DNA of 64,000 nucleotides from Sacculina carcini. Taxonomy: Eukaryota > Arthropoda > Thecostraca > Sacculinidae. The notes under the pieces were generated by a model. The model was not told the DNA's origin and searched no databases. It saw only the letters and a program-made list of their open reading frames with translations. The stretch spans positions 5,474,255 through 5,538,254 of the forward strand of contig OU696585.1 in assembly GCA_916048095.2 (NCBI GenBank), in the 5' to 3' direction. The position numbers and the translations under genes were made by a program. Each line of letters opens with the position of its first letter. The stretch's first letter is position 1. Below, in pieces: positions 1 to 64,000 of the stretch.

Positions 1-94
1 AAGCATGGCAGTAAGAAGAAAGCAGAAAGAGCAAAAAAACTTCTAGTAAGTATATCAAGCGAAACGGGTACGGTATGACGGCTCAGAGCTAAGT

Positions 95-481
95 CTAAGG
101 AGTAAGATATTGAGTGTCATGATAAAAATGTTTATCAAAGAGATGATTGCACAGAGAAGAGGAAAACGATGAGTAGGATGTGGAGGAGATAACATGGGAG
201 GGAAGAGAGTTGTACAAACGTGGAGCATAGAAAGGGATGAATTTACTAGACCAGGTAGATTCATTGAGAGCTTGTGGACAGGATAAATGAAGTAGATGAC
301 GGGAAATATAGTTATCAGAGAGTGTGAGAAGCTGCAATAGGTACGTAGGCTGCGTGGGGGTCATGTAAAAGTTTATAAACAAGACCATAAATTTTAAAGT
401 GGGATGATCGGGAGCCATCGAAGTTTGTAGAGATAGGGTGAGGTATGACGAAACTGTGAAGGAGAATACACGAAACGACAA
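95..481 (-). pseudogene. CR1/L2-type LINE reverse transcriptase, C-terminal fragment
   Basis: The minus-strand frame ends with a motif (APRLYNSLPSHV followed by SSFSSSLCNHLF) that matches the conserved tail of CR1/L2-like LINE polymerases, where a PRLWNSLP-like block precedes a short helix and the stop. The upstream part aligns in pattern with the segment around residues 130-150 of the related fragment at 16768-17511. Only the last ~125 residues are present; no catalytic motif is visible, so this is a dead 3' piece. The family assignment rests on the motif alone. Confidence 0.6.
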
Positions 482-489
482 GATTCATT

Positions 490-892
490 AATGACATGTT
501 GCAGGATTTTCAGAGAGAACCGAGGTACATGAAAATATAAATAATTGCAGTAGTTGATTCTTGAAAAGATGAAACAATGAATCAGCTTAATATCTGAGGC
601 ACGGTCGAGAAAAAGGCAGATAGGATATAGCGAACGTAGAAAAAGATGACAAGTGCCAGCAACAGAGAAAATATTTGCAGTAAAAGAAAGTGACGAATCT
701 TGAATGATTCCGAGATCACAAACACTTTTAGATAGAGGCAGCGGAAGCAGCGGAGGTGGTAAGAGGGAGGAAATAAAATGAAGAATTCTGATTTGAAAGT
801 GTTAAGAAGGAAACTGCGAGAAGCACACCAGGACGAAATATCACAGATAATGTCTGATAAGAACGAATCATGAGTGACATTGGAAATCGGAG
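490..892. other. no recognisable feature
   Basis: A-rich on the + strand with no open frame or repeat I recognise. It may be further decayed LINE sequence belonging to the fragment on its left. Confidence 0.4.
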
Positions 893-1370
893 ATTGGATG
901 TGCTCTTATCGCCGGAAGAGGTCCGAGGAGGTGGCGCTCTGTCGTCTGCGTGTGGGTCACACGTACGATACGCATCGCCATATTTTACTCGGACAACCTG
1001 AACCCACGTGCAGCGCATGTAATGCACGTCTCTGTACAACACATCCTGTTGGAATGTCCATCATTCTCAGAGGTGCGTCGACGTTGTCTTGGATCCGTTC
1101 AAACTATTGACGAGGTTTTTGGAGAGGAGCGATCGGCGGTCGTTGAGGGCCCCCTTTTTATTTTTTCGGTTTTTGCCTTTTAGAATTATTCATTGAATTG
1201 CATGTATTGACATTCACATTAATTTCTTTCACCATCACCCTTATTTATTTCATTATTCCATCCTTCATATCCACTATCTAAGGTACGTTAGCTTTCAATA
1301 GACGGGGGGTGCCGTATGGTCCCAGAGGCCGGTGCACCCCAAAACACAAATAAACAAACAAACAAACATC
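893..1370 (+). mobile_element. 3' end of a non-LTR retrotransposon (I/R1-like tail, 3'UTR and simple tail)
   Basis: Two adjacent + frames together show the typical post-RNase-H tail of I/R1-type LINEs: LCRLRVGHTYDTH, a CSAC pair, then HILLECPSFSEVRRR. The reading frame changes near 1010-1035, so the copy is broken. It is followed by about 170 bp of 3'UTR, ending in a G-rich block (gggggtgccgtatggtcc) and an AAAC-type tail at 1341-1370. The same 3'UTR occurs inverted at 6501-6654, which defines the family's 3' end independently of the protein. Confidence 0.7.
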
Positions 1371-1418
1371 CATCAAATCAGGACGGTAAACGCGCATTTT
1401 TCCTAGAATGAGTCGTCA

Positions 1419-2192
1419 TCAACCTATCAACTTTAAGTCATCCTCGGAAACAAAAATAGACATACGAAAGTTAGCACCATCTTGAAAGGAGCTCGGATTT
1501 GACAACGGCGTATCAAGCACTTCTATTCGATGTAAATACTGAAGAGGTCTCACAACTTTACCCTTGCTTGGCCGCAACCCGGCAGAACTCGCCTTGCCGT
1601 CTTCACCCTCATGGAGAGCAATGATAACTCCCATAGGCCACAATGTTCTGGAACGATTGTTATGGCCGACTAGCTCCACCGAACCCACTTCAAGCTGACT
1701 TGGATCGCCCGGTCGCGATGACGGAACGGGTAGTGATCTGAGGTACTCGTTGCGCCAAAAGAACCACAACCGTTTTATATATACAATCATCTGTCAATCA
1801 CGATCAACCAAAGACGTGTGCAAAACACCGAACTATCCCACCTTGTCTGAACAGTTAAAAATCGACGACCTTCCGGTGAGGAAGTGGGCAGGAGTCAACG
1901 GCTGCAGATCTGTGTTGTTGTCACCGACAAAGACCAAAAAGCGCGAATTGACAACTACATTAATCTCAAGAAGAAAAGTCTGCAGAGCCTTTCGAGACAA
2001 GGATGAATCACCCAGGCAACGCTTCAAGAGCGTTTTAATCGTTCTCACTTGGCGCGCACAGCTCCCCACCAAGGGGCACTGGGCACAATCAAATTTAAAC
2101 CCAGTGGAAGAAAAATGTATCTCAAGCAGCACGCTGAAATGTGCGAGCGTTGTCAGACTGCATCTGACACGGCAAGCCGCGTCTGACCACAA
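1419..2192 (-). pseudogene. BEL/Pao integrase C-terminal half with DUF5641-like domain
   Basis: Reading the minus strand, the upper part (2192-1833) shows the end of the integrase core: CPLVGSCARQVRTIKTLLKR, then LEINVVVNSR and LQPLTPAHFLTGR, which is diagnostic for BEL/Pao integrases. The lower part (1790-1419) shows a DUF5641-like tail (FWRNEYLRSL, LWPMGVIIALHEGEDGKA, VRPLQYLHRIEVL). Both parts are in the same frame, separated by two in-frame stops (TAG and TGA) near 1830 and 1797. No LTR was found, and the first catalytic Asp region is missing. Confidence 0.8.
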
Positions 2193-2285
2193 AACGAACG
2201 CTAACAGAAATTAATTCACTGACAACATACCAACAAGCTCCATTTAACCTCTCGGCACAGGTAAACAGACATATATGTAATGCTA

Positions 2286-2288
<3 letters not shown>

Positions 2289-2317
<29 letters not shown>
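2289..2317. repeat. (TA)n microsatellite
   Basis: Perfect AT run, followed at 2328-2365 by GT and (TGTC)n tracts. Confidence 0.95.
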
Positions 2318-2322
<5 letters not shown>

Positions 2323-2424
2323 GATCCTCTGTGTGTCTGTGTGTGTGTGTGTCTGTCTGTCTGTCCCACCCTTCTTGGTCCATCAGCTGCTACTCGGCTA
2401 TCACTTGGCGTACCCGCTAAAAAT

Positions 2425-3295
2425 TTATACCATCATGTAGGAAATTTTCTTTTCTACACTGCAGGTTAAATTTTTGATTTTAAAAACAGAACCAAAAAAA
2501 GTTATAGTGGTAAAAAGACAAAATGAACCCTGAAAAATGCGAGAATTTTGGTCAATATTCTGAAGACTACTCTTCCTAAATCAACAATGGTACAACTATA
2601 CAAATTATACCACTGTGTAGAAAATTATCTGTTCTACTCAACGAATTATAATTGATACCCAGAAATTGAATATAAAACATGTAAAATGGGAAAAAATTCA
2701 ATCTACATTCAAAATTATATTTAAACTCCACTCGTCAAATTTTCTATATTCTTTTCTCTATTTCTCAAAAAATAATTATCACACATCTAAATAAACAATA
2801 CCATTATGCTGGGAGTTTTGCGTTCTACAACACGGTATAATTTTTAATTTTCCAAAGTGTATTAAAAAAAAGTTACGGCGGTGTGAAGTGTAAATGACAA
2901 AAAAGCAAAAAGGCAAAATTAGCACAAAAAACGTGAATATTTTGGTCAATATTCCGCTATCTATTCCTCATAAACCAGCAATGGTACAGCTATAAAAAGT
3001 ATACTATTGTGTAAATAATTTTGTGTTCTACAAGATAGGTTATAATTCATACCCAAAACTTGCACCCAAAAAATGTGTAAAATTGGTAAGTCTCTAATCC
3101 ACGTCCAAAATTACACTTGAACACCGGGCGACTAAAATTATTCATTTTTCTACTATTTCTCAGTAACTGTTTGTCACACATCAAAATAAACTATACCATC
3201 GTACTAGAAATTATGTTTTCTACAATACTGTATAATTTTTAATTCTCCAAAGTGTATCTAAAGGAAGTTACGGCGGTGTAAAGTCAAAAGGACAT
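2425..3295. repeat. degenerate tandem array of ~380-bp units (2.2 copies)
   Basis: A block beginning accat(c/t)atg, then a ttctaca stretch, then aaagttacggcgg recurs at about 2430, 2801 and 3196, giving periods of ~370 and ~395 bp. The intervening sequence also repeats: a (ggtcaatattc...caatggtac) block occurs at 2554 and 2944, and a cacacatc(t/a)aaataaac block at 2780 and 3176. AT-rich and non-coding. Satellite-like or part of a larger non-autonomous element. Confidence 0.7.
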
Positions 3296-3490
3296 ATTGC
3301 CAATTGGACAGCTATTATGCGCACTTGCGATTACTCAGGAATATACTGATAAAATTTCACTGAAGCCCAATTACAATTAAGAATGCATCATATTAACTCC
3401 AAGCATTAATAGTGTGGTTTTATTTAGTATAGTTTAATTAATGCTACACTATACTAAATAGAAAGGCTTTATTGTCCTCAATATTTACAC

Positions 3491-4218
3491 ATGAATTGTT
3501 CAGCACGACGGGCGGGTTAAATTTTAAGGGTAAATTTTAGGTCAATTAGGTTAAATTTTTTGCTTTTTAATTGTTATACAGTTTATTCTATGGATTGAAT
3601 TTTATTTTATGAATTGTTGAGTACGACGGGCGGGTTTCAATATGAGGCGGGTTAAAGGAAAATATGTTGCCAAAATATAAATAAAAATAATTAAATTTAG
3701 ACTTTTCAATTGAGTAAGATTTTAATGAGTATATCTGTTTTCTTTTTTAATTTGCAATATGTGTATGAAATAAATATGAATTTCATATTATGAATTGCTC
3801 CGCACAACTGGCGGGTTTCAATGCTAGACGGTGATGTTAAGTTATAAAAATATTTTGGAAACATGATGAAAAAGTGTAGTCATTTTTCATTGTTTCGTGT
3901 CTGAGTTCTGAATTATTCAGCACGACGGGCATGTATAAATATGAGGCGATTTCGGCAAACTATTTCGTGAAAATAAATATGTAAATATAGAAATTTAGAC
4001 TTTTTTATGGGTTTACTCCACTCTTTTTTAATTCATATTCCTTTTCTCTTATGAATTGAATACAAATTTAATAGTATGAACTGTTTCGCACGACGGGCGG
4101 GTTTACATGCTAGAATTTTCATTGTTTTTTACGTGTTTGTGTTCTGAATTATTCCGCACGACGGGTAGATTCATATATGTATTCATATATGAATTTCCAG
4201 GTTGAACTTTTTGCTTTT

Positions 4219-4268
<50 letters not shown>

Positions 4269-4693
4269 AATTATCTCTCTGTGTGTGTGTAAATATGCTT
4301 AAATATGAGGTGACATAATTGTGCGGGCTCACTGGTATAAATCAGGGGCTTCAAACGTAAACTAAGCGATGGGTCATGCTTATGAAATAAAAATGTCCCG
4401 CGGGCAGTAACTAAAGACAATAAAACGTGCAATTTCACCGTGTAAAACGAGTTTATATACTAAACTAACTGATTTAACTCCAAGGTCCAGAACGGATCGT
4501 ATTCGAGCTCTGAATTATTCCGTACGACGGGCGGGTTTCAATATGAGGCGGGTTGAGGGATCATATTTTGTCAAAATAAACAAAAAATGAAATTTAAAAT
4601 TTTCATTTGAAAAATAATTTTAATTTTTCGTTATTAATATAATATGAATTTTATTTCATGAATTGCTTGCACAACGGGCGGGTTTTAATGTTA

Positions 4694-4695
<2 letters not shown>
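3491..4695 (+). repeat. eight dispersed copies of a CACGACGGGCGGGTT-centred motif
   Basis: A module of the form gaatt(g/a)tt(c)n(g)cacgacgggcgggtt, often followed by tcaatatgaggcgggtt, occurs at about 3492, 3611, 3791, 3908, 4077, 4144, 4511 and 4659, all on the + strand, with spacings of 67 to 367 bp in AT-rich filler. A related inverted block (gccccgcccgccgtgcg) is at 50007-50023. Repeated element ends or a degraded array; not coding. Confidence 0.75.
4223..4265. repeat. (TA)n microsatellite
   Basis: AT run within the motif array; followed by a short GT tract. Confidence 0.95.

Positions 4696-4738
<43 letters not shown>
4694..4738. repeat. (TA)n microsatellite
   Basis: AT run closing the motif array, directly beside the direct repeat that begins at 4742. 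Confidence 0.95.
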
Positions 4739-4740
<2 letters not shown>

Positions 4741-4741
4741 T

Positions 4742-5655
4742 CATTCAGACTAGATGAAAGTGGATTGCCGATTTGCAGTTTTCAATCTTCTTCGTTCTAT
4801 CGATCGCCCGTGTGAGTTTTTATTTATCATCGTTAAGCTTGTGCAGTAATTCACCGATGGGCAACGTTTTGGAGCAGCCGGTCACCATCCTCAGACAATG
4901 TGGTTAAATAAATGCCGTTTGTTTGTTGTCGATTGTGTGTTTATATATGACGTCGCTTGAATGTGCTATGTCCGCTCCTCGTGTATGTATTTGACTCGGT
5001 ATTCTTCTGATCTGCTGAAAAATCTTAAATGCTCTCCCTTCGTGAAAAAGAGGGAGCAATGACGCCAAATCCTCAATCTTCTTCAATTTGACCGCGTATC
5101 GGAGCTTCTCGATCCACACTGACAAATCTGTAGAGCCATCAAATGGACTAAATATCTCCGATAGTCTAACTGGCTCCATACCTACGAAATTGCTTGTAGC
5201 GAGCACACACAAGTGTCAACGTGAACTGGCCTTTATTCTAACTGCACACACAAGCATTCATACCACACACATGAATGCATACACATCCATAGAACAATAG
5301 CGTTGTTCAGCCTAACTCACTCGTTAACGCACACACGCTCACTTGTACATACACACATATGCATATTAATGTTGGTGTATCCTGGATGAATATTCCCATT
5401 CAGACAGACAAGACTTAACTAGATTGCCACTTTGCACTTTTCAATCTGCGTCGTCTCGATCGCTTGTGCGAGTTTTTGATGATGGCTGTTGAGCTTGTGC
5501 AGTAATTCACCGATGTGTAACGATGTGTTTCGGATCAGCCGGTCTCTATCCTTAGATAATGTGGTCAACTAACTGCCCTTTGTTTGTGGTCGATTGCGTG
5601 TTTACATAGGACGTCGCTTGAATGTGCTATTTTCACTCCTCGTGTATGCGCGCGG
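4742..5655. repeat. pair of diverged ~250-bp direct repeats, LTR-like
   Basis: 4742-4994 and 5403-5655 are clearly related: both carry ttgtgcagtaattcaccgatg, an agccggtc block, and cgtcgcttgaatgtgctat ending at cctcgtgtatg. They flank ~410 bp containing the N-terminus of a minus-strand gag. This layout fits two LTRs around a heavily deleted gypsy interior, but I could not define TG...CA ends or a target duplication. Confidence 0.55.
4998..5179 (-). pseudogene. Ty3/gypsy gag, N-terminal fragment
   Basis: The minus frame from the ATG near 5179 gives MEPVRLSEIFSPFDGSTDLS followed by VWIEKLRYAVKLKKI, the usual gypsy Gag opening (F-x-G-x-D-x-x-x-W with a following helix). It breaks off after ~60 residues exactly where the direct repeat at 4742-4994 begins. 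Dead fragment. Confidence 0.55.
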
Positions 5656-5810
5656 TGTGCGAAATTCGCACCTATGGTCTATGACACCTATGGCCCACGC
5701 CACCCCGCGCGGTCGTCTTTAGCACCTCGCGCATGGACGCGTCCTGCTCACTGCTTGATGAGGGTCTTTGGGTAGGGAGACAGTGTGCAACAGTCGCAAT
5801 TTTAACTCGC

Positions 5811-6060
5811 TGGATTCCTTCTTTGCGGAGTTGAACAAGTTGGCATTATGTATCGCAAAAAAGTGACCTTACTCCTTCTGATGAGAAATGGGTGGCCTAT
5901 CAGTTTTTGCACGGACTTCCACCAGAGATGCAGCATACTGTGAGGGCTACCAGTGGCGTGGAGCTCAAGTTGGAACAGCTTCTCGTCTGTTGCAAACAAA
6001 TTGAAGCTGGAATCGCTCGCTCGCTCTGGAATCCAATCCGCCGACCACGTTACTAATGCT
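5811..6060 (+). pseudogene. Ty3/gypsy gag, middle fragment
   Basis: Two + frames encode a Gag helix block: SFFAELNKLAL, a frame change near 5860, then PSDEKWVAYQFLHGLPPEMQ and LEQLLVCCKQIE. The F-L-x-G-L-P motif is typical of the centre of gypsy Gag. It lies opposite in strand to the gag N-terminus at 4998-5179, so the region has been rearranged or holds two copies. Confidence 0.5.
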
Positions 6061-6274
6061 TTTGTATACGGAGTATCTACTAAATGTATATGCGTGCACA
6101 AGAATCAGGTGAGCTCTGACAGAAAAAAATATATGTCGAGACGCAGGCTAATATGCTTCAACTGTTGTTGTCACTAAAGTTTGTCACTTCGCTCGTCAAT
6201 ACAAAAATAACGTAAACATGTCTGTTCGGTAAACGGCCAAGGGGTATGCATAGGTGTCGATTTCCTCTCGTCGT

Positions 6275-6500
6275 CTATCTCAGACGTATGTGCACTTGAC
6301 TACATAGAGCTGAATAAGCTTATAGAGCCAATCACTGCTAACTCAGACGTATGTGCAGATAAATTGAAACAATTAAGGAGACGCGGCTGCAACATTGATA
6401 GATCTGCTAAAACATATCTGCAGATAGCAGTACGACCTGATTTGTGGACGTATCAAACAGTAAAATTTCGTGGTCGTCAATATTGCATTACTCGTCTGGG
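6275..6500 (+). pseudogene. gypsy-like reverse transcriptase fragment
   Basis: The + strand gives IELNKLIEP, SDVCADKLKQLRRRG, then YLQIAVRPDLWTYQTVKFRG and YCITRLG. This matches block by block the RT of the intact element at 44122-49252 (RELNGFVE, VSVCADRIREW, YLQIHVSRDLWKYQVVRYNG, YALTRLG). The catalytic DD box is absent because the next bases are the tail of a LINE inserted at 6501. A related but diverged family. Confidence 0.65.
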
Positions 6501-6654
6501 TTTGGTTTGGTTATTTGCGTTTATGGGGTGCACTGGCTTCTAGGACCATACGGCACCCCCAGTCTACTTGAAGCTAACACACCTTTGTAATAATGTCTAT
6601 GAAGAATGGAACAATGAAATATATAAGGGTGATTGTGAAAGAAATGGATGTGAA
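6501..6654 (-). mobile_element. 5'-truncated LINE copy, only ~150 bp of 3'UTR
   Basis: The reverse complement matches 1195-1345 base for base over long stretches, including atttctttcac-atcaccctta, gttagctt and gggggtgccgtatggtcc. It ends in a simple AAACC-type tail at 6501-6525. It interrupts the RT fragment on its left, a normal target-primed insertion product. Confidence 0.8.
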
Positions 6655-7124
6655 AGTATAGTGACGCAACGAGAGGCAACACTAACAACTAGATATATTA
6701 TACTCACAATTATACTATTCGTGGACTCCGTGGTGCAGTTGTTAGCACACCCGCCTCACAAGCGGGAGGTCCGTGGTTCGAAACCCGGCGGAGCAGAATT
6801 TCATTGGGCGAATTCTACAATCCCACAGCCGCTGTCAACCCAGCAGTAAATGGTACCAGATATCAGTCATGAGTTGTGCCATGCATTCTGTGGAGGTGGC
6901 CCTCTCTAATACGTCTTCCGTCCTTGTGGCGCCATAGCGTGGAGAGGGTCGGTTCTGCGGTGGCAGCGAGCTGCACGGGGCACGCCTGTGTGTTCATAAG
7001 CTTTGGTTTCTTCCCGTGTAGCAGCTGCCACTTAGGCATTTAACCTTTATTTAACCTTTAACAAACTTACACAAGATAACCGACCAAAACCAAGAATGAC
7101 TACGCCCAAACCACAACACAACAC

Positions 7125-7125
<1 letters not shown>
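6655..7125 (-). mobile_element. distal part of a gypsy LTR (minus orientation), split by a SINE
   Basis: The reverse complement of 7062-7105 joined to 6709-6655 matches the LTR end at 13245-13336 (ttttggtcggttatcttgtg, tataatatatctagttgtt, gtgttgcctctcg-tgcgtcac). The SINE at 6710-7061 sits exactly in the gap. The upper edge (7125) continues at 11231-11330 across a LINE insertion, so this is the end of the LTR whose start is at 11330. Confidence 0.75.
6710..7061 (+). mobile_element. tRNA-derived SINE, copy 1
   Basis: The head at 6722-6792 folds like a tRNA: A-box region tggtgcagttgttagcac, an anticodon arm cccgc-ctcacaa-gcggg (loop CAC, Val-like) and a B box ggttcgaaac. The T stem has mismatches, so it is not a functional tRNA. 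A ~230-bp body and a tttaacc-type tail (7040-7061) follow. Flanked by short ACAA repeats (6706-6709, 7062-7065). A second copy at 41397-41690 confirms the family. Pol III promoter boxes are present in the head. Confidence 0.8.

Positions 7126-7184
<59 letters not shown>
7126..7184 (-). repeat. (CAA)n 3' tail of the I-like LINE
   Basis: On the + strand this is (GTT)n. On the minus strand it directly follows the end of the LINE's 3'UTR, so it is the simple-repeat tail of that element. I-type LINEs commonly carry (TAA)n tails; here the unit is CAA. Confidence 0.8.
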
Positions 7185-7258
7185 GATTTCAGCACACAGC
7201 CAGGCTAGGCTCAAGTGCAGCTCAGATGTGATTCACTTTGACAATGTGTCTTGATTCT

Positions 7259-8413
7259 TCAGTGTAGTGAAGATTGGTCGTATATACTGATCATCAGTTG
7301 GCAGGCGTCAGACATATGATGTAAACATTTGGTGAATTTCCTGAATGTAATACAGATTTCGTGAATGTAATGCAAAAGTATACAGATGTGAGGTTGCGTC
7401 ATTAATATGAGATCAACTAGTGAGGTGTCCTGGAGGTACTTGAACAGGCGTGGGAAACAATTAGCATCGTAAAGGAGTTTATCAGGTGTTAGGGAAGATA
7501 GTGACGGAGTAAGGCCAGTAAAGTTGACTGCACGATGTGTGCGATATTTTGTGCAATGCAGTAGGTGTTCTATGGTGATTCTTTGGTTGCACGAAGTGAA
7601 AACTGCCGGTTCTGTTTTGTGTATAAGTTGGCCGTGTGTTATGTATGTGTGCCCTATTCTCAGTCTATGTAGGATTACTTGGAAGCGACGGTGTGTAGAT
7701 GTATGAGTTAGGCCTGAGCTGTTCAAATAACGGAATTGGTATGAGTTTGGAGCTACCAGTGAGGAAGTCAATCTTTTTCTATATTGGTTAATATGTGAAT
7801 GTATAGTGGAATTCAGATCTGAGGCAGACAAATGAGGATTGGTGATATTGGCGACGCTCAGTGCTCGTTTGGCAGCTGAGTCAGCAAGGTCATTTCCAGC
7901 TATTCTACAATGACTGGGAACCCATACAATAATTATAGACCCCGAGTTAGTTTGAAGCTTCTGCAACATAGTATTTGTTTTATGAGCGAGAACATTGCGT
8001 GGCGCAGTCAGTGATTCAATTGCAGACTGAGAGTCGGTCACAATAACGGCTTGGTGCACTCCGTATTCTTCGATGGCTTGAAGCGCTCTATAGATAGCAA
8101 ATTTTTCAGCTATATAGATGGACGAGTGCTCAGATAACCGAAAGAGTTGTTCGATGGAGAGAGATGGTGATATTATGGCACAGCCAGCCTTGCTTTGTTG
8201 GACAGAGCCATCCGTGTAGAAGAAAACATATTCCATGTGATGGGATTTGAATTCATAGAAGTTTTGTTGGATGGAGAATAAACACTGTGCTTGTCGGTGT
8301 TGTGTGATATAGACAATGGTTTGTGAGATGTCTAATGTAGAAGTGTTTGTCTGAAGCACTGTGGGAGACGGAGGCGTTAATTGAATGAGTCGACAAGCAG
8401 CTCTGTATGACAT
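7259..8413 (-). pseudogene. LINE ORF2: RNase H and C-terminal Cys-His domain
   Basis: RNase H motifs: FFYTDGS (first Asp), YIAEKFAIYRALQ (Glu), VIVTDSQSAIESL (Asp), IIIVWVPSHCRIAGNDLAD (final His/Asp region). The tail has LHRLRIGHTYITHGQL, CNQR and HLLHC, the same arrangement as at 893-1180 but a different family. RNase H places the element near I/R1-type LINEs rather than Jockey proper. Confidence 0.85.
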
Positions 8414-8486
8414 GTTGAGACTGTGGCCGCATAGTCTTAGTATAAATATCTTTAGTATCTATCGATATCTATCTATCTATTAATAT

Positions 8487-9515
8487 CTATCGCATAGTAT
8501 TGATATCTTTTTGTGGTAGATCTTGCACTGAGACGAGAGATGAAAGTAGATGATGGCATGGATGACAAGTGTCCTCCATTACTTTTAGTGTGTATGTAAG
8601 GATCTGTTGTTGTCTACGTAGATTCAGAGGCCAGATTTTTAGAGTGTGGTGCAGTTTGTCGATTGGAGAGGAACGAAGAGCCCCTGCTGATATTCTTAGG
8701 CAAGTATTTTTAATGGTATTCAAACACGTAAGCCTATGTGGTTGGAGATATGAGAAAGTAGTTGCGCCGAATTCAAGAATTGGTCTCATGAGGCTGTTGT
8801 AAATATGGATAAGAGTGGTGGTGTCAGCACCGTATGCTGGGTGAGAAAGACATTTTAGGAGGCTGATCCTCCTGATTGATTTGGTCTTAGCGTGTTGCAG
8901 GTACATCTGGAAGAAGAGTTGTGGATCAAGAGACATGCCAAGATATGTTGTGTACTTATTGAAAGATATGCTGTTGTTGTTTATACAGAGGGATATGTTT
9001 GTATGTTGTCTTGATCTATTTTTTTGAAAAAGAGTGGCAGACGTTTTTGATGATGATATGTTCAGCCCGAAATCTGTTGAATGCTTGCTGAATACACTAT
9101 TCAAAGCTGTTTGCATGTCTTGAGCGAGTGTATGTGTATCTGTGCCGGTAGCCCACAGTACAATGTCATCAGCATAAAGTGAACAGCTAATCGAGCGGGG
9201 AAGTATTTTAGTAATTTGGTCCACAGCTACGTTGAAAAGGGCTGGAGGGAGTACCCCGCCTTGAACAACACCATTTTCTTGTGTGAAACATCGGGACATA
9301 ATCGTTGTACCTATTTGGAATGTTCTATTTATAAGGTAGCCTTGCATGAAATGAAATAAGTGCCCTTTGAGTCCATTAGATAGTAGTATTGAAAGTTGTG
9401 CGGTTTTCGAAACTTGATTAAAAGCTGAAGTGAGTTCTAGAAATGCTGCAAGTGTGTGTTGCTCTCTTGCGAAACCGATTCGAATGCTAGACACTAAGAC
9501 ATTGATGTTGTCCAT
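8487..9515 (-). pseudogene. LINE ORF2: reverse transcriptase palm and thumb
   Basis: Contains AFLELTSAFNQV (A box, with Leu-Glu-Leu-Thr where Asp-Leu is usual), QGGVLPPALFNV (B box) and SLYADDIVLWATG (catalytic Ala-Asp-Asp). Thumb-like sequence with YGADTTTLIHIYNSLMRPIL follows. It continues the same protein as the endonuclease above, after two stops, and loses frame with the RNase H part near 8414-8490, where a (TATC)n run interrupts the coding sequence. Confidence 0.85.
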
Positions 9516-9710
9516 AGTGCTCCGACGTTTTGTGAAAGCCGTTTGTTGTGACGATATTAGTTGATGGTGTTGTATAAATTGTAGAAAACGGGGTTAGATT
9601 AGGCGTTCATATAATTTGCATAAACAGGAGGTCAGTTGTATTGGGCGATAAGAAGAAGATTCAGTAGGTGGTTTCCCTGGTTTAAGAATAGGAATGATAA
9701 TAGAATGTTG

Positions 9711-11150
9711 TCATGATGGTGGAAAATAGTTTTTCTGCCAGATAAGATTTAGGCCTTTCAGAATACTGAGGCGGCTTTGGAAAGACATGTGAAGAAAAAA
9801 CGGGTTGTGAAGTGAATCGTGACCGGGTGCCGAATATTTGAGAAGTTGAATACAGCGATTGAATTCATCTATTGTGAATGGCCTGTTGTTTCCAGCTGAA
9901 CTGGTGCTGCTCAGGCTAGGTTGAGAAGGAATATGTGAATTTTGAGCAGAAGATTTGGAGAGACCAGAGATGTAGCTTCCTAGTATGCTGTGTACAATGT
10001 GTTGATTAGTTATGATGATATTTCCTATGCGTGAAGTCGGCGGAGACGCAGGTGGGGTTCTTACATTTTTGAGAGAACGCTCCAAATTCCACACTTTGGT
10101 CAATGGCGTTTGATGCGTTAGTGAACTGGTGAGTGAGCGCCAGCTTTGTCTTTTCGCTAGGCGTATTGTTCTTCTAGCAGATGCTTTAGCCTGCTTGTAT
10201 TTTATGAAGATGTTGAGGAGTGCGGAAAATTCGGAAGGTTCGAAGAGCACGCTTTTGTATATTGATGGCTTGTTTACAGTCATCATTCCACCATGGACAG
10301 CTGCGTCGTGGTCGATTTCTTTGAGTTGAAGGAACTGATTACTGAGCAGATGATATGATATTCTTAGTGATGTCTGGTATGATGCATGTATGATCATTGG
10401 TAAGTTGAGATTGTGCAAGTAATTGATTGAAAGTGTGCCAGTTGGCATGTTTGATGTTCCACCTTGATTGTACTGTGTGTGTGTGTTTGAAGATGGTAGA
10501 GTTATATGTATCAGACAGTGATTGCTACCATGGAAAGATTCACTACAGTTCCACGATAGGCGCGGTGCGAGAGATGGAGAACATAGCGTGAGGTCAATGT
10601 GGATAGTGTGAGCATTTTGCTCGCATATGTGAGTGGGCGAGCCATCGTTCAAAACATGCAGAGTATGATGTTGTAATAATGCTTCCAAGGCCCTTCCCCT
10701 GTGGTCTGCAGTGGGAGATCCCCAAAGAGGATGATTTGCATTGAAGTCTCCAGTAAGGATAATGGGTGAGGAAGATTGTGTAACTAGGTGGTCTAAGTTG
10801 TTTACTTGTAGCTGTTGGTTTGGAGGAAGATATATGCTGCAGATGGTAATTGTAAGACTCGAAATAGTGACCTGGCATGCGACTGCTTGTAGGGTCGTTG
10901 AGATATTGAGATGATGTTGAGGAGTATTCTTGTGTACGAGGATACTGCAGCCTCCTTTGCGAATGGAGGCATTGGCAAAATAGTGGTAGGCTTGATATTG
11001 TTGTGATAGAAAAGATTGGTGATCAGATGGCAGAAGGTGTGTTTCTTGAAAACAGACTATTCGAGGACATTGCGTAGTGATAATTTGACATAACTCTGGC
11101 CATTTGTGCAATAGCTTGCGACAATTCCATTGTAAAATTAAATTTGACAT
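9711..11150 (-). pseudogene. LINE ORF2: AP-type endonuclease and start of RT
   Basis: The minus-strand frame begins MSNLILQWNCRKL and shows endonuclease motifs in order: CFQETHL (catalytic Glu), SIYLPPN, LTGDFNANHPLWG (Asp and Asn), and a terminal S-x-x-x-x-H-like GSNHCLIH block. After residue ~300 comes the RT-approach segment (IDEFNRCIQLLKYSAPGHD). An in-frame TGA at 9711 ends the frame where a Trp codon would fit. The frame reopens after it (PILKPGKPPTESSSYRPIQL) and is hit by a TAA near 9597. ORF2 would nick DNA and copy the element RNA at the target site; this copy cannot make full-length protein. Confidence 0.85.
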
Positions 11151-11230
11151 TGGATCGCTGATGTTTCAGGAGAGATGGAATTGAAAGAGTGTATCATGTG
11201 TCGATTTAGTAGTGACTAAATTGAGACTAA

Positions 11231-11345
11231 AACACAACACTAACCTCGTCAATAGCGAGAAGAAATAGGACCACTGCGGCGCAAACGTTCTTACAAGAAC
11301 AATAACAATTATATAACAATGAACACTACATATCCCCTGCCTTAA
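11231..11345 (-). mobile_element. start of a gypsy 3' LTR and its polypurine tract
   Basis: On the minus strand the integrase end is followed by the purine run aaggcaggggata, then tgtagtgttcattg at 11330. This begins an LTR that continues to 11231, resumes below the LINE at 7125 and, past the SINE, runs to ~6655 (about 215 bp in all). TGTAG at the start and tcacta at the end fit the related LTR at 13206-13336. Confidence 0.7.
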
Positions 11346-12442
11346 TATTCCAGCACGAAATCTTTAAATCTTGCAGGGAGACGCCGACGCCGTCCTCTGG
11401 TCGGCTGTTCATGTTTTTTGGCCCGTCCAGGCGCGTCTGCTCTGCTCGCCGTTTTCCGTTTCACCAGTCTGCGATGTTTGAGAATCGGTAGAGACATCGA
11501 CTTCTTTGCCTACCGCGTCAGGTGGTTTGCAACTGGTTCTTATGTCGTCACCCGTCAACGTCGGTGGCCACAAGTACTCTTCGTCTGGTACATGGCCGCT
11601 GCTCCTGGTCAAATGAGCAGGGCTTCTCACGGACCCATCCTCCAGCTGAAAAAATGATCCTCGACACGATACTATCTTTCGAGGCGAACTGAACCGCTTG
11701 TTGAGCTTGCCGGTAGCGCCCGGTGTCTGTACGTGTACCTTATCGCTAGGCTGCAGCGTTGACGGCCTTACGGCTCGGCGGCGGTTATAGTTGCGCTTGT
11801 TACGCGCTTGCTGTTTCTCCACTCGACCTCGGACACTGTGCAGAGTCGGTTTCGGCGCAGCAGGTAGCAGCAGGCGCATGGAAGGCCCGTGCAGCAGGAC
11901 CGATGGTGAGACACCAGTCGTGCAGTGTAGTGTAGAGCGATACACCGCTAATATACGTTGGATCCGCGCGGCCAGTAGGAAGCTGCTCTAAGATGTTTGA
12001 TTTTCCGGCGGTTCAGATATTCTGGGAATTCCGCCCCGACGAATTGAGGCCCGTTGTCTGAGACAAGCTGCTCAGGGAATACCTCTCGGGCGAATACACC
12101 GTCGAGAAAAGACATGATGCTGGTAGTTGTCACACTGGCCATCAACCCCACTTCTGCCCATTTAGAATGATAGTCCAATAGGGTTACCGCGAAACGACAT
12201 TATTCTGGCGCCCCTGTGATAGGTCCCACAACGTTAACAGCCACCTTTTGCCACGTTTTTGCCGGAAACTCCACCGGAGTGAGAGGTAATGGTCTGTTGT
12301 GAGTGCTTAGCACTTTGTCGCTGGAGTGGCAATCCACACAGGATGCCCCGAGGTCATGGACTTCTTTATCCATTCGCGGCCACCAGGCCAGACTGCGCAA
12401 CATCTGCTTTGTGCGCACTACTCCATCGTGCGCTGAATGAGC
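11346..12442 (-). pseudogene. Ty3/gypsy integrase (minus strand), multiply broken
   Basis: In order on the minus strand: zinc-binding domain (an H-S-A-H block, then WWPRMDKEV and CVDCHSSDK), core (VVGPITG; WAEVGLMASVTTTSIMSF; LVSDNGPQFVG with the second catalytic Asp; SYWPRGS where the Glu region follows), and a C-terminal domain ending near 11346 with PARFKDFVLEY. Breaks occur near 12190, 11945 and 11409. Reverse transcriptase and RNase H are missing between this and the gag at 12506-12960. Confidence 0.8.
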
Positions 12443-12503
12443 TTGCTCAATGGGTAGAAGTGGTGTTGATGGCCAGTGCGACGACTACCAACATCATGTC
12501 TTT
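12443..12503 (+). pseudogene. inverted 60-bp piece of the same integrase
   Basis: On the + strand this reads WVEVVLMASATTTNIMSFF, matching the minus-strand integrase at about 12100-12165 (WAEVGLMASVTTTSIMSFL). DNA identity is high over ~58 bp in opposite orientation. It sits exactly at the junction where reverse transcriptase should be, so the deletion was accompanied by an inversion or template switch. Confidence 0.75.
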
Positions 12504-12505
12504 TT

Positions 12506-12960
12506 TTATTTGCAGACTGCACCCCAATGTCCTTGTTGTTCACACGCGTTGCAATTCGAGTTCCTCGAAGGGCAGAACTCGTGCCGAGGAAGTCTGTGAT
12601 GTCGTCCGCAGTGTGAACACGGGTGTCTGCTGTTCGCTGTCTTGGTCGATATCGTACCAGCTTTGCCGGTGGTCACAGCAGCTGTGGTCAATTCGGCTGA
12701 AGTTTGCTGAGGTGAAGACATCATGTCCGACTGTTGTCGCGACTTCTCAATAGCCTCCGCGGTATCCAACAGACTATCCAACGTCAGTGTGCGTCTTGTA
12801 GAAGCCTCTCTCTGAATCGTGAGTAGATCGTGTTCTCTACGACCTGATCACGGATCATCACATCTGCGAGATTTCCGTACTTGAAATTCGAGACAAAGTT
12901 CTCAATATTGACACATTTTCGGCGGTGGATTTGGTCTGCTGTTGTAGAGCAAATGAAAAT
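12506..12960 (-). pseudogene. Ty3/gypsy gag C-terminal half with zinc knuckles
   Basis: Minus strand: VSNFKYGNLADVMIRDQVVE and RFRERLLQD (end of the Gag capsid region), a Ser/Thr-rich linker, then two knuckles, CSHCGRHHRLPRHEFC and CNACEQQGHWGAVC. The frame shifts near 12783. The capsid pattern matches the gag at 29007-29440 (KFGDLEDEFIREQVVE, LREKFLQD), so both belong to one clade. The N-terminus is missing upstream of ~12960. Confidence 0.8.
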
Positions 12961-12979
12961 ATAGATTACGATATTATAT

Positions 12980-13006
12980 ACGGTACACATGAAAAATGTG
13001 TACCGT
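12980..13006. repeat. perfect 10-bp hairpin
   Basis: acggtacaca, a 7-base loop (tgaaaaa), then tgtgtaccgt. It lies at the truncated start of the gag remnant. Function unknown. Confidence 0.8.
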
Positions 13007-13205
13007 TCGGATATTACATTTACCTTTGGAGAATAATACCCCCGTTGAGCCCGCAGCGTCTCCTGGTACCGGTTCTCGCCTTCCTGCTTTGTCGCGGCCG
13101 GAAGGAACGATAAGCTCGTTGAGCCTCAGCCCCCACACAGTGGAGGAGAATGGCCCGGCGACGGTCGACAGTAAACGACTTGAAAGCGACCGTTAATCGC
13201 CACTA

Positions 13206-13354
13206 TGTAATTAGTAAATGCGAATTCCCTGCAGTTGTGCAGTCATTCTTGGATCAGGTTTTGGTCGGTTATCTTGTGCAAGTTTGTGGGTATAATATAT
13301 CTAGTTGTTCGTGTTGCCTCTCGCTGCGTCACTACAAATTGGCGACGATGAACA
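13206..13354 (+). mobile_element. gypsy LTR end with adjoining primer-binding-like site
   Basis: A TGTAA...CTACA segment (13206-13336) whose last ~90 bp match the LTR split over 6655-7125, in opposite orientation. It is followed after aat by tggcgacgatgaac, of the form used as primer-binding site by many gypsy elements. The upstream part of this LTR does not match the other copy, so the left border is uncertain. It is inverted relative to the LTR at the other side of the gag-integrase remnant. Confidence 0.6.
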
Positions 13355-14227
13355 GCAGTGCAGTTGTTAGCACACCCGTCTCTAATGGCACCATTTCGTG
13401 GTCACGGTGGAGCTCTCACTCGCGATTCTTGTGATATTCTACTTTTTGTTGGATTGTTCTTTTTCTCTCCCCGTGTAAATAACACCTCCCCACGGATGTG
13501 TGTCGGTCCACTAAGACACCGTCGAATGAACTTGGGCAGTGTATTTGGCAGCAACAGCGGCGTAGCGGAACAAGCTAGAATAATTCACAAGCATTTAAAA
13601 TGCACTTGCGATAGTGGCTGAAGAGCCCAAACACAAAACATGATTGTCCTGGACACACAAGCCCAAGAAGACGACAAAAAAGACCGAACAAGTACACGAG
13701 CTTGAGCAAGGACAAAGGACATCGAGAATCGCCTGCCTTTCTCTTTTATTCAACTCGCGACGGATGACTGAGGCAGAGCTAGTGCAACTGCATAACTATG
13801 CTCCTCACCGGCGAGTTGGTGTTAGTTTCCATGTAAATTTCTCACTATTATTCCCCGGTTGACACATTTGGAATCCGTGCTATTGTCTTTGGCGGCTGAA
13901 ATACTCATCGAGCGAGTAATAAAATTCTCATAAAGTGGCGTGATTTCTCTGGACGCTCTGGTTGACACGTTTAAGCGGGAGACAAGTCTGGGGTTGGCAC
14001 ATTTATATGAGATGGATTTATGGGCCCTGCATTCCTTCACGCGCGCTAGCCGCTTGCAGTACCACGTCGCCGTCCGCCACGAGCTCATATTACATGCTGA
14101 CTAAGTATAGGCGTGCGGGGCTGCAGCGCTTGTTGCGATACACACATATACGCTTAACAGGCACTTGAATTGACACAGAAATATAGCAGAATATATGAAG
14201 CGAGAAACATCTCTGCTACGCCGTTTC
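13355..14227. other. no recognisable feature
   Basis: Unannotated stretch with a few short frames, none recognised. Bases 13353-13374 are identical to the SINE A-box region at 6731-6752 and may be a decayed SINE head; see rejected items. Confidence 0.4.
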
Positions 14228-14575
14228 TCACCATGCCTGTAAGCAAATCGTAATAAGAACGAAACTGCTCAGGTTTCCTTCTGAACCTTTGGCAAAACTA
14301 CGACAGCGAGCTATTTCGTAATTATTCACAAGACTTGCGTGCTTTCTCCATAGGATCTGTATCACGTACCAGCCATGGAGGTTGTCAAATGAAAGCGATT
14401 TCTCAAATGAGCCCAAAACAACATCCCCTTCATGTAAGTGAGAAATTCTTACTGTTTCCAACTCCCACATGTTCCTTACCATAGCGGGAGACAGATCAGA
14501 AGCACAAGGCAAGGCACAATCTGTGATTGGCACACAGTGATCCGCGCTTCCAGCCGCAGCAGCGCCGGAAGTCAA
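14228..14575 (-). other. unrecognised 115-codon open frame
   Basis: An uninterrupted minus frame with balanced composition (no low-complexity), containing LETVRISHLHEGDVVLGSFE and FDNLHGWYVIQILWRK. I recognise no domain. It could be an exon piece or a fragment of an unclassified element. No splice or start context favours it strongly. Confidence 0.25.
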
Positions 14576-14804
14576 TCATCCAAACGCTGACTGCTGGGCA
14601 AGGATTTTTCCTTTGGATTTCTCACGCTATTAGGAATAATCAACTACCAGTTCAAATCAAGCCCTATCAATACAGGGTGAGGCAACCTAATTGTCTTTTT
14701 ATAATGCCTGAAAATGTAGATGTAGAGGTAGTAGCGGTATGGGCGTGGTTTTATTCGACAGGGTCGTTATTAAAGTTTTTTTGAAAATACAGTTCATTGC
14801 TATC

Positions 14805-15993
14805 ATGGGTTGGAGAAGTGAAGAGCGTGCTTTTGCCATCGAAGATTACTTTTCGAATCGTCAGTCAACCGAGCGCCCCTTTCGAAATCCTTTCATTGTA
14901 GCCCAGAGAGGCCCTGTTCCGGACCGGAAATCAATTATTACATGGGTCACTACGTTGAGGAAAACTGGGAGTATGACACGACGAAGAAATGGAGCTCCTC
15001 GACCCATCAGATCACTTGACAACATTGAGGCAGTGAGAGCATCAGTCTTGCAATCGCCACGGCGTTCTGCGCGCAAACAGGCCTCTGTTCTTGGAATTTA
15101 TAATCGTTCAGTGAGGCGAATGCTTCACGATGACCTTCATTACCATTCTTACAAGATGGTGATTGTGGAGGAACTCTCCGTATGTGATTTCACTTTACGA
15201 AGGAAGGCATGTGAGTTAATTCTCGAAGACGTTCCTGAAAACTCTATTGTTTATTTTAGTAATGAAGCACATTTTCATCTGACTGGATCAGCCAACAAAA
15301 AAAATATGCGCTACTGGGCAGACACCAATCCCTATGCATTGCCTAAAAGGTATTTGCATTCACCTAAAGTCATAGTGTGGTGTGCAATTTCCTCCATTAG
15401 CATTGTTGGTTCTTGGTTTTATGGAGAAAATGAGGTCGCAGTAACAGTGAATTCAGACCGGTATGTAAATATGTTAGAGGAGTTCTTACATAAGTGGAAG
15501 AATTAGACCTAGGGGATATTTGGTTTCAACAGGACGGAGCAACGTCTCACACTTCAAGAACATCGATGGCTGCTTTGAGGGAACACTTTCCGAAGCGCTT
15601 CATTTCAATAAGGGGTGATTTGGAGTGCCCGGCCCGTTCCCCAGATTTGTCCGCTTGTGAATTCTATTTGTGGGGATATTTCAAATCCCTTGTTTACATC
15701 GACCGCCCGAGAAACCTAACAGACTTGAAGGCCAATATCCGAGAAGAAATAGGCAATATACCCGCTGGTACGCTGGTGAGGGCCATGGCAAACACCCGAA
15801 ATGGGTATATTATTATTATTATTAATTACAGGCAAATCCAGTAGCATGGGAAGAGTGCAAGCACTATTTCCACCCTAACGTGGCCCCATGTACCGGAAGC
15901 GCCCAAATGGGAAGAGCGTATGAACAATGGATATATGTAGCGTATGGACAATGGAGGACGTCACCTACCTGATGTAATTTTCAAAACTGTGTG
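14805..15993 (+). pseudogene. mariner/IS630-superfamily transposase with DUF4817-like N-terminus
   Basis: From the Met at 14805 the protein shows an HTH region (MGWRSEERAFAIEDYFSNRQ, VPDRKSIITWVTTLRKTGS, RSPRRSARKQASVLG-like block) and a DDE domain with FSNEAHFHLTG, VIVWCAISS, WFQQDGATSHT and CPARSPDLSACEFYLWG. The first catalytic position is Asn where this family normally has Asp (FSDEAHF). The frame breaks near 15500, and about 110 bp including an (ATT)n run interrupts the end. The C-terminus (NGGRHLPDVIF) resumes at ~15955. A cut-and-paste transposase, inactive here. Terminal repeats not resolved; acagggtgaggca at 14670 is a possible left end. Confidence 0.8.
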
Positions 15994-16526
15994 AAACAAA
16001 TCTTTACACATACGAGTACACTAACTCGTATTACACTAACCACACTGACGTACCAATCTCAACACACACTCCATTTGTATTATGCAGAACAATGCCAAAA
16101 ATGACTGAACCACAACACCAACGGTCCACCAAGACCAAATAGTCTACGTTTTGCGCAACGGCTGTCTACAACGCAGATAAACATAGAAGCGCCTGTACTT
16201 TACATTCAAAATTAACATATAAATTCACAGTTTAGACAATACACAACATGCATTTACTGAATAAAATGGTGGAATCTAGCATATTTTCCATTTTTATTCA
16301 TATTTAATTTATTTTTCACTAAATATTTTAGTTTTGTGTTCAGATGATCACTCAAGTATATATTATTGCAAATATTTTTGCGTAAATCTGATTCATGATC
16401 GAATTATTAGGAAAAAAATAGAAAAAAGTACCTGTCAATTGAAACTTAGTACACACAGTAACACTGCCGAGTAACATTTGTTGACATCACTAAATTGCTT
16501 CTAAAAGCTCAAATATTGTCTAGAGC
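15994..16526. other. no recognisable feature
   Basis: AT-rich sequence between the transposase and the hAT-like element, with no frame or repeat I can assign. Confidence 0.4.
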
Positions 16527-17716
16527 ACGAGTTCTTAACCTTTTGATAGTTCCATAGCGCCAACGGATTATCAAATATGGTCGCCTACGCCCGACTTACT
16601 TCACTCTTCAAATAATTATCACCAATCAAAGTTTTGCCAGTATATTTTTTACATCCACAAGTATTTCAATCGCTTGATTTCACTTTTTTTACAACAACAG
16701 TGTATTTGTATAGCGTTTATATAGAATCAGGCGCGAAAGAGACAATTAGACACAACAGTACACGATATCAGGATGTGAGAAAAGAAGTAGAAAATTGACA
16801 GAAAGGAACAGAAAATGGAGATAAATAAAATGAAAACAAATAAATACATAAGTAAGTGTAAATTAGAGTCAAAAGGAATCGTAAGTTGTAAGATTGCGAG
16901 AAAATGGGATCAAAAGACTTGGCAAAAATATTTATGAAGTGAGGAGGAAAATCTACTAAAGGATGAAGAGGAATTGATTGAGGAAGGAAGATCATTGTAG
17001 ACCCGAAGTACATAAATAGAAAAGGATTTTGCGGACCAAGGTGATTCATTGATAGCGCCAGGACAGATAAAGAATGATGAACACGAGTATAAAAGTCACT
17101 AGAAGAAAATAGAAGACCAACAAGATAGGACGGGGAAGAGCTATTGTGAATAATTTTATGTATCAGGCAACATAACCGAAAATGAATCCTAGGAATGATG
17201 GGAAGCCAGTGGAATTGGACCAAGGATTGAGAGGTATAGCGGCAAGGAGTAGGATGGAGCACAAAACTGATTTGACAGGATTGCTTAATTATTTTTTGAA
17301 GAGTCTTCAATAATTTGTTGGTTAGAGTGTGGTGGAGTGAACTAAAATAATCAAGACGAGAAAAACAAGGGACTGTAGAAAATTCAATAGAAGTACGATG
17401 GTCTAAACAGGATCGAATAGGGTACAGACAGCGCAAAAACAAACGACAGGTGCGCGGAATAGAGACAACATTGTTTGAAAAAGACAAGTTGTAATCGAAG
17501 ATAACGCCCAAGTTTTGAACAGAGGAAGATACAGTTTTAGATACTTCAGATACGGATTACTAGGAAAAGCTTACCTTTGATAATTTCGTTATCTATTAAC
17601 CATTAATAATTTAGGCCAGTACTCAGAAATCGAGTCCCATACCCTACGCTTTTGGTTACCATACCCCAAGCGGTATGGAAGGATAATGGGTATGGGGTAC
17701 GGTTAAGAACACTTGG
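16527..17716. mobile_element. hAT-like element remnant with 8-bp target duplication
   Basis: Ends are acgagttcttaacc (16527) and, inverted, ccaagtgttcttaacc (17716). They are flanked by the identical 8-mer TCTAGAGC (16519-16526, 17717-17724). 8-bp duplications and GTTCT-AACC termini are typical of hAT elements. No hAT transposase is visible; the interior is mostly a LINE fragment (16768-17511). A non-autonomous or hollowed-out element. Confidence 0.65.
16768..17511 (-). pseudogene. CR1/L2-type LINE reverse transcriptase C-terminal part
   Basis: The minus frame starts MGVIFDYNLSFSNNV and continues through CRLFLRCLYPIRSCLD, CFSRLDYFSSL, LKTLQKIIKQSCQ, FHWLPIIPRIHFRLCCLIHK and SPSYL. This is the signature of the CR1/L2 thumb and tail (LGV-FD--LSF; SRLDYCNSLL; HWLPV--RI-YK). 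The YADD box would lie upstream and is not present. It is nested inside the hAT-like element. Confidence 0.8.
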
Positions 17717-17998
17717 TCTAGAGCTTATAAGATTTGTTTACTAGGGTTTTTCAAGCTGAGTTCTTTCCGAATATTACACTCATATTACTATAATAATTTT
17801 CAGCCATTATGGGTTGAATCGCTAACAAATAATCTTAACATATAAATCGCATACATACATAATCGCATATAAATCGTACAATCGAATACAACACACCTAT
17901 TTAAAGTAATGCCAACACAACTTTTGTGATTATTGTGGTATAGATTCCCTAACGCTGCACTCTGAAATGTTTTATGTGATTTTTTGTGTATTCAACAG

Positions 17999-18054
17999 CA
18001 TACATGGGAAAACTTGGACGGGGTATTTCTGGGTGGCTACCGAAAACCGATCAG
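17999..18054 (+). CDS. host receptor gene exon A: C-type-lectin-like domain, part 1
   Basis: 56-bp exon between an acceptor (tgtgtattcaacag) and a donor (gtgagc). Entering in phase 2 and leaving in phase 1 it reads IHGKTWTGYFWVATENRS. The exit phase fits the exon at 23371 exactly. The W-T-G-Y-F-W stretch resembles the core Trp-x-Gly region of C-type-lectin-like domains. The preceding exon, which should carry the first cysteines, was not found in the window. The call depends on joining with the downstream exons. Confidence 0.5.
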
Positions 18055-18742
18055 GTGAGCGTATTGTCAGTGCCTGAGTACCATCCTGCGTAGATAACCA
18101 TAACCACTATAATTATTCACCAAAACATTCATCAAAACGACCGTCCACACCACATGGTCTTCAGTATATGATGACCCAAAAGCCTATATCCTACATTTAT
18201 CCCCACTAACCGCATTTAGTTATTATTAGGATGATATTTTGGTGCGCTAAAAATTAAGAAAAGTTGCACTAAAAATCCTAAAAGTTCCGCTGAAAGGTTG
18301 CGCTTCAAATTTTGCAAAAATTCCACTAAAACCATAAAAGGGTAGTGAGACACCCTTAATTATGAAAAACATACTTTTGTGAGTACAATTTCTATTTTTA
18401 AAAATTCCATAGCTATTAACACAATACGTTTTGAGCACTGGCGGTTGTGCTAGGATTGCAAGCTTCATGAGCTTCAACTGTCACCTCATTAGTGATTTGG
18501 AAGCGCTAAAATCGCAAATAGTTGCGCTAATAAGTTGAGCCTAATGTTTTGCTAAATTATAACAAATTTAAAAGAATAGGGCAATAAAATTTAAACATTA
18601 ATATAATTCCTAACATTACACTTTGGGAGTAAGGTTTTAGTTTCTATCTAATGCATTAAAAGATATGATGAGTTACTTTTTATTGCTATTCAGGAATTGT
18701 TTCACGTGCTTTTTTAGTTTGTCAAGTCTGTGGCACTGATGC
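18055..18742. other. start of host intron, no other feature
   Basis: Unique-looking AT-rich intronic sequence up to the MITE at 18751. Confidence 0.4.
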
Positions 18743-18750
18743 CTGGTAGT

Positions 18751-19011
18751 CAGAGCCGTTGCGAGGAATTATGCCCCCCCCCCCCGAAGGCAACACTTGG
18801 GGCCCCCATTATAAATAAATCACCAAATAATGAATGTATTTATTATACATAATCACGTAATACAAGCTCAGGTGAAAACATCTGAGCAAAAAGTGTAAGG
18901 ATATACATAATGAATATGATAAATTTTAATATCATACGTGAAGTGACGGGGCCCCTCGACATTCGCGGCCCCCCCGGCCGGGGATGTACGGGGGAGGCTG
19001 CTACGGCTCTG
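18751..19011. mobile_element. hAT MITE, copy 1 (261 bp)
   Basis: Begins CAGAGCCGTTGC and ends with the inverted GC(A)GCTACGGCTCTG form (terminal repeats CAGAGCCGT-GC). Flanked by the perfect 8-bp duplication CTGGTAGT (18743-18750, 19012-19019). Internal C- and G-runs (gggg-cccc). The same element, shorter, is at 41752-41932. Non-autonomous, in a host intron. Confidence 0.9.
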
Positions 19012-19153
19012 CTGGTAGTGATATTTAGGCCTACAATATTTGTTTTCATTTTGCCAAATTAAATTTCAACACGAACACCAAAATAGGTACTCACTTAGCG
19101 CTGTGCATATTTTTATAATATAGATGATATAATATAGATAATATAGATAATAT

Positions 19154-20020
19154 ATGGCTGATCGGTTGCACACACCAATCGTCGAAGAACATCACAAACG
19201 TGGTCATTTTGGCAAGCAGAAGACTCTGTCCCTTATTCGTCGGAACTACTATTGGATAGGAATGGACTCTACAGTGGAGATGGTCTGCAGACGATGCAAA
19301 GTGTGCGCAGCCAACAAACGATCCCATGAACCTAGAGTCACGATATGTTCACCTGATTACGATGTCTCAGAGCCAAGGGAGTCAGTATCAATGGACATCG
19401 CTACCCTACCTTGGAGGGAGGAGGGATTTCGTTACCTGTTGGTTATGGTGGAAATTTTTTCGAAGATGGTTGAAATGGCACCAATGCATGACCAGTTGTC
19501 TGATTCAGTCGTGAGAGCTCTTAAAGACGAATGGATATATCGTCATGGAATACCGCGTATTCTGGTCACGGATCAAGGTGGAAATGTGGACGGCAGTGTC
19601 GTACGAAGCATGTGTCAGGAACTGGGCATCGAAAAACGACACACAAGTCTATATCATCCACAGGCGGACGGTAGCGCCGAACGGGCTATTCAAACATGCA
19701 AGCAAACTATCAGGTGTCTCCTAGCAGAGCAAGGAAAGAGTCAAGAAGAGTGACCTTCAGTGGTTAGGGAGTCGGCCTTTTATGTCAACAATACAGTGAA
19801 TCGGTCGACGAAAAAGGCTCCCTATGAAGTCATCTTTGGTAGAACTCTACGATTGCCAGGATATTTTGTACGCAGTGAGAGCGCAGGTGTTATCGACCCT
19901 AGTGACGTGGCCGCAGAAACCCGAGCCACCGTTGTAGCCGTGCAAAGCGATGCAGAGCAGAATACAAATCGGTCCCGGCAAGACAAAAGAAATATTACGA
20001 CAATGGCAGAGTAGAACCGT
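19154..20020 (+). pseudogene. Ty3/gypsy integrase fragment
   Basis: Zinc-binding domain (EEHHKRGHFGKQKTLSLIR, CRRCKVC), catalytic core with SMDIATLPW (Asp), ILVTDQGGNVDG (Asp) and HPQADGSAERAIQT (Glu), then after a stop at 19751 SAFYVNNTVNRSTKKAPYEV and a basic end. All three catalytic acids remain, but the frame is interrupted by a TGA and no gag, protease or RT precedes it. Lies inside the host intron between exons A and B. Confidence 0.85.
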
Positions 20021-20099
20021 CGAGACGCAGCATTTCACAGGGTGACAGCGTGATGATTCGAAACGAGACAAGAAAAAGAATTGGAATTGGAAGAATATG

Positions 20100-20470
20100 C
20101 AATATAACGTTATCTCTATCACAATTATGTATATACACCCACATATACTTTCATTCGCTCACATTCTCCACTCATACACACACATACATACACACATACG
20201 AGTATATACACATGCACACATATATACACATACATACACATATACTTATACATATACTAGGAAAGCACATACTTACACATATATACAACAGGTATATAAC
20301 AGATACACAACAGCACATGCATACAAAAGGTACACACACACGCACACACACACATAAGGAGTCACAGAGACACATTCATAAATACAAATATTCGAGCCTA
20401 TACACGCACCCAGTTGACAGTTTACTCACAGCCTCCGATCACAACGCTGAGTCTAGACACAGACATAGAA
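20100..20470. repeat. CACATA-rich low-complexity tract
   Basis: Long runs of (CA)n, CATA and CACATA units. All open frames across it are composition artefacts. Confidence 0.85.
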
Positions 20471-20729
20471 TCTGAGTCACAGACATAGAGCTGTGTTAGA
20501 TCGACCTTGAGTTTGACCGTGTGGTTCTGGTGTTGGTGGGAAGTCTACCGGTCGAGCGCTGTTTTCTGGTCACGACCCGCCATCCGGCCTGCTGACTGGC
20601 AAATGACTCCGTCCACTGTCGTGTTGCTGGTTTGGGTCATCAGCCCGGCCGGACCATATGATTGTATGATCGGCCGGACCGTATGATTGATGACGTCATC
20701 CATACTGGTGACAGTTACAGTACGGGCGG

Positions 20730-21570
20730 ACTCAGCTATTTTCAGGCGAATAACACCTTGTTCGCTCCAGGCTGCATATATTTTTCCAGCTTTTTCATTT
20801 GTCTGGGCTGGTACATCAGCTGACTGTTTTTCTTGGTCAGGTGGTCATTGATGAAAATCGTTTTTTGCGTATTTGTTGTGGTCTTCAGCAATTGGCGGGC
20901 CTTGTAAAGCTGGTTTCGTTTTATATTTCGTTCAAAACGAACCAGGAGAGGCCGAGGTCTTCCAGCATAACATTTTCCGATTCTGTGTACACATTCAATG
21001 TCCTCAGATCTAACATCCACCTCAATTTTTTTGCAACCATCCATTGAAGTTTCTCAGGTTTCTCATTGTCATTATCCTCATGTCACTATCATGTTCCTCC
21101 TGCCATCGGCGTAGATTTGTGTAGAAGCTCGGGGGGATGATAGCCATCATGCATTAGTGTTCAAAGTTGACTCAGTTGGCCAATTGCGTGGTACCCTCAA
21201 CTATTTTCAGCCTATTCAATTACAGCACACATACCCCAATGAAAAGTGTATTGCATAATATAATTCTTCACATATAATTTCATGCATGGTTGGCCTATTG
21301 CCTTCTATGCTGATTTTGATGATAATATACCCAATGAACTGAGCTCAGCAGAATTATTGGGGGGTATAATTACAGATTCATACCCCCAGCCAATTTGTCG
21401 GGGTTATATACCCCCCAAACCCCCCATGATTTACGCCCATGCCTCCTGCTGTGCTGCGTCAGATCGTTTATTGTGTTTTGCGCAGCGGCAAGTTTTTCTC
21501 TGAGGCCGGCAATTTCATGATCCTTCAGCTTCACAGCCTCACTCACAGCAACACGCACTGCAGGCTCCAC
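20730..21570 (-). pseudogene. LINE ORF1-like RNA-binding protein, split by a MITE
   Basis: Minus strand: a coiled-coil end (LKDHEIAGLREKLAAAQNTI then NDLTQHSRR at 21570-21450), a 338-bp insertion, then IECVHRIGK, RPRPLLVRFERNIKRNQLYK and TIFINDHLTKKN. The order coiled coil, (E/Q)-(Y/H)-SRR, HRIGK, RP-PL-VRF, I-INDDLT is that of LINE ORF1 proteins of the L1/Tx1 type. A one-base slip in an A7 run near 21033 breaks the frame. ORF1 would bind element RNA; here it is dead. Confidence 0.75.
21104..21441. mobile_element. hAT-like MITE (338 bp) inside LINE ORF1
   Basis: Flanked by the 8-mer CCTCCTGC (21096-21103 and 21442-21449). Ends are catcggcgtagat and, inverted, catgggcgtaaat, close to the CA(G/T)GGGCGTA form of many hAT ends. 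Excising it rejoins the ORF1 motif SRR with the following coding sequence. No transposase inside. Confidence 0.75.
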
Positions 21571-23370
21571 TATAGTCTCTCGTAATATTTGTAGAACATC
21601 CGAGTTCTCCAGACATTACATCCTAGCCTTAATCAAGTCCGGTGATGGGTTAAATATTGCCAGAACCGGTAAGTCGTATGTCACAAGCGACTGAATACGA
21701 CTTGAAAAACGTAAGACTTAAATAATTCTAATTCAGATTCACTTCTTAACGGGAAACTTAATTTAAATAATATGAGAGCGACTTAAATACGTCCACACGC
21801 TACGAAAAATTCCGCTTCTAATTGTGAAACCGCTTCCAATTACGAAAACAGTCGATTTGAAACACCCACATATGTTTGTAAAGTCCTAACCATATATCCA
21901 GTGGCCTTATTTATGAAAAACTAGTGACTAAATCGTTTTTTCCATGGAAGTTAATTCATGATTGTTTTCAGAGTAAATGCAGTTTTTTTAACTCAGAGGT
22001 TTATAAAAAAGTGTTTTTCATAGAAACTCAAATATTTTGTCGTAAATATTTAGGATTTTTCATAAATACCAACTACAATGTTTCCCAAGCAAAAACCAAA
22101 AATGACAATGAAATCCCATATCGTGCAAACCCATCAAATCATGCCAAAAAGTAATATTTATGAATATTTAAAACTGTATTAATGAACTCATTTACTAATT
22201 CTGAAAATATTTGACCATTCCTATATGAGAAAAGTAATTACTGTCAAAAAAAACAATTTTCCAAAAAAACATGTTTTTTTAAATCCACTTGGTTTATACC
22301 ATGGTTTAAACCATGGTTTAAACCAAATGGTATAAACCAAAAAAAACCCTGCTTGATACCAATTTTCTCAAATGTTTCATGGTGTAAATTGATTTAGCAT
22401 ATAAAACATCTGATTTGGCGGGATTATATACAAGTGTTGTTCATCCTTCAAGTTGATCTAAGGTTGCTCGTAATGTATAAAAATTAAAGTTTAGTTCTAT
22501 TGCACAAAGGCACCGACCTATATCGGAGTATTGTGTCTATATTGTATTGTCTATTATCTGTATTGTGTCTATGTGTTCGTATGCCGTGCTATGCACACGC
22601 AGGATGTCTAGTATCATACACACACACACAGTATCCACAAGCCTTCCAGATACATGTTTATCGAGTTTATGCTGGCATTAAATGAATATATGTTGAATTG
22701 TACAGCTTAACAACTGAGCATTTTCCTGATAGTGTAAAATAATTGTTCTAAAAGTTAAAATGTGGTCCTAAATACAAACAGTTGCTCTTGAAATAAAAAA
22801 ATTGCCAAAGTTGAGATAGAAACATGAAATTGCAAAAAGTTGCATTTATAAAGCTATCAATACTTACCTCAGATCAACAAATATTTATTTTTGGGCTTCT
22901 CAGGATGAGCAGAGTCTATGATGAAAAAGTTGCATTTGCAACAAGAGGTTGCCCTACTGATCACGTTTGTAACTTGATTCAAAAGAAATAACGATGAGTC
23001 AGTAATGACATCCACATTTCTCACACCATTCACTACCTCCAGCTCAATTAAATTTAGGTTTATTTTCGGTATATGTAGCTTTTCCATGTACTGTTAGTTA
23101 TGATCACACACTCGCTTTTTTCACATTAAGTTTCAGTCTTTTATACCATATCTACTGCTTTATGACGCCTATAATTTCACCAAATAAAAGTATGGATGAC
23201 TCAATATTTAAAATCCCTATCCTTATCCTTATGAAGTGCTGATTTCTGCTGTTACATCACGTGGAAGCTTGGATTTCAATAGCCAATCATATAGTTAGTT
23301 CATTTTTGCTAGTCTATATTTTATGAAGCAGTGATATCTAACATTAATGAGGTGTATTTCTGGATTACAG
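21571..23370. other. host intron, mostly unassigned
   Basis: AT-rich. Contains a palindrome at 22289-22340 (listed) and a short CACA tract at 22618-22630. No transposon frame recognised. Splice-like AG sites at 21971 and 22902 were considered and not accepted as exons. Confidence 0.4.
22289..22340. repeat. 52-nt palindrome
   Basis: Outer arms ttggtttataccat / atggtataaaccaa enclose a perfect 22-nt palindrome (22303-22324, two GGTTTAAACC units around AT). Could form a cruciform. Function unknown. Confidence 0.85.
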
Positions 23371-23478
23371 GCGAGAATAGCGGAAGCAAAAAATGTCCAG
23401 CTGGTTCTACAATTTGGGAAAAATTCCAAGTTAAACCTTTCCCATGTCATGATGAAATGCATTTTTTGTGTTCTAGAG
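23371..23478 (+). CDS. host receptor gene exon B: C-type-lectin-like domain, end
   Basis: 108-bp exon: acceptor ttctggattacag, donor gtaaga, phase 1 in and out. It reads ENSGSKKCPAGSTIWEKFQ then VKPFPCHDEMHFLCSR. The spacing C-x15-C-x7-C with a Trp between the first two cysteines and a hydrophobic residue before the last is that of the end of C-type-lectin-like domains (canonical about C-x14-C-x7-C). Such domains bind sugars or proteins outside the cell. No clear EPN/QPD sugar-binding triad is visible in the part seen, so ligand type is unknown. Alternative: another small disulfide-rich fold. Confidence 0.6.
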
Positions 23479-24117
23479 GTAAGAAATGTCACTTACACTA
23501 AAACACAACCATATGCGTATGCATGAAAAGATTCACTGTTATGATTGTGCTCATTCATGGGGGTTTCGCCGCTAGATAATTCGCTGATAATTAGATAATT
23601 CGCTGATAGATAGATACTAGATAATTCTCTGATATGCTGAAAATATAATAAGTACGTTTACTTTGTGTGATTATACGTATGCATGAATGAATGTAACAAA
23701 AATGCATAAATTCCTCATAACCAGATATCAGTATAAAGTAAAGGATGAGCACTACTGCCTTGATAGCCGCTTTCAAGTTGATTGTTTTTATACAGCATTC
23801 TAACTGGATTGAAATGGAGGCTCAATAACTTCAGCATATGCTTGTTTTTGTTGTGTTTAAACGGTACATTGTCTATATGTATTTCTATGTAATGTCAAGG
23901 CAGGATAATATCATTGAGTAGGCTTGTGTAGGTCTCTGGCATTATTGGTACATTCTTGTATATTAGTATGCGTAATTTATTTGATTATGTGATCATTTGG
24001 TAGTTTACCGAAACCATTGGAGTGTCTCGTATATGATTAACTTACATCATATGTTCCACGCAACATATGTTCCACCGAACATTAATATGGTTACATTAAT
24101 TTACATGTTTTTGACAG
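23479..24117. other. host intron
   Basis: 636-bp intron with gt...ag ends. Contains a short tandem agataattcgctgat (about 23574-23635, ~4 imperfect copies). Otherwise unique. Confidence 0.5.
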
Positions 24118-24180
24118 ATTTCTCTGAACCATTCAGAGAGGAAGAAACAACAACAAGGTCAACACCGAGTTCTACACGTG
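24118..24180 (+). CDS. host receptor gene exon C: acidic Ser/Thr stalk module
   Basis: 63-bp exon with acceptor catgtttttgacag and donor gtatgt, phase 1-1, so it can be skipped or duplicated without frame loss. With the split Asp codon it reads DFSEPFREEETTTRSTPSST then R. Rich in Glu, Ser and Thr, as expected of an extracellular, possibly O-glycosylated stalk between a lectin-like domain and the membrane. Confidence 0.55.
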
Positions 24181-25677
24181 GTATGTATACGATTGTTTAT
24201 CAATGTTACATGTTTTGTGAGCGCACTGTGGTGGTTCACTCTTGTTAGATCAATCTTACCACACACAAACTAAAACGGAATATATGACAATTGTCTGGAC
24301 GCAAAAGAGAGCGTATTCTTATCCATACACTTTTTCTACCTGACGTTTGGGAACATTATAATAATTCTTGCTCTGGCGTTCCAATCAGCGATAGCGTCTA
24401 TTGATGCAAATATATATAAACATGTAATGTAAATCACATATAACAAATTAAACAGTAAGTTTACAATGGCATAAATTAACATGACTGTATTTGAATGTAA
24501 GCGCGATAGAGGAAAAAAGAACAAGAAAGCACAATTCCACACGATCACACCGCAACACAATGCACTGAATACTACTATCTCCACCGAACAACTGAAAAAC
24601 CACAGCACAAACACCACACTCTCACATCACCAGTAACGCACGAGCGACCGTTGACTCCGGGCGGATACCACCCGCGCATGCATGCGCTCATCGCTCGCGC
24701 TTGTGTGACGCAGCTACCTCCACACGCGCATACAACAGCGTACACAAAATCACACTCACACGTACGCACACAAATACATATGCACGCACACACAATTATA
24801 TATAGTACAAAATATAATACCATGCAATATACACACAATAAAAACACACCAATACAACCGACAATAAACGCAATACAATGTAACATGTAATACAACATAA
24901 CATAACATGTAATAAAAAAAGCAATAAACCATTCATTCGTTTGTCTTTAACTGAAAAATAAAAAGTAAAATGCAGAAATTATAATATTTATAAATATTGA
25001 ATGAGGAACGAGAACGATCAAAAGATTAATAAATAAAAGCATATGCAGACACCACAGTACCATGCATCTATGCTAGTAGGAATGCAAAATAACTGACATA
25101 ATTGAACGATCACTATTAGTGATGATTACATCCTTTTTTAAGATTTACTATACTTAGTTGTGTTTTATCGGTAATACATATTTGTTTGCTTTGGCTCAAA
25201 CAACAAACTTGCATATAATCATCTACACTGCAACACAAAATCTTTTTTTATAACACAGTATATCTGCATTCTCATTGATCTCAAAACACCTTAGATAATT
25301 AATGTATTGGAATAGATTATAATCCACACAAAGTTAATGTACACGTTCATACATTTTTTACAAAAATGAATTTTGATGCAGCAGCGTTTAACAGTGTTTC
25401 TTACTATTGGAAAATCACATATAGATTAATTTGACTTATACTTTTATATCATTTTCACATTTAAATTGTGTTATTCATTTTTATTACTCTATATCAATTT
25501 CCATGTTAAAGCCTGATATTTTCAGGTTGTAATTTAAATAATCAGTGTAGGATGCAAGAGCTATATTCCAAATTTAGAGATGTCTATTCTAACCAATTCC
25601 TAGAATTTTGCATTAAATCAATTTTCTAAAATGTCTATGGGAATGTTGTAAGTCCTATTCTTGTGATGTGTCTGTAG
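24181..25677. other. host intron, low-complexity and AT-rich
   Basis: Contains a CACA-rich tract (24720-24895). No transposon ends or frames recognised. Acceptor at the far end is tgatgtgtctgtag. Confidence 0.5.
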
Positions 25678-25740
25678 ATGAAAATAAAGAGGAAATATGC
25701 GAGAATGATTCGGCAACCAGCAATATTGATGTTGTTAACG
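25678..25740 (+). CDS. host receptor gene exon D: second 63-bp acidic stalk module
   Basis: Acceptor tgtgtctgtag, donor gtaaga, again exactly 63 bp and phase 1-1. Reads DENKEEICENDSATSNIDVV then N. Same length, same phase and same leading Asp as exon C, which suggests descent by exon duplication or a modular stalk. Confidence 0.55.
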
Positions 25741-26261
25741 GTAAGATCTCAAAATTCTTACTGCTCATTCTAAACGGTTTCAAACAGCGTATAGAGATAA
25801 ATTGATAAACAGTATATAAATCGCCAAAGAAATTATATTCAAAAGTTAAGACCAAAATGATTTTATGCGACTGCATTAATTTTATTGCTTTTATACAAAA
25901 TTTCAATTAACACGTAAAATTTACAATTGCTCCGAGCGCGTGCGAATATATATCGGAAACAATCGTCTCAAACAATAAATTATTGTCTCATGTTGACCTT
26001 TAGTTTACCACATATTGGTAGAATTTGATTTTTTCACAAAATTTTGTGGATTATGATATTTTTGGAATATTTTAGTTAAATTGTTAATGATAAAATCAAG
26101 CAATTTAATCGATAACATTCTGAGATAATGGTAGGTTACCGTGTGGGAACTAATGTGTAGATGCACCGCTTCCAGCGATCCCAAATAACACTAGTGGACG
26201 GTGGGAACACGTCCACTAAATTCTGTATTGATAATATTCATTGAACGACAAAAGCGCATTA
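25741..26261. other. start of the 10.9-kb host intron
   Basis: AT-rich and without recognised elements up to the solo LTR at 26267. Confidence 0.4.
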
Positions 26262-26266
26262 AACTT

Positions 26267-26687
26267 TGTAGAACAAAAAGCTAGAATATATTTACAGACA
26301 AGCGCGCCTTGGGCAGTTATGCGCCACGCGCGACTACCATGTATCACGACCATTCCTAGAACACGACTGAAACACAATTCATCGCTCGCGTTCATACACC
26401 GTCCAAACGCAAACACACACACATACATACACATACATACACACATAGGTTCAGTTAAAACACTCACATATATACTTCACAGACAAATATATCACAGATA
26501 CTCGACCAATCAGCGGCGAGCTTGTCACTTGCTCGTCGCCGAGGGGCATGTTCATCTGACGCACACACATACACACACACACAATCGTACAGACAAAGCC
26601 TCACATAAACACAGGCACACTAACACATTCACGCACCCAGACACAATCCCTCAAACACTCGCTCTCACTGTAAAGAATCAAGCTACA
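26267..26687 (-). mobile_element. solo LTR of the tRNA-Phe-primed family, diverged copy
   Basis: TGTAG...CTACA on the + strand, flanked by the 5-bp duplication AACTT (26262-26266, 26688-26692). Shares with 36886-37312 and 38163-38580 the block cagaca-gcgcg, the ccaatcagcggcgagc hairpin region and a long CACA-rich part. Orientation is set by the complete element at 38163-39675. The most diverged copy, so probably the oldest. Confidence 0.75.
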
Positions 26688-26692
26688 AACTT

Positions 26693-27559
26693 TCATCGAA
26701 CTTTAACGTTACCATACAAACCAATACAATTGGTTGACAACGTCGATATGGTCATAATCTTTTAAAACTAACACGGCAAAAACACATTGACAATATTGGC
26801 AAATGAGAAGGTTCCACTCAAATACAAGCACAAATTGTCGGGGACACAACACCAACACATCAGGTATCATGTAAGATAGCTTACCTCAAATGTCCTTTAC
26901 CTACAACCAGACAAAATTTCAAACATCAACAGACAATTCCAAAGAATACTCCAATACCCGATCGCCAGAATTTTTAGTCCAAAATATCAACTTCCAAACG
27001 ATCCACTCCGCCACCATCCACCAAGGTCTCAACACGCGTCCACAAATGCAGTGCAGAACAGTACCAAATGTACCCGACTGCCGTTTTGTCGTTGGAGAAA
27101 ATCTTGGTATAAATGCCGTGCATAAGCAATCTTGTTTAAAAAAAATAACTGATTAAAACCTGAGTAAATGAGTAGTACCATCAAAGATAAATTTATAGTA
27201 CAGGCGGGATATCGTGTCATACATTCATACACAACGTAATTATATAGGACAGCAACACAATTTGCTTTATTTTTCATTCTTTATGATTGCCTGATTTAAA
27301 TCCTGCGGAGGAGCTCGCAGAACATACAACAGTTCTACTGATTTCGTCGCATTATAGATTCGCTCTTGTACACTACAGCTTACACTCGCACACGCACGCA
27401 CGCACGCGCCATACACTGGTACAGAACCACATAGTTGCTTATAATGACCACGACCGTCATGTCGAACATAAAACGTAGTCACGATGTGGCGTTGATCACA
27501 ATATTGCCTAACTGACTAGCAAACTGAAGGATAACTTTTTCATGACATCAATGAGATAG
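26693..27559. other. intronic sequence without clear features
   Basis: Several short frames, none recognised. CACG-rich tract at 27386-27410. Confidence 0.35.
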
Positions 27560-28260
27560 AGGTGTGACAGTCACAATACAATGAAATCACGTCAGATACA
27601 TGCAAATACGTTGAGCGAACTCGAAAAGAGGTATGTGTCATTTGTAGCCCTGGTTGACGGCCGGTATGCTGTCAGGAGACGGCACATGAGTTCAACACCG
27701 ATCATATTCTCATTATATGTGCCAGTGAGATGTGATTGTTTCACCTTTGTGGAGCCAATACATCTCGCTTGCCGAGTTGTCTCCTCTATAGGTTTGGGCA
27801 GTCAGTGATATCGACAATGGTATTTTGTCATTTGATCTCATACATGTCCATCACACCGGTAGCCAAAGCAGCCGTTTGGTGTTTTTTTTAATGCGGCGCT
27901 GAATTGAATGGATTTGGACGCACCACCTGACCTTGCTTCCAATATGATGCCAGTCGCATTGATGTTTACAACGAATGCCTTTAGCAGGGTTCGTGAAGTA
28001 AACAAATTATCAAATGAAAATTCATGTTTAGTAGATTATGAGGGGACATGAATAGCCCGAACTATTTTTTCAACAACTATTGTACTCCAGTGGAGATGTT
28101 TATAGCATTTCTAATTATAATCGTAGGTCTACGACCACCAGACATACAGGCACGGGAATATACTTTTCGCGAGTGTACGTTGCTATACATGGAAAGTGCT
28201 CCGGGCATGTTTCTGTTGAGAATGTACATTTGTTCATTTGTTCCCACTGGTTAGTATTGG
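27560..28260 (-). pseudogene. piggyBac-type transposase remnant
   Basis: Scattered over three minus frames. The order is a degraded region near 28250-28080, a DN-FTS-LL-like block (28013-27985), NINATGI with a GGASKSIQFSAALKKT block (about 27960-27900), GCFGYRCDGH and KWQNTIVDI, then YNENMIGVELMCRLLTAYRP (about 27715-27655). These correspond to the piggyBac DDE domain: DNFFTS, ATGT-R-NR, K---RG, W-D---V, and YN--MGGVD--D---S-YR. The GVD Asp is Glu here. Many frameshifts; no TTAA-flanked ends identified. Confidence 0.7.
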
Positions 28261-28670
28261 ATATTGGACATTGAATTGCTCTCAAGCCCTCTACGTACTA
28301 ACTCTATCGTGAATTGTCTTAATGTTTTGATTCAAGACTAGCGAATCTGTTTTAAGAAGACAAAGGGAATAAATTAACATTTAGTCACTTTTTAGGCATC
28401 ATTTTTAAGTACCTACTGGAAATTAAAATTACGTTTTTTGAAGACAATTTTTCTACAATTTATTATTTCTCAAATGTAAATATATTACCTTCAGATCAAA
28501 TTAGAACTCGTTCTCTACAAAAACAAATTGTATTTAAAAAGCGCCACTTAAGAGTCTATACTCCCTCAGAGGCGCTATGAACACACATAAATAACACAAG
28601 CATACAAATAGATATATACACAAGTGCAATACAATATTGTCAAATAAGCAATTAGAACAATAGAGCAAAT
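28261..28670. other. intronic sequence without clear features
   Basis: AT-rich; nothing recognised before the target duplication at 28671. Confidence 0.4.
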
Positions 28671-28675
28671 GACAG

Positions 28676-28928
28676 TGTAGTGTCGGTCGCGTTAATAATT
28701 CCACTGATCACGCATGAATTACTCACTCGATCACAACGCACATCTTTATTATAACACAACACGAACACTGTAATTAACTCATTTAATTTACCACCTCACA
28801 ACACCAACGCACACTATCAAGTCCCAACGATGACTGATGACTTTGATCGTCATCGCGATAGCCAACATATCCCAAAGGTACACACCACGACATCTCTTGG
28901 AGGAATATGTAACTACAGCTTCGCTACA
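28676..28928 (-). repeat. inverted LTR on the gag side
   Basis: LTR in minus orientation, so its U5 end faces outward. The two bases following it (tc) also match the complement of the two bases before the right LTR, so the inverted repeat runs 2 bp into the former interior. No usual primer-binding site follows: tctggcctacatatg comes next. Confidence 0.85.
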
Positions 28929-28989
28929 TCTGGCCTACATATGCGGCGGTAGCTTCATCCTGATGTTGCCTTCGCTGGCGAAATCGGAA

Positions 28990-29430
28990 TCGCTCAGCAA
29001 TCACATTTGGTTTCGCAGCGAGAAAAAGCACTTTTGTTGCATTGCGTTGGAGCTGAGGCACAGCGCATCTACCGCTCGCTACCACCTACACCAAAACTAG
29101 CCGGTGAGGACGATTACGACCACACAATGCGTGTCATTCAAGCGTTTTTCGTTCCGAAACCAAATGTGATTGCTGAGCGATTCCGATTTCGCCAGCGAAG
29201 GCAACATCAGGATGAAGCTACCGCCGCATATGTCGCCGCTCTAAGATCATGCGCCACTCATTGCAAGTTCGGTGATCTCGAAGACGAATTTATTCGTGAA
29301 CAAGTGGTCGAGGCCACAAACCAGCCGAGGTTAAGGGAAAAATTCCTACAAGACCCAGATCTCACGTTGCAAAAAATTGCTGATACAGGCGGAGGCCGTC
29401 GAACGCTGGCAAGAAGACGTCCAAGTCATG
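28990..29430 (+). pseudogene. gypsy gag capsid part, N-terminus missing
   Basis: Reads QREKALLLHCVGAEAQRIYR, then SLPPTPK and, after ~60 residues, KFGDLEDEFIREQVVE and LREKFLQDPDLTLQ, a standard gypsy Gag core. Only ~60 bp separate it from the left LTR, so the usual Gag N-terminus and 5' leader are gone. A one-base slip near 29380 moves the frame to that of the knuckle-protease-integrase part. Confidence 0.75.
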
Positions 29431-31173
29431 GCATCAGCTGAACATGCTGCTGCATCACCAGCTGCACAGGTGAACCGCGTCATGCAACATCCTCAGCACA
29501 CAAAAAGAGGCGGAGGAGGGACGAACAAGTCTAAATGCAGTCGATGTGGACGCATTCACTCACCAGGCACCAGAGAATGTCCAGCTAGAGACAGTAAGTG
29601 CAACCATTGCGCAAAAATCGGACATTGGTCTAATGTGTGCAGGTCAAAGAAACCTGAGCATCGATCTAAGGAGGTGAAAGCAGTAGAAATACTATCATGC
29701 AGCGCTGAAAAAATCAACAAAAAGAAACTGATGTGCGACATAAAGCTGTCAACAAACGGTAAATCAGCTAGTGTACCTATGATGGTAGACACAGGAGCAT
29801 CGGTGACTCTGATCAGTTTAGATGCAGCAAGATTGCAGCAGCAATGTTTCAAAGGAACACCTGTACAGAAGAGTGAGTCAAAATTGTTCGGAGTATCGGG
29901 AAAGTCACTTCCGGTGATGGGTACCATCAAGGTCAAGGCCGAATTTCAAGGTCGATCCGCAACGAGTGACATCTTCATCATCAAATCATTATCATCTGAT
30001 GCATTGATGGGACTTGACCTTATGCAAGCGCTGGGTGTCAAAATTGACTCAGCAGCAGGATATATATTCTCAGTTCAAGAGTGTCCAAGCTGTGAGACTT
30101 CCGACAGGGTCTTGTGTGGTAAGGCTCGAATAGCTCCACTGTAGGAAGTGCCGCTACCCGAAAAGACAAGGGAAAAAGTGGGTATTGACGTGATAGGCCC
30201 AATCAACGCAGCTCCGCAGTCAAACCGCTACGCAATAACTATGGTTGACTACAGAACAAAGTGGGCAGAGGTTGCGTTGACGTCTACCGTAACATCCACC
30301 ATCGTGATTGATTTCATCAAGAAAATCGCCGCTAGAGAAGGTTTCCCTGATGTGATAGTTTCCGACAATGGAACACCATTCGTGAGCACGGAATTCGAGG
30401 ACTATCTCACCCGACGTGCTATCAAACATCACAAATCAGCAGTATACTGGCCCAGAGGAAATTCAGTCGTTGAAAGTTTCAACCGCACGCTGAAGCAGTG
30501 GTTGCTGAATTGGGACTAGTCCATCAGTCTCAGTGATCACGTGAGGCAACGGCTCGCCCTCTACCGCTCAGCACCACACAGTGCTACGGGATCTTCCCCA
30601 TCAGAGCTGCTGCACGGTAGGACTATGAGGCTCAACCTTCCAGTGGTCGAAGAAAAACCACCACTAGTTATGCCGGAGGAGGTTAACCGTATGCAATCCA
30701 GGAGAAACAAAACGGCTTACGACTCAAGGTTCGGCGTTAAACCGTCACAGATCACCGAAGGGCAATGTGTCTACGTCAAGAAGCCGGGTCATGTTGTCAA
30801 GGGTTCCAGTCGTTTCATAGGTCCTCTGAACGTCAGACGGAGAGTCGGAAAGTGGACGTTCAAGTTGTCCGACGGGAGTGTTCGTAACGCCGCCCATCTG
30901 GCACCAGCCGGCGCGTCGTGCACTGACCGAGAAGATACAGCTGATCGGTCGGCTAGGCCACAGACAGATTACGACGGGGCCCTGCCGATGAACGGCGGAG
31001 GTGTTACAGAACGCGAGAATCAATTGATCGGAGATCAGTCGGCGGACGCCAACGTGGACGAGAGAGACGTCAATACCTCTTCGCAGAGAGATAAACCACT
31101 CGATCGCGGGTTAGTGCAGCTGCAGCCATCTCGTGGAGGACGTTGTCGTTGGCTACCCCGACGACTTGATTAA
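29377..31173 (+). pseudogene. gag zinc knuckles, protease and integrase in one frame, RT absent
   Basis: A single frame with two in-frame TAG codons (30142, 30520) encodes two zinc knuckles (CSRCGRIHSPGTREC, CNHCAKIGHWSNVC), an aspartic protease (MVDTGASVTLISL, ALMGLDLMQALG) and then directly the second half of the integrase zinc-binding domain (CPSCETSDRVL). The integrase core follows, with GIDVIGPI, VIVSDNGTPF and YWPRGNSVVESFNRT (Asp, Asp, Glu intact), and an SH3-like C-terminal domain. Protease joins integrase without a frame break at ~30080, so RT, RNase H and the HH half of the zinc domain were removed cleanly. Confidence 0.8.
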
Positions 31174-31184
31174 CGCGAGGAGGA

Positions 31185-31437
31185 TGTAGCGAAGCTGTAG
31201 TTACATATTCCTCAAAGAGATGTCGTGGTGTGTACCTTTGGGATATGTTGACTATCGCGATGACGATCAAGGTCATCAGTCATCGTTGGGACTTAATTGT
31301 GTGCGTTGGTGTTGAGAGGTGGTAAATTAAATGAGTTAATTACAGTGTTCGTGTTGTGTTATAATAAAGACGTGCGTTGTGATCGAGTGAGTAATTCATG
31401 CGTGATCAGTGGAATTATTAACGCGACCGACACTACA
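31185..31437 (+). repeat. right LTR of the inverted-LTR unit
   Basis: TGTAG...CTACA, 253 bp, preceded by a purine tract (gcgaggagga) as expected for a 3' LTR on the + strand. Contains ataataaag at about 31361, a possible polyadenylation signal. Confidence 0.85.
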
Positions 31438-31663
31438 GACAGTATCTTTGACTCCATTTAGCATACTATAACAAAATTAAACAATTAGCAATCATGCCAA
31501 GTACGTTGAAATCTACCCGCTGATAATAATATTATAGCGCAAATATATATTTGAACGCCACAAATAATTATTCAAGTGCCCGCCTACGAGTTGAAGAGAG
31601 GTATACATATATTACCGTGTGGGGACATTGGCAAAATGAAGATACTGTTAGGTTTTTGCTCAT

Positions 31664-31964
31664 TGTAGTGATATTGCGAGCATTAGTCATAGATGAATAA
31701 TGTGTCGCTAGATGTCGCAGCCAGTGTAGAACGAACGATCCCACATGACACATGATCCAAGGGGTGGCCTTGCCTTTGGCAAGGAGAGAATATTGAGCAG
31801 TATGCGTTGGGCAGTGTTTGAGTCGTGGTCCCACTCCAATCGTAGTGACATATGTGTGTTTCATTGTGTACAATTTGTGTTCATTGGATTTGTGTAATCT
31901 TTGGCGTGTTGTAAACTTGAGTGGTGCTTAAAAAATCGTCCACCCAAACGTGGCGCAGCCGATC
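31664..31964 (+). promoter_or_regulatory. 5' LTR and primer-binding site
   Basis: The LTR starts TGTAGTGAT and ends cacccaaacg (the 3' copy ends aaaca, so the last base is mutated). The primer site tggcgcagccgatc follows immediately. The 3' LTR has ttaataaatc where the 5' copy has ttaaaaaatc, so the likely polyadenylation signal survives only in the 3' copy. Confidence 0.8.
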
Positions 31965-32910
31965 AGTGAGTCTGCCTCCAGTGCAGAAACACTTGTGATT
32001 TTCGCAAGCACATGGACTGGAAAGTTATCACCGCCAAGCAAATTGGACCTCAGCGTTGACCGAGGAGACTCATTCACGATTTGGAGAGATCGGTGGCAAG
32101 ATTATTATCTTCTATCAGGCCTCGGTAGTCAGCCTGCAGCCACCCAAATGGCAGTTCTTCGAACATGTCTCAGTGACGACACACTGCGCGCTGTCAAAAA
32201 CTTAAATCTGTCCACACAAGACAGCGGAGACGTGCACGCCGTTTTAAAAGCGTTGGCCACATATGCCAGGGGACAGATAAACGAAGTGATTGAGCGAAAA
32301 AAATTCAACTGCCGTCGTCAACAGCCAGGCGAGGTTTTCGAAGATTTCTTGTTGGGCCTGAGAGAACTCAGCAATACATGCAATTTTTGCACTTCGTGCA
32401 AGGACAGTTTGATTCGAGATCGAATTGTCGTCGGTATACGTGACCCTGGCACTGTCAAGAAACTTTGCAGTGTGAAAAAGCTCCATCTTCCTACGTGCAT
32501 AGATATCTGTCGCAGCGAGGAAGCAGCAAATCGCGACATGTCCATTTTGACACACGAGGAGAGTTGCACAGCTCGAGTGAGCGCAGGCCGTCTGACTCAC
32601 AGACCCAGTAGCCCAAAATCACACGTGCATAGATATCTGTCGCAGCGAGGAAGCAGCAAATCGCGACATGTCCATTTTGACACACGAGGAGAGTTGCACA
32701 GCTCGAGTGAGCGCAGGCCGTCTGACTCACAGACCCAGTAGCCCAAAATCACACCAGGCGCAGCAACAGTGTGGTAGATGCGGTCGTCAACACACGAGGG
32801 AGCAAAAATGTCCCGCATCTGGGGCTAAATGTCGTGCATGCGGAAAACATGGACATTTTGCAACAGTGTGCCGATCGCCAAAGCAGCAGAGGCACGACAC
32901 CCGCAGCTGA
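31951..32910 (+). pseudogene. gag of the 31.7-36.4 kb gypsy element
   Basis: Capsid-like region (FTIWRDRWQDYYLLSGLG, MAVLRTCLSDDTLRAV, FEDFLLGLRELSNTC, IRDRIVVGIRD) followed, after a duplicated segment, by two knuckles: CGRCGRQHTREQKC and CRACGKHGHFATVC. The open frame runs without an ATG from the primer site, so the true start is lost or non-AUG. A 130-bp tandem duplication (32493-32752) shifts frame and separates capsid from knuckles. Confidence 0.8.
32493..32752 (+). repeat. 130-bp tandem duplication inside gag
   Basis: 32493-32622 and 32623-32752 are near-identical copies starting acgtgcatagatatctgtcg. As 130 is not a multiple of 3, the second copy is read out of frame (ending in a stop at ~32741) and the knuckle domain lies in the shifted frame. 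Confidence 0.95.
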
Positions 32911-32970
32911 ACACCAGTATCTGCGGCTGTAATTTCAGCTGTCTCAGCACTCAGCGCTCCTCGCATCACT

Positions 32971-35085
32971 GTGCTAGTCGACGGCAAAGTCAACATCGAG
33001 GCGTTACCCGACTCGGGCGCAGACATTTCGGTTGCCGGTCGTGACGTGTTAGTTCAGATCGACGATGTCAACAATTTGCTGCAGAGCAAAGACGAACCTC
33101 AGTCGGCCGATGGTTCTCCCATGCGGGTCATTGGTGTGCTACCCACGCGTGTGACTCTGGGTAACCGAGAAGTTGACATCAACTTACACATACTGGAGGG
33201 AGTATCTGGCATGTTACTGTCATGGCAGGTATGTCGTGCGTTAAATATCTTGCCACAAAACTATCCCAGTCAAATAGTAAGCAGCATTGCAAGCACAAAA
33301 GCTATGCCCACTAACACAGATCAGAAGACAAACGGGGAAAACATCTTTTCTGAGTTTGAAGAGGTATTCTCAGACAAAGTACAAGTCATGCCTGGCGAGA
33401 CGTTTCGCATCCATCTAGCAGATGACGCCGAGCCTCACAGTATTTCAGCGCCTCGCCGAATCCCACTACCTTTGCGCAAAGGATTGAAAGATGAGTTGGA
33501 CAACCTAACATCTCAAGGTATCATAACAGCTGTGTCACAACCAACCGAGTGGTGTTCCCCAGTTGTCGTCACACCAAAGAAATCGGGAGGTGTACGATTA
33601 TGTGTGGATCTCACCAAACTGAACCGTTGCGTTCGGCGTGAGGCGTACCAGTCCGACACTCCAGCCGAATGCGTCGCGTCAATCGTCGGTGACAACGCCA
33701 GATTTTTTGCGGTGTTTGATGCGACCAAGGGATACCACCAGTGCCCTCTGGCACCAGAAAGCAGAAAGCTGACAACGTTCATGACTCTGTTTGGCCGCTA
33801 TATGCTTACGCGCGCACCATACGGAATTTCATCGATCTCTGATCATTATAATCGGCGCATGGACGAGCGTTTCGTGGGAATACCAGGCATGCGTAGGCTG
33901 GTAGATGATGTTATCATTTACGGTCGTGACGAGGCAGAGCTTCAAGCATGTGTGCACTTATTCCTGACACGCTGCCGTGAAAAACGTGTCACACTCAACC
34001 GTGAAAAAGCCCAATACATGGTGAAAGAATGTAAGTTTGCTGGATTTCTAGTCGGAGAAAATGGATATAAAGTCGATCCTGCTCTACACGAGGCTATCGC
34101 ACGATTTCCATCACCCAAGATCACCAGCGACCTACGGTCATTTTTCGGTCTATGCAACCAGCTAGGTGCATTTTTAGAAGAACTCGCTGAACATTCGGCT
34201 CCATTGCGTGGGTTGTTGAGTGCCAAAAATCACTTCCTGTGGGATGAAGCACATGAAGCATCGTTCAAAAATGCACGTGAAGCTCTCGCATCGTCCAAAA
34301 CATTGATGTTTTTCAACCCTGAAGCGCCTACGATCCGTCACACCGATGCTAGTCGACTTAACGGGCTCGGGTTCGTGCTACAGCAGAGACATAGAGACGG
34401 TACAATGTACATCATTCAATGTGTATCTCGTTTCATCAGTGATACTGAGCAGCGATATGCAGCCATCGAGCTTGAGCTGTTAGCTGTGTGCTGGGCGTTC
34501 AAAAAGGGCAATTTATTCCTTTCTGGACTCAAGCATTTTGAGGTGCACGTCGATCATCGTCCACTCGTGCCCATTCTCAACTCCAAATCGGTAGTTGAGC
34601 TGGATAATCCGCGACTTCAACGACTCCGTTTGAAATTGGAATGCCTTGGGCCCTTCAAAGCTCATTAGGTGCCGGGAAGGCGCCATTTAGCCGCAGACGC
34701 GCTGTCGCGGAAACCGATTGAACAAGCACCATGTGAGGTGGACGAATGTGCGGACATGCAGCCAATAATAGCATCTATTGTGAGCTCAGAGGGCATATCG
34801 GACAGACAGCTGGAGAAAGTTCGATACGAGACTGTTAGAGACACAGAACTACAAAAGTTGAAGGGTCAAATCAAAACAGGTTTTCCGGAAAGCATCCATG
34901 ACGTTGACATGTCTATTCGTCGCTACTGGAACGTTCGTGAGAAGCTTTCATTTGACGAAGATTTAATCCTATATGGTCGTCGGTTGGTTATCCCAACAGC
35001 CATGAGAAAAGAAATTCTTCATGAATTACATGCCAGTCACGCAGGCAAGGAGCGAACGAAACAAAGGGCTCGTGCGATTGTGTAA
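32971..35085 (+). pseudogene. gypsy pol: protease, reverse transcriptase, RNase H
   Basis: Protease motif LPDSGADISVAG (Ser in place of the usual Thr); RT blocks RLCVDLTKLNRCVRRE, FDATKGYHQCPLAPES, LTRAPYGISSISDHYNR and RLVDDVIIYGRDE (Val-Asp-Asp); RNase H with IRHTDASRLNGLGFVL, YAAIELELLAVCWAFKK and VHVDHRPL. In-frame stops are a TAG at 34666, just before the conserved ADALSR block, and a TAA at 35086 in the integrase zinc domain. Otherwise open over ~700 codons, so the damage is recent. Confidence 0.9.
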
Positions 35086-36114
35086 TGGCCAGGCATTGAT
35101 GTAGACATCGACAACAGAACCAAGTCTTGTGAACAGTGTCAAAAATACCTGCCAAGCCAAACGAAGGAGACCATACTGCATCACGACCAGCCAACTCGAC
35201 CGTTTGAGCTGATGTCAGTTGACATTGGGGAATACGGAAACCACAAGTTTGTGGTTGCTGTCGACCATATTTCGGGCTGGAAATTTGTGAACGATTTGGG
35301 CTCTACGGCAGTGACGAGACAACTGCTGGACACGTTTCGGACAATTTTCTGCATGGTCGGTGTTCCAACAACAATATATACAGACGGTGGTCCACAGCTC
35401 ACCTCGGGAGATTTCTACAAGTTTGGCGAGAAGTGGATGCTCCGACATGTACGTTCATCTCCTCATTTTCCCCAATCAAATGGGAGGGCAGAGGCTGCGG
35501 TTAAGTCCGCCAAAGCACTGATAAAGAAGTGCTGGAACGTCGATAAGTCTTGTCTCCAAGAAGATGATTGGTGCAAAGGAATTTTTCAGTTGCGAAACAC
35601 TCCGGGACCCGACGGCAGGTCGCCCGCGGAAATTCTTCACGGCAGACCAGTTCGAGACATGTTTCCCGCTCACAGACGAAATTTCTGCGTGGAGTGGCAA
35701 AAGTGTTCTGATGAAGCCGAACGAAAAGCAGCATCTCGGCAACAAAAGCAAGATAAGAGATACAACGTCACGGCCAAAGACCTACCAGAACTCTCTGCTG
35801 GTGTTCATGTAGCGGTTCAGCACCACGAAACAGGTCTGTGGGAGTGTCATGGAGTGGTGATCGAGACGTTGCCCCTTCGGCGCTATCTTATCAAGCTCGA
35901 CAGCGGACGAGTGGTGGCTCGCAACCGACGCCACTTGCGACGTCGATATGGGCACGCCGCGCCGCCTGGTGCACACGCAGCTGACGCGACTGGGACGGAC
36001 AATCAGCGTTCGAGAAACAGCCGACAACAGCCTGGTCGCCAACAAGAGATACACCTCCGCCGCTCCACTCGTGCAAGACGTCGCCCAGAAAGATTGATTG
36101 AAGCCATCGAATAA
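35086..36114 (+). pseudogene. gypsy pol: integrase
   Basis: WPGIDVDIDNRTKSCEQCQK (zinc domain), FELMSVDIGEYGNHKFVVAV (first Asp), TIYTDGGPQLTSGDFYKF (second Asp), SPHFPQSNGRAEAAVKSAK (Glu), then a C-terminal domain with VHVAVQHHETGLW and RHLRRRYG. Ends in a basic tail at 36114, 25 bp before the 3' LTR. Inserts cDNA with a 5-bp stagger, in agreement with the CTCAT duplication. Confidence 0.9.
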
Positions 36115-36138
36115 CTTCGATAACTAGGGGGGGGGGCG

Positions 36139-36425
36139 TGTTGTGATATTGCGAGCATTAGTCATAGATAAATAATGTGTCGCTAGATATCGCAGCCAGT
36201 GTAGAACGGACCATCCCACATGACACATGATCCAAGGGACGGCCTTGCCTTTGGCAAGGAGAGAATATTGAGCAGTGTGCGTTGGGCAGTGTTTGAGTCG
36301 TTGTCCCACTCCAATCGTAGTGACATATGTGTGTTTCATTGTGTACAATTTGTGTTCATTGGATTTGTGTAATCTTTGGCGTGTTGTAAACTTGAGTGGT
36401 GCTTAATAAATCGTCCACCCAAACA
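36139..36425 (+). repeat. 3' LTR of the gypsy element
   Basis: 287 bp, direct repeat of 31664-31950 with about ten differences by eye. Preceded by the polypurine tract aggggggggggcg. Confidence 0.9.
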
Positions 36426-36663
36426 CTCATATCCAGACAAGACATGCAAATTGTGCAGTCATAGAAAACACCTGAGGGCCATTTAACCATTCTGTATTTA
36501 CGTCAAGTGACTATTTGACAGATTTTCTTTAGCATTTCCTATAATTTCACCATCTTGAATGGACCATACAAATTAACTTATTCATGAAGATATACCAAGT
36601 GACTATATTCAATAACCAAGTGATCACATTTGACGAATGTATTTTCATTCTGGCTTCTCGCAG

Positions 36664-36868
36664 GTTATTATGCCACATGCGAAATATTCGCCGCTTCCAT
36701 TGCGGTCGCTGTTGTGATCGTCGGCATAATTATATACAGAGTTATTCGAAGGAAGCACTCTGATGAAGAACCTCCAGCGGAGAACAATGACGGAGAAGCA
36801 GAAGAACCAGAAACGGCTCCTCCATCTGCGTGCAATGCTGTTCGTCTTGAGTCGTTACATCCGGAACC
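36664..36868 (+). CDS. host receptor gene exon E: transmembrane helix and juxtamembrane tail
   Basis: 205-bp exon, acceptor ctggcttctcgcag, donor gtaagt, phase 1 in and 2 out. Reads GYYATCEIFAASIAVAVVIV, then GIIIYRVIRRKHSDEEPPAE, and an acidic Pro-rich tail to LHPEP. A ~20-residue hydrophobic helix is followed by Arg-Arg-Lys, which by the positive-inside rule puts the lectin-like part outside and the C-terminus in the cytoplasm (type I). Entry phase matches exon D across the 10.9-kb transposon-filled intron. Confidence 0.65.
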
Positions 36869-36885
36869 GTAAGTCTTGAAGTTCT

Positions 36886-37312
36886 TGTAGGCGAAACACA
36901 AAACAAAAATATATTACAGACAGGCGCGCGTGGGCATCACTTCCCCACGCGCGCCTACAAGACGTCACACCACTCCCGACAGCACCTGTTACACGACTCC
37001 AAGCTCACACCGTGACACACGGGAGCACACACAAACACACACACAAAAACACACGCACAGGCCTCAATCCACCGAAACAACCAATCAGCGGCGAGCCGGT
37101 CACTCGCTCGCCGCCGCGGAGCATCAACACTTGACAAACACACATATACACATACACACAGCGACACAGCTATACACATTTGCTCACACACTCTCGCACG
37201 CAATACGCAATTCCACTATACACGGTCACATATAGGCACACTAACATGCTCACGCACTATCTCACACAATATCTCACACACACTCTCTCTCATTGCACAC
37301 GATCACACCACA
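36886..37312 (-). mobile_element. solo LTR 12 bp inside a host intron
   Basis: TGTAGGCG...CCACA, with the 5-bp duplication GTTCT on both sides (36881-36885, 37313-37317). Same family as the complete element at 38163-39675 (caggcgcgcgtgggcatcac, ccaatcagcggcgagccgg, cacacgatcacaccaca). The duplication starts only 12 bases after the exon E donor site. Confidence 0.85.
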
Positions 37313-37317
37313 GTTCT

Positions 37318-37766
37318 AACTTGGCTTTGTGACACGATTTTTAAACCATCATTGGAAAATGCTACGTTTTATTTTCAAATGTAAGCGAGTGTCGATTGTT
37401 TTTCTATCTAGCTCACTACAATATATTGAGTCAGGACTGAAGACGACACAGACGTCACATACGACATATAAGTGTGAACTAGACGGGACCAGATGACACT
37501 ACGGAGTGTTCAATAGAAAGATAAATTTTCTAATAAAGTAATGTATATGCTTCGCTTAATATCATGAGCGATATACGAGTTTCCATTTTTACTCAGATCT
37601 GTCGTGTCTATTCAATTTCTATATAAGATTTGCTTACGTTCTCACGACTTTGAAATTGACTCTTAAAAACAGTGAAAAGCATGTGGTTAGTCACAAGGTG
37701 TAGTAGCACAAATGTGTATTGATGGCGGATAACGAGTAAGCGAGTCAGTCAGTCAGTGTGTCATCG

Positions 37767-37837
<71 letters not shown>

Positions 37838-38157
37838 CTCTATGCAGCGGAAATTACAGTATGTTGTTCTACATTTTTCTCGTATGTTCTAGTTTAGGAA
37901 ATGACGTTAATGAAATCACAGGAGTAACACCAATCCCTAAAAGAAACATTAATTAAGACGAAATAATAAAATAATAATAAAATACAAAACAATTGATAAT
38001 ACTTACGCACAAAAATACAACACAATTTGACTCACAAGATGAATCTACAATTATGATTCAGATTGGAGCCACTCACCTCACCAGTGTAAACGCCCGAAAT
38101 ATACATTGTGATAACTTCTCGAAAAATACACATAATATAGAACAAAAGGACATTATT
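37318..38157. other. intron sequence with a long (TA)n at 37768-37835
   Basis: Apart from a ~68-bp perfect AT run and (cagt)n at 37745-37760 no element is recognised. Confidence 0.6.
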
Positions 38158-38162
38158 ATATC

Positions 38163-39675
38163 TGTAATAGAAATTCAACAATCTAAATTATATTCAGACA
38201 GGCGCGCGTGGTCATCACTACCCCACGCGCGCCTACAAGAGGTCACACTCCAACCGCACCACAAACACGACTCCACGCTCACACCGTGACACATGGGAGC
38301 ACACACACCCACGCACAGCCCTCACATCCACCGCCACAACCGATCAGCGGCGAGCCGATTAATCACTCGCCGCCGCGGGGCATGCATATTCGACAAACGC
38401 ATACACATACACAAACACACACAAAACCGAAACAACTAGACACACACACAACTCGCTCACACACTCTCTCACGCCATACACAATTAAACCTACACGATCA
38501 CACAGAGACAGTAAGACGTTGACACACTCACACACAATCCCTCACACACACTCTCTCTCACTGCACACGATCACACCACACCTCCACCTGTTTTTGAAGA
38601 AACATACATCAACAAAAGAACAAACAATTGAAAACGTAAAAAGTAAACCAGTAAAAATGAACCAATAAAAACATAACTCGACGACGGCATCCACCAGACG
38701 CGCGCACCTTTGCTGCGGCGAAGCACAACACGGCAGGCCCCAGCATCCACCACACTCTCGCCTCGCCCGTGCTCTTCAGTGCTCAGTCGCAGCCTGCCGT
38801 CTTCTTCATCACCGGCTGCCGCGACAGGGCACAACACTTCGACCCCAGCACCCACTATGCTCCCGTCGACTCCAGTGCTCTTCAGCACCCTGCCGCATAC
38901 AGCCGTGACGTCGCCGCACACGAAGACTACGCCGTCGTCGTCGATCGTTTCTTCCTACGGCCTCAGCAGCACATTCCTCTCACCTGACCTCCAGCACCAG
39001 CAGTCTCCACCAACAATATTCCATTTGCCCGGTGACGAGTCCAACACCAGTGCAGGCGGGACGACGAGCAACCCTCAGCCGCAGCTCCTGCGCTGCCTCC
39101 CGCCGGCACCATGCTCTCCTGCCGTCCCCCTGCACACCAGCCTCACAAGCCGCCGAGCACCTCCGCCATATCCTCCAGGTCGCTGCTAATACTGGAGGGC
39201 ACTGTCTCCGCTGCTGAAGCCGGGTCACAGACAAACAATACTTTCAAAACAAAAAGGCCGAAATAGCTTGTAACACAAATTCAACAATCTAAATTATATT
39301 CAGACAGGCGCGCGTGGGCATCACTACCCCACGCGCGCCTACAAGATGTCATACTCCAACCGCACCACGAACACGACTCCACGCTTACACCGTGACACAC
39401 GGGAGCACACACACCCACGCACAGCCCTCACATCCACCGCCACAACCAATCAGCGGCGAGCCGGTTAATCGCTCGCCACCGCCGCCACCGCATGCATACT
39501 CGACAAACGCATACACATACACACACACCGAAACAACTACACACACTCGCTCACACACTCTCGCACGCCATACTCAATTAAACCATACTCGATCACACAT
39601 ACACAATATGACGTTGACACACTCAGACACAATCCCTCACACACACTCTCTCTCACTGCACACGATCACACCACA
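38163..39675 (-). mobile_element. complete small non-autonomous LTR element (TRIM/LARD-like)
   Basis: LTRs 38163-38580 and 39269-39675 (418 and 407 bp), target duplication ATATC (38158-38162, 39676-39680). On the minus strand: LTR (TGTGGTGTG...GTTACA), then the primer-like site AGCTATTTCGGC, a 688-bp GC-rich interior without gag or pol motifs, a purine tract (acaggtggagg) and the second LTR. Depends on proteins from another element; the element at 44122-49252 shares its primer-site type and LTR ends, so it is a candidate helper. In host intron E-F. Confidence 0.85.
39257..39268 (-). promoter_or_regulatory. primer-binding-like site complementary to the tRNA-Phe 5' end
   Basis: The + strand reads GCCGAAATAGCT directly before the LTR base at 39269. 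This equals nucleotides 1-12 of metazoan tRNA-Phe (GCCGAAATAGCTC...). A usual site would instead be complementary to the tRNA 3' end and start TGG on the element strand. Confidence 0.65.
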
Positions 39676-39984
39676 ATATCTCGTATAATAAAGTAACTTT
39701 AAAACAAGGAAAACGACAGTTGTTATAATACTAGTAACTGAGCTTATTACATGAATACACGAATGAAATAAAGCGGTATCACCACAAGCATATACGCTTG
39801 TTTAGTTAGTTATGTACAATTACGATTTGTTGTGTTTGTTGTTACTCGAATTTGTTTTGGTCGGCTTGAAATTAACACTCTGCGTACATTTTCCATTATG
39901 TGAGTGTTCACTCAATCTAGCTATGTGATGCCGACAATGGTGTATATACCAATGTAGTAAACAGATTTTACCACTGTTTTTCAG

Positions 39985-40111
39985 CGTTCCGAGATCGCAG
40001 GTGCCGTGTTCGATCGGCGGAGACTACGAGGAAATCGGAGAAAACAGTCCAGTTGCCAGGGAGGCTGCGAGATTGAGGATGGAAACAGATGAAAGACAAC
40101 TGAGAGAATAA
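39985..40111 (+). CDS. host receptor gene exon F: cytoplasmic tail and stop
   Basis: Acceptor ccactgtttttcag. The first base completes the Pro codon split from exon E. Reads VPRSQVPCSIGGDYEEIGEN then SPVAREAARLRMETDERQLR, Glu and TAA (40109-40111). Contains Tyr-Glu-Glu-Ile, the classical high-affinity Src-family SH2 ligand once phosphorylated. Together with exons A-E this describes a single-pass receptor-like membrane protein. No clear polyadenylation signal before the palindrome at 40172; aataaa at 40289 lies in the palindrome. Confidence 0.6.
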
Positions 40112-40171
40112 CAGCAAGATTAAACAAATACACACAAAATTACACACAAAATAATACACATAATACACACA

Positions 40172-40845
40172 AAATTAAGTGCAAATTGAGTTTCACACTC
40201 TAAAAAGGCCGACATTAAACATTGTTTTGCTCCACGATACAATGATATTTAACGATGCCTTCAATCTGGATCCTAGGGAACTAAGAGAATAAAAGCAAGA
40301 TTGAAGGAAAATCAGCAAAACAACGTAGAGTTGTACTTAGTCATCATCATATATTTGGTCGCAGTGTTTTGAAGAGCATACAAACAACACACCCCACAAC
40401 ACACACCACAGCACACCCCACAACACACCCCACAACACACCCCACGACGCTCGCACTTTTACAATTCGAGTAGGCAGAAAAACAGCGTTGTGCAGAGGCA
40501 CCAGTCCAGGAGGATGATCGCGCACAACGCTGTTTTTCTCCCTACTCGAATTGTAAAAGTGCGAGCGTCGTGGGGTGTGTTGTGGGGTGTGTTGTGGGTT
40601 GTGTTGTGGTGTGTGTTGTGGGGTGTGCTGTTTGTATGCTCTTCAAAACACTGCGACCAAATATATGATGACGACGAATTACAACTCTACGTTGTTTTGC
40701 TGATTTTCCTTCAATCTTGCTTTTATTCTCTTAGTTCCCTAAGATCCAGATTGATGGCATCATTAAATATCGTTGTATCGTTGAGTAAAACAATGTTTAA
40801 TGTCGGACTTTTTAGAGTGTGGAACTCAATTTGCACTTATAATTT
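40172..40845. repeat. ~670-bp palindrome with ~322-bp arms and a 28-nt loop
   Basis: 40172-40493 and 40522-40845 are near-perfect reverse complements. The arms include a cacaccccacaa minisatellite, an aagagaataaaagcaagattgaagg block and ttttacaattcgagta-g. The loop is 40494-40521. It lies 60 bp after the stop codon of exon F. The block aactaagagaataaaagcaag in each arm resembles the end of exon F (aactgagagaataacagcaag). Transcribed, it would form a very long hairpin. Confidence 0.9.
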
Positions 40846-41175
40846 ATTCGATATTTTTATTTCATTGTGTCGTCTATCTAGTTCGTTATACTTTTAATTC
40901 TGTGTGTATTCTTATCATTTGCGATTTATGATTATCTGCATGCTTGCTTGATTTGAGTATCATACACGTTACCATCGCAAAAATGGTTGTTTAACAAAAA
41001 TTTCATGAACAACTATTTTGACTATATCTTGCCAAATCATCTGATGTTAAATAATACATTTGTATCATTGCATGTCTAGTGATACTTTCATCTAGAACTG
41101 GCGCACACTTTGTTGACGGATAGTTTTATAAATACACCGGAGATGACTATCTAAATCAGATGATACATTGATCTG
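40846..41175. other. no recognisable feature
   Basis: AT-rich unique sequence. Confidence 0.4.
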
Positions 41176-41270
41176 TGTAGAATGAAACACTAAATTGCAG
41201 ACAGGCACGCGTGGGCACCACCGCCCCACGCGTGTTGGGGCTACGCCCATTTACCCCAACGTACAAACTG
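41176..41270 (-). mobile_element. truncated LTR of the tRNA-Phe-primed family
   Basis: tgtagaatgaaacactaaat then gcagacaggcacgcgtgggc and a CCCCACGCG mirror. Same beginning as 36886 and 38163 but lost after ~90 bp. Confidence 0.6.
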
Positions 41271-41396
41271 ATCCAACGCTAATACGATGCGATGAACACC
41301 AGCGATAGCAAAGATAGGGCGCTTTTTTGATATATATCAAAAATGTTTATCCCTTTATATATATATATATATATATACGTTTGTTTATATTCAACA

Positions 41397-41690
41397 AGGG
41401 CTACATGCGGGAGATACCCGACTAACCTCACAAGGGGGGTTACTGGCTCAAACCCCGGCGGGTAATTCCTTTGGGCGAATTCTATAATACTACAGCCCCT
41501 GTTCACTCAGTAGTAAATGATGGTACCAGATATCAGTCATGTGTTGTGTAATGCATTCTGTGAGGTGACCCTCTCTAATACGTCTTCCATCTTTGTGGAG
41601 TTATAACGTGGAAAGGGTCGGTTCTGCGGTGGCAGCGAATTGCACGGGACACACCTGTGCTAGCAAGTTTCGGCGTATTTCCGTGTAGAC
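41397..41690 (+). mobile_element. tRNA-derived SINE, copy 2
   Basis: The head is more decayed (ccgactaacctcacaagggg, ggctcaaaccccggcggg), but the body matches copy 1 closely: gggcgaattcta, gtaaatg-ggtaccagatatcag, ccctctctaatacgtcttcc, gggtcggttctgcggtggca. Shares the CTCACAA anticodon loop. Preceded by a (TA)n tract (41357-41377). Confidence 0.8.
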
Positions 41691-41751
41691 TTTTAAATCG
41701 TGCTGCTAATGCGACCACTTCTGAGTTGATCAAATTTAGATGCAGCCCATC

Positions 41752-41932
41752 CAGAGCCGTTGCGAGGAATTATGCCCCCCCCCCGAAGGCAACACTTGGG
41801 GCCCCCATTATAAATAAATCACCAAATAATGAATGTATTTATTAGACATCATCACATAATACGTGAAGCAACGGGGCCCCTCAACATTCGGGCCCCCGGC
41901 CGGAGGGTACGGGGGCGGTTGCTACGGCTCTG
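41752..41932. mobile_element. hAT MITE, copy 2 (181 bp)
   Basis: Same ends as 18751-19011 (CAGAGCCGTTGC ... GCTACGGCTCTG) and near-identical outer sequence, with ~70 bp less interior. Perfect 8-bp duplication AGCCCATC (41744-41751, 41933-41940). Two copies with independent target duplications prove a mobile family. Confidence 0.9.
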
Positions 41933-41940
41933 AGCCCATC

Positions 41941-43052
41941 GAAGTTCATATCGAAAATACACATTTCAAAAACAGCATCATTTCGCGTTATTTCATTGCC
42001 GACCCTACATACAGTCGACAGTCGCAAGCAAAAAATGGTTACGTGTGGTCAACTAGATCATTATACGAATATTCTATAGCGTTTTGTTTTTCAAAATACG
42101 AGGTATAGTTGTGAAATCGTCACATTCCATAAGTCAGCCCTATCGAACCTCAGGTGATCACTCAACAAAAAATTGCGCTCAAAATTCATAGATGTGACAC
42201 TACTCGCACAGCCAGGTCATGTACTCTGCATGCGACACGAAAATGAGTTGCCGATCATCACGCTTCATGCATGCATTATGGTTCAAGTCATTGTCGGCGG
42301 CCCATCCAGTATGAGTTGTTTTGCACCAATCCAACAGTATAAGATGTGTTGCACCATTTTGTCTTCAACTCAATCAACACTTTCAACTCAATCAACACTT
42401 TCAACTCAATCAACACTGAGCCTTAGCTGCCGTTTTGTTTCGAATTTGGCCCCTAGGACACTGACGTAAAGATACCTTCACAAATTAGGCTGACTTCGTA
42501 GTGAAGCAAGCCTAATTTGACAAATGATTGAAGACAATATTTGTTGCATCGCATACAAGCAGCTACAACTGCTCAAAACTGCCGCCATTCTCAAACAGAT
42601 TTGTCAAGCCTGTTTATTGACCTGTTGAACCTATCGGCTATTGTGTGAATTGTGCTGCGCATATGTGGGTAATAGGGAGTACTACAGTATTGCCCTATGA
42701 ACAACAACAACAACAGCAGCATGTATTTAATATAGCGCACTTTCGAGGACAAAGGCGCGAGCAGGAGCAGAGTAATAAAAGTGTAGACACAGAGCGCTAT
42801 GAGGACAAAAATATGGAGCACAAATCGACAGAAAGTACATGGGTGCTTGCAAAATTGAACACATACATACACACATACACACAAACACATATACACAAAC
42901 ACATGCACACGAACACATACACACGCACATATATACACATACACATGCATACACATATACATATATGAATAATGTAATGCAATAGAGCATAAAATAGAAA
43001 GAGAGAAAATATATAATGGGAATATAGAATAAAAAAGCATAGGATATAAAAA
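41941..43052. other. intergenic, short repeats only
   Basis: Three copies of an 18-bp unit (caactcaatcaacacttt) at 42365-42418, a hairpin caaattaggct/agcctaatttg at 42481-42519 and a CACATA-rich tract at 42860-42965. No gene recognised. Confidence 0.6.
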
Positions 43053-43560
43053 ACATATTATCCACAAATGCCCGCATACTCTCATACTCTGCAATAGGGC
43101 AATATGTTCACCTCGGCCAGTATAGTGTCAAAGGCGTACCAAGTGCGATAGTGCGACTGCGGTTTGTGGCCAATATGTTCACTTTTCATCATAGCGAAAT
43201 TTCAGTGGTTTTCAACACAACACACGAGTTTATACACTACAGTTAGCTAGCACATGACGTACTGTCTGGTTATTGATTAGGTTAGGTTAGGTTGGTCAGG
43301 TTAGGTCAAGTTTGTTTAGGTCAGCTTACTGAACCAATAACCACACACAGTGCGTTAGGTGCTAGTCGTCTGTTGTATACAAACTCGTGCGTTGCGTTGA
43401 AAACCACTGAAATTTCGCTATGGTGAAAAGTGAAAATATTGTCCACAAGCCGCAGTCACATTCACCGCACTTGGTACGCCTTTGACACTACGCTGGCCGA
43501 GGTGAACATATTGCCCTATTGCAGAGTATGTGAGTATACAAGTGTTTGTGGCTAATATGC
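43053..43560. repeat. fold-back element with ~225-bp arms and a TTAGG-rich loop
   Basis: Left arm ~43053-43278 and right arm ~43335-43560 are reverse complements (gcaatagggcaatatgttca / tgaacatattgccctattgc; gtcaaaggcgtaccaagtgcg / its complement; ggttattg / caataacc). The loop contains gattaggttaggttaggttgg. No coding capacity. MITE-like fold-back element; no target duplication recognised. Confidence 0.85.
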
Positions 43561-44116
43561 TCATGGGGCAATATTGTACTAGATCCTGGGCAATATAGCA
43601 AAATTGATAGTAAATCATTATTTCGGCGGCCGAACAACACTATAAAAACTACTATATATGTAATACATCCCTGCTAAAGAAAATATATCGTATAGGGCAA
43701 CTATACCTTTTACAATTTCATTTGTCACAACTGAAATCAAAGTTGTCCCAACTGTAATCACAATTGTCCCAACTAGAACCACAATATATGTTGTTGATAT
43801 TAAATATCAAACTTAATTGTTATCAGTACATTTTATTGTATTTCACATGAAAAAATTGCATTTTATTGTCAGTTTCAGATGAAACGGACAATATTTTCGT
43901 TTGGGGAAAAACGACTGAAGAAATATATTTAATGTAGAAAAAAGTATTTGAACACAAATAACTACATCAAAGAAACCATCATCCATAAAACCAGTTTAAA
44001 AAACAGGTTACGAATATAAACCAATTAATTTGGTTCAATTTTCCTTGATCTGCCGCCAATTTTTTCAAAATGTCCACGTCTACGAAAACCATTTTTAAAA
44101 ACAACATATATTGAAA
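43561..44116. other. no gene; short tandem repeat
   Basis: Three imperfect copies of gttgtcccaactgtaatcaca at about 43729-43790; otherwise AT-rich. Confidence 0.5.
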
Positions 44117-44503
44117 AATACTGTAATCAAGCAAAAGAAACAACGGGGCAAAGCCCTCTCACCTTCGCGCAGGTAAACCGCGCACAACGACGAGAATTCG
44201 TCCACTCGAGCAGAAATATTCTCGAACACACGGCAACGATGCTTATCACGCGCAGGCCACCAACCGAATGACGCTCGACCGCTCGCAAAGCCAGCTTCAC
44301 ACACGCCAGCTGATACACGCCTCCGGCACTAGGCTCAAATCGCGGCCAATCAGCGCGCAGCAACGTGCGACGTCATACCTCGCACCAGTCGACTCAAGTG
44401 AGCCGCTATGACGTCACACCGCACGCCACTCGACAACAACGCCACATCTCCCCCAGCTTTTCACCTGAAAGCTCACAACAAACACGCTTGCAAACACGCA
44501 CGG

Positions 44504-47500
44504 TTAAACTTCATCATCGGATAGACACACGTACTCGTTTAACCATGCCGGCGGTCGACGTCTCCTCGTTGACCGCCTCGGCTGCTCGACTGCAGCCTCA
44601 TCCTCGACTCTCTCAGCCGCGACGCCCTCTCCGACATTCTCTCGAGCAGTATGCACACTCACGCCCTCTGAGGGCTCACCAGGTTCCTGCTCCACAGACA
44701 CACGGTCCGCATCCACGCCCTCGCCAGTAGCCAGTCGCTCAGGTGGCAGGCTGTCAGGTGTTCTGTCACCGCCGGGACTATCGGCCGCCTCGTCCCGTCC
44801 GCCATCACCGCTCAGGTCCAAGCTACACCGGGTGGCTCCACCGGGTGGCTCCACATCTCCGCGATTGCCGGTCGCATCCACATCCCAACCGCCGCTGGTC
44901 GGTTCCACGTCGCCATGAGTGCCGGTCTCGTCTGTGGCTCCACTATGGCCGGCACAGCGACGCTTGCGCAGGTCGCGCACATGGCGCGGCATGCCATTTA
45001 CGCACACAACGTGCTGTGAGACGACCCTGGTCACCTTCCCGAGGGTCCACGGCGTTGTACATGACGGGATCGGCGGTTTCACCCACACCTCGTCACCAAC
45101 GGCAAACGCTGCTGTCTGGTCATCAGCGTCCCTGCGGCCGGTCTCAAATGGAAGACGCCACTCGTATCTGAAAATACACCTCGAGGGAATAGTGCTCACC
45201 TGAGTCTCTTTGCGCGGCGTAACGTTGTACCAGAACGTCGCCTCCTCCGGGGAAATATGTCCCCTCGCTGCGATCCTTTTGATCGTACGGTGATTTCGCT
45301 CCACGATCCCGTTACCGCCCGGGGCGTATGCGGCTCGGAATCGCAAAGAAATGCACCACTCGTCGGCGAACTGCTCCATCGCCGCCGACCGGAACGCCGT
45401 AGAGTTGTCCAGTAACAGCTCCTCAAACGGCCCACGCTCAATCACAATCTGCCGCAGCTGAGCTATAATGCACAACGCCGTCTCATTCGGCAATCTGCGC
45501 CATACGGCAAGACGTGATGGACCACAATCCACCATCGACAGGTAAACGCCGGCATCGTAATGAGTGACGTCCGCTGCCACTCGATACCAGTCCCTGTCCA
45601 CGGCCAGACTACCCTGACCTACGAGATTCTCCTCTCTCACCGCTGGATCGATACGTTGACAAGCCTCGCATCCAGCTATCTCCGCCTTCACATGGGCTCT
45701 CGTCAAATCACTCCGCAATTGTTGACCCAGGTACAGCGTCCTCTCGACACCTAAATGATGGGGCAGATGAGCCGCCCAAACGGTGTCCTTAATGCTCTTC
45801 TTCGTAGCAATAGCTGCTGATATTGCCACCTCCTCCTCACCAGCGTCACGATGAACAAGCCACTTCTTGGCCACCCTGGTCATCTGATCAGCTTTATTCT
45901 CCACAGTCGTGACAAACCGGAGAGAAACTGTCAGGCCATGCTCGGCGATCGTCTCCTTAATCACCGCCAGTCGGCGCTTTACCAGCATCTCGGCAGAACC
46001 TTTAGTGCGGACACGGTTGCGCCCCTCGACAGTGCTGTCCATCCAACTAAGCACTGTCCTCGAGTCTGTCGCGACGGTAAACGTCTTGAACCCCCACGAA
46101 ATCGCCATATTGATGCCACGACCGACTGCCTCCAGTTCGGACACATTAATGTGTAGAACGTCGGTCTTCTTACGGAGCCAAGTAGCATCCTCAACGATGC
46201 AGCCGTCCACCTCGACCACCACGCCAAGCGCCAACGTGCTCGCGTCAGTCCATACAGTGACGTCTCCAGCTGCGTTCACGTCCCATCGACCCTTTACCGG
46301 GTCCGCCTTCTGAACACGCTGCAACAGCTCAGACACAAGCACACACACAACATTTTCCACCGGGTTATCCCACGACCCGCCACACCCCAACCGTTTCAAA
46401 AAACTGCAATGGGGGCGTAACCACCCGGCAACGGGGTAATGGCCGACTAGACGACCACATACGGAGAACAACCCACGCTTGGTCAGCCCTGTCAATTCGG
46501 GTGCAGCGTCACGAAGAGCTGTCCCTCTCGACATATTCAACCACCCATCGGGTCCCTTCCTCAGAGCAATTCCCAATAATCGACCCCCATCTAGGCCCTC
46601 CGGCTCCTTAGTCTCAAAGCCATACCTTCGCAGATGCTCCCGAAGCTGCTGCACGCTCACATCGGACGTCCTCACGATGATATCGTCGACATAATGATCT
46701 GTCGCCTTTCGCACCTTCTCGTCCAATGACAGGACCTTTCGCAGAATCAGCGTCATTATTCTTGGTGCACATGACAGGCCGAAGCCCAGCCGCGTCAACG
46801 CATAATGCACACCATTATACCTCACGACCTGATACTTCCACAGATCTCGGCTCACGTGAATCTGCAGGTACGCCGACTTGAGATCAACTACCTTGATCTC
46901 CCCCTGCCATTGCCTCCACTCTCTGATCCTGTCAGCACACACTGACACACCGTCATCTCCTGTGTGACACTCGACAAAGCCGTTCAGCTCACGGTAATCC
47001 ATAACAGGACGAACTTTGTCTTTCGTCGGCTGTACGACGGCCAACAGCGGGATGATCCCCTTTACTGGGCCGTGCCATGTGATTAACCAGCCTTTCTCGA
47101 TCCAGCTCCGGATCTCGGCATTGTACCTCTCGCTCACTCCGGGAGCTCTCGTACATCTGTACTCCGCCACGCTGTTCTGTAGCTGGTCCGGCTCTTTGTC
47201 AGACCACCGCCAGCTCACCGTCCATCGGCCCTCAGCGAATGACGCTACGAAGTCCTTGTCGACAACTTCCAGCGGCTGCGGACTATCCGTGGAACCTGCC
47301 AACATAAACCTCACACACTTCGTCGATTTATTAGACACACTCTTACGCGCCGGTGCACGACAGCACCCCTCGGGGTAAGGTTTCCCCCACTCAACGGTGT
47401 ATTTAGAGTCAACACCCCTTTTCACTGTCACGCCTCCCATATGGTCGATAACATCGTTGCCCAGGAGGCACTCCACCCCAAGGTTTTCTAATCCCTTAAC

Positions 47501-47971
47501 TACGAGCCCGGGAACTCTAAAACAGTGTCCCTGCAGCCCTATTACTACGTCACAGGACTTCGTCTCATGAGAAGTCCTACCATCCGCTGTAATCAACGGT
47601 CGTCCCCGACGGGGAAGTGAACCCGCCACCACCCGTGCACTAACAATTGTGCACTCACTTCCCGTGTCAACCAGACACCGGGAGCAACGACCGTTGAGAA
47701 CAGCTTCAACGACCGGCATACGACGCGAAGTCAATACACCGGCCGTCCCTCGAATCGCCCGGCGGGCCCGACGCACCAAATGTGCTCCGCTGATGAGTCC
47801 ACGCGCAGAGCAGGGACTCACCGTCGCCCCTTTACAGGGGCCGCCGCTTAATTGCGGTCGACTTCCATGTCGGAGGACGCTGCGCCCCGTGCTGCGCCCT
47901 CCGCATGAAAATGCGAGCTCGTCCGAGCTCGCGAGCGGCGTGACGTCGACGTCGACGCCGGCTCCTCGCAA
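44504..47971 (-). CDS. pol: protease, reverse transcriptase, RNase H, integrase
   Basis: Up to 1155 codons, uninterrupted. Protease CLVDTGSECTIV (~residue 105); RT with VRPVMDYRELNGFVE, KVVDLKSAYLQIHVSRDLW, ALTRLGFGLSCAPRIM and HYVDDIIVR; RNase H with VWTDASTLALGVVVE, NVSELEAVGRGINMA and TVATDSRTVLSWMDST; integrase with HLPHHLGVERTLYLG, CEACQRIDP, VAADVTHYDAGVYL (Asp), LLLDNSTAFRSAAM (Asp) and GGNGIVERNHRTIKR (Glu), then a Gly/Pro/Tyr-type C-terminal domain and an acidic, Gly-rich tail. All catalytic residues appear intact. The RT resembles the fragment at 6275-6500. Expressed with Gag, probably by -1 frameshift. Confidence 0.92.
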   Translation of the reverse strand: MRGAGVDVDVTPLASSDELAFSCGGRSTGRSVLRHGSRPQLSGGPCKGATVSPCSARGLISGAHLVRRARRAIRGTAGVLTSRRMPVVEAVLNGRCSRCLVDTGSECTIVSARVVAGSLPRRGRPLITADGRTSHETKSCDVVIGLQGHCFRVPGLVVKGLENLGVECLLGNDVIDHMGGVTVKRGVDSKYTVEWGKPYPEGCCRAPARKSVSNKSTKCVRFMLAGSTDSPQPLEVVDKDFVASFAEGRWTVSWRWSDKEPDQLQNSVAEYRCTRAPGVSERYNAEIRSWIEKGWLITWHGPVKGIIPLLAVVQPTKDKVRPVMDYRELNGFVECHTGDDGVSVCADRIREWRQWQGEIKVVDLKSAYLQIHVSRDLWKYQVVRYNGVHYALTRLGFGLSCAPRIMTLILRKVLSLDEKVRKATDHYVDDIIVRTSDVSVQQLREHLRRYGFETKEPEGLDGGRLLGIALRKGPDGWLNMSRGTALRDAAPELTGLTKRGLFSVCGRLVGHYPVAGWLRPHCSFLKRLGCGGSWDNPVENVVCVLVSELLQRVQKADPVKGRWDVNAAGDVTVWTDASTLALGVVVEVDGCIVEDATWLRKKTDVLHINVSELEAVGRGINMAISWGFKTFTVATDSRTVLSWMDSTVEGRNRVRTKGSAEMLVKRRLAVIKETIAEHGLTVSLRFVTTVENKADQMTRVAKKWLVHRDAGEEEVAISAAIATKKSIKDTVWAAHLPHHLGVERTLYLGQQLRSDLTRAHVKAEIAGCEACQRIDPAVREENLVGQGSLAVDRDWYRVAADVTHYDAGVYLSMVDCGPSRLAVWRRLPNETALCIIAQLRQIVIERGPFEELLLDNSTAFRSAAMEQFADEWCISLRFRAAYAPGGNGIVERNHRTIKRIAARGHISPEEATFWYNVTPRKETQVSTIPSRCIFRYEWRLPFETGRRDADDQTAAFAVGDEVWVKPPIPSCTTPWTLGKVTRVVSQHVVCVNGMPRHVRDLRKRRCAGHSGATDETGTHGDVEPTSGGWDVDATGNRGDVEPPGGATRCSLDLSGDGGRDEAADSPGGDRTPDSLPPERLATGEGVDADRVSVEQEPGEPSEGVSVHTARENVGEGVAAERVEDEAAVEQPRRSTRRRRPPAWLNEYVCLSDDEV

Positions 47972-48912
47972 TCACGAGCGAAATGCCCGTGCTTGCCACA
48001 CCGGTAGCATTGCGCTCCCGGGCACTCGCGGACCAGATGGTCGCCGCCACATCGGTAGCAGCGGAGCGTCCGGCGCGCAGAAGAGCGCGCAGAAGAGCGC
48101 TCCGAACGGCCCGCCCACCGAGACACAGAGCCGTCTCGCTCGTCCGACGCTTGAGGACCAGGAGAGCGGTCCCTCGAGCTGCTCGCTACTTGGGCGTAGC
48201 TGACTCGCTGCCTAGATGCAGCCACCACCCCAGATGGGCGGTTTCTAGCTGCAGCAGCCCTACGCGCACCAATTCTGGCGCGCACCGCCGACAGCACGCT
48301 GTCGAACTCGGAGGTGTAGGCCCCGTCTTTCGCCATAGCCCACTCATAGATTGAGTCGGGTAAGCCCTCATAAAACTTGACGCGGAACGCCAAGCACTCG
48401 GGTGTTAACCCTACACGGCGACCTAGACGCTCTAGGTCGTCCACAAAGGCGTCCACTGACTCGCCAGATCGAAGCTGACGAGTCGAGAAACGCCTCCACG
48501 CCTCTTGGCGAGGCACGCCAAACTCGGCGACCAGCGTGGCTTTCACCACGGCCCACTGTGAGGCGTCGCCCACGAGCATGCGCCGGTAAAGCCGGCGCGC
48601 GCTCCCATCCAGCATATGGTCGACCATTTCGCAAGGGTCGACCTGCTGGACACGGCATAGCCGCTCAAAGTCGGCCAGCCACTCAGTGACGTCAAGGGTG
48701 ACGTCACCACCGAAACGCGGTAGAGCCCGCCCTATCCTGTCAAGGATCGGCCCTCGGGCCTGCATTAAGATGTTGGCCAACTGGCCAACATCTACCACGG
48801 GTCCCGCGGCCCGCTGCTCGGGTCTCTGACCCTCCTGACCGAAGTCATCGGATTCACTACCGGAACCCCCTTCGACAAACTCACGTTTGCCCCCGCCAAC
48901 GGCCTCAGCCAT
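47848..48912 (-). CDS. gag of the 44-49 kb element
   Basis: Start taken at MAEAVGGGKREFVEGG (48912), three bases after the primer-like site. The frame is also open upstream through the LTR to 49110. About 354 residues: acidic N-terminus, capsid-like helices (DVTEWLADFERLCRVQQVDP, LYRRMLVGDASQWAVVKATL, FSTRQLRSGESVDAFVDDLE, FRVKFYEGLPDSIYEWAM), an Arg/Ser-rich linker and two zinc knuckles, CYRCGGDHLVREC and CYRCGKHGHFARDC. Packages element RNA. Overlaps pol by 124 bp in a frame that would need a -1 shift. Confidence 0.9.
   Translation of the reverse strand: MAEAVGGGKREFVEGGSGSESDDFGQEGQRPEQRAAGPVVDVGQLANILMQARGPILDRIGRALPRFGGDVTLDVTEWLADFERLCRVQQVDPCEMVDHMLDGSARRLYRRMLVGDASQWAVVKATLVAEFGVPRQEAWRRFSTRQLRSGESVDAFVDDLERLGRRVGLTPECLAFRVKFYEGLPDSIYEWAMAKDGAYTSEFDSVLSAVRARIGARRAAAARNRPSGVVAASRQRVSYAQVASSSRDRSPGPQASDERDGSVSRWAGRSERSSARSSARRTLRCYRCGGDHLVRECPGAQCYRCGKHGHFARDCEEPASTSTSRRSRARTSSHFHAEGAARGAASSDMEVDRN
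47913..47932 (-). promoter_or_regulatory. strong stem-loop in the gag/pol overlap
   Basis: gcgagctc and gagctcgc form a perfect 8-bp GC-rich stem around gtcc, inside the gag-pol overlap. A possible frameshift stimulator, but I see no canonical slippery heptamer at the expected distance upstream, so its role is unproven. Confidence 0.35.
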
Positions 48913-48915
48913 AAA

Positions 48916-48927
48916 GCCGAAATAGCT
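48916..48927 (-). promoter_or_regulatory. primer-binding-like site complementary to the tRNA-Phe 5' end
   Basis: The + strand GCCGAAATAGCT abuts the first LTR base (48928) with no gap and equals nucleotides 1-12 of metazoan tRNA-Phe. The gag ATG (48912-48910) follows only three bases later on the element strand. The next LTR base is T where tRNA-Phe has C, so pairing stops at 12 nt. Confidence 0.65.
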
Positions 48928-49257
48928 TGTAATCAAGCAAAAGAAACAACGGGGCAAAGCCCTCTCACCTTCGCGCAGGTAAACCGCGCACAACGACGAG
49001 AATTCGTCCACTCGAGCAGAAATATTCTCGAACACACGGCAACGATGCTTACAACGCACAGGCCACCAACCGAATGACGCTCGACCGCTCGCAAAGCCAG
49101 CTTCACACACGCCAGCTGATACACGCCTCCGGCACTAGGCTCAAATCGCGGCCAATCAGCGCGCAGCAACGTGCGACGTCATACCTCGCACCAGTCGACT
49201 CAAGTGAGCCGCTATGACGTCACACCGCACGCCACTCGACAACAACGCCACAAATAC

Positions 49258-50195
49258 CATGGTTAAAAAATCAGTTTTAGTTAAGTGGTTTAACCAGCCG
49301 CTTATACCAGCAGGCTACTTGCTATACAAAAAAGTATTTCAACGCACATCAATCAAATCTATCTTCCATAGAGACTGTACTAGAAAGTATTGTTTTATTA
49401 AAAAAGCGTTAGTTTAAATAAACGTTTGTCAAAAAACAATTGTGGCGTACCCCTTGTGCGTTGAATAAAAAACACCAGACTTGGTACACAACTTGGTATT
49501 GTTTCGTGATCGTTCTTGTTGTTGTTGTTGTTAGTCCAAACTGAAATTAAACAAAAGGTGGAACCTCGATTAAGCCCAGCCAAATCTCAAATTAAGCCCA
49601 TATACTAACCAAATAAGTAAATATCCACAAACGAGACAAATCACATAACAAACGAGACAAATCACACACATAACATCAAACGACTCACGATTTCTGGCGT
49701 TCTCTAGGATGTCAATATCCCACAAATTCTCTATGATCTCCAATATCTCACAAATTCTCTACGATCTCCAATATCCCACAAATTCTCTAGGATCTCCAAT
49801 ATCTCACAAATTCTCGAAGGTATAACTCTCAGGTGTTAGCTCTCCACGGTTCAAACAGTGAAAAGGAAGACGCCAAGCGGCGCTGCCGTTGGTGTATACA
49901 ATCTCAACGTAGCAACAATGCCGTTGGTATATATAAACAACAATAAACGTAGAGCTAAATTTTAACGAAAATTAAGATGATACATAATTTCTGTGGGTGT
50001 AACGCCCCGCCCGCCGTGCGAGCAGCACTTCCATTATCGTTACACCCTTAGGTTTCGATGCAACTCACGAATATATAAACGCACAATACAAAATACACTC
50101 GCAAACCCAACCAAAGCATAGTACACTCGTGTAGTGTACCGAGAAGGACGAACAATATCAATGCACAACATTTCCCGCGAACAAGATTAAACGAC
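49258..50195. other. no gene; 28-bp tandem repeat
   Basis: Four copies of a ~28-bp unit (atctccaatatcccacaaat plus tctct) at 49709-49818. An inverted gcccgccgtgcg block at 50007-50030 recalls the motif family at 3491-4695. Confidence 0.6.
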
Positions 50196-50394
50196 CAGAT
50201 AGTACATTGTTCGCGGTTCCAGTGCCACAACAACATGCTGGTACACGTCCAGCAGAACAACAACTCCCCGGTGCGCCAAAATCATCACAACAATTATCCG
50301 GTGACACAGCAACGCCACAACACATTCATTCTCGATCAGGCCAACGCATCAGGCCACCTGTTCGTTTCTCGCCCTGATCTGATGAGGGGGCTCC
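50196..50394 (+). pseudogene. last part of a CsRn1-like pol, from a tandem copy
   Basis: Matches 61619-61817 (end of the pol at 58357-61800 plus its polypurine region) almost base for base and continues into the LTR at 50395. It is the remnant of a neighbouring copy that shares its 3' LTR with the 5' LTR of the element on the right. Confidence 0.85.
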
Positions 50395-51211
50395 TGTGGC
50401 GTACACACTTGTTCACACACACATGTTTCTTTTGTATTGATTGTCGCTGTATTATTTTAGTTTATGCGTTGCATGTTTATGTTGTGCGTATTAAGCATGC
50501 GTTATGTGTGTGTGCGTATCTTTGCGTTATATGCGTTGCGTGTTTGTTTCATTGCATAAATTAATTTCATTGTATAAATTTACACACTTCGCAATATGCT
50601 TGTATGTATGTTCGCACCGTGCACACCACCGGATGTGTTATTTTCGTCGCCTATTTGCGCCGTGTGTTTATGTCGCCGTCTGGCTATGTCATCGCCGTCT
50701 GGCTATGTCGTGTTTGTGTCGCGCTGTATATCCGCGCCGCCTGTGTGCTTGTGTCTGTCTGTCTGATCCGCCTGTGTGCGCTGCCCATTCTCCACGCAAG
50801 CCGGCGGAATTGCTACTGTGTGTTCACACCACCCACGACGATGGTAGTCCAGCTATTTCCCGCGACAATTCACACGACTGTTTGCTCAGACGTCGCACGG
50901 CACGTTCCAGACGGTCACGTGACCGGTGTCCTACATGGAGTGAAGGGATTCCGGCTGGTGCTAGACATAGGTGGATTCCGGCTGGTGTTGGACAAGTCAG
51001 TCGAGAATAGTGCGTGCTGTCACACAGTGCTAGAGTTGTTCGCTCGCTTCATTGTGTTCCCGCGACTTAGTCGTACTCCCCGCGTATTCGTGTCCAGCCG
51101 CTGCGGGTATCGTATCTTATTGTATTGTTTCGTAATTGTAATTATGTATTAATGTTATGTAAATGTGTGAATGTAATATATAGCTGATTTACTAATTGTT
51201 TTCTATGCATG
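50395..51211 (+). repeat. LTR of CsRn1-like element 2, part 1
   Basis: Starts TGTGGCGTAC and matches 61818-62634. It is cut at ...ctatgcatg by insertion of element 1 and resumes at 56995-57024 (cttaacc...ttaaca), giving 847 bp in all, the same as the 3' LTR. Confidence 0.9.
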
Positions 51212-51970
51212 TGTAGCGACCCAGTCCATAACTGTTGCGTCGTACTAATACCGCTAGATGACGCCATGTGTACACATTCACTGTTTGTATGCGCGATTTT
51301 CGACCTTATAGACTGTGACTGTGCGATAGCGTAACATAAGTACGTCTGATAGCACGATATACAGCAAATGTTTTTCATGATTATATATTAGTTATACAAT
51401 TGATTGCCACACGTTGTACTATTTTACATTGCTATATATGTACGCTTCAAATCCTGGTCGCTGCGCTACGTGTAATATTTATATGTGTGTAAACTTGTGC
51501 ATTTACTATGTGAGCATTATGCCCTGCATTAGACCGTTTCAAGTTAAGCACCATTATGGGGTAAATTTCGATGCCTTGCTTTGTCAAGTCAGTCGAACTT
51601 TGTGAAGTGAATACAGTGCTACGTGTTACAGTGAAAGTGTTGTGCTATCCCTCTCCTTTCGTTGGGTAATAGGTGGTAGTTTACGCTGGTAGCTCCGGTA
51701 TTACCAGTATTGCATTCCACGGACCCGTCTCTTCCTTCTTTCTTGCCACTCTCCCCTTGGCTCAGGCCTCTCACCCACTGGAGGTGAGAGTGCTCGCTCC
51801 GGGTGCAGTACGATCCCGGAGCACACCGGTCCTGATTGAGCCCAGGCCTAAACAGGCTAGCAGAGGCGTGGGTTGCCCTGCTTCAAGAAGGGAAATTGCC
51901 GGGTCGCGTGTCGGTGAACACAGGCCACATTTGGCCCAATAGAATTGGACCCAAATCCAAAATTCTACAC

Positions 51971-51983
51971 TGGTGACCCCGAC
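51971..51983 (+). promoter_or_regulatory. primer-binding site, tRNA-Trp type
   Basis: tggtgaccccgac, one base after the LTR end. The same site occurs at 57027-57039 in element 2. Confidence 0.85.
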
Positions 51984-51990
51984 AACCGGC

Positions 51991-52893
51991 ATGCTAGAAC
52001 CCGGAGGCACGACACCACAGGCACAGTCGCCCGACGGTAATGTGGATCTCACAACCACAGCCAAGCCGTGGACGACATTCCGCCTACCACCGTTCTGCGC
52101 TGACGAGCCCGAATTGTGGCTCACACAAGTGGAGTTCGCGTTCGACGTATCCGGTATCGACGATGGCCGCAGCCGTCTCAAAATGCTCGCGGCGAACCTT
52201 CCGATGCCGGTCGCGGTCCAAGTAAAGGACATCATCAGCCGACAGACTGCGACATTCACCGAACTCTGCGAAGCACTCCGTTCACGACTGGCTACCTCTC
52301 GCGCATCCAAACTCGAAGCACTGCTGCGCCATCAACAGTTAGGTGATCAGCGACCATCGCAACTGTTGCGCAACATGCGCAACGAAGTGACAGCGGTAGG
52401 AGATCCTGGAGACACCGGACTTCTGCGAACGCTATTTCTCCAGCGATTGCCACAAACAATCCGCACCGCACTGTCTCTCCTTCCAGAGAACAGTGACTTG
52501 GACGTGTTGGCTACCGCCGCTGATCGCTTTGCTCAAGCAACTGCCAATCAATCGGCTACAGTCTGGCCAGAAGTGGCGGCGATTCGGCAAGTAGAGCACG
52601 CTGCATCAGCTCCTACAGCACCAACCGTGTCCCACACGGAATTTTCTCAGCTGATGGGGAAAATGACGGAGCTCATCAGCGAACTGCAGCTCTCAAGGAG
52701 TCACGCAGCCGAAAGTCGCTCTCGCCCGCCACAGCGGAACCGCTCGCTGTCTCGTCGCAACTCCAGACCGAGCCAAAACCAGGTGCGCAGTGACGAAAAT
52801 CGTGTTTGTCGCTTCCACCGCAGATTTGGCTCATCAGCTTACAGATGCGAGCTTCCGTGTACTTGGACTGCTACAGCCAACTCGGAAAACTGA
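51991..52893 (+). CDS. gag of CsRn1-like element 1
   Basis: From ATG at 51991 ([12 protein letters not shown]), ~300 residues. Capsid-like region: [60 protein letters not shown] and [20 protein letters not shown]. Then a basic Arg/Ser stretch and the unusual zinc motif of this clade, [20 protein letters not shown], in place of a CCHC knuckle. Overlaps pol by 88 bp in a different frame. Confidence 0.9.
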
Positions 52894-55800
52894 TGAGCCT
52901 GCGGCGCAGCGCACCAGCGTCGACGGGCGAAATTCACAAACCGGTGCCTCTCTTCTTTGTACAAGACAGCATGAATAGACGACGCTTCTTAGTGGACACC
53001 GGTGCCCAGGTGAGTGTTCTGCCTGTGTCAAGCTTGCCAGAACCTCCGCCGCAACAGTCTTCCAAGCTGTTAACGGCAAACGGTTCGCTCGTAAATGTCT
53101 ATGGCACTCATGAGCTTACATTGACACTCACTCATGGCCCTCCGTTGCGCTGGAAATTTGTAGTCGCTGACACGACACTTCACATAATCGGCGCTGATTT
53201 GCTTGCACATTACCGTCTCATTGTCGATGTGCATCGCATGATGTTAAGCGATATTTCGGGACGTGTCCGCGCCCGAGGTACTGTGAATACCCTGACATCT
53301 CCTCGGCTACAGTGCCTTGTAGAAATTTCACCGGCGTTTCAGTCGTTACTCGCCGAATTTCCAGGTGTGGTGCGTCCGCCCGATCAGCCATTTCCGCTGC
53401 GTCATTCGGTAACGCACCATATCCAAACACACGGTCCGCCGAAATTCGCTAGACCACGCCGCTTGCCTCCCGACCGACTGAATGTGGCAAAGCAATCATT
53501 TTCCGATATGCAAAGGCTCGGAATCATGAGGCCATCGAGCAGCAGCTGGGCTGCACCACTGCATATGGTGCGCAAGAAACAGCCTGGCGAGTGGCGTCCG
53601 TGCGGGGACTACCGCGCCCTGAACGCGTGTACCGTACCGGACAAATATCCGATCCCGCACATTCAAGACTTCGTGACGAATCTGGCGGGTTGTCGTGTAT
53701 TCACCACCTTGGATCTTGTGAGGGCGTACAATCAGATCCCAGTAGAGCCGAACGACGTCCACAAAACTGCAATTACTACACCGTTCGGGCTCTTCGAGGC
53801 TACGCGAATGCCGTTTGGTCTCCGCAACGCGGCCCAAACAATGCAACGCTTCGTTGATCAAATACTGGCAGGGCTCAACAATGTGTACGCGTACATAGAT
53901 GATATTCTCATCGCCAGTTCCAACATGGCAGAACATGAAGTTCACGTACGCGCAGTCTTACGCCGCCTACAAAAATATGGAGTTATCATCAACCCAAATA
54001 AGTGCGTGTATGAGCAAGCCGAAGTATCGTTCCTGGGTCATCGTCTCACCGCCAATGGTATCTCCCCGTTGCCAGACAAAATAGACGCCATCATGTCATT
54101 TCCCAAGCCAGAAACACAGGCTCAGCTTCGTCGATTTCTCGGAATGACAGCGTTCTACAACCGCTTCTTGCCCGCTGCAGCAGAGCAACTGCAGCCGCTG
54201 CACAAACTAGTGGTGCCAGCCGGTAAGCGTTCTCGCCGACCCGTAAATTGGACTGGCGATGCACAAGACGCTTTCCAAAACATCAAAGAGAAACTGGCTG
54301 CTGCCGTCATGCTGACGCACCCAGTTCGCGACGCTCCAATCAGCCTACAGGTGGATGCGTCCGACAAAGCTATCGGAGCAGTCCTGCAGCAATATGCACA
54401 CGACGACTGGAAGCCACTGGCATTCTTTTCAAAAGCGTTGCGTCCAACCGAGTGCCGCTACAGCACGTTTGGTCGTGAGCTCTTGGCAATCTACTTGGCC
54501 ATCCGAAGATTTAGGCACGCAGTGGAGGGCCGACCATTGATTATTTTCACAGACCATCGCCCACTCGTCACCGCTGTGAACTCTCATTCGGACCGCTATT
54601 CTCCACGAGAAATTCGTCATCTTGAGTTCATAACCCAGTTCACGACGGATATCAGACACGTGGCGGGCTCCGACAACGTTGTAGCTGATGCTTTATCGCG
54701 CACAATCAGCGTTCTGTGTCATCCAAAACCACCACTTCACGATTTCGATGCGTTAGCAGCCGCACAGCAAGCCGATGTCGCCTTGCAGCGGTTAGAAGAC
54801 ACGGAACATTCGCTACGGCTACGCAGAATCAAACTCGCAAGCGGTGCACTCTTGCTATGTGATGAATCGACAGGCCGCCCTCGTCCAATCATACCGACAA
54901 GCTTCCGCAGACATTACTTTTCTCTGTGGCACAATATGTCGCATCCGGGTGTTCACGCCACACAAAAACTGATCACATCTCGCTGTGTTTGGCCAAATAT
55001 GAAGCGTGACATTCAACAGTGGACACGCTCATGTTTATCATGTCAACGCGCCAAGGTCCACAGACACACACGAGCTCCAATCGGCACCTTTGACGTGCCC
55101 AGCGACCGATTCCGACATGTGCACGTCGACTTGGTTGGTCCGCTGCCTGCATCCAACGGAATGACGTACGTACTCACATGCATCTGTCGCTTCACAAGGT
55201 GGGCAGAAGTGATACCCATTGCTGACATGCGAGCCGAAACAGTATGTCGTGCATTTTTGCTTGGCTGGTTAGCGCGATTTGGTGTCCCTGAAATTGTGAC
55301 AACAGACAGAGGTACGCAATTCACCGGCACTCGCTGGCAGCAACTGTGTGAAGTCATGGGCTTCAAACACAAAACTACATGCAGCTACCATCCGGCAAGC
55401 AATGGCCTTGTTGAGCGTCTGCATCGCCAACTTAAGGCATCACTGCGAGCGCACATGTCAGTCAATTGGACGGACACTCTGCCAATTGTTCTTCTTGGTT
55501 TACGAACGGCCGTCAAAGCAGACCTGCAAGTGTCATCCGCCGAACTAGTATACGGCACGCCGCTACGCATTCCATGCGAAATGATTGTGCCTCGTACAGG
55601 ACGCGCCCAACAGCCGCAAACATCGCTCGCGTATGCAGACACATTGAGGCGATCCATGGCCCATATCAGACCAACGCCACCGCGTCACACGTCTGCCAGA
55701 TCCCACGTGCCATCCGCCCTTGTATCGTGCAGCCATGTATTTGTCCGCCATGAAGCGCGTCATACTCCGCTTGATTGTCCCTACGACGGTCCTTTTCGTA

Positions 55801-56264
55801 TTGTCAGCCGGACGGATAAGACAATTACAATCCAGCGCCGTTCGAAAACAGACACAGTCTCCATCGATCGAGTCATCCCGGCCGTTGTTGGAAACGTCGA
55901 ACCATGCACGTCACACACCAGTGATCCGAAATCAGCAACTAAACTGTTCCTTTCACAGCCATGCACGGGACCAGATCCTTTGCTGAAGATGCGCGGGACA
56001 AAAACGGTCAGTAGTGCAACGACAACACGGCCGCAAATCATCAGATCATCACAAGTGTCACCACAATCTAAACGACCACAGGATCAACAACAAACACAAC
56101 CTTCACAACAACGAAACAGGCAAACACATAAACGACAGTTATCACCACCAACTGAATCCACACAACCATCATCCATTTTGCAGACTCGTGTAGGACGAAT
56201 TGTGCGAACTCCCAAACGGTATCGAGTCTCCTTCCTAGTCAACTCTGACGGGGGGGTAGTGTAG
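52806..56264 (+). CDS. pol of CsRn1-like element 1
   Basis: About 1150 codons without interruption. Protease [17 protein letters not shown] with [57 protein letters not shown] and [11 protein letters not shown]; RNase H with [35 protein letters not shown] and FTDHRPL; integrase with [33 protein letters not shown] (Asp), [11 protein letters not shown] (Asp), [15 protein letters not shown] (Glu) and a C-terminal domain with [10 protein letters not shown]. The stop codon (TAG, 56262-56264) lies within the first five bases of the 3' LTR. All catalytic residues present; candidate active copy. Confidence 0.93.
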
Positions 56265-56990
56265 CGACCCAGTCCATAACTGTTGCGTCGTACTAATACC
56301 GCTAGATGGCGCCATGTGTACACATTCACTGTTTGTATGCGCGATTTTCGACCTTATAGACTGTGACTGTGCGATAGCGTAACATAAGTACGTCTGATAG
56401 CACGATATACAGCAAATGTTTTTCATGATTATATATTAATTATACAATTGATTGCCACACGTTGTACTATTTTACATTGCTATATATGTACGCTTCAAAT
56501 CCTGGTCGCTGCGCTACGTGTAATATTTATATGTGTGTAAACTTGTGCATTTACTATGTGAACATTATGCCCTGCATTAGACCGTTTCAAGATGCCTTGC
56601 TTTGTCAAGTCAGTCGAACTTTGTGAAGTGAATACAGTGCTACGTGTTACAGTGAAAGTGTTGTGCTATCCCTCTCCTTTCGTTGGGTAATAGGTGGTAG
56701 TTTACGCTGGTAGCTCCGGTATTACCAGTATTGCATTCCACGGACCCGTCTCTTCCTTCTTCCTTGCCACTCTCCCCTTGGCTCAGGCCTCTCACCCACT
56801 GGAGGTGAGAGTGCTCGCTCCGGGTGCAGTACCATCCCGGAGCACACCGGTCCTGATTGAGCCCAGGCCTAAACAGGCTAGCAGAGGCGTGGGTTGCCCT
56901 GCTTCAAGAAGGGAAATTGCCGGGTCGCGTGTCGGTGAACACAGGCCACATTTGGCCCAATAGAATTGGACCCAAATCCAAAATTCTACA
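56260..56990 (+). repeat. 3' LTR of CsRn1-like element 1
   Basis: Preceded by the purine tract gacgggggggtag. Lacks the ~27 bp (agttaagcaccattatgggg...) present at 51550-51576 of the 5' LTR; otherwise very similar. Confidence 0.9.
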
Positions 56991-57251
56991 CATGCTTAAC
57001 CGTACTTAACAAGTGTAGTTAACAAGTGGTGACCCCGACGTCATAGAATTGTATATTATTATATGCGGACACCGTGTTCAACAAGTGGTGAACTCGCTAA
57101 CAACTAACCACTAACAGTGGTTGTAGTAACAGCTACTTCACGCATTAACCAACTCTTACAGGTTTTACAGGTACACTTGCATCTAACATCATGAGTCTTG
57201 ATCTTCGATCTCGATCTTGGTCTTGATTTTTGCGCGTCTTGCCTTGTATCG

Positions 57252-57395
57252 CGTATTGCCTTGTGTTGCGTCTTGGCTTATCTTGCGCGTATTGCCTTGT
57301 GTTGCGTCTTGGCTTATCTTGCGCGTATTGCCTTGTGTTGCGTCTTGGCTTATCTTGCGCGTATTGCCTTGTGTTGCGTCTTGGCTTATCTTGCG
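57252..57395 (+). repeat. 36-bp minisatellite in the leader, four copies
   Basis: Unit cgtattgccttgtgttgcgt plus cttggcttatcttgcg, at 57252, 57288, 57324 and 57360, followed by diverged units. Repeated short frames here are artefacts. Confidence 0.9.
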
Positions 57396-57614
57396 CGTCT
57401 TGGCCTACATCGCGTCTGGGCTTACATCGTGTATTGGCTTATCTTGCATCTTGGTTTTTATTGAATCTTGTGTTATATATCTTGTATAATCTTGTATTAT
57501 ACCGTGTGTTCTTGCATTCGAGCGTACTACTTACTTGCGAACGGCATATCGTTTTGGTACACATCTGCGCTTAACCTACTGCGTTTTTTCGATTCTGGTT
57601 GAATTAGCCTGGAG

Positions 57615-58310
57615 ATGGACAGTCAGTCTAAATCTTCAAAGAAGCACGCCAGCAAAGGCGACAATCAGTCAGCCAGCGACACTCAGTCTACCAGCCAAGT
57701 CATATCTACCAGCGAATCTGCCGCCGCTCGTCAGTCTACAGGTGACAAACAAACCCAACAGACAGCCGTTATGGGCCCGCCTCCTGCTTTTGTAGAAGAA
57801 CACCCACACATATGGGTTATTCAGCCGGATCTGTATTTCGCTAGGGCTCAAATAACAGACGACATGCTTCGTTTTCAAACTGCAGCGTCTCTTCTGCCTC
57901 CCCATCATGTGATGGAATTTATCGACATGATTCGACAGCCGCCAGCCGATGCTTACACGCAGCTTTGTCAGGCTCTGCAGGCTCGCTTAGGCAAGACGAC
58001 TGAACAAAAACTACGCTCAGTGCTGGAATCACAAGAGCTCGGAGACCGTCGTCCCAGCCAGTATCTACGGCATCTCCAAGAATTGACACGACCGTATGTC
58101 AAAGACGGGGAGTCACCTTTGCTGAGGCAAATATTTTTGAAGGGCATGCCTGAGGACGTAATGCTTTTCTTGCAGTTTTTTCCCGACGACACTCTGCTTG
58201 ACACACTGGCAGGTACGGCAGATATAATTATTTCTGCCATGCCACGCGCCAAGGCAGCAATAAACAGGGTACAGTGTTATGAAGCCACCGCTGATACTAC
58301 CTGCACTTAA
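57615..58310 (+). CDS. gag of CsRn1-like element 2
   Basis: Starts MDSQSKSSKKHASKGDNQSA, a long Ser/Gln-rich N-terminus. The capsid part has FVEEHPHIWVIQPDLYFARA, FIDMIRQPPADAYTQLCQAL, LESQELGDRRPSQYLRHLQE and LLRQIFLKGMPEDVMLFLQF, parallel to element 1. It ends at 58310 before any zinc motif; a degraded CsRn1-type zinc region may lie near 58420-58490 (NHASNAPNL...). Confidence 0.85.
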   Translation: MDSQSKSSKKHASKGDNQSASDTQSTSQVISTSESAAARQSTGDKQTQQTAVMGPPPAFVEEHPHIWVIQPDLYFARAQITDDMLRFQTAASLLPPHHVMEFIDMIRQPPADAYTQLCQALQARLGKTTEQKLRSVLESQELGDRRPSQYLRHLQELTRPYVKDGESPLLRQIFLKGMPEDVMLFLQFFPDDTLLDTLAGTADIIISAMPRAKAAINRVQCYEATADTTCT

Positions 58311-58356
58311 GCTCAGCAAAACATGGAAGAGCTAAAGACAATCAAACAGCAGCTAA

Positions 58357-61300
58357 ATGAAATTCAGCGAATGCTCAGCAGATTGTCAACCGAACAGCGA
58401 ACGTCGCGTAGTCGCGCAAATTCTTCAGAGCGGCAATCACGCATCCAACGCACCAAATCTCCGCGAAAATCTGCCGCATCCGGATAACACTCAACAGGTG
58501 AGCACAGTGCACCACCAGACAAGAAATACTGCTGGTATCACTGGAAATTCGGTGAAAAGCTCAGACCTGTGTGAAACCGTGCTCGCATCATTTAAACTGA
58601 ACGGAGGGCGTGAAAGATCGCCTATTTCACCCCTCACATCATCCATCCATGGCGACAATTCTTTACCATTTTATATCCGCGATCCAACAACAGGCTGCAA
58701 TTTTCTCATCGACACTGGCGCTCAATATAGTTTATTGCCCGCCAAATGCAAACTGGTGCGTAGCTCCACTGCTTCACAGCCAGTGAAATCTCCCTTGGTG
58801 CTACAATCTGTGAATTCATCGCAAATCAACACCTACGGAAGCATTTCTACCTGCGTGTCTTTAGGTCTCAGACGCAATTCTCACTGGACCTTCATAATTG
58901 CCGATATTGACACAGCCATCATTGGTATCGACTTCCTCTCTCACCACAATATCAACGTTATCCCGCGTGAGCGTCAAATTGTGGACGGCGAAACCGGTTT
59001 GAAAGCCACAGGCATAACTCGCCGGAGCTCGCTCAATATTTCAGTGTGCGCTCCTCAGCACGACAAAGTGTATGTAGATTTACTGTCAAAGTACCCTGGG
59101 TTGTTGTCTCCAATGGTATTTACTAGTACATCTAATCATGGCGTTTTTCATCGCATTCAAACACGAGGAAAGCCTGTTTTTTGCCGCCCGCGAAAGCTTG
59201 ATGCGGCCAGGCTCAAGATAGCCAAAGATGAGTTCCAACGCATGCTCGATCAAGGTATAATACGCCCTAGCCAGAGTCCGTACGCGTCTGCCCTACACTT
59301 GGTGCCAAAAGCGCGAGATGGCGAATGGAGGCCATGCGGAGACTACAGAGCTCTCAATAATATCACAGTACCCGATAGATACCCAATTCCCTATTTACAA
59401 GATCTTACAGCAGCTCTGCACGGAACCAACATATTCACCAAAATAGATCTGGTGAAAGCATTCTTTCAAGTGCCTGTAAATCCACAAGATATTTCAAAGA
59501 CTGCCATTTGTACACCCTTTGGATCCTTTGGAATGCTGCGAATGTTTTTTGGCTTGCGTAACAGCGCGCAAGCCATGCAGCGTCTGCTGGATACAATTTT
59601 TCGCGGACTTGATTTCATATTCGTCTACATTGACGATATTTTGATTGCTAGCAAATCAAAAACCGAGCATTTGAGACATTTAGATATAGTTTTTGATCGG
59701 TTACATGCACATGATATTAAGATTAATATCAAGAAATGTGTTTTTGGCAAGCGCGAAATAACGTTTTTAGGTCACAGAATCACCGAACGCGGCATCTCAC
59801 CGTATGACGGTGCAACGAAGGCTATCACCGAATACCCACGTCCTGTTTCGCACCAACAATTGCGCAGGTATTTAGGCATGGTGAATTTTTATCATCGTTT
59901 CTTGCTGAACGCCGCGACTCTTCTCGCGCCCCTCCATCGTTTGCTGACAAATAACGCCAAGCGCTCCAAGGTGCCTGTCGTGTGGACAGATGAGGCAGAG
60001 CAAGCATTTGATGAGAATAAAGCCGCTCTCAGCTCAGCTACTATCCTTTGCCATCAGAACGAATCAGCTCAACTTAGGTTATTCACTGACGCCAGCAATT
60101 CAAGTATAGGTGCTGTACTACAACAAATGAGTGACGGTGTCTGGCAGCCATTGGCCTTTTGGTCTAAGCAGCTCAACTCCGCTCAAACAATGTATAGCGC
60201 TTTTGGTCGCGAGGTAATTGCTGTTTACTTATCGGTGCGTCATTTTCGTCCATACTTGGATGGTCGTGAATTTATCATCTTCACCGATCACAAACCTATT
60301 GTGCACGCTATTAGAGCACCCACAGCTAATCATTCACCACGTGAGCAGCGTCATTTGGATTTTATTCCGCAATTTACATGAGATGTGCCTCACATCAGTG
60401 GTAAAGACAATGTTGTCTCAGACGCTCTGTCTAGAATATGTTCTTGCAGTGATCTACCAAGTGTTAATATCAGAGAAATGGCAGAAGCACAGCAAGCCCA
60501 GTCCGATTTAATCGATTCAGCGAGTAGTTTAAAGTTGCAGTGGATTGAATTTCTCGCCATTTCCGACCGCAAACTCCTGTGCGACACGTCCTTAGACAAG
60601 CCAAGCCCCTTTGTGCCCGAAGCGATGCGTAGGCGTGTTTTCCAGTCACTTCACAATATGTCTCACCCGGGTCGAACCGCCACGCTCAAGCTTATAGCTG
60701 AACGGTTTGTTTGGCCACACATGCGCAGAGACGTCGCTAGTTGGACACGCACTTGTTTACAGTGTCAACAATCGAAGGTCTCACGACACAATTCGTCACC
60801 TGCTGCCCAGTTTCAACCACCATCACAGAGATTCGAACACATCCATGTAGATATAGTAGGTCCGCTACCGTACTCGCACAATTGCCAGTATATTCTGACA
60901 ATTGTTGATCGGTTTACTAGATGGCCTGAGGCATGTCCGATACCTGATGTATCAGCTGAAACTATTGCTCGATATTTCGTATCCACGTGGATATCCCGTC
61001 TCGGTGTGCCAGCTACTATAGTGTCTGACAGAGGTAGTCAGTTCACTTCAAACTTGTGGCGACAAATTAATAATCGTTTAGGGGCTCATATCCGTTTCAC
61101 TACTGCTTACCATCCTGCGGCGAACGGAATGGTCGAGAGACTGCACCGACAATTGAAAAGCGCTTTACGAGGGTGCATAAATTGGGTGGACAGATTATCA
61201 ATTGGTCTATTAGGCATCAGAGCCTGTATTAAAGAACCACTCAATTGTTCCTGTGCTGAACTTGTTTACGGTGCCAAACTTCATCTTCCTAGCGAATTTT

Positions 61301-61800
61301 TCCACACAAATACTAACAAAACCGACGCGTGTGAGCTTGCAAAACAGCTCTCTCAGCATATCAGCTCCGTGAGACCACAGCAGCCGATACCTGTCGACAA
61401 AGCAGTCTTCAAGCTGCCTGCGCTGGATTCGGCCGACTTCGTGTTTGTGCGGCACGACGGTCATCGCCGTCCATTGCAGCCGGTGTACGACGGGCCGTAC
61501 AAGGTGCACAACAGAACACCGGAGACGTACACCATTGAACGCAATGGCTCAGATGTCCTCAACATTGACCGACTGCGACCAGCCTTCATTGACAACAATA
61601 TACAGCCAACGCCGGAGACAGATAGTACATTGTTCGCGGATCCAGTGCCACAACAACATGCTGGTACACGTCCAGCAGAACAACAACTCCCCGGTGCGCC
61701 AACATCATCACAACAATTATCCGGTGACACAGCAACGCCACAACACATTCATTCTCGATCAGGCCAACGCATCAGGCCACCTGTTCGTATCTCGCCCTGA
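58357..61800 (+). pseudogene. pol of CsRn1-like element 2, one stop codon
   Basis: Protease NFLIDTGAQYSLLPA; RT with [59 protein letters not shown] and [11 protein letters not shown]; RNase H with LRLFTDASNSSIGAVLQQ, FGREVIAVYLSVRHFRP and FTDHKPI; integrase with HNMSHPGRTATLKLI, CLQCQQSKV, HVDIVGPLP (Asp), IVSDRGSQFTS (Asp), [15 protein letters not shown] (Glu) and YDGPYKVHNR. A single in-frame TGA at 60379-60381 interrupts the end of RNase H; the frame is otherwise open, so loss is recent. Confidence 0.92.
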
Positions 61801-61817
61801 TCTGAGGAGGGGGCTCC

Positions 61818-62664
61818 TGTGGCGTACACACTTGTTCACACACACATGTTTCTTTTGTATTGATTGTCGCTGTATTATTTTAGTTTATGCGTTGCATGTT
61901 TATGTTGTGCGTATTAAGTATGCGTTATGTGTGTGTGCGTATCTTTGCGTTATATGCGTTGCGTGTTTGTTTCATTGCATAAATTCATTTCATTGTATAT
62001 ATTTACACACTTCGCAATATGCTTGTATGTATGTTCGCACCGTGCACACCACCGGATGTGTTATATTTGTCGCCTATTTGCGCCGTGTGATTACGTCGCC
62101 GCCTGGCTATGTCATCGCCGTCTGGCTATGTCGTGTTTGTGTCGCGCTGTATATCCGCGCCGCCTGTGTGCTTGTGTCTGTCTGTCTGATCCGCCTGTGT
62201 GCGCTGCCCATTCTCCACACAAGCCGGCGGAATTGCTACTGTGTGTTCACACCACCCACGACGATGGTAGTCCAGCTATTTCCCGCGACAATTCACACGA
62301 CTGTTTGCTCAGACGTCGCACGGCACGTTCCAGACGGTCACGTGACCGGTGTCCTACATGGAGTGAAGGGATTCCGGCTGGTGCTAGACATAGGTGGATT
62401 CCGGCTGGTGTTGGACAAGTCAGTCGAGAATAGTGCGTGCTGTCACACAGTGCTAGAGTTGTTCGCTCGCTTCATTGTGTTCCCGCTACTTAGTCGTACT
62501 CCCCGCGTATTCGTGTCCAGCCGCTGCGGGTATCGTATCTTATTGTATTGTTTCGTAATTGTAATTATGTATTAATGTTATGTAAATGTGTGAATGTAAT
62601 ATATAGCTGATTTACTAATTGTTTTCTATGCATGTTTAACCGTACTTAACAAGTTTAGTTAACA
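61818..62664 (+). repeat. 3' LTR of CsRn1-like element 2
   Basis: 847 bp, TGTGGCG...TTAACA, preceded by gaggagggggctcc. Matches 50395-51211 plus 56995-57024. Open frames across it are antisense or composition artefacts. Confidence 0.9.
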
Positions 62665-63184
62665 AGGTGCGAAAACATTCAATGAACATTCAGCATATGC
62701 ACATGTTCACTGGGCGTAGTATCAAGTTGACAAATTGGCATGTCAAGTCATACATTGTATAACATGCGCGCGCAAACACAAACATACAGACACGAAGTTC
62801 AACACACATCGATTAGTGAATGAAACAATGTGACGACAAGCGAATATAGCCACCTATCGGCATAAACCTGCTAAGTAGTCGACTATAGATGGCGCTCTTT
62901 AATCGCACACAATTCGACCGTCCAAATTACATCATACATGCAAGCACCAGATATCAGCAGGCTTACATAACAATCATACAATACAGGTAGGCGCGCAGAC
63001 ATGCACATATATTCATTTTAAAAGCACGCACGCGAGACGCCTCACAGTTTCGACCACCGACCAATCAATTGGAATCGGACAATACAACACAGGTTAAAAT
63101 TCAGGTAGGCAATAACGATGAATGACGCTAGCGCACAGACAAATGTACATAAACTCATACAAAACAGTGGTTTCAATGGCAACT
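62665..63184. other. no gene; possible BEL/Pao 3' LTR region
   Basis: Lies directly after the end of the BEL/Pao remnant on the minus strand, where its LTR would be. With no second copy in the window this cannot be confirmed. Confidence 0.3.
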
Positions 63185-64000
63185 CATATTCATACAGCAC
63201 CTTCTAATATACACAATTTCGTAATTGGCCTCCGATAAGTACCCGCAGCTGTCCTCACCATAACAGATCGAACCAAGTCATCGGAGCCCTTATCCACAGA
63301 TACCACCAGACCTGGAGGCCACTTATTTATTCCGCAGGTATGCTGTCCAGCTCATTAGAATTGGATACGAACTTGGTGAGCCGGAACCCTCTGGTCGCCA
63401 AACATCCACGAGTTCTTTAACAAACGGTAAAGCCGAATGCACGGATTCGACAGCTTTATGATAATCATCAACGTAGAAGTTTCTCAAGATTGTGTCCAAT
63501 ACATGATGAGGGTATTTACCACTGAACTCTGTCGATATCTGCCGGAGAGCATAGTTGACTACGCTTGGGCTCCATGTCCCGCCAAAAAGATGTGAAGTCA
63601 TCCGCAATTCTACAATCGAGCTAATGGTATCGTTCCCTTGGAACCATAAAAACCTGAGAACATCTCTATCTTCAACTGGCACTCTCACCTGGTGAGACAT
63701 CGCCTCTATATCAGCAGTGAAAGCTACCGCTCCTTCACGAAAACGCAGTAGCACACCTATGAGTTTATTCGCCAAATCAGGACCTTGTTACACATAATCA
63801 TTCAAGGAACACCTACCGAATGCCGCAGCGCAATCGAAAACAATTCTGACTTTACCAGGTTTATTCGGATTGATTACAACATGATGTGGCAGGTACCACA
63901 CCTTCCCATTATCTCTGCTCAGTTCCAACTCAGGTATTCGTTCGGCATATCCCTTTTCAATCATCTTATCTATATTATCGGTATACTTGAGTTTCATGTC
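63185..64000 (-). pseudogene. BEL/Pao pol remnant: RT joined to the DUF5641-like end
   Basis: From the right edge leftwards: IPELELSRDNGKVWYLPHHV, KPGKVRIVFDCAAAFGRCSL, then a TAA (about 63785) where LNDYLLQGPDL is expected, LLRFREGAVAFTADIEAM, DRDVLRFLWFQGND and RNFYVDDYHKAV (catalytic Val-Asp-Asp). The sequence then drops to VSVDKGSDDLVRSVMVRTAA and GTYRRPITKLCIL (63320-63185), the end of the BEL/Pao integrase tail. RNase H and the integrase core are deleted. It runs off the window at the N-terminal side. Confidence 0.85.

Follow-up and report, generated by a model that had tools for sequence, protein, structure and literature searches.

The window analysed here is a 64,000-nucleotide stretch of Sacculina carcini contig OU696585.1, and its positions 28671-31442 hold a gypsy-derived unit in which the two long terminal repeats (LTRs) are inverted with respect to each other. 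The LTR arms of the unit proper (28676-31437) lie at 28676-28928 and 31185-31437; both are 253 bp long and they are mutual reverse complements with seven differences. The unit starts with TGTAG and ends with CTACA, both outer ends are U5 ends, and GACAG stands directly outside both ends (28671-28675 and 31438-31442). A sequence-only reading of the window had described these inverted ends, termini and flanking repeats and had taken both outer ends for U5 ends, all of which is borne out. The inverted repeat reaches two bases beyond the LTRs, TC at 28929-28930 on the left and GA at 31183-31184 on the right, and thus comprises 255 nt with seven mismatches (28676-28930 against 31183-31437). The left LTR lies on the minus strand and corresponds, together with its TC, to the reverse complement of positions 4615-4869 in the ordinary copy L010. 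The right LTR lies on the plus strand in sense orientation. Both have U5 outward.

Three features had escaped that reading: a second inverted pair of 89 nt in gag (28937-29025 and 29145-29233), an internal deletion of 1.7 kb with an 8-bp repeat at its joint, and six bases, TGGCCT at 28931-28936, that match neither the polypurine tract (PPT) side nor gag. These six bases separate the inverted LTR from an inverted 79-bp copy of gag (28937-29015, minus strand), which is identical to the reverse complement of its source, the sense gag stretch at 29155-29233 (0/79 differences). The gag and protease region in sense follows at 29016-30072, with an RVP match in the open reading frame 29377-30144, and ends at the deletion joint (30073-30080). 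Beyond the joint lie the integrase region and 3' part (30081-31182, plus strand), in which the frame is broken and the segment 30148-30516 has an rve match, and the PPT GCGAGGAG with its GA (31175-31184, plus strand). In terms of Pfam matches the unit keeps protease (PR) and integrase (IN) and is devoid of reverse transcriptase (RT) and RNase H. The PPT of a Ty3/gypsy layout is present beside the right LTR and the primer binding site (PBS) is missing: BLAST finds no counterpart of the leader (L010 554-726) in the unit, where at most 4-6 PBS-like bases are left.

The LTR of the unit has 41 scored matches in the genome (264 Mb, 43 contigs). Five full-length copies (L009-L013) measure 4.57-4.60 kb, have direct LTRs that are 96-99.6% alike and carry a 5-bp target site duplication (TSD) in all five cases. 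Because the Pfam matches in L010 run in the order PR and RT, RNase H and then the rve integrase core, we assign the parent family to Ty3/gypsy. The unit resembles these copies in its LTR, gag and integrase sequences and in its 5-bp TSD, and it has the TG...CA ends (TGTAG...CTACA) and a duplication (GACAG) within the 4-6 bp typical of Ty3/gypsy elements. The ordinary copies differ from the unit in having direct LTRs, a PBS side and 1.7 kb more interior, and in lacking the inverted gag piece.

The internal deletion removed 1,728 bp, including RT and RNase H, at the repeat GTTCAAGA; the frequency of this 8-bp deletion repeat is 1.3e-4. A copy with direct LTRs, L033 (C7:6092495-6098416), has an identical joint and also shares the adjacent variant at 30094. 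In trees, where supports are mostly low, the unit stands apart from L033: its gag part groups with L009, L013 and L041, and its integrase part with L009, L010, L015 and L045. Since the joint is shared but the unit does not group with L033, the common deletion may reflect either recombination or a deletion that arose twice.

All four paralogous empty sites that we fetched (L034-L037) carry GACAG once; we chose sites at which the matches to the two flanks abut, and the count covers these four. With GACAG on both sides of the unit and only once in the fetched empty paralogs, the locus reads as one insertion with a 5-bp target duplication. This agrees with the single insertion event proposed in the sequence-only reading, which had named an empty-site allele lacking GACAG, combined with the absence of any other copy, as evidence to the contrary. 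One of the four, L034, is a segmental duplicate on the same contig with a syntenic empty site. It matches 812 bp of the left flank and 228 bp and 506 bp of the right flank, and the correspondence runs through window positions 27868-28676, 31438-31664 and 36426-36931. L034 lacks both the inverted unit and a neighbouring gypsy element at 31664-36424, and the 506-bp stretch is the sequence beyond that neighbouring insertion. The neighbour is a different gypsy element with direct LTRs that starts 221 bp past the right TSD of the unit, and it contains a perfect 132-bp tandem duplication (32493-32754). Its absence from L034 indicates an insertion separate from the inverted unit.

The host site is itself a repeated sequence, and the region lies among segmental duplications. 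The LTRs of 44122-56991 have 96-100% identical counterparts (several 99-100%) elsewhere on this contig, near 5.32-5.33 and 5.63 Mb, suggesting recent segmental duplications, and direct 1,020-bp repeats, 98.5% alike, surround the LTR element 51211-56991 (50196-62638) in what looks like a nested insertion. An assembly error in a duplicated region would have material to work on here, with 99-100% identical copies of the right part of the window elsewhere on the contig and a unit known from assembled sequence alone. Against such an error, the full inverted junction occurs only here among the 40 of 50 candidates scored, the arms have private substitutions, and the TSD and the edges are exact; nor would an inversion made by the assembler create the gag fold-back and the extra bases. 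We consider this explanation very unlikely.

Both LTRs of the unit have A at position 147, where all 31 other LTRs compared have G (39 other scored LTR matches, minus five partial and three unfetched). The seven differences between the arms are each private to one arm, six to the right and one to the left. These variants indicate that both LTRs come from one source, as the single-unit origin proposed earlier implies. Recombination of two neighbouring elements in opposite orientation, with loss of the intervening part, would also leave opposite LTRs; it is at odds with the one TSD common to both ends, with the empty paralogs and with the private LTR variant that the arms share. We reject this explanation, against which the duplication had already been used, as extremely improbable.

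The divergence of the LTR arms amounts to 1.4% per branch, and the terminal branches of the unit in FastTree trees of two interior segments are 1.39% and 1.36% long; strictly private changes affect 17 of 2,149 interior sites (0.79%). At half this age, the Poisson probability of at least seven differences, calculated by hand, would be about 0.005 at the private rate and about 0.065 at the rate of the tree branch. The arm divergence therefore makes it unlikely that the left LTR is a much later copy of the right one. On a flip in situ it is silent, since the original 5' LTR would retain the age it already had. The rearrangement itself is dated by the gag arms, with 0/79 differences against about two expected at the age of the LTR split, for which the chance is about 0.1.

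The second inverted pair is most likely the scar of a fold-back in gag. The inverted and sense pieces overlap exactly in TCG (29013-29015, 3 bp) at the start of a 13-nt joint (29013-29025). All mismatches of the 89-nt pair fall within 29016-29025; over this stretch the unit has the sense-strand sequence, with one private base at 29022 as the exception. The 13-nt end pairs with sequence laid down earlier on its own strand, matching 11 of 13 positions in L011, L013 and L014 and 10 of 13 in L010; among 200,000 randomly drawn pairs of positions, one scored 11/13. The loop of this fold-back is 119 nt long, and the strand would turn around in gag, some 170 nt past the 5' LTR. A snap-back during plus-strand synthesis from the PPT had been proposed earlier: the perfect 79-bp inverted copy supports the kind of event and places the fold in gag, not at the PPT.

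We also modelled folding of the minus strand. For L013 and L014 the 3' end is predicted to pair in the observed register with a probability of 0.10-0.20, and this register is the best partner of the 3' end in five of the six runs on the two copies; for L010 and L011 the observed pairing has a probability of 0.025 or less. Of 12 runs, one includes it in the minimum-energy fold; with different settings it lies inside the minimum-energy fold of L014. At 100 of 400 end points the best partner is equally strong, and the 224-nt fold of L014 is no more stable than its shuffles, 128 of 200 of which are as good. Predicted folding allows the fold-back without singling it out.

The inner edge of the inverted LTR reads TC-TGGC-CT and is followed by gag. 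Ordinary copies have GA at the end of the PPT side, just before U3, and TTTGGC on the PBS side, after the U5 of the 5' LTR, at 12 of 13 edges, with TT at all 13 and TC at none; the label PBS is putative and denotes a TGG two bases after the LTR, not a tRNA match. TCTGGC in the unit hence agrees with the PBS side at five of six positions, and its TC agrees with the PPT-side GA at two of two. Of the 2,240 dinucleotides that the interior of the unit contains, 152 are TC (about 7% by chance), and matches of at least 5/6 to TTTGGC occur at 6 of 2,240 positions. The edge can be read in two ways, which by rough estimate are about equally likely. TC may be the complement of the PPT-side GA, by analogy with Ty3, and TGGCCT a filler. 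Alternatively, T(C)TGGC may be the start of the PBS with one substitution, followed by two bases, with the 5' LTR flipped in place. The former leaves six bases unaccounted for, the latter two bases and one mutation. The joint thus favours neither of them. The significance attached earlier to the matching GA and TC survives weakly, as a two-base match to the PPT side set against the PBS-side match. Comparison with the PPT side and with gag gave no match to 28931-28936, and the join shows no homology.

The Ty3 LTR begins with TG. Since the +1 rG of Ty3 is the first base after the PPT/U3 junction (PMC5371799), plus-strand DNA of Ty3 would start with extra bases ahead of that TG. By analogy, the plus strand of the present family would begin with GATGTAG, and this is exactly where the inverted LTR stops.

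Observed at the locus are one 5-bp TSD with empty sites, two U5 ends, one LTR source, the gag fold-back and the deletion. We think it probable, with moderate confidence, that the unit arose when a Ty3/gypsy element was reverse-transcribed, once, in an aberrant way and the resulting DNA was integrated. Minus-strand synthesis would have proceeded from the U5 end through the 3' LTR, the PPT, integrase and gag, with the 1.7-kb deletion either already in the template or made during this synthesis. In gag, the 3' end of the minus strand would have folded back at the imperfect 13-nt match, primed itself and copied 79 nt of its own strand. The folded end would then have been joined, with the six extra nucleotides, to the 5' end (GA-TGTAG...) of plus-strand strong-stop DNA. 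A second LTR with a U5 end could be supplied in this way, since extra, dead-end plus-strand strong-stop DNA accumulates in Ty3 particles (PMC5371799). Once the folded strand had become double-stranded, the DNA would have a U5 end on each side, and integrase would have inserted it through these two ends. We put aberrant reverse transcription first because integrase alone explains the exact outer LTR edges beside the TSD, edges that a flip would have to hit exactly. The GA at the inner edge is, by analogy with Ty3, also what plus-strand DNA would be expected to leave. On the other side, the PBS-side match appears as well supported as the two-base PPT match, the join has no homology and its filler is untraceable, the gag arms are identical, and the predicted folding is not special.

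The serious rival to aberrant reverse transcription, though a distinctly less likely one, is an ordinary direct-LTR insertion whose own 5' LTR was later flipped by local rearrangement, through two breaks or through serial template switching in repair or replication. The first PBS bases would be kept and the inverted gag piece would replace the leader. The LTR ends (TGTAG/CTACA) offer 5 bp of inverted homology at each edge, TCTGGC agrees with the PBS side at five of six positions, and all rearranged pieces, LTR and gag, originate within about 650 bp of one another in L010. A flip would preserve the TSD, the common LTR variant and the LTR divergence, and the absence of differences between the gag arms is a hint that the event is younger. 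In flies, error-prone repair is documented that uses microhomology and leaves short insertions (PMC11226609). However, both edges of the flip must hit the LTR ends exactly, one of them beside the TSD, and host repair has no reason to do so beyond the 5-bp homology. One substitution is needed at the edge, from TT, present at all 13 ordinary edges, to TC, and the gag piece and its joint require two further switches. We had at first rejected a flip in place and restored it because of the PBS-side match and because LTR dating does not test it; our confidence in aberrant reverse transcription thereby fell from fairly high to moderate. In the sequence-only reading the unit had been inserted as one, already inverted, piece. 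This is likely, but a 5' LTR flipped in place keeps the same TSD.

Alternative end joining has a role in LTR-retrotransposon DNA. Two cDNAs, each providing one U5 end, could have integrated together, with host end joining connecting their other ends, an origin that would give the same outer ends and TSD. Snap-back copies and fillers are possible products of end joining, which the homology-less join at 28931-28936 resembles. Both molecules would have to share one source element to account for the LTR variant, which is possible with two co-packaged RNAs, and on sequence alone such an origin is hard to separate from a single aberrant reverse transcription. We consider it improbable.

The junction between inverted LTR and gag (28880-29100) has one full match in the genome and none of the 52 other matches spans the LTR into gag, with 40 of 50 candidates scored; one of the 52 extends nine bases beyond the LTR, into host sequence beside L009. 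The search for further inverted-LTR copies suggested in the sequence-only reading thus found none beyond the unit among the candidates scored, and on the same count we rejected a moving inverted-LTR family. The DNA-transposon-like outcome proposed there holds for shape only. The unit has the terminal inverted repeats and the TSD of a DNA transposon, but multiple copies were not found among these 40 of 50 candidates, PBS, RT and RNase H are missing, and the LTRs face outward. Because both LTRs point outward, no ordinary transcript should cross the unit. Its sole mobility enzyme is a frame-broken integrase of retroviral type. The unit is probably immobile, the dead-end product of a rare accident.

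The inverted arrangement exceeds chance: among the 41 scored LTR matches of the family, neighbours within 16 kb lie on the same strand in 16 cases, which include pieces of one split LTR, and on opposite strands in one case, the unit. For five LTR families with 206 scored matches (at most 40 candidates scored per search, from 40, 300, 47, 151 and 2,608 first-look candidates), the corresponding numbers are 68 and 4. One of the four opposite pairs is the unit, two represent a single LTR nested in another LTR (C11:4.54 Mb) and the last is a match of 35 bp internal to an LTR. The unit is the only inverted terminal LTR pair among the scored neighbours of the five families. In the nested case on C11 (4542900-4545020), the inner LTR belongs to the 51211 family; it runs opposite to the LTR that surrounds it and has extra sequence to either side. 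Elsewhere in the window, 38163-39675 holds a TRIM-like direct LTR pair (about 418 and 407 bp, 89% alike, TSD ATATC) with little interior, a repeat with 2,608 first-look candidates in the genome. A large near-perfect palindrome lies at 40176-40839 (arms of 318 nt, 95% complementary, with a 28-nt spacer), and two nested inverted-repeat pairs with a short centre lie at 43054-43559 (94 nt at 90% and 117 nt at 85%).

DIRS-type retrotransposons resemble the unit in having inverted terminal repeats. They use a tyrosine recombinase and are not known to produce a TSD, whereas the unit has a retroviral-type integrase core and a 5-bp TSD; Pfam matches of seven scanned open reading frames (E 0.01) include no tyrosine recombinase, and the rve core is found in both the unit and L010. 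A probable precedent, to judge by its title and a citing passage, is the element of Hughes and Coffin 2002, cited for a mechanism of LTR inversion (PMC3625200) and described in the title as a retrovirus-related element resembling a DNA transposon. Like the unit it probably has LTRs as terminal inverted repeats, and it differs in being a human endogenous retrovirus and not a gypsy element. HERV-K124 likewise has inverted LTRs within one locus, but has three LTRs, and the inverted ones are partial; its authors speculate on LTR inversion with template switching and call the mechanism unclear (PMC3625200). Complex LTR elements of Triticeae, for which Sabot and Schulman 2007 (PMC1950507) argue one-piece insertion from the flanking 5-bp TSD and matching outer LTRs, are comparable as one-piece insertions formed by errors of reverse transcription. 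They are attributed to template switching and are unlike the unit in having a third, internal LTR and two core sequences, and a word search of the main text of that article finds no word beginning with "inver". In the literature covered, in part and mostly as titles and openings of abstracts, we recognised no gypsy case with full-length inverted LTRs.

The unit seems to be a rare accident and not a novel type of element, and a comparable one seems to be known from humans. It is improbable that fold-back and strong-stop joining form a repeatable route to LTR units with inverted ends recognised by integrase. If they did, such units would physically link retrotransposons to DNA transposons of the DDE type, and integrase acting on two U5 ends could in principle move them again. 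If the unit was made during reverse transcription, its joints record minus-strand self-priming, the plus-strand start and integration through two U5 ends, steps that are normally invisible. The locus offers a dated natural case, with empty sites, of how errors in gypsy cDNA become insertions, and it shows how an LTR element can come to resemble a DNA transposon in shape alone.
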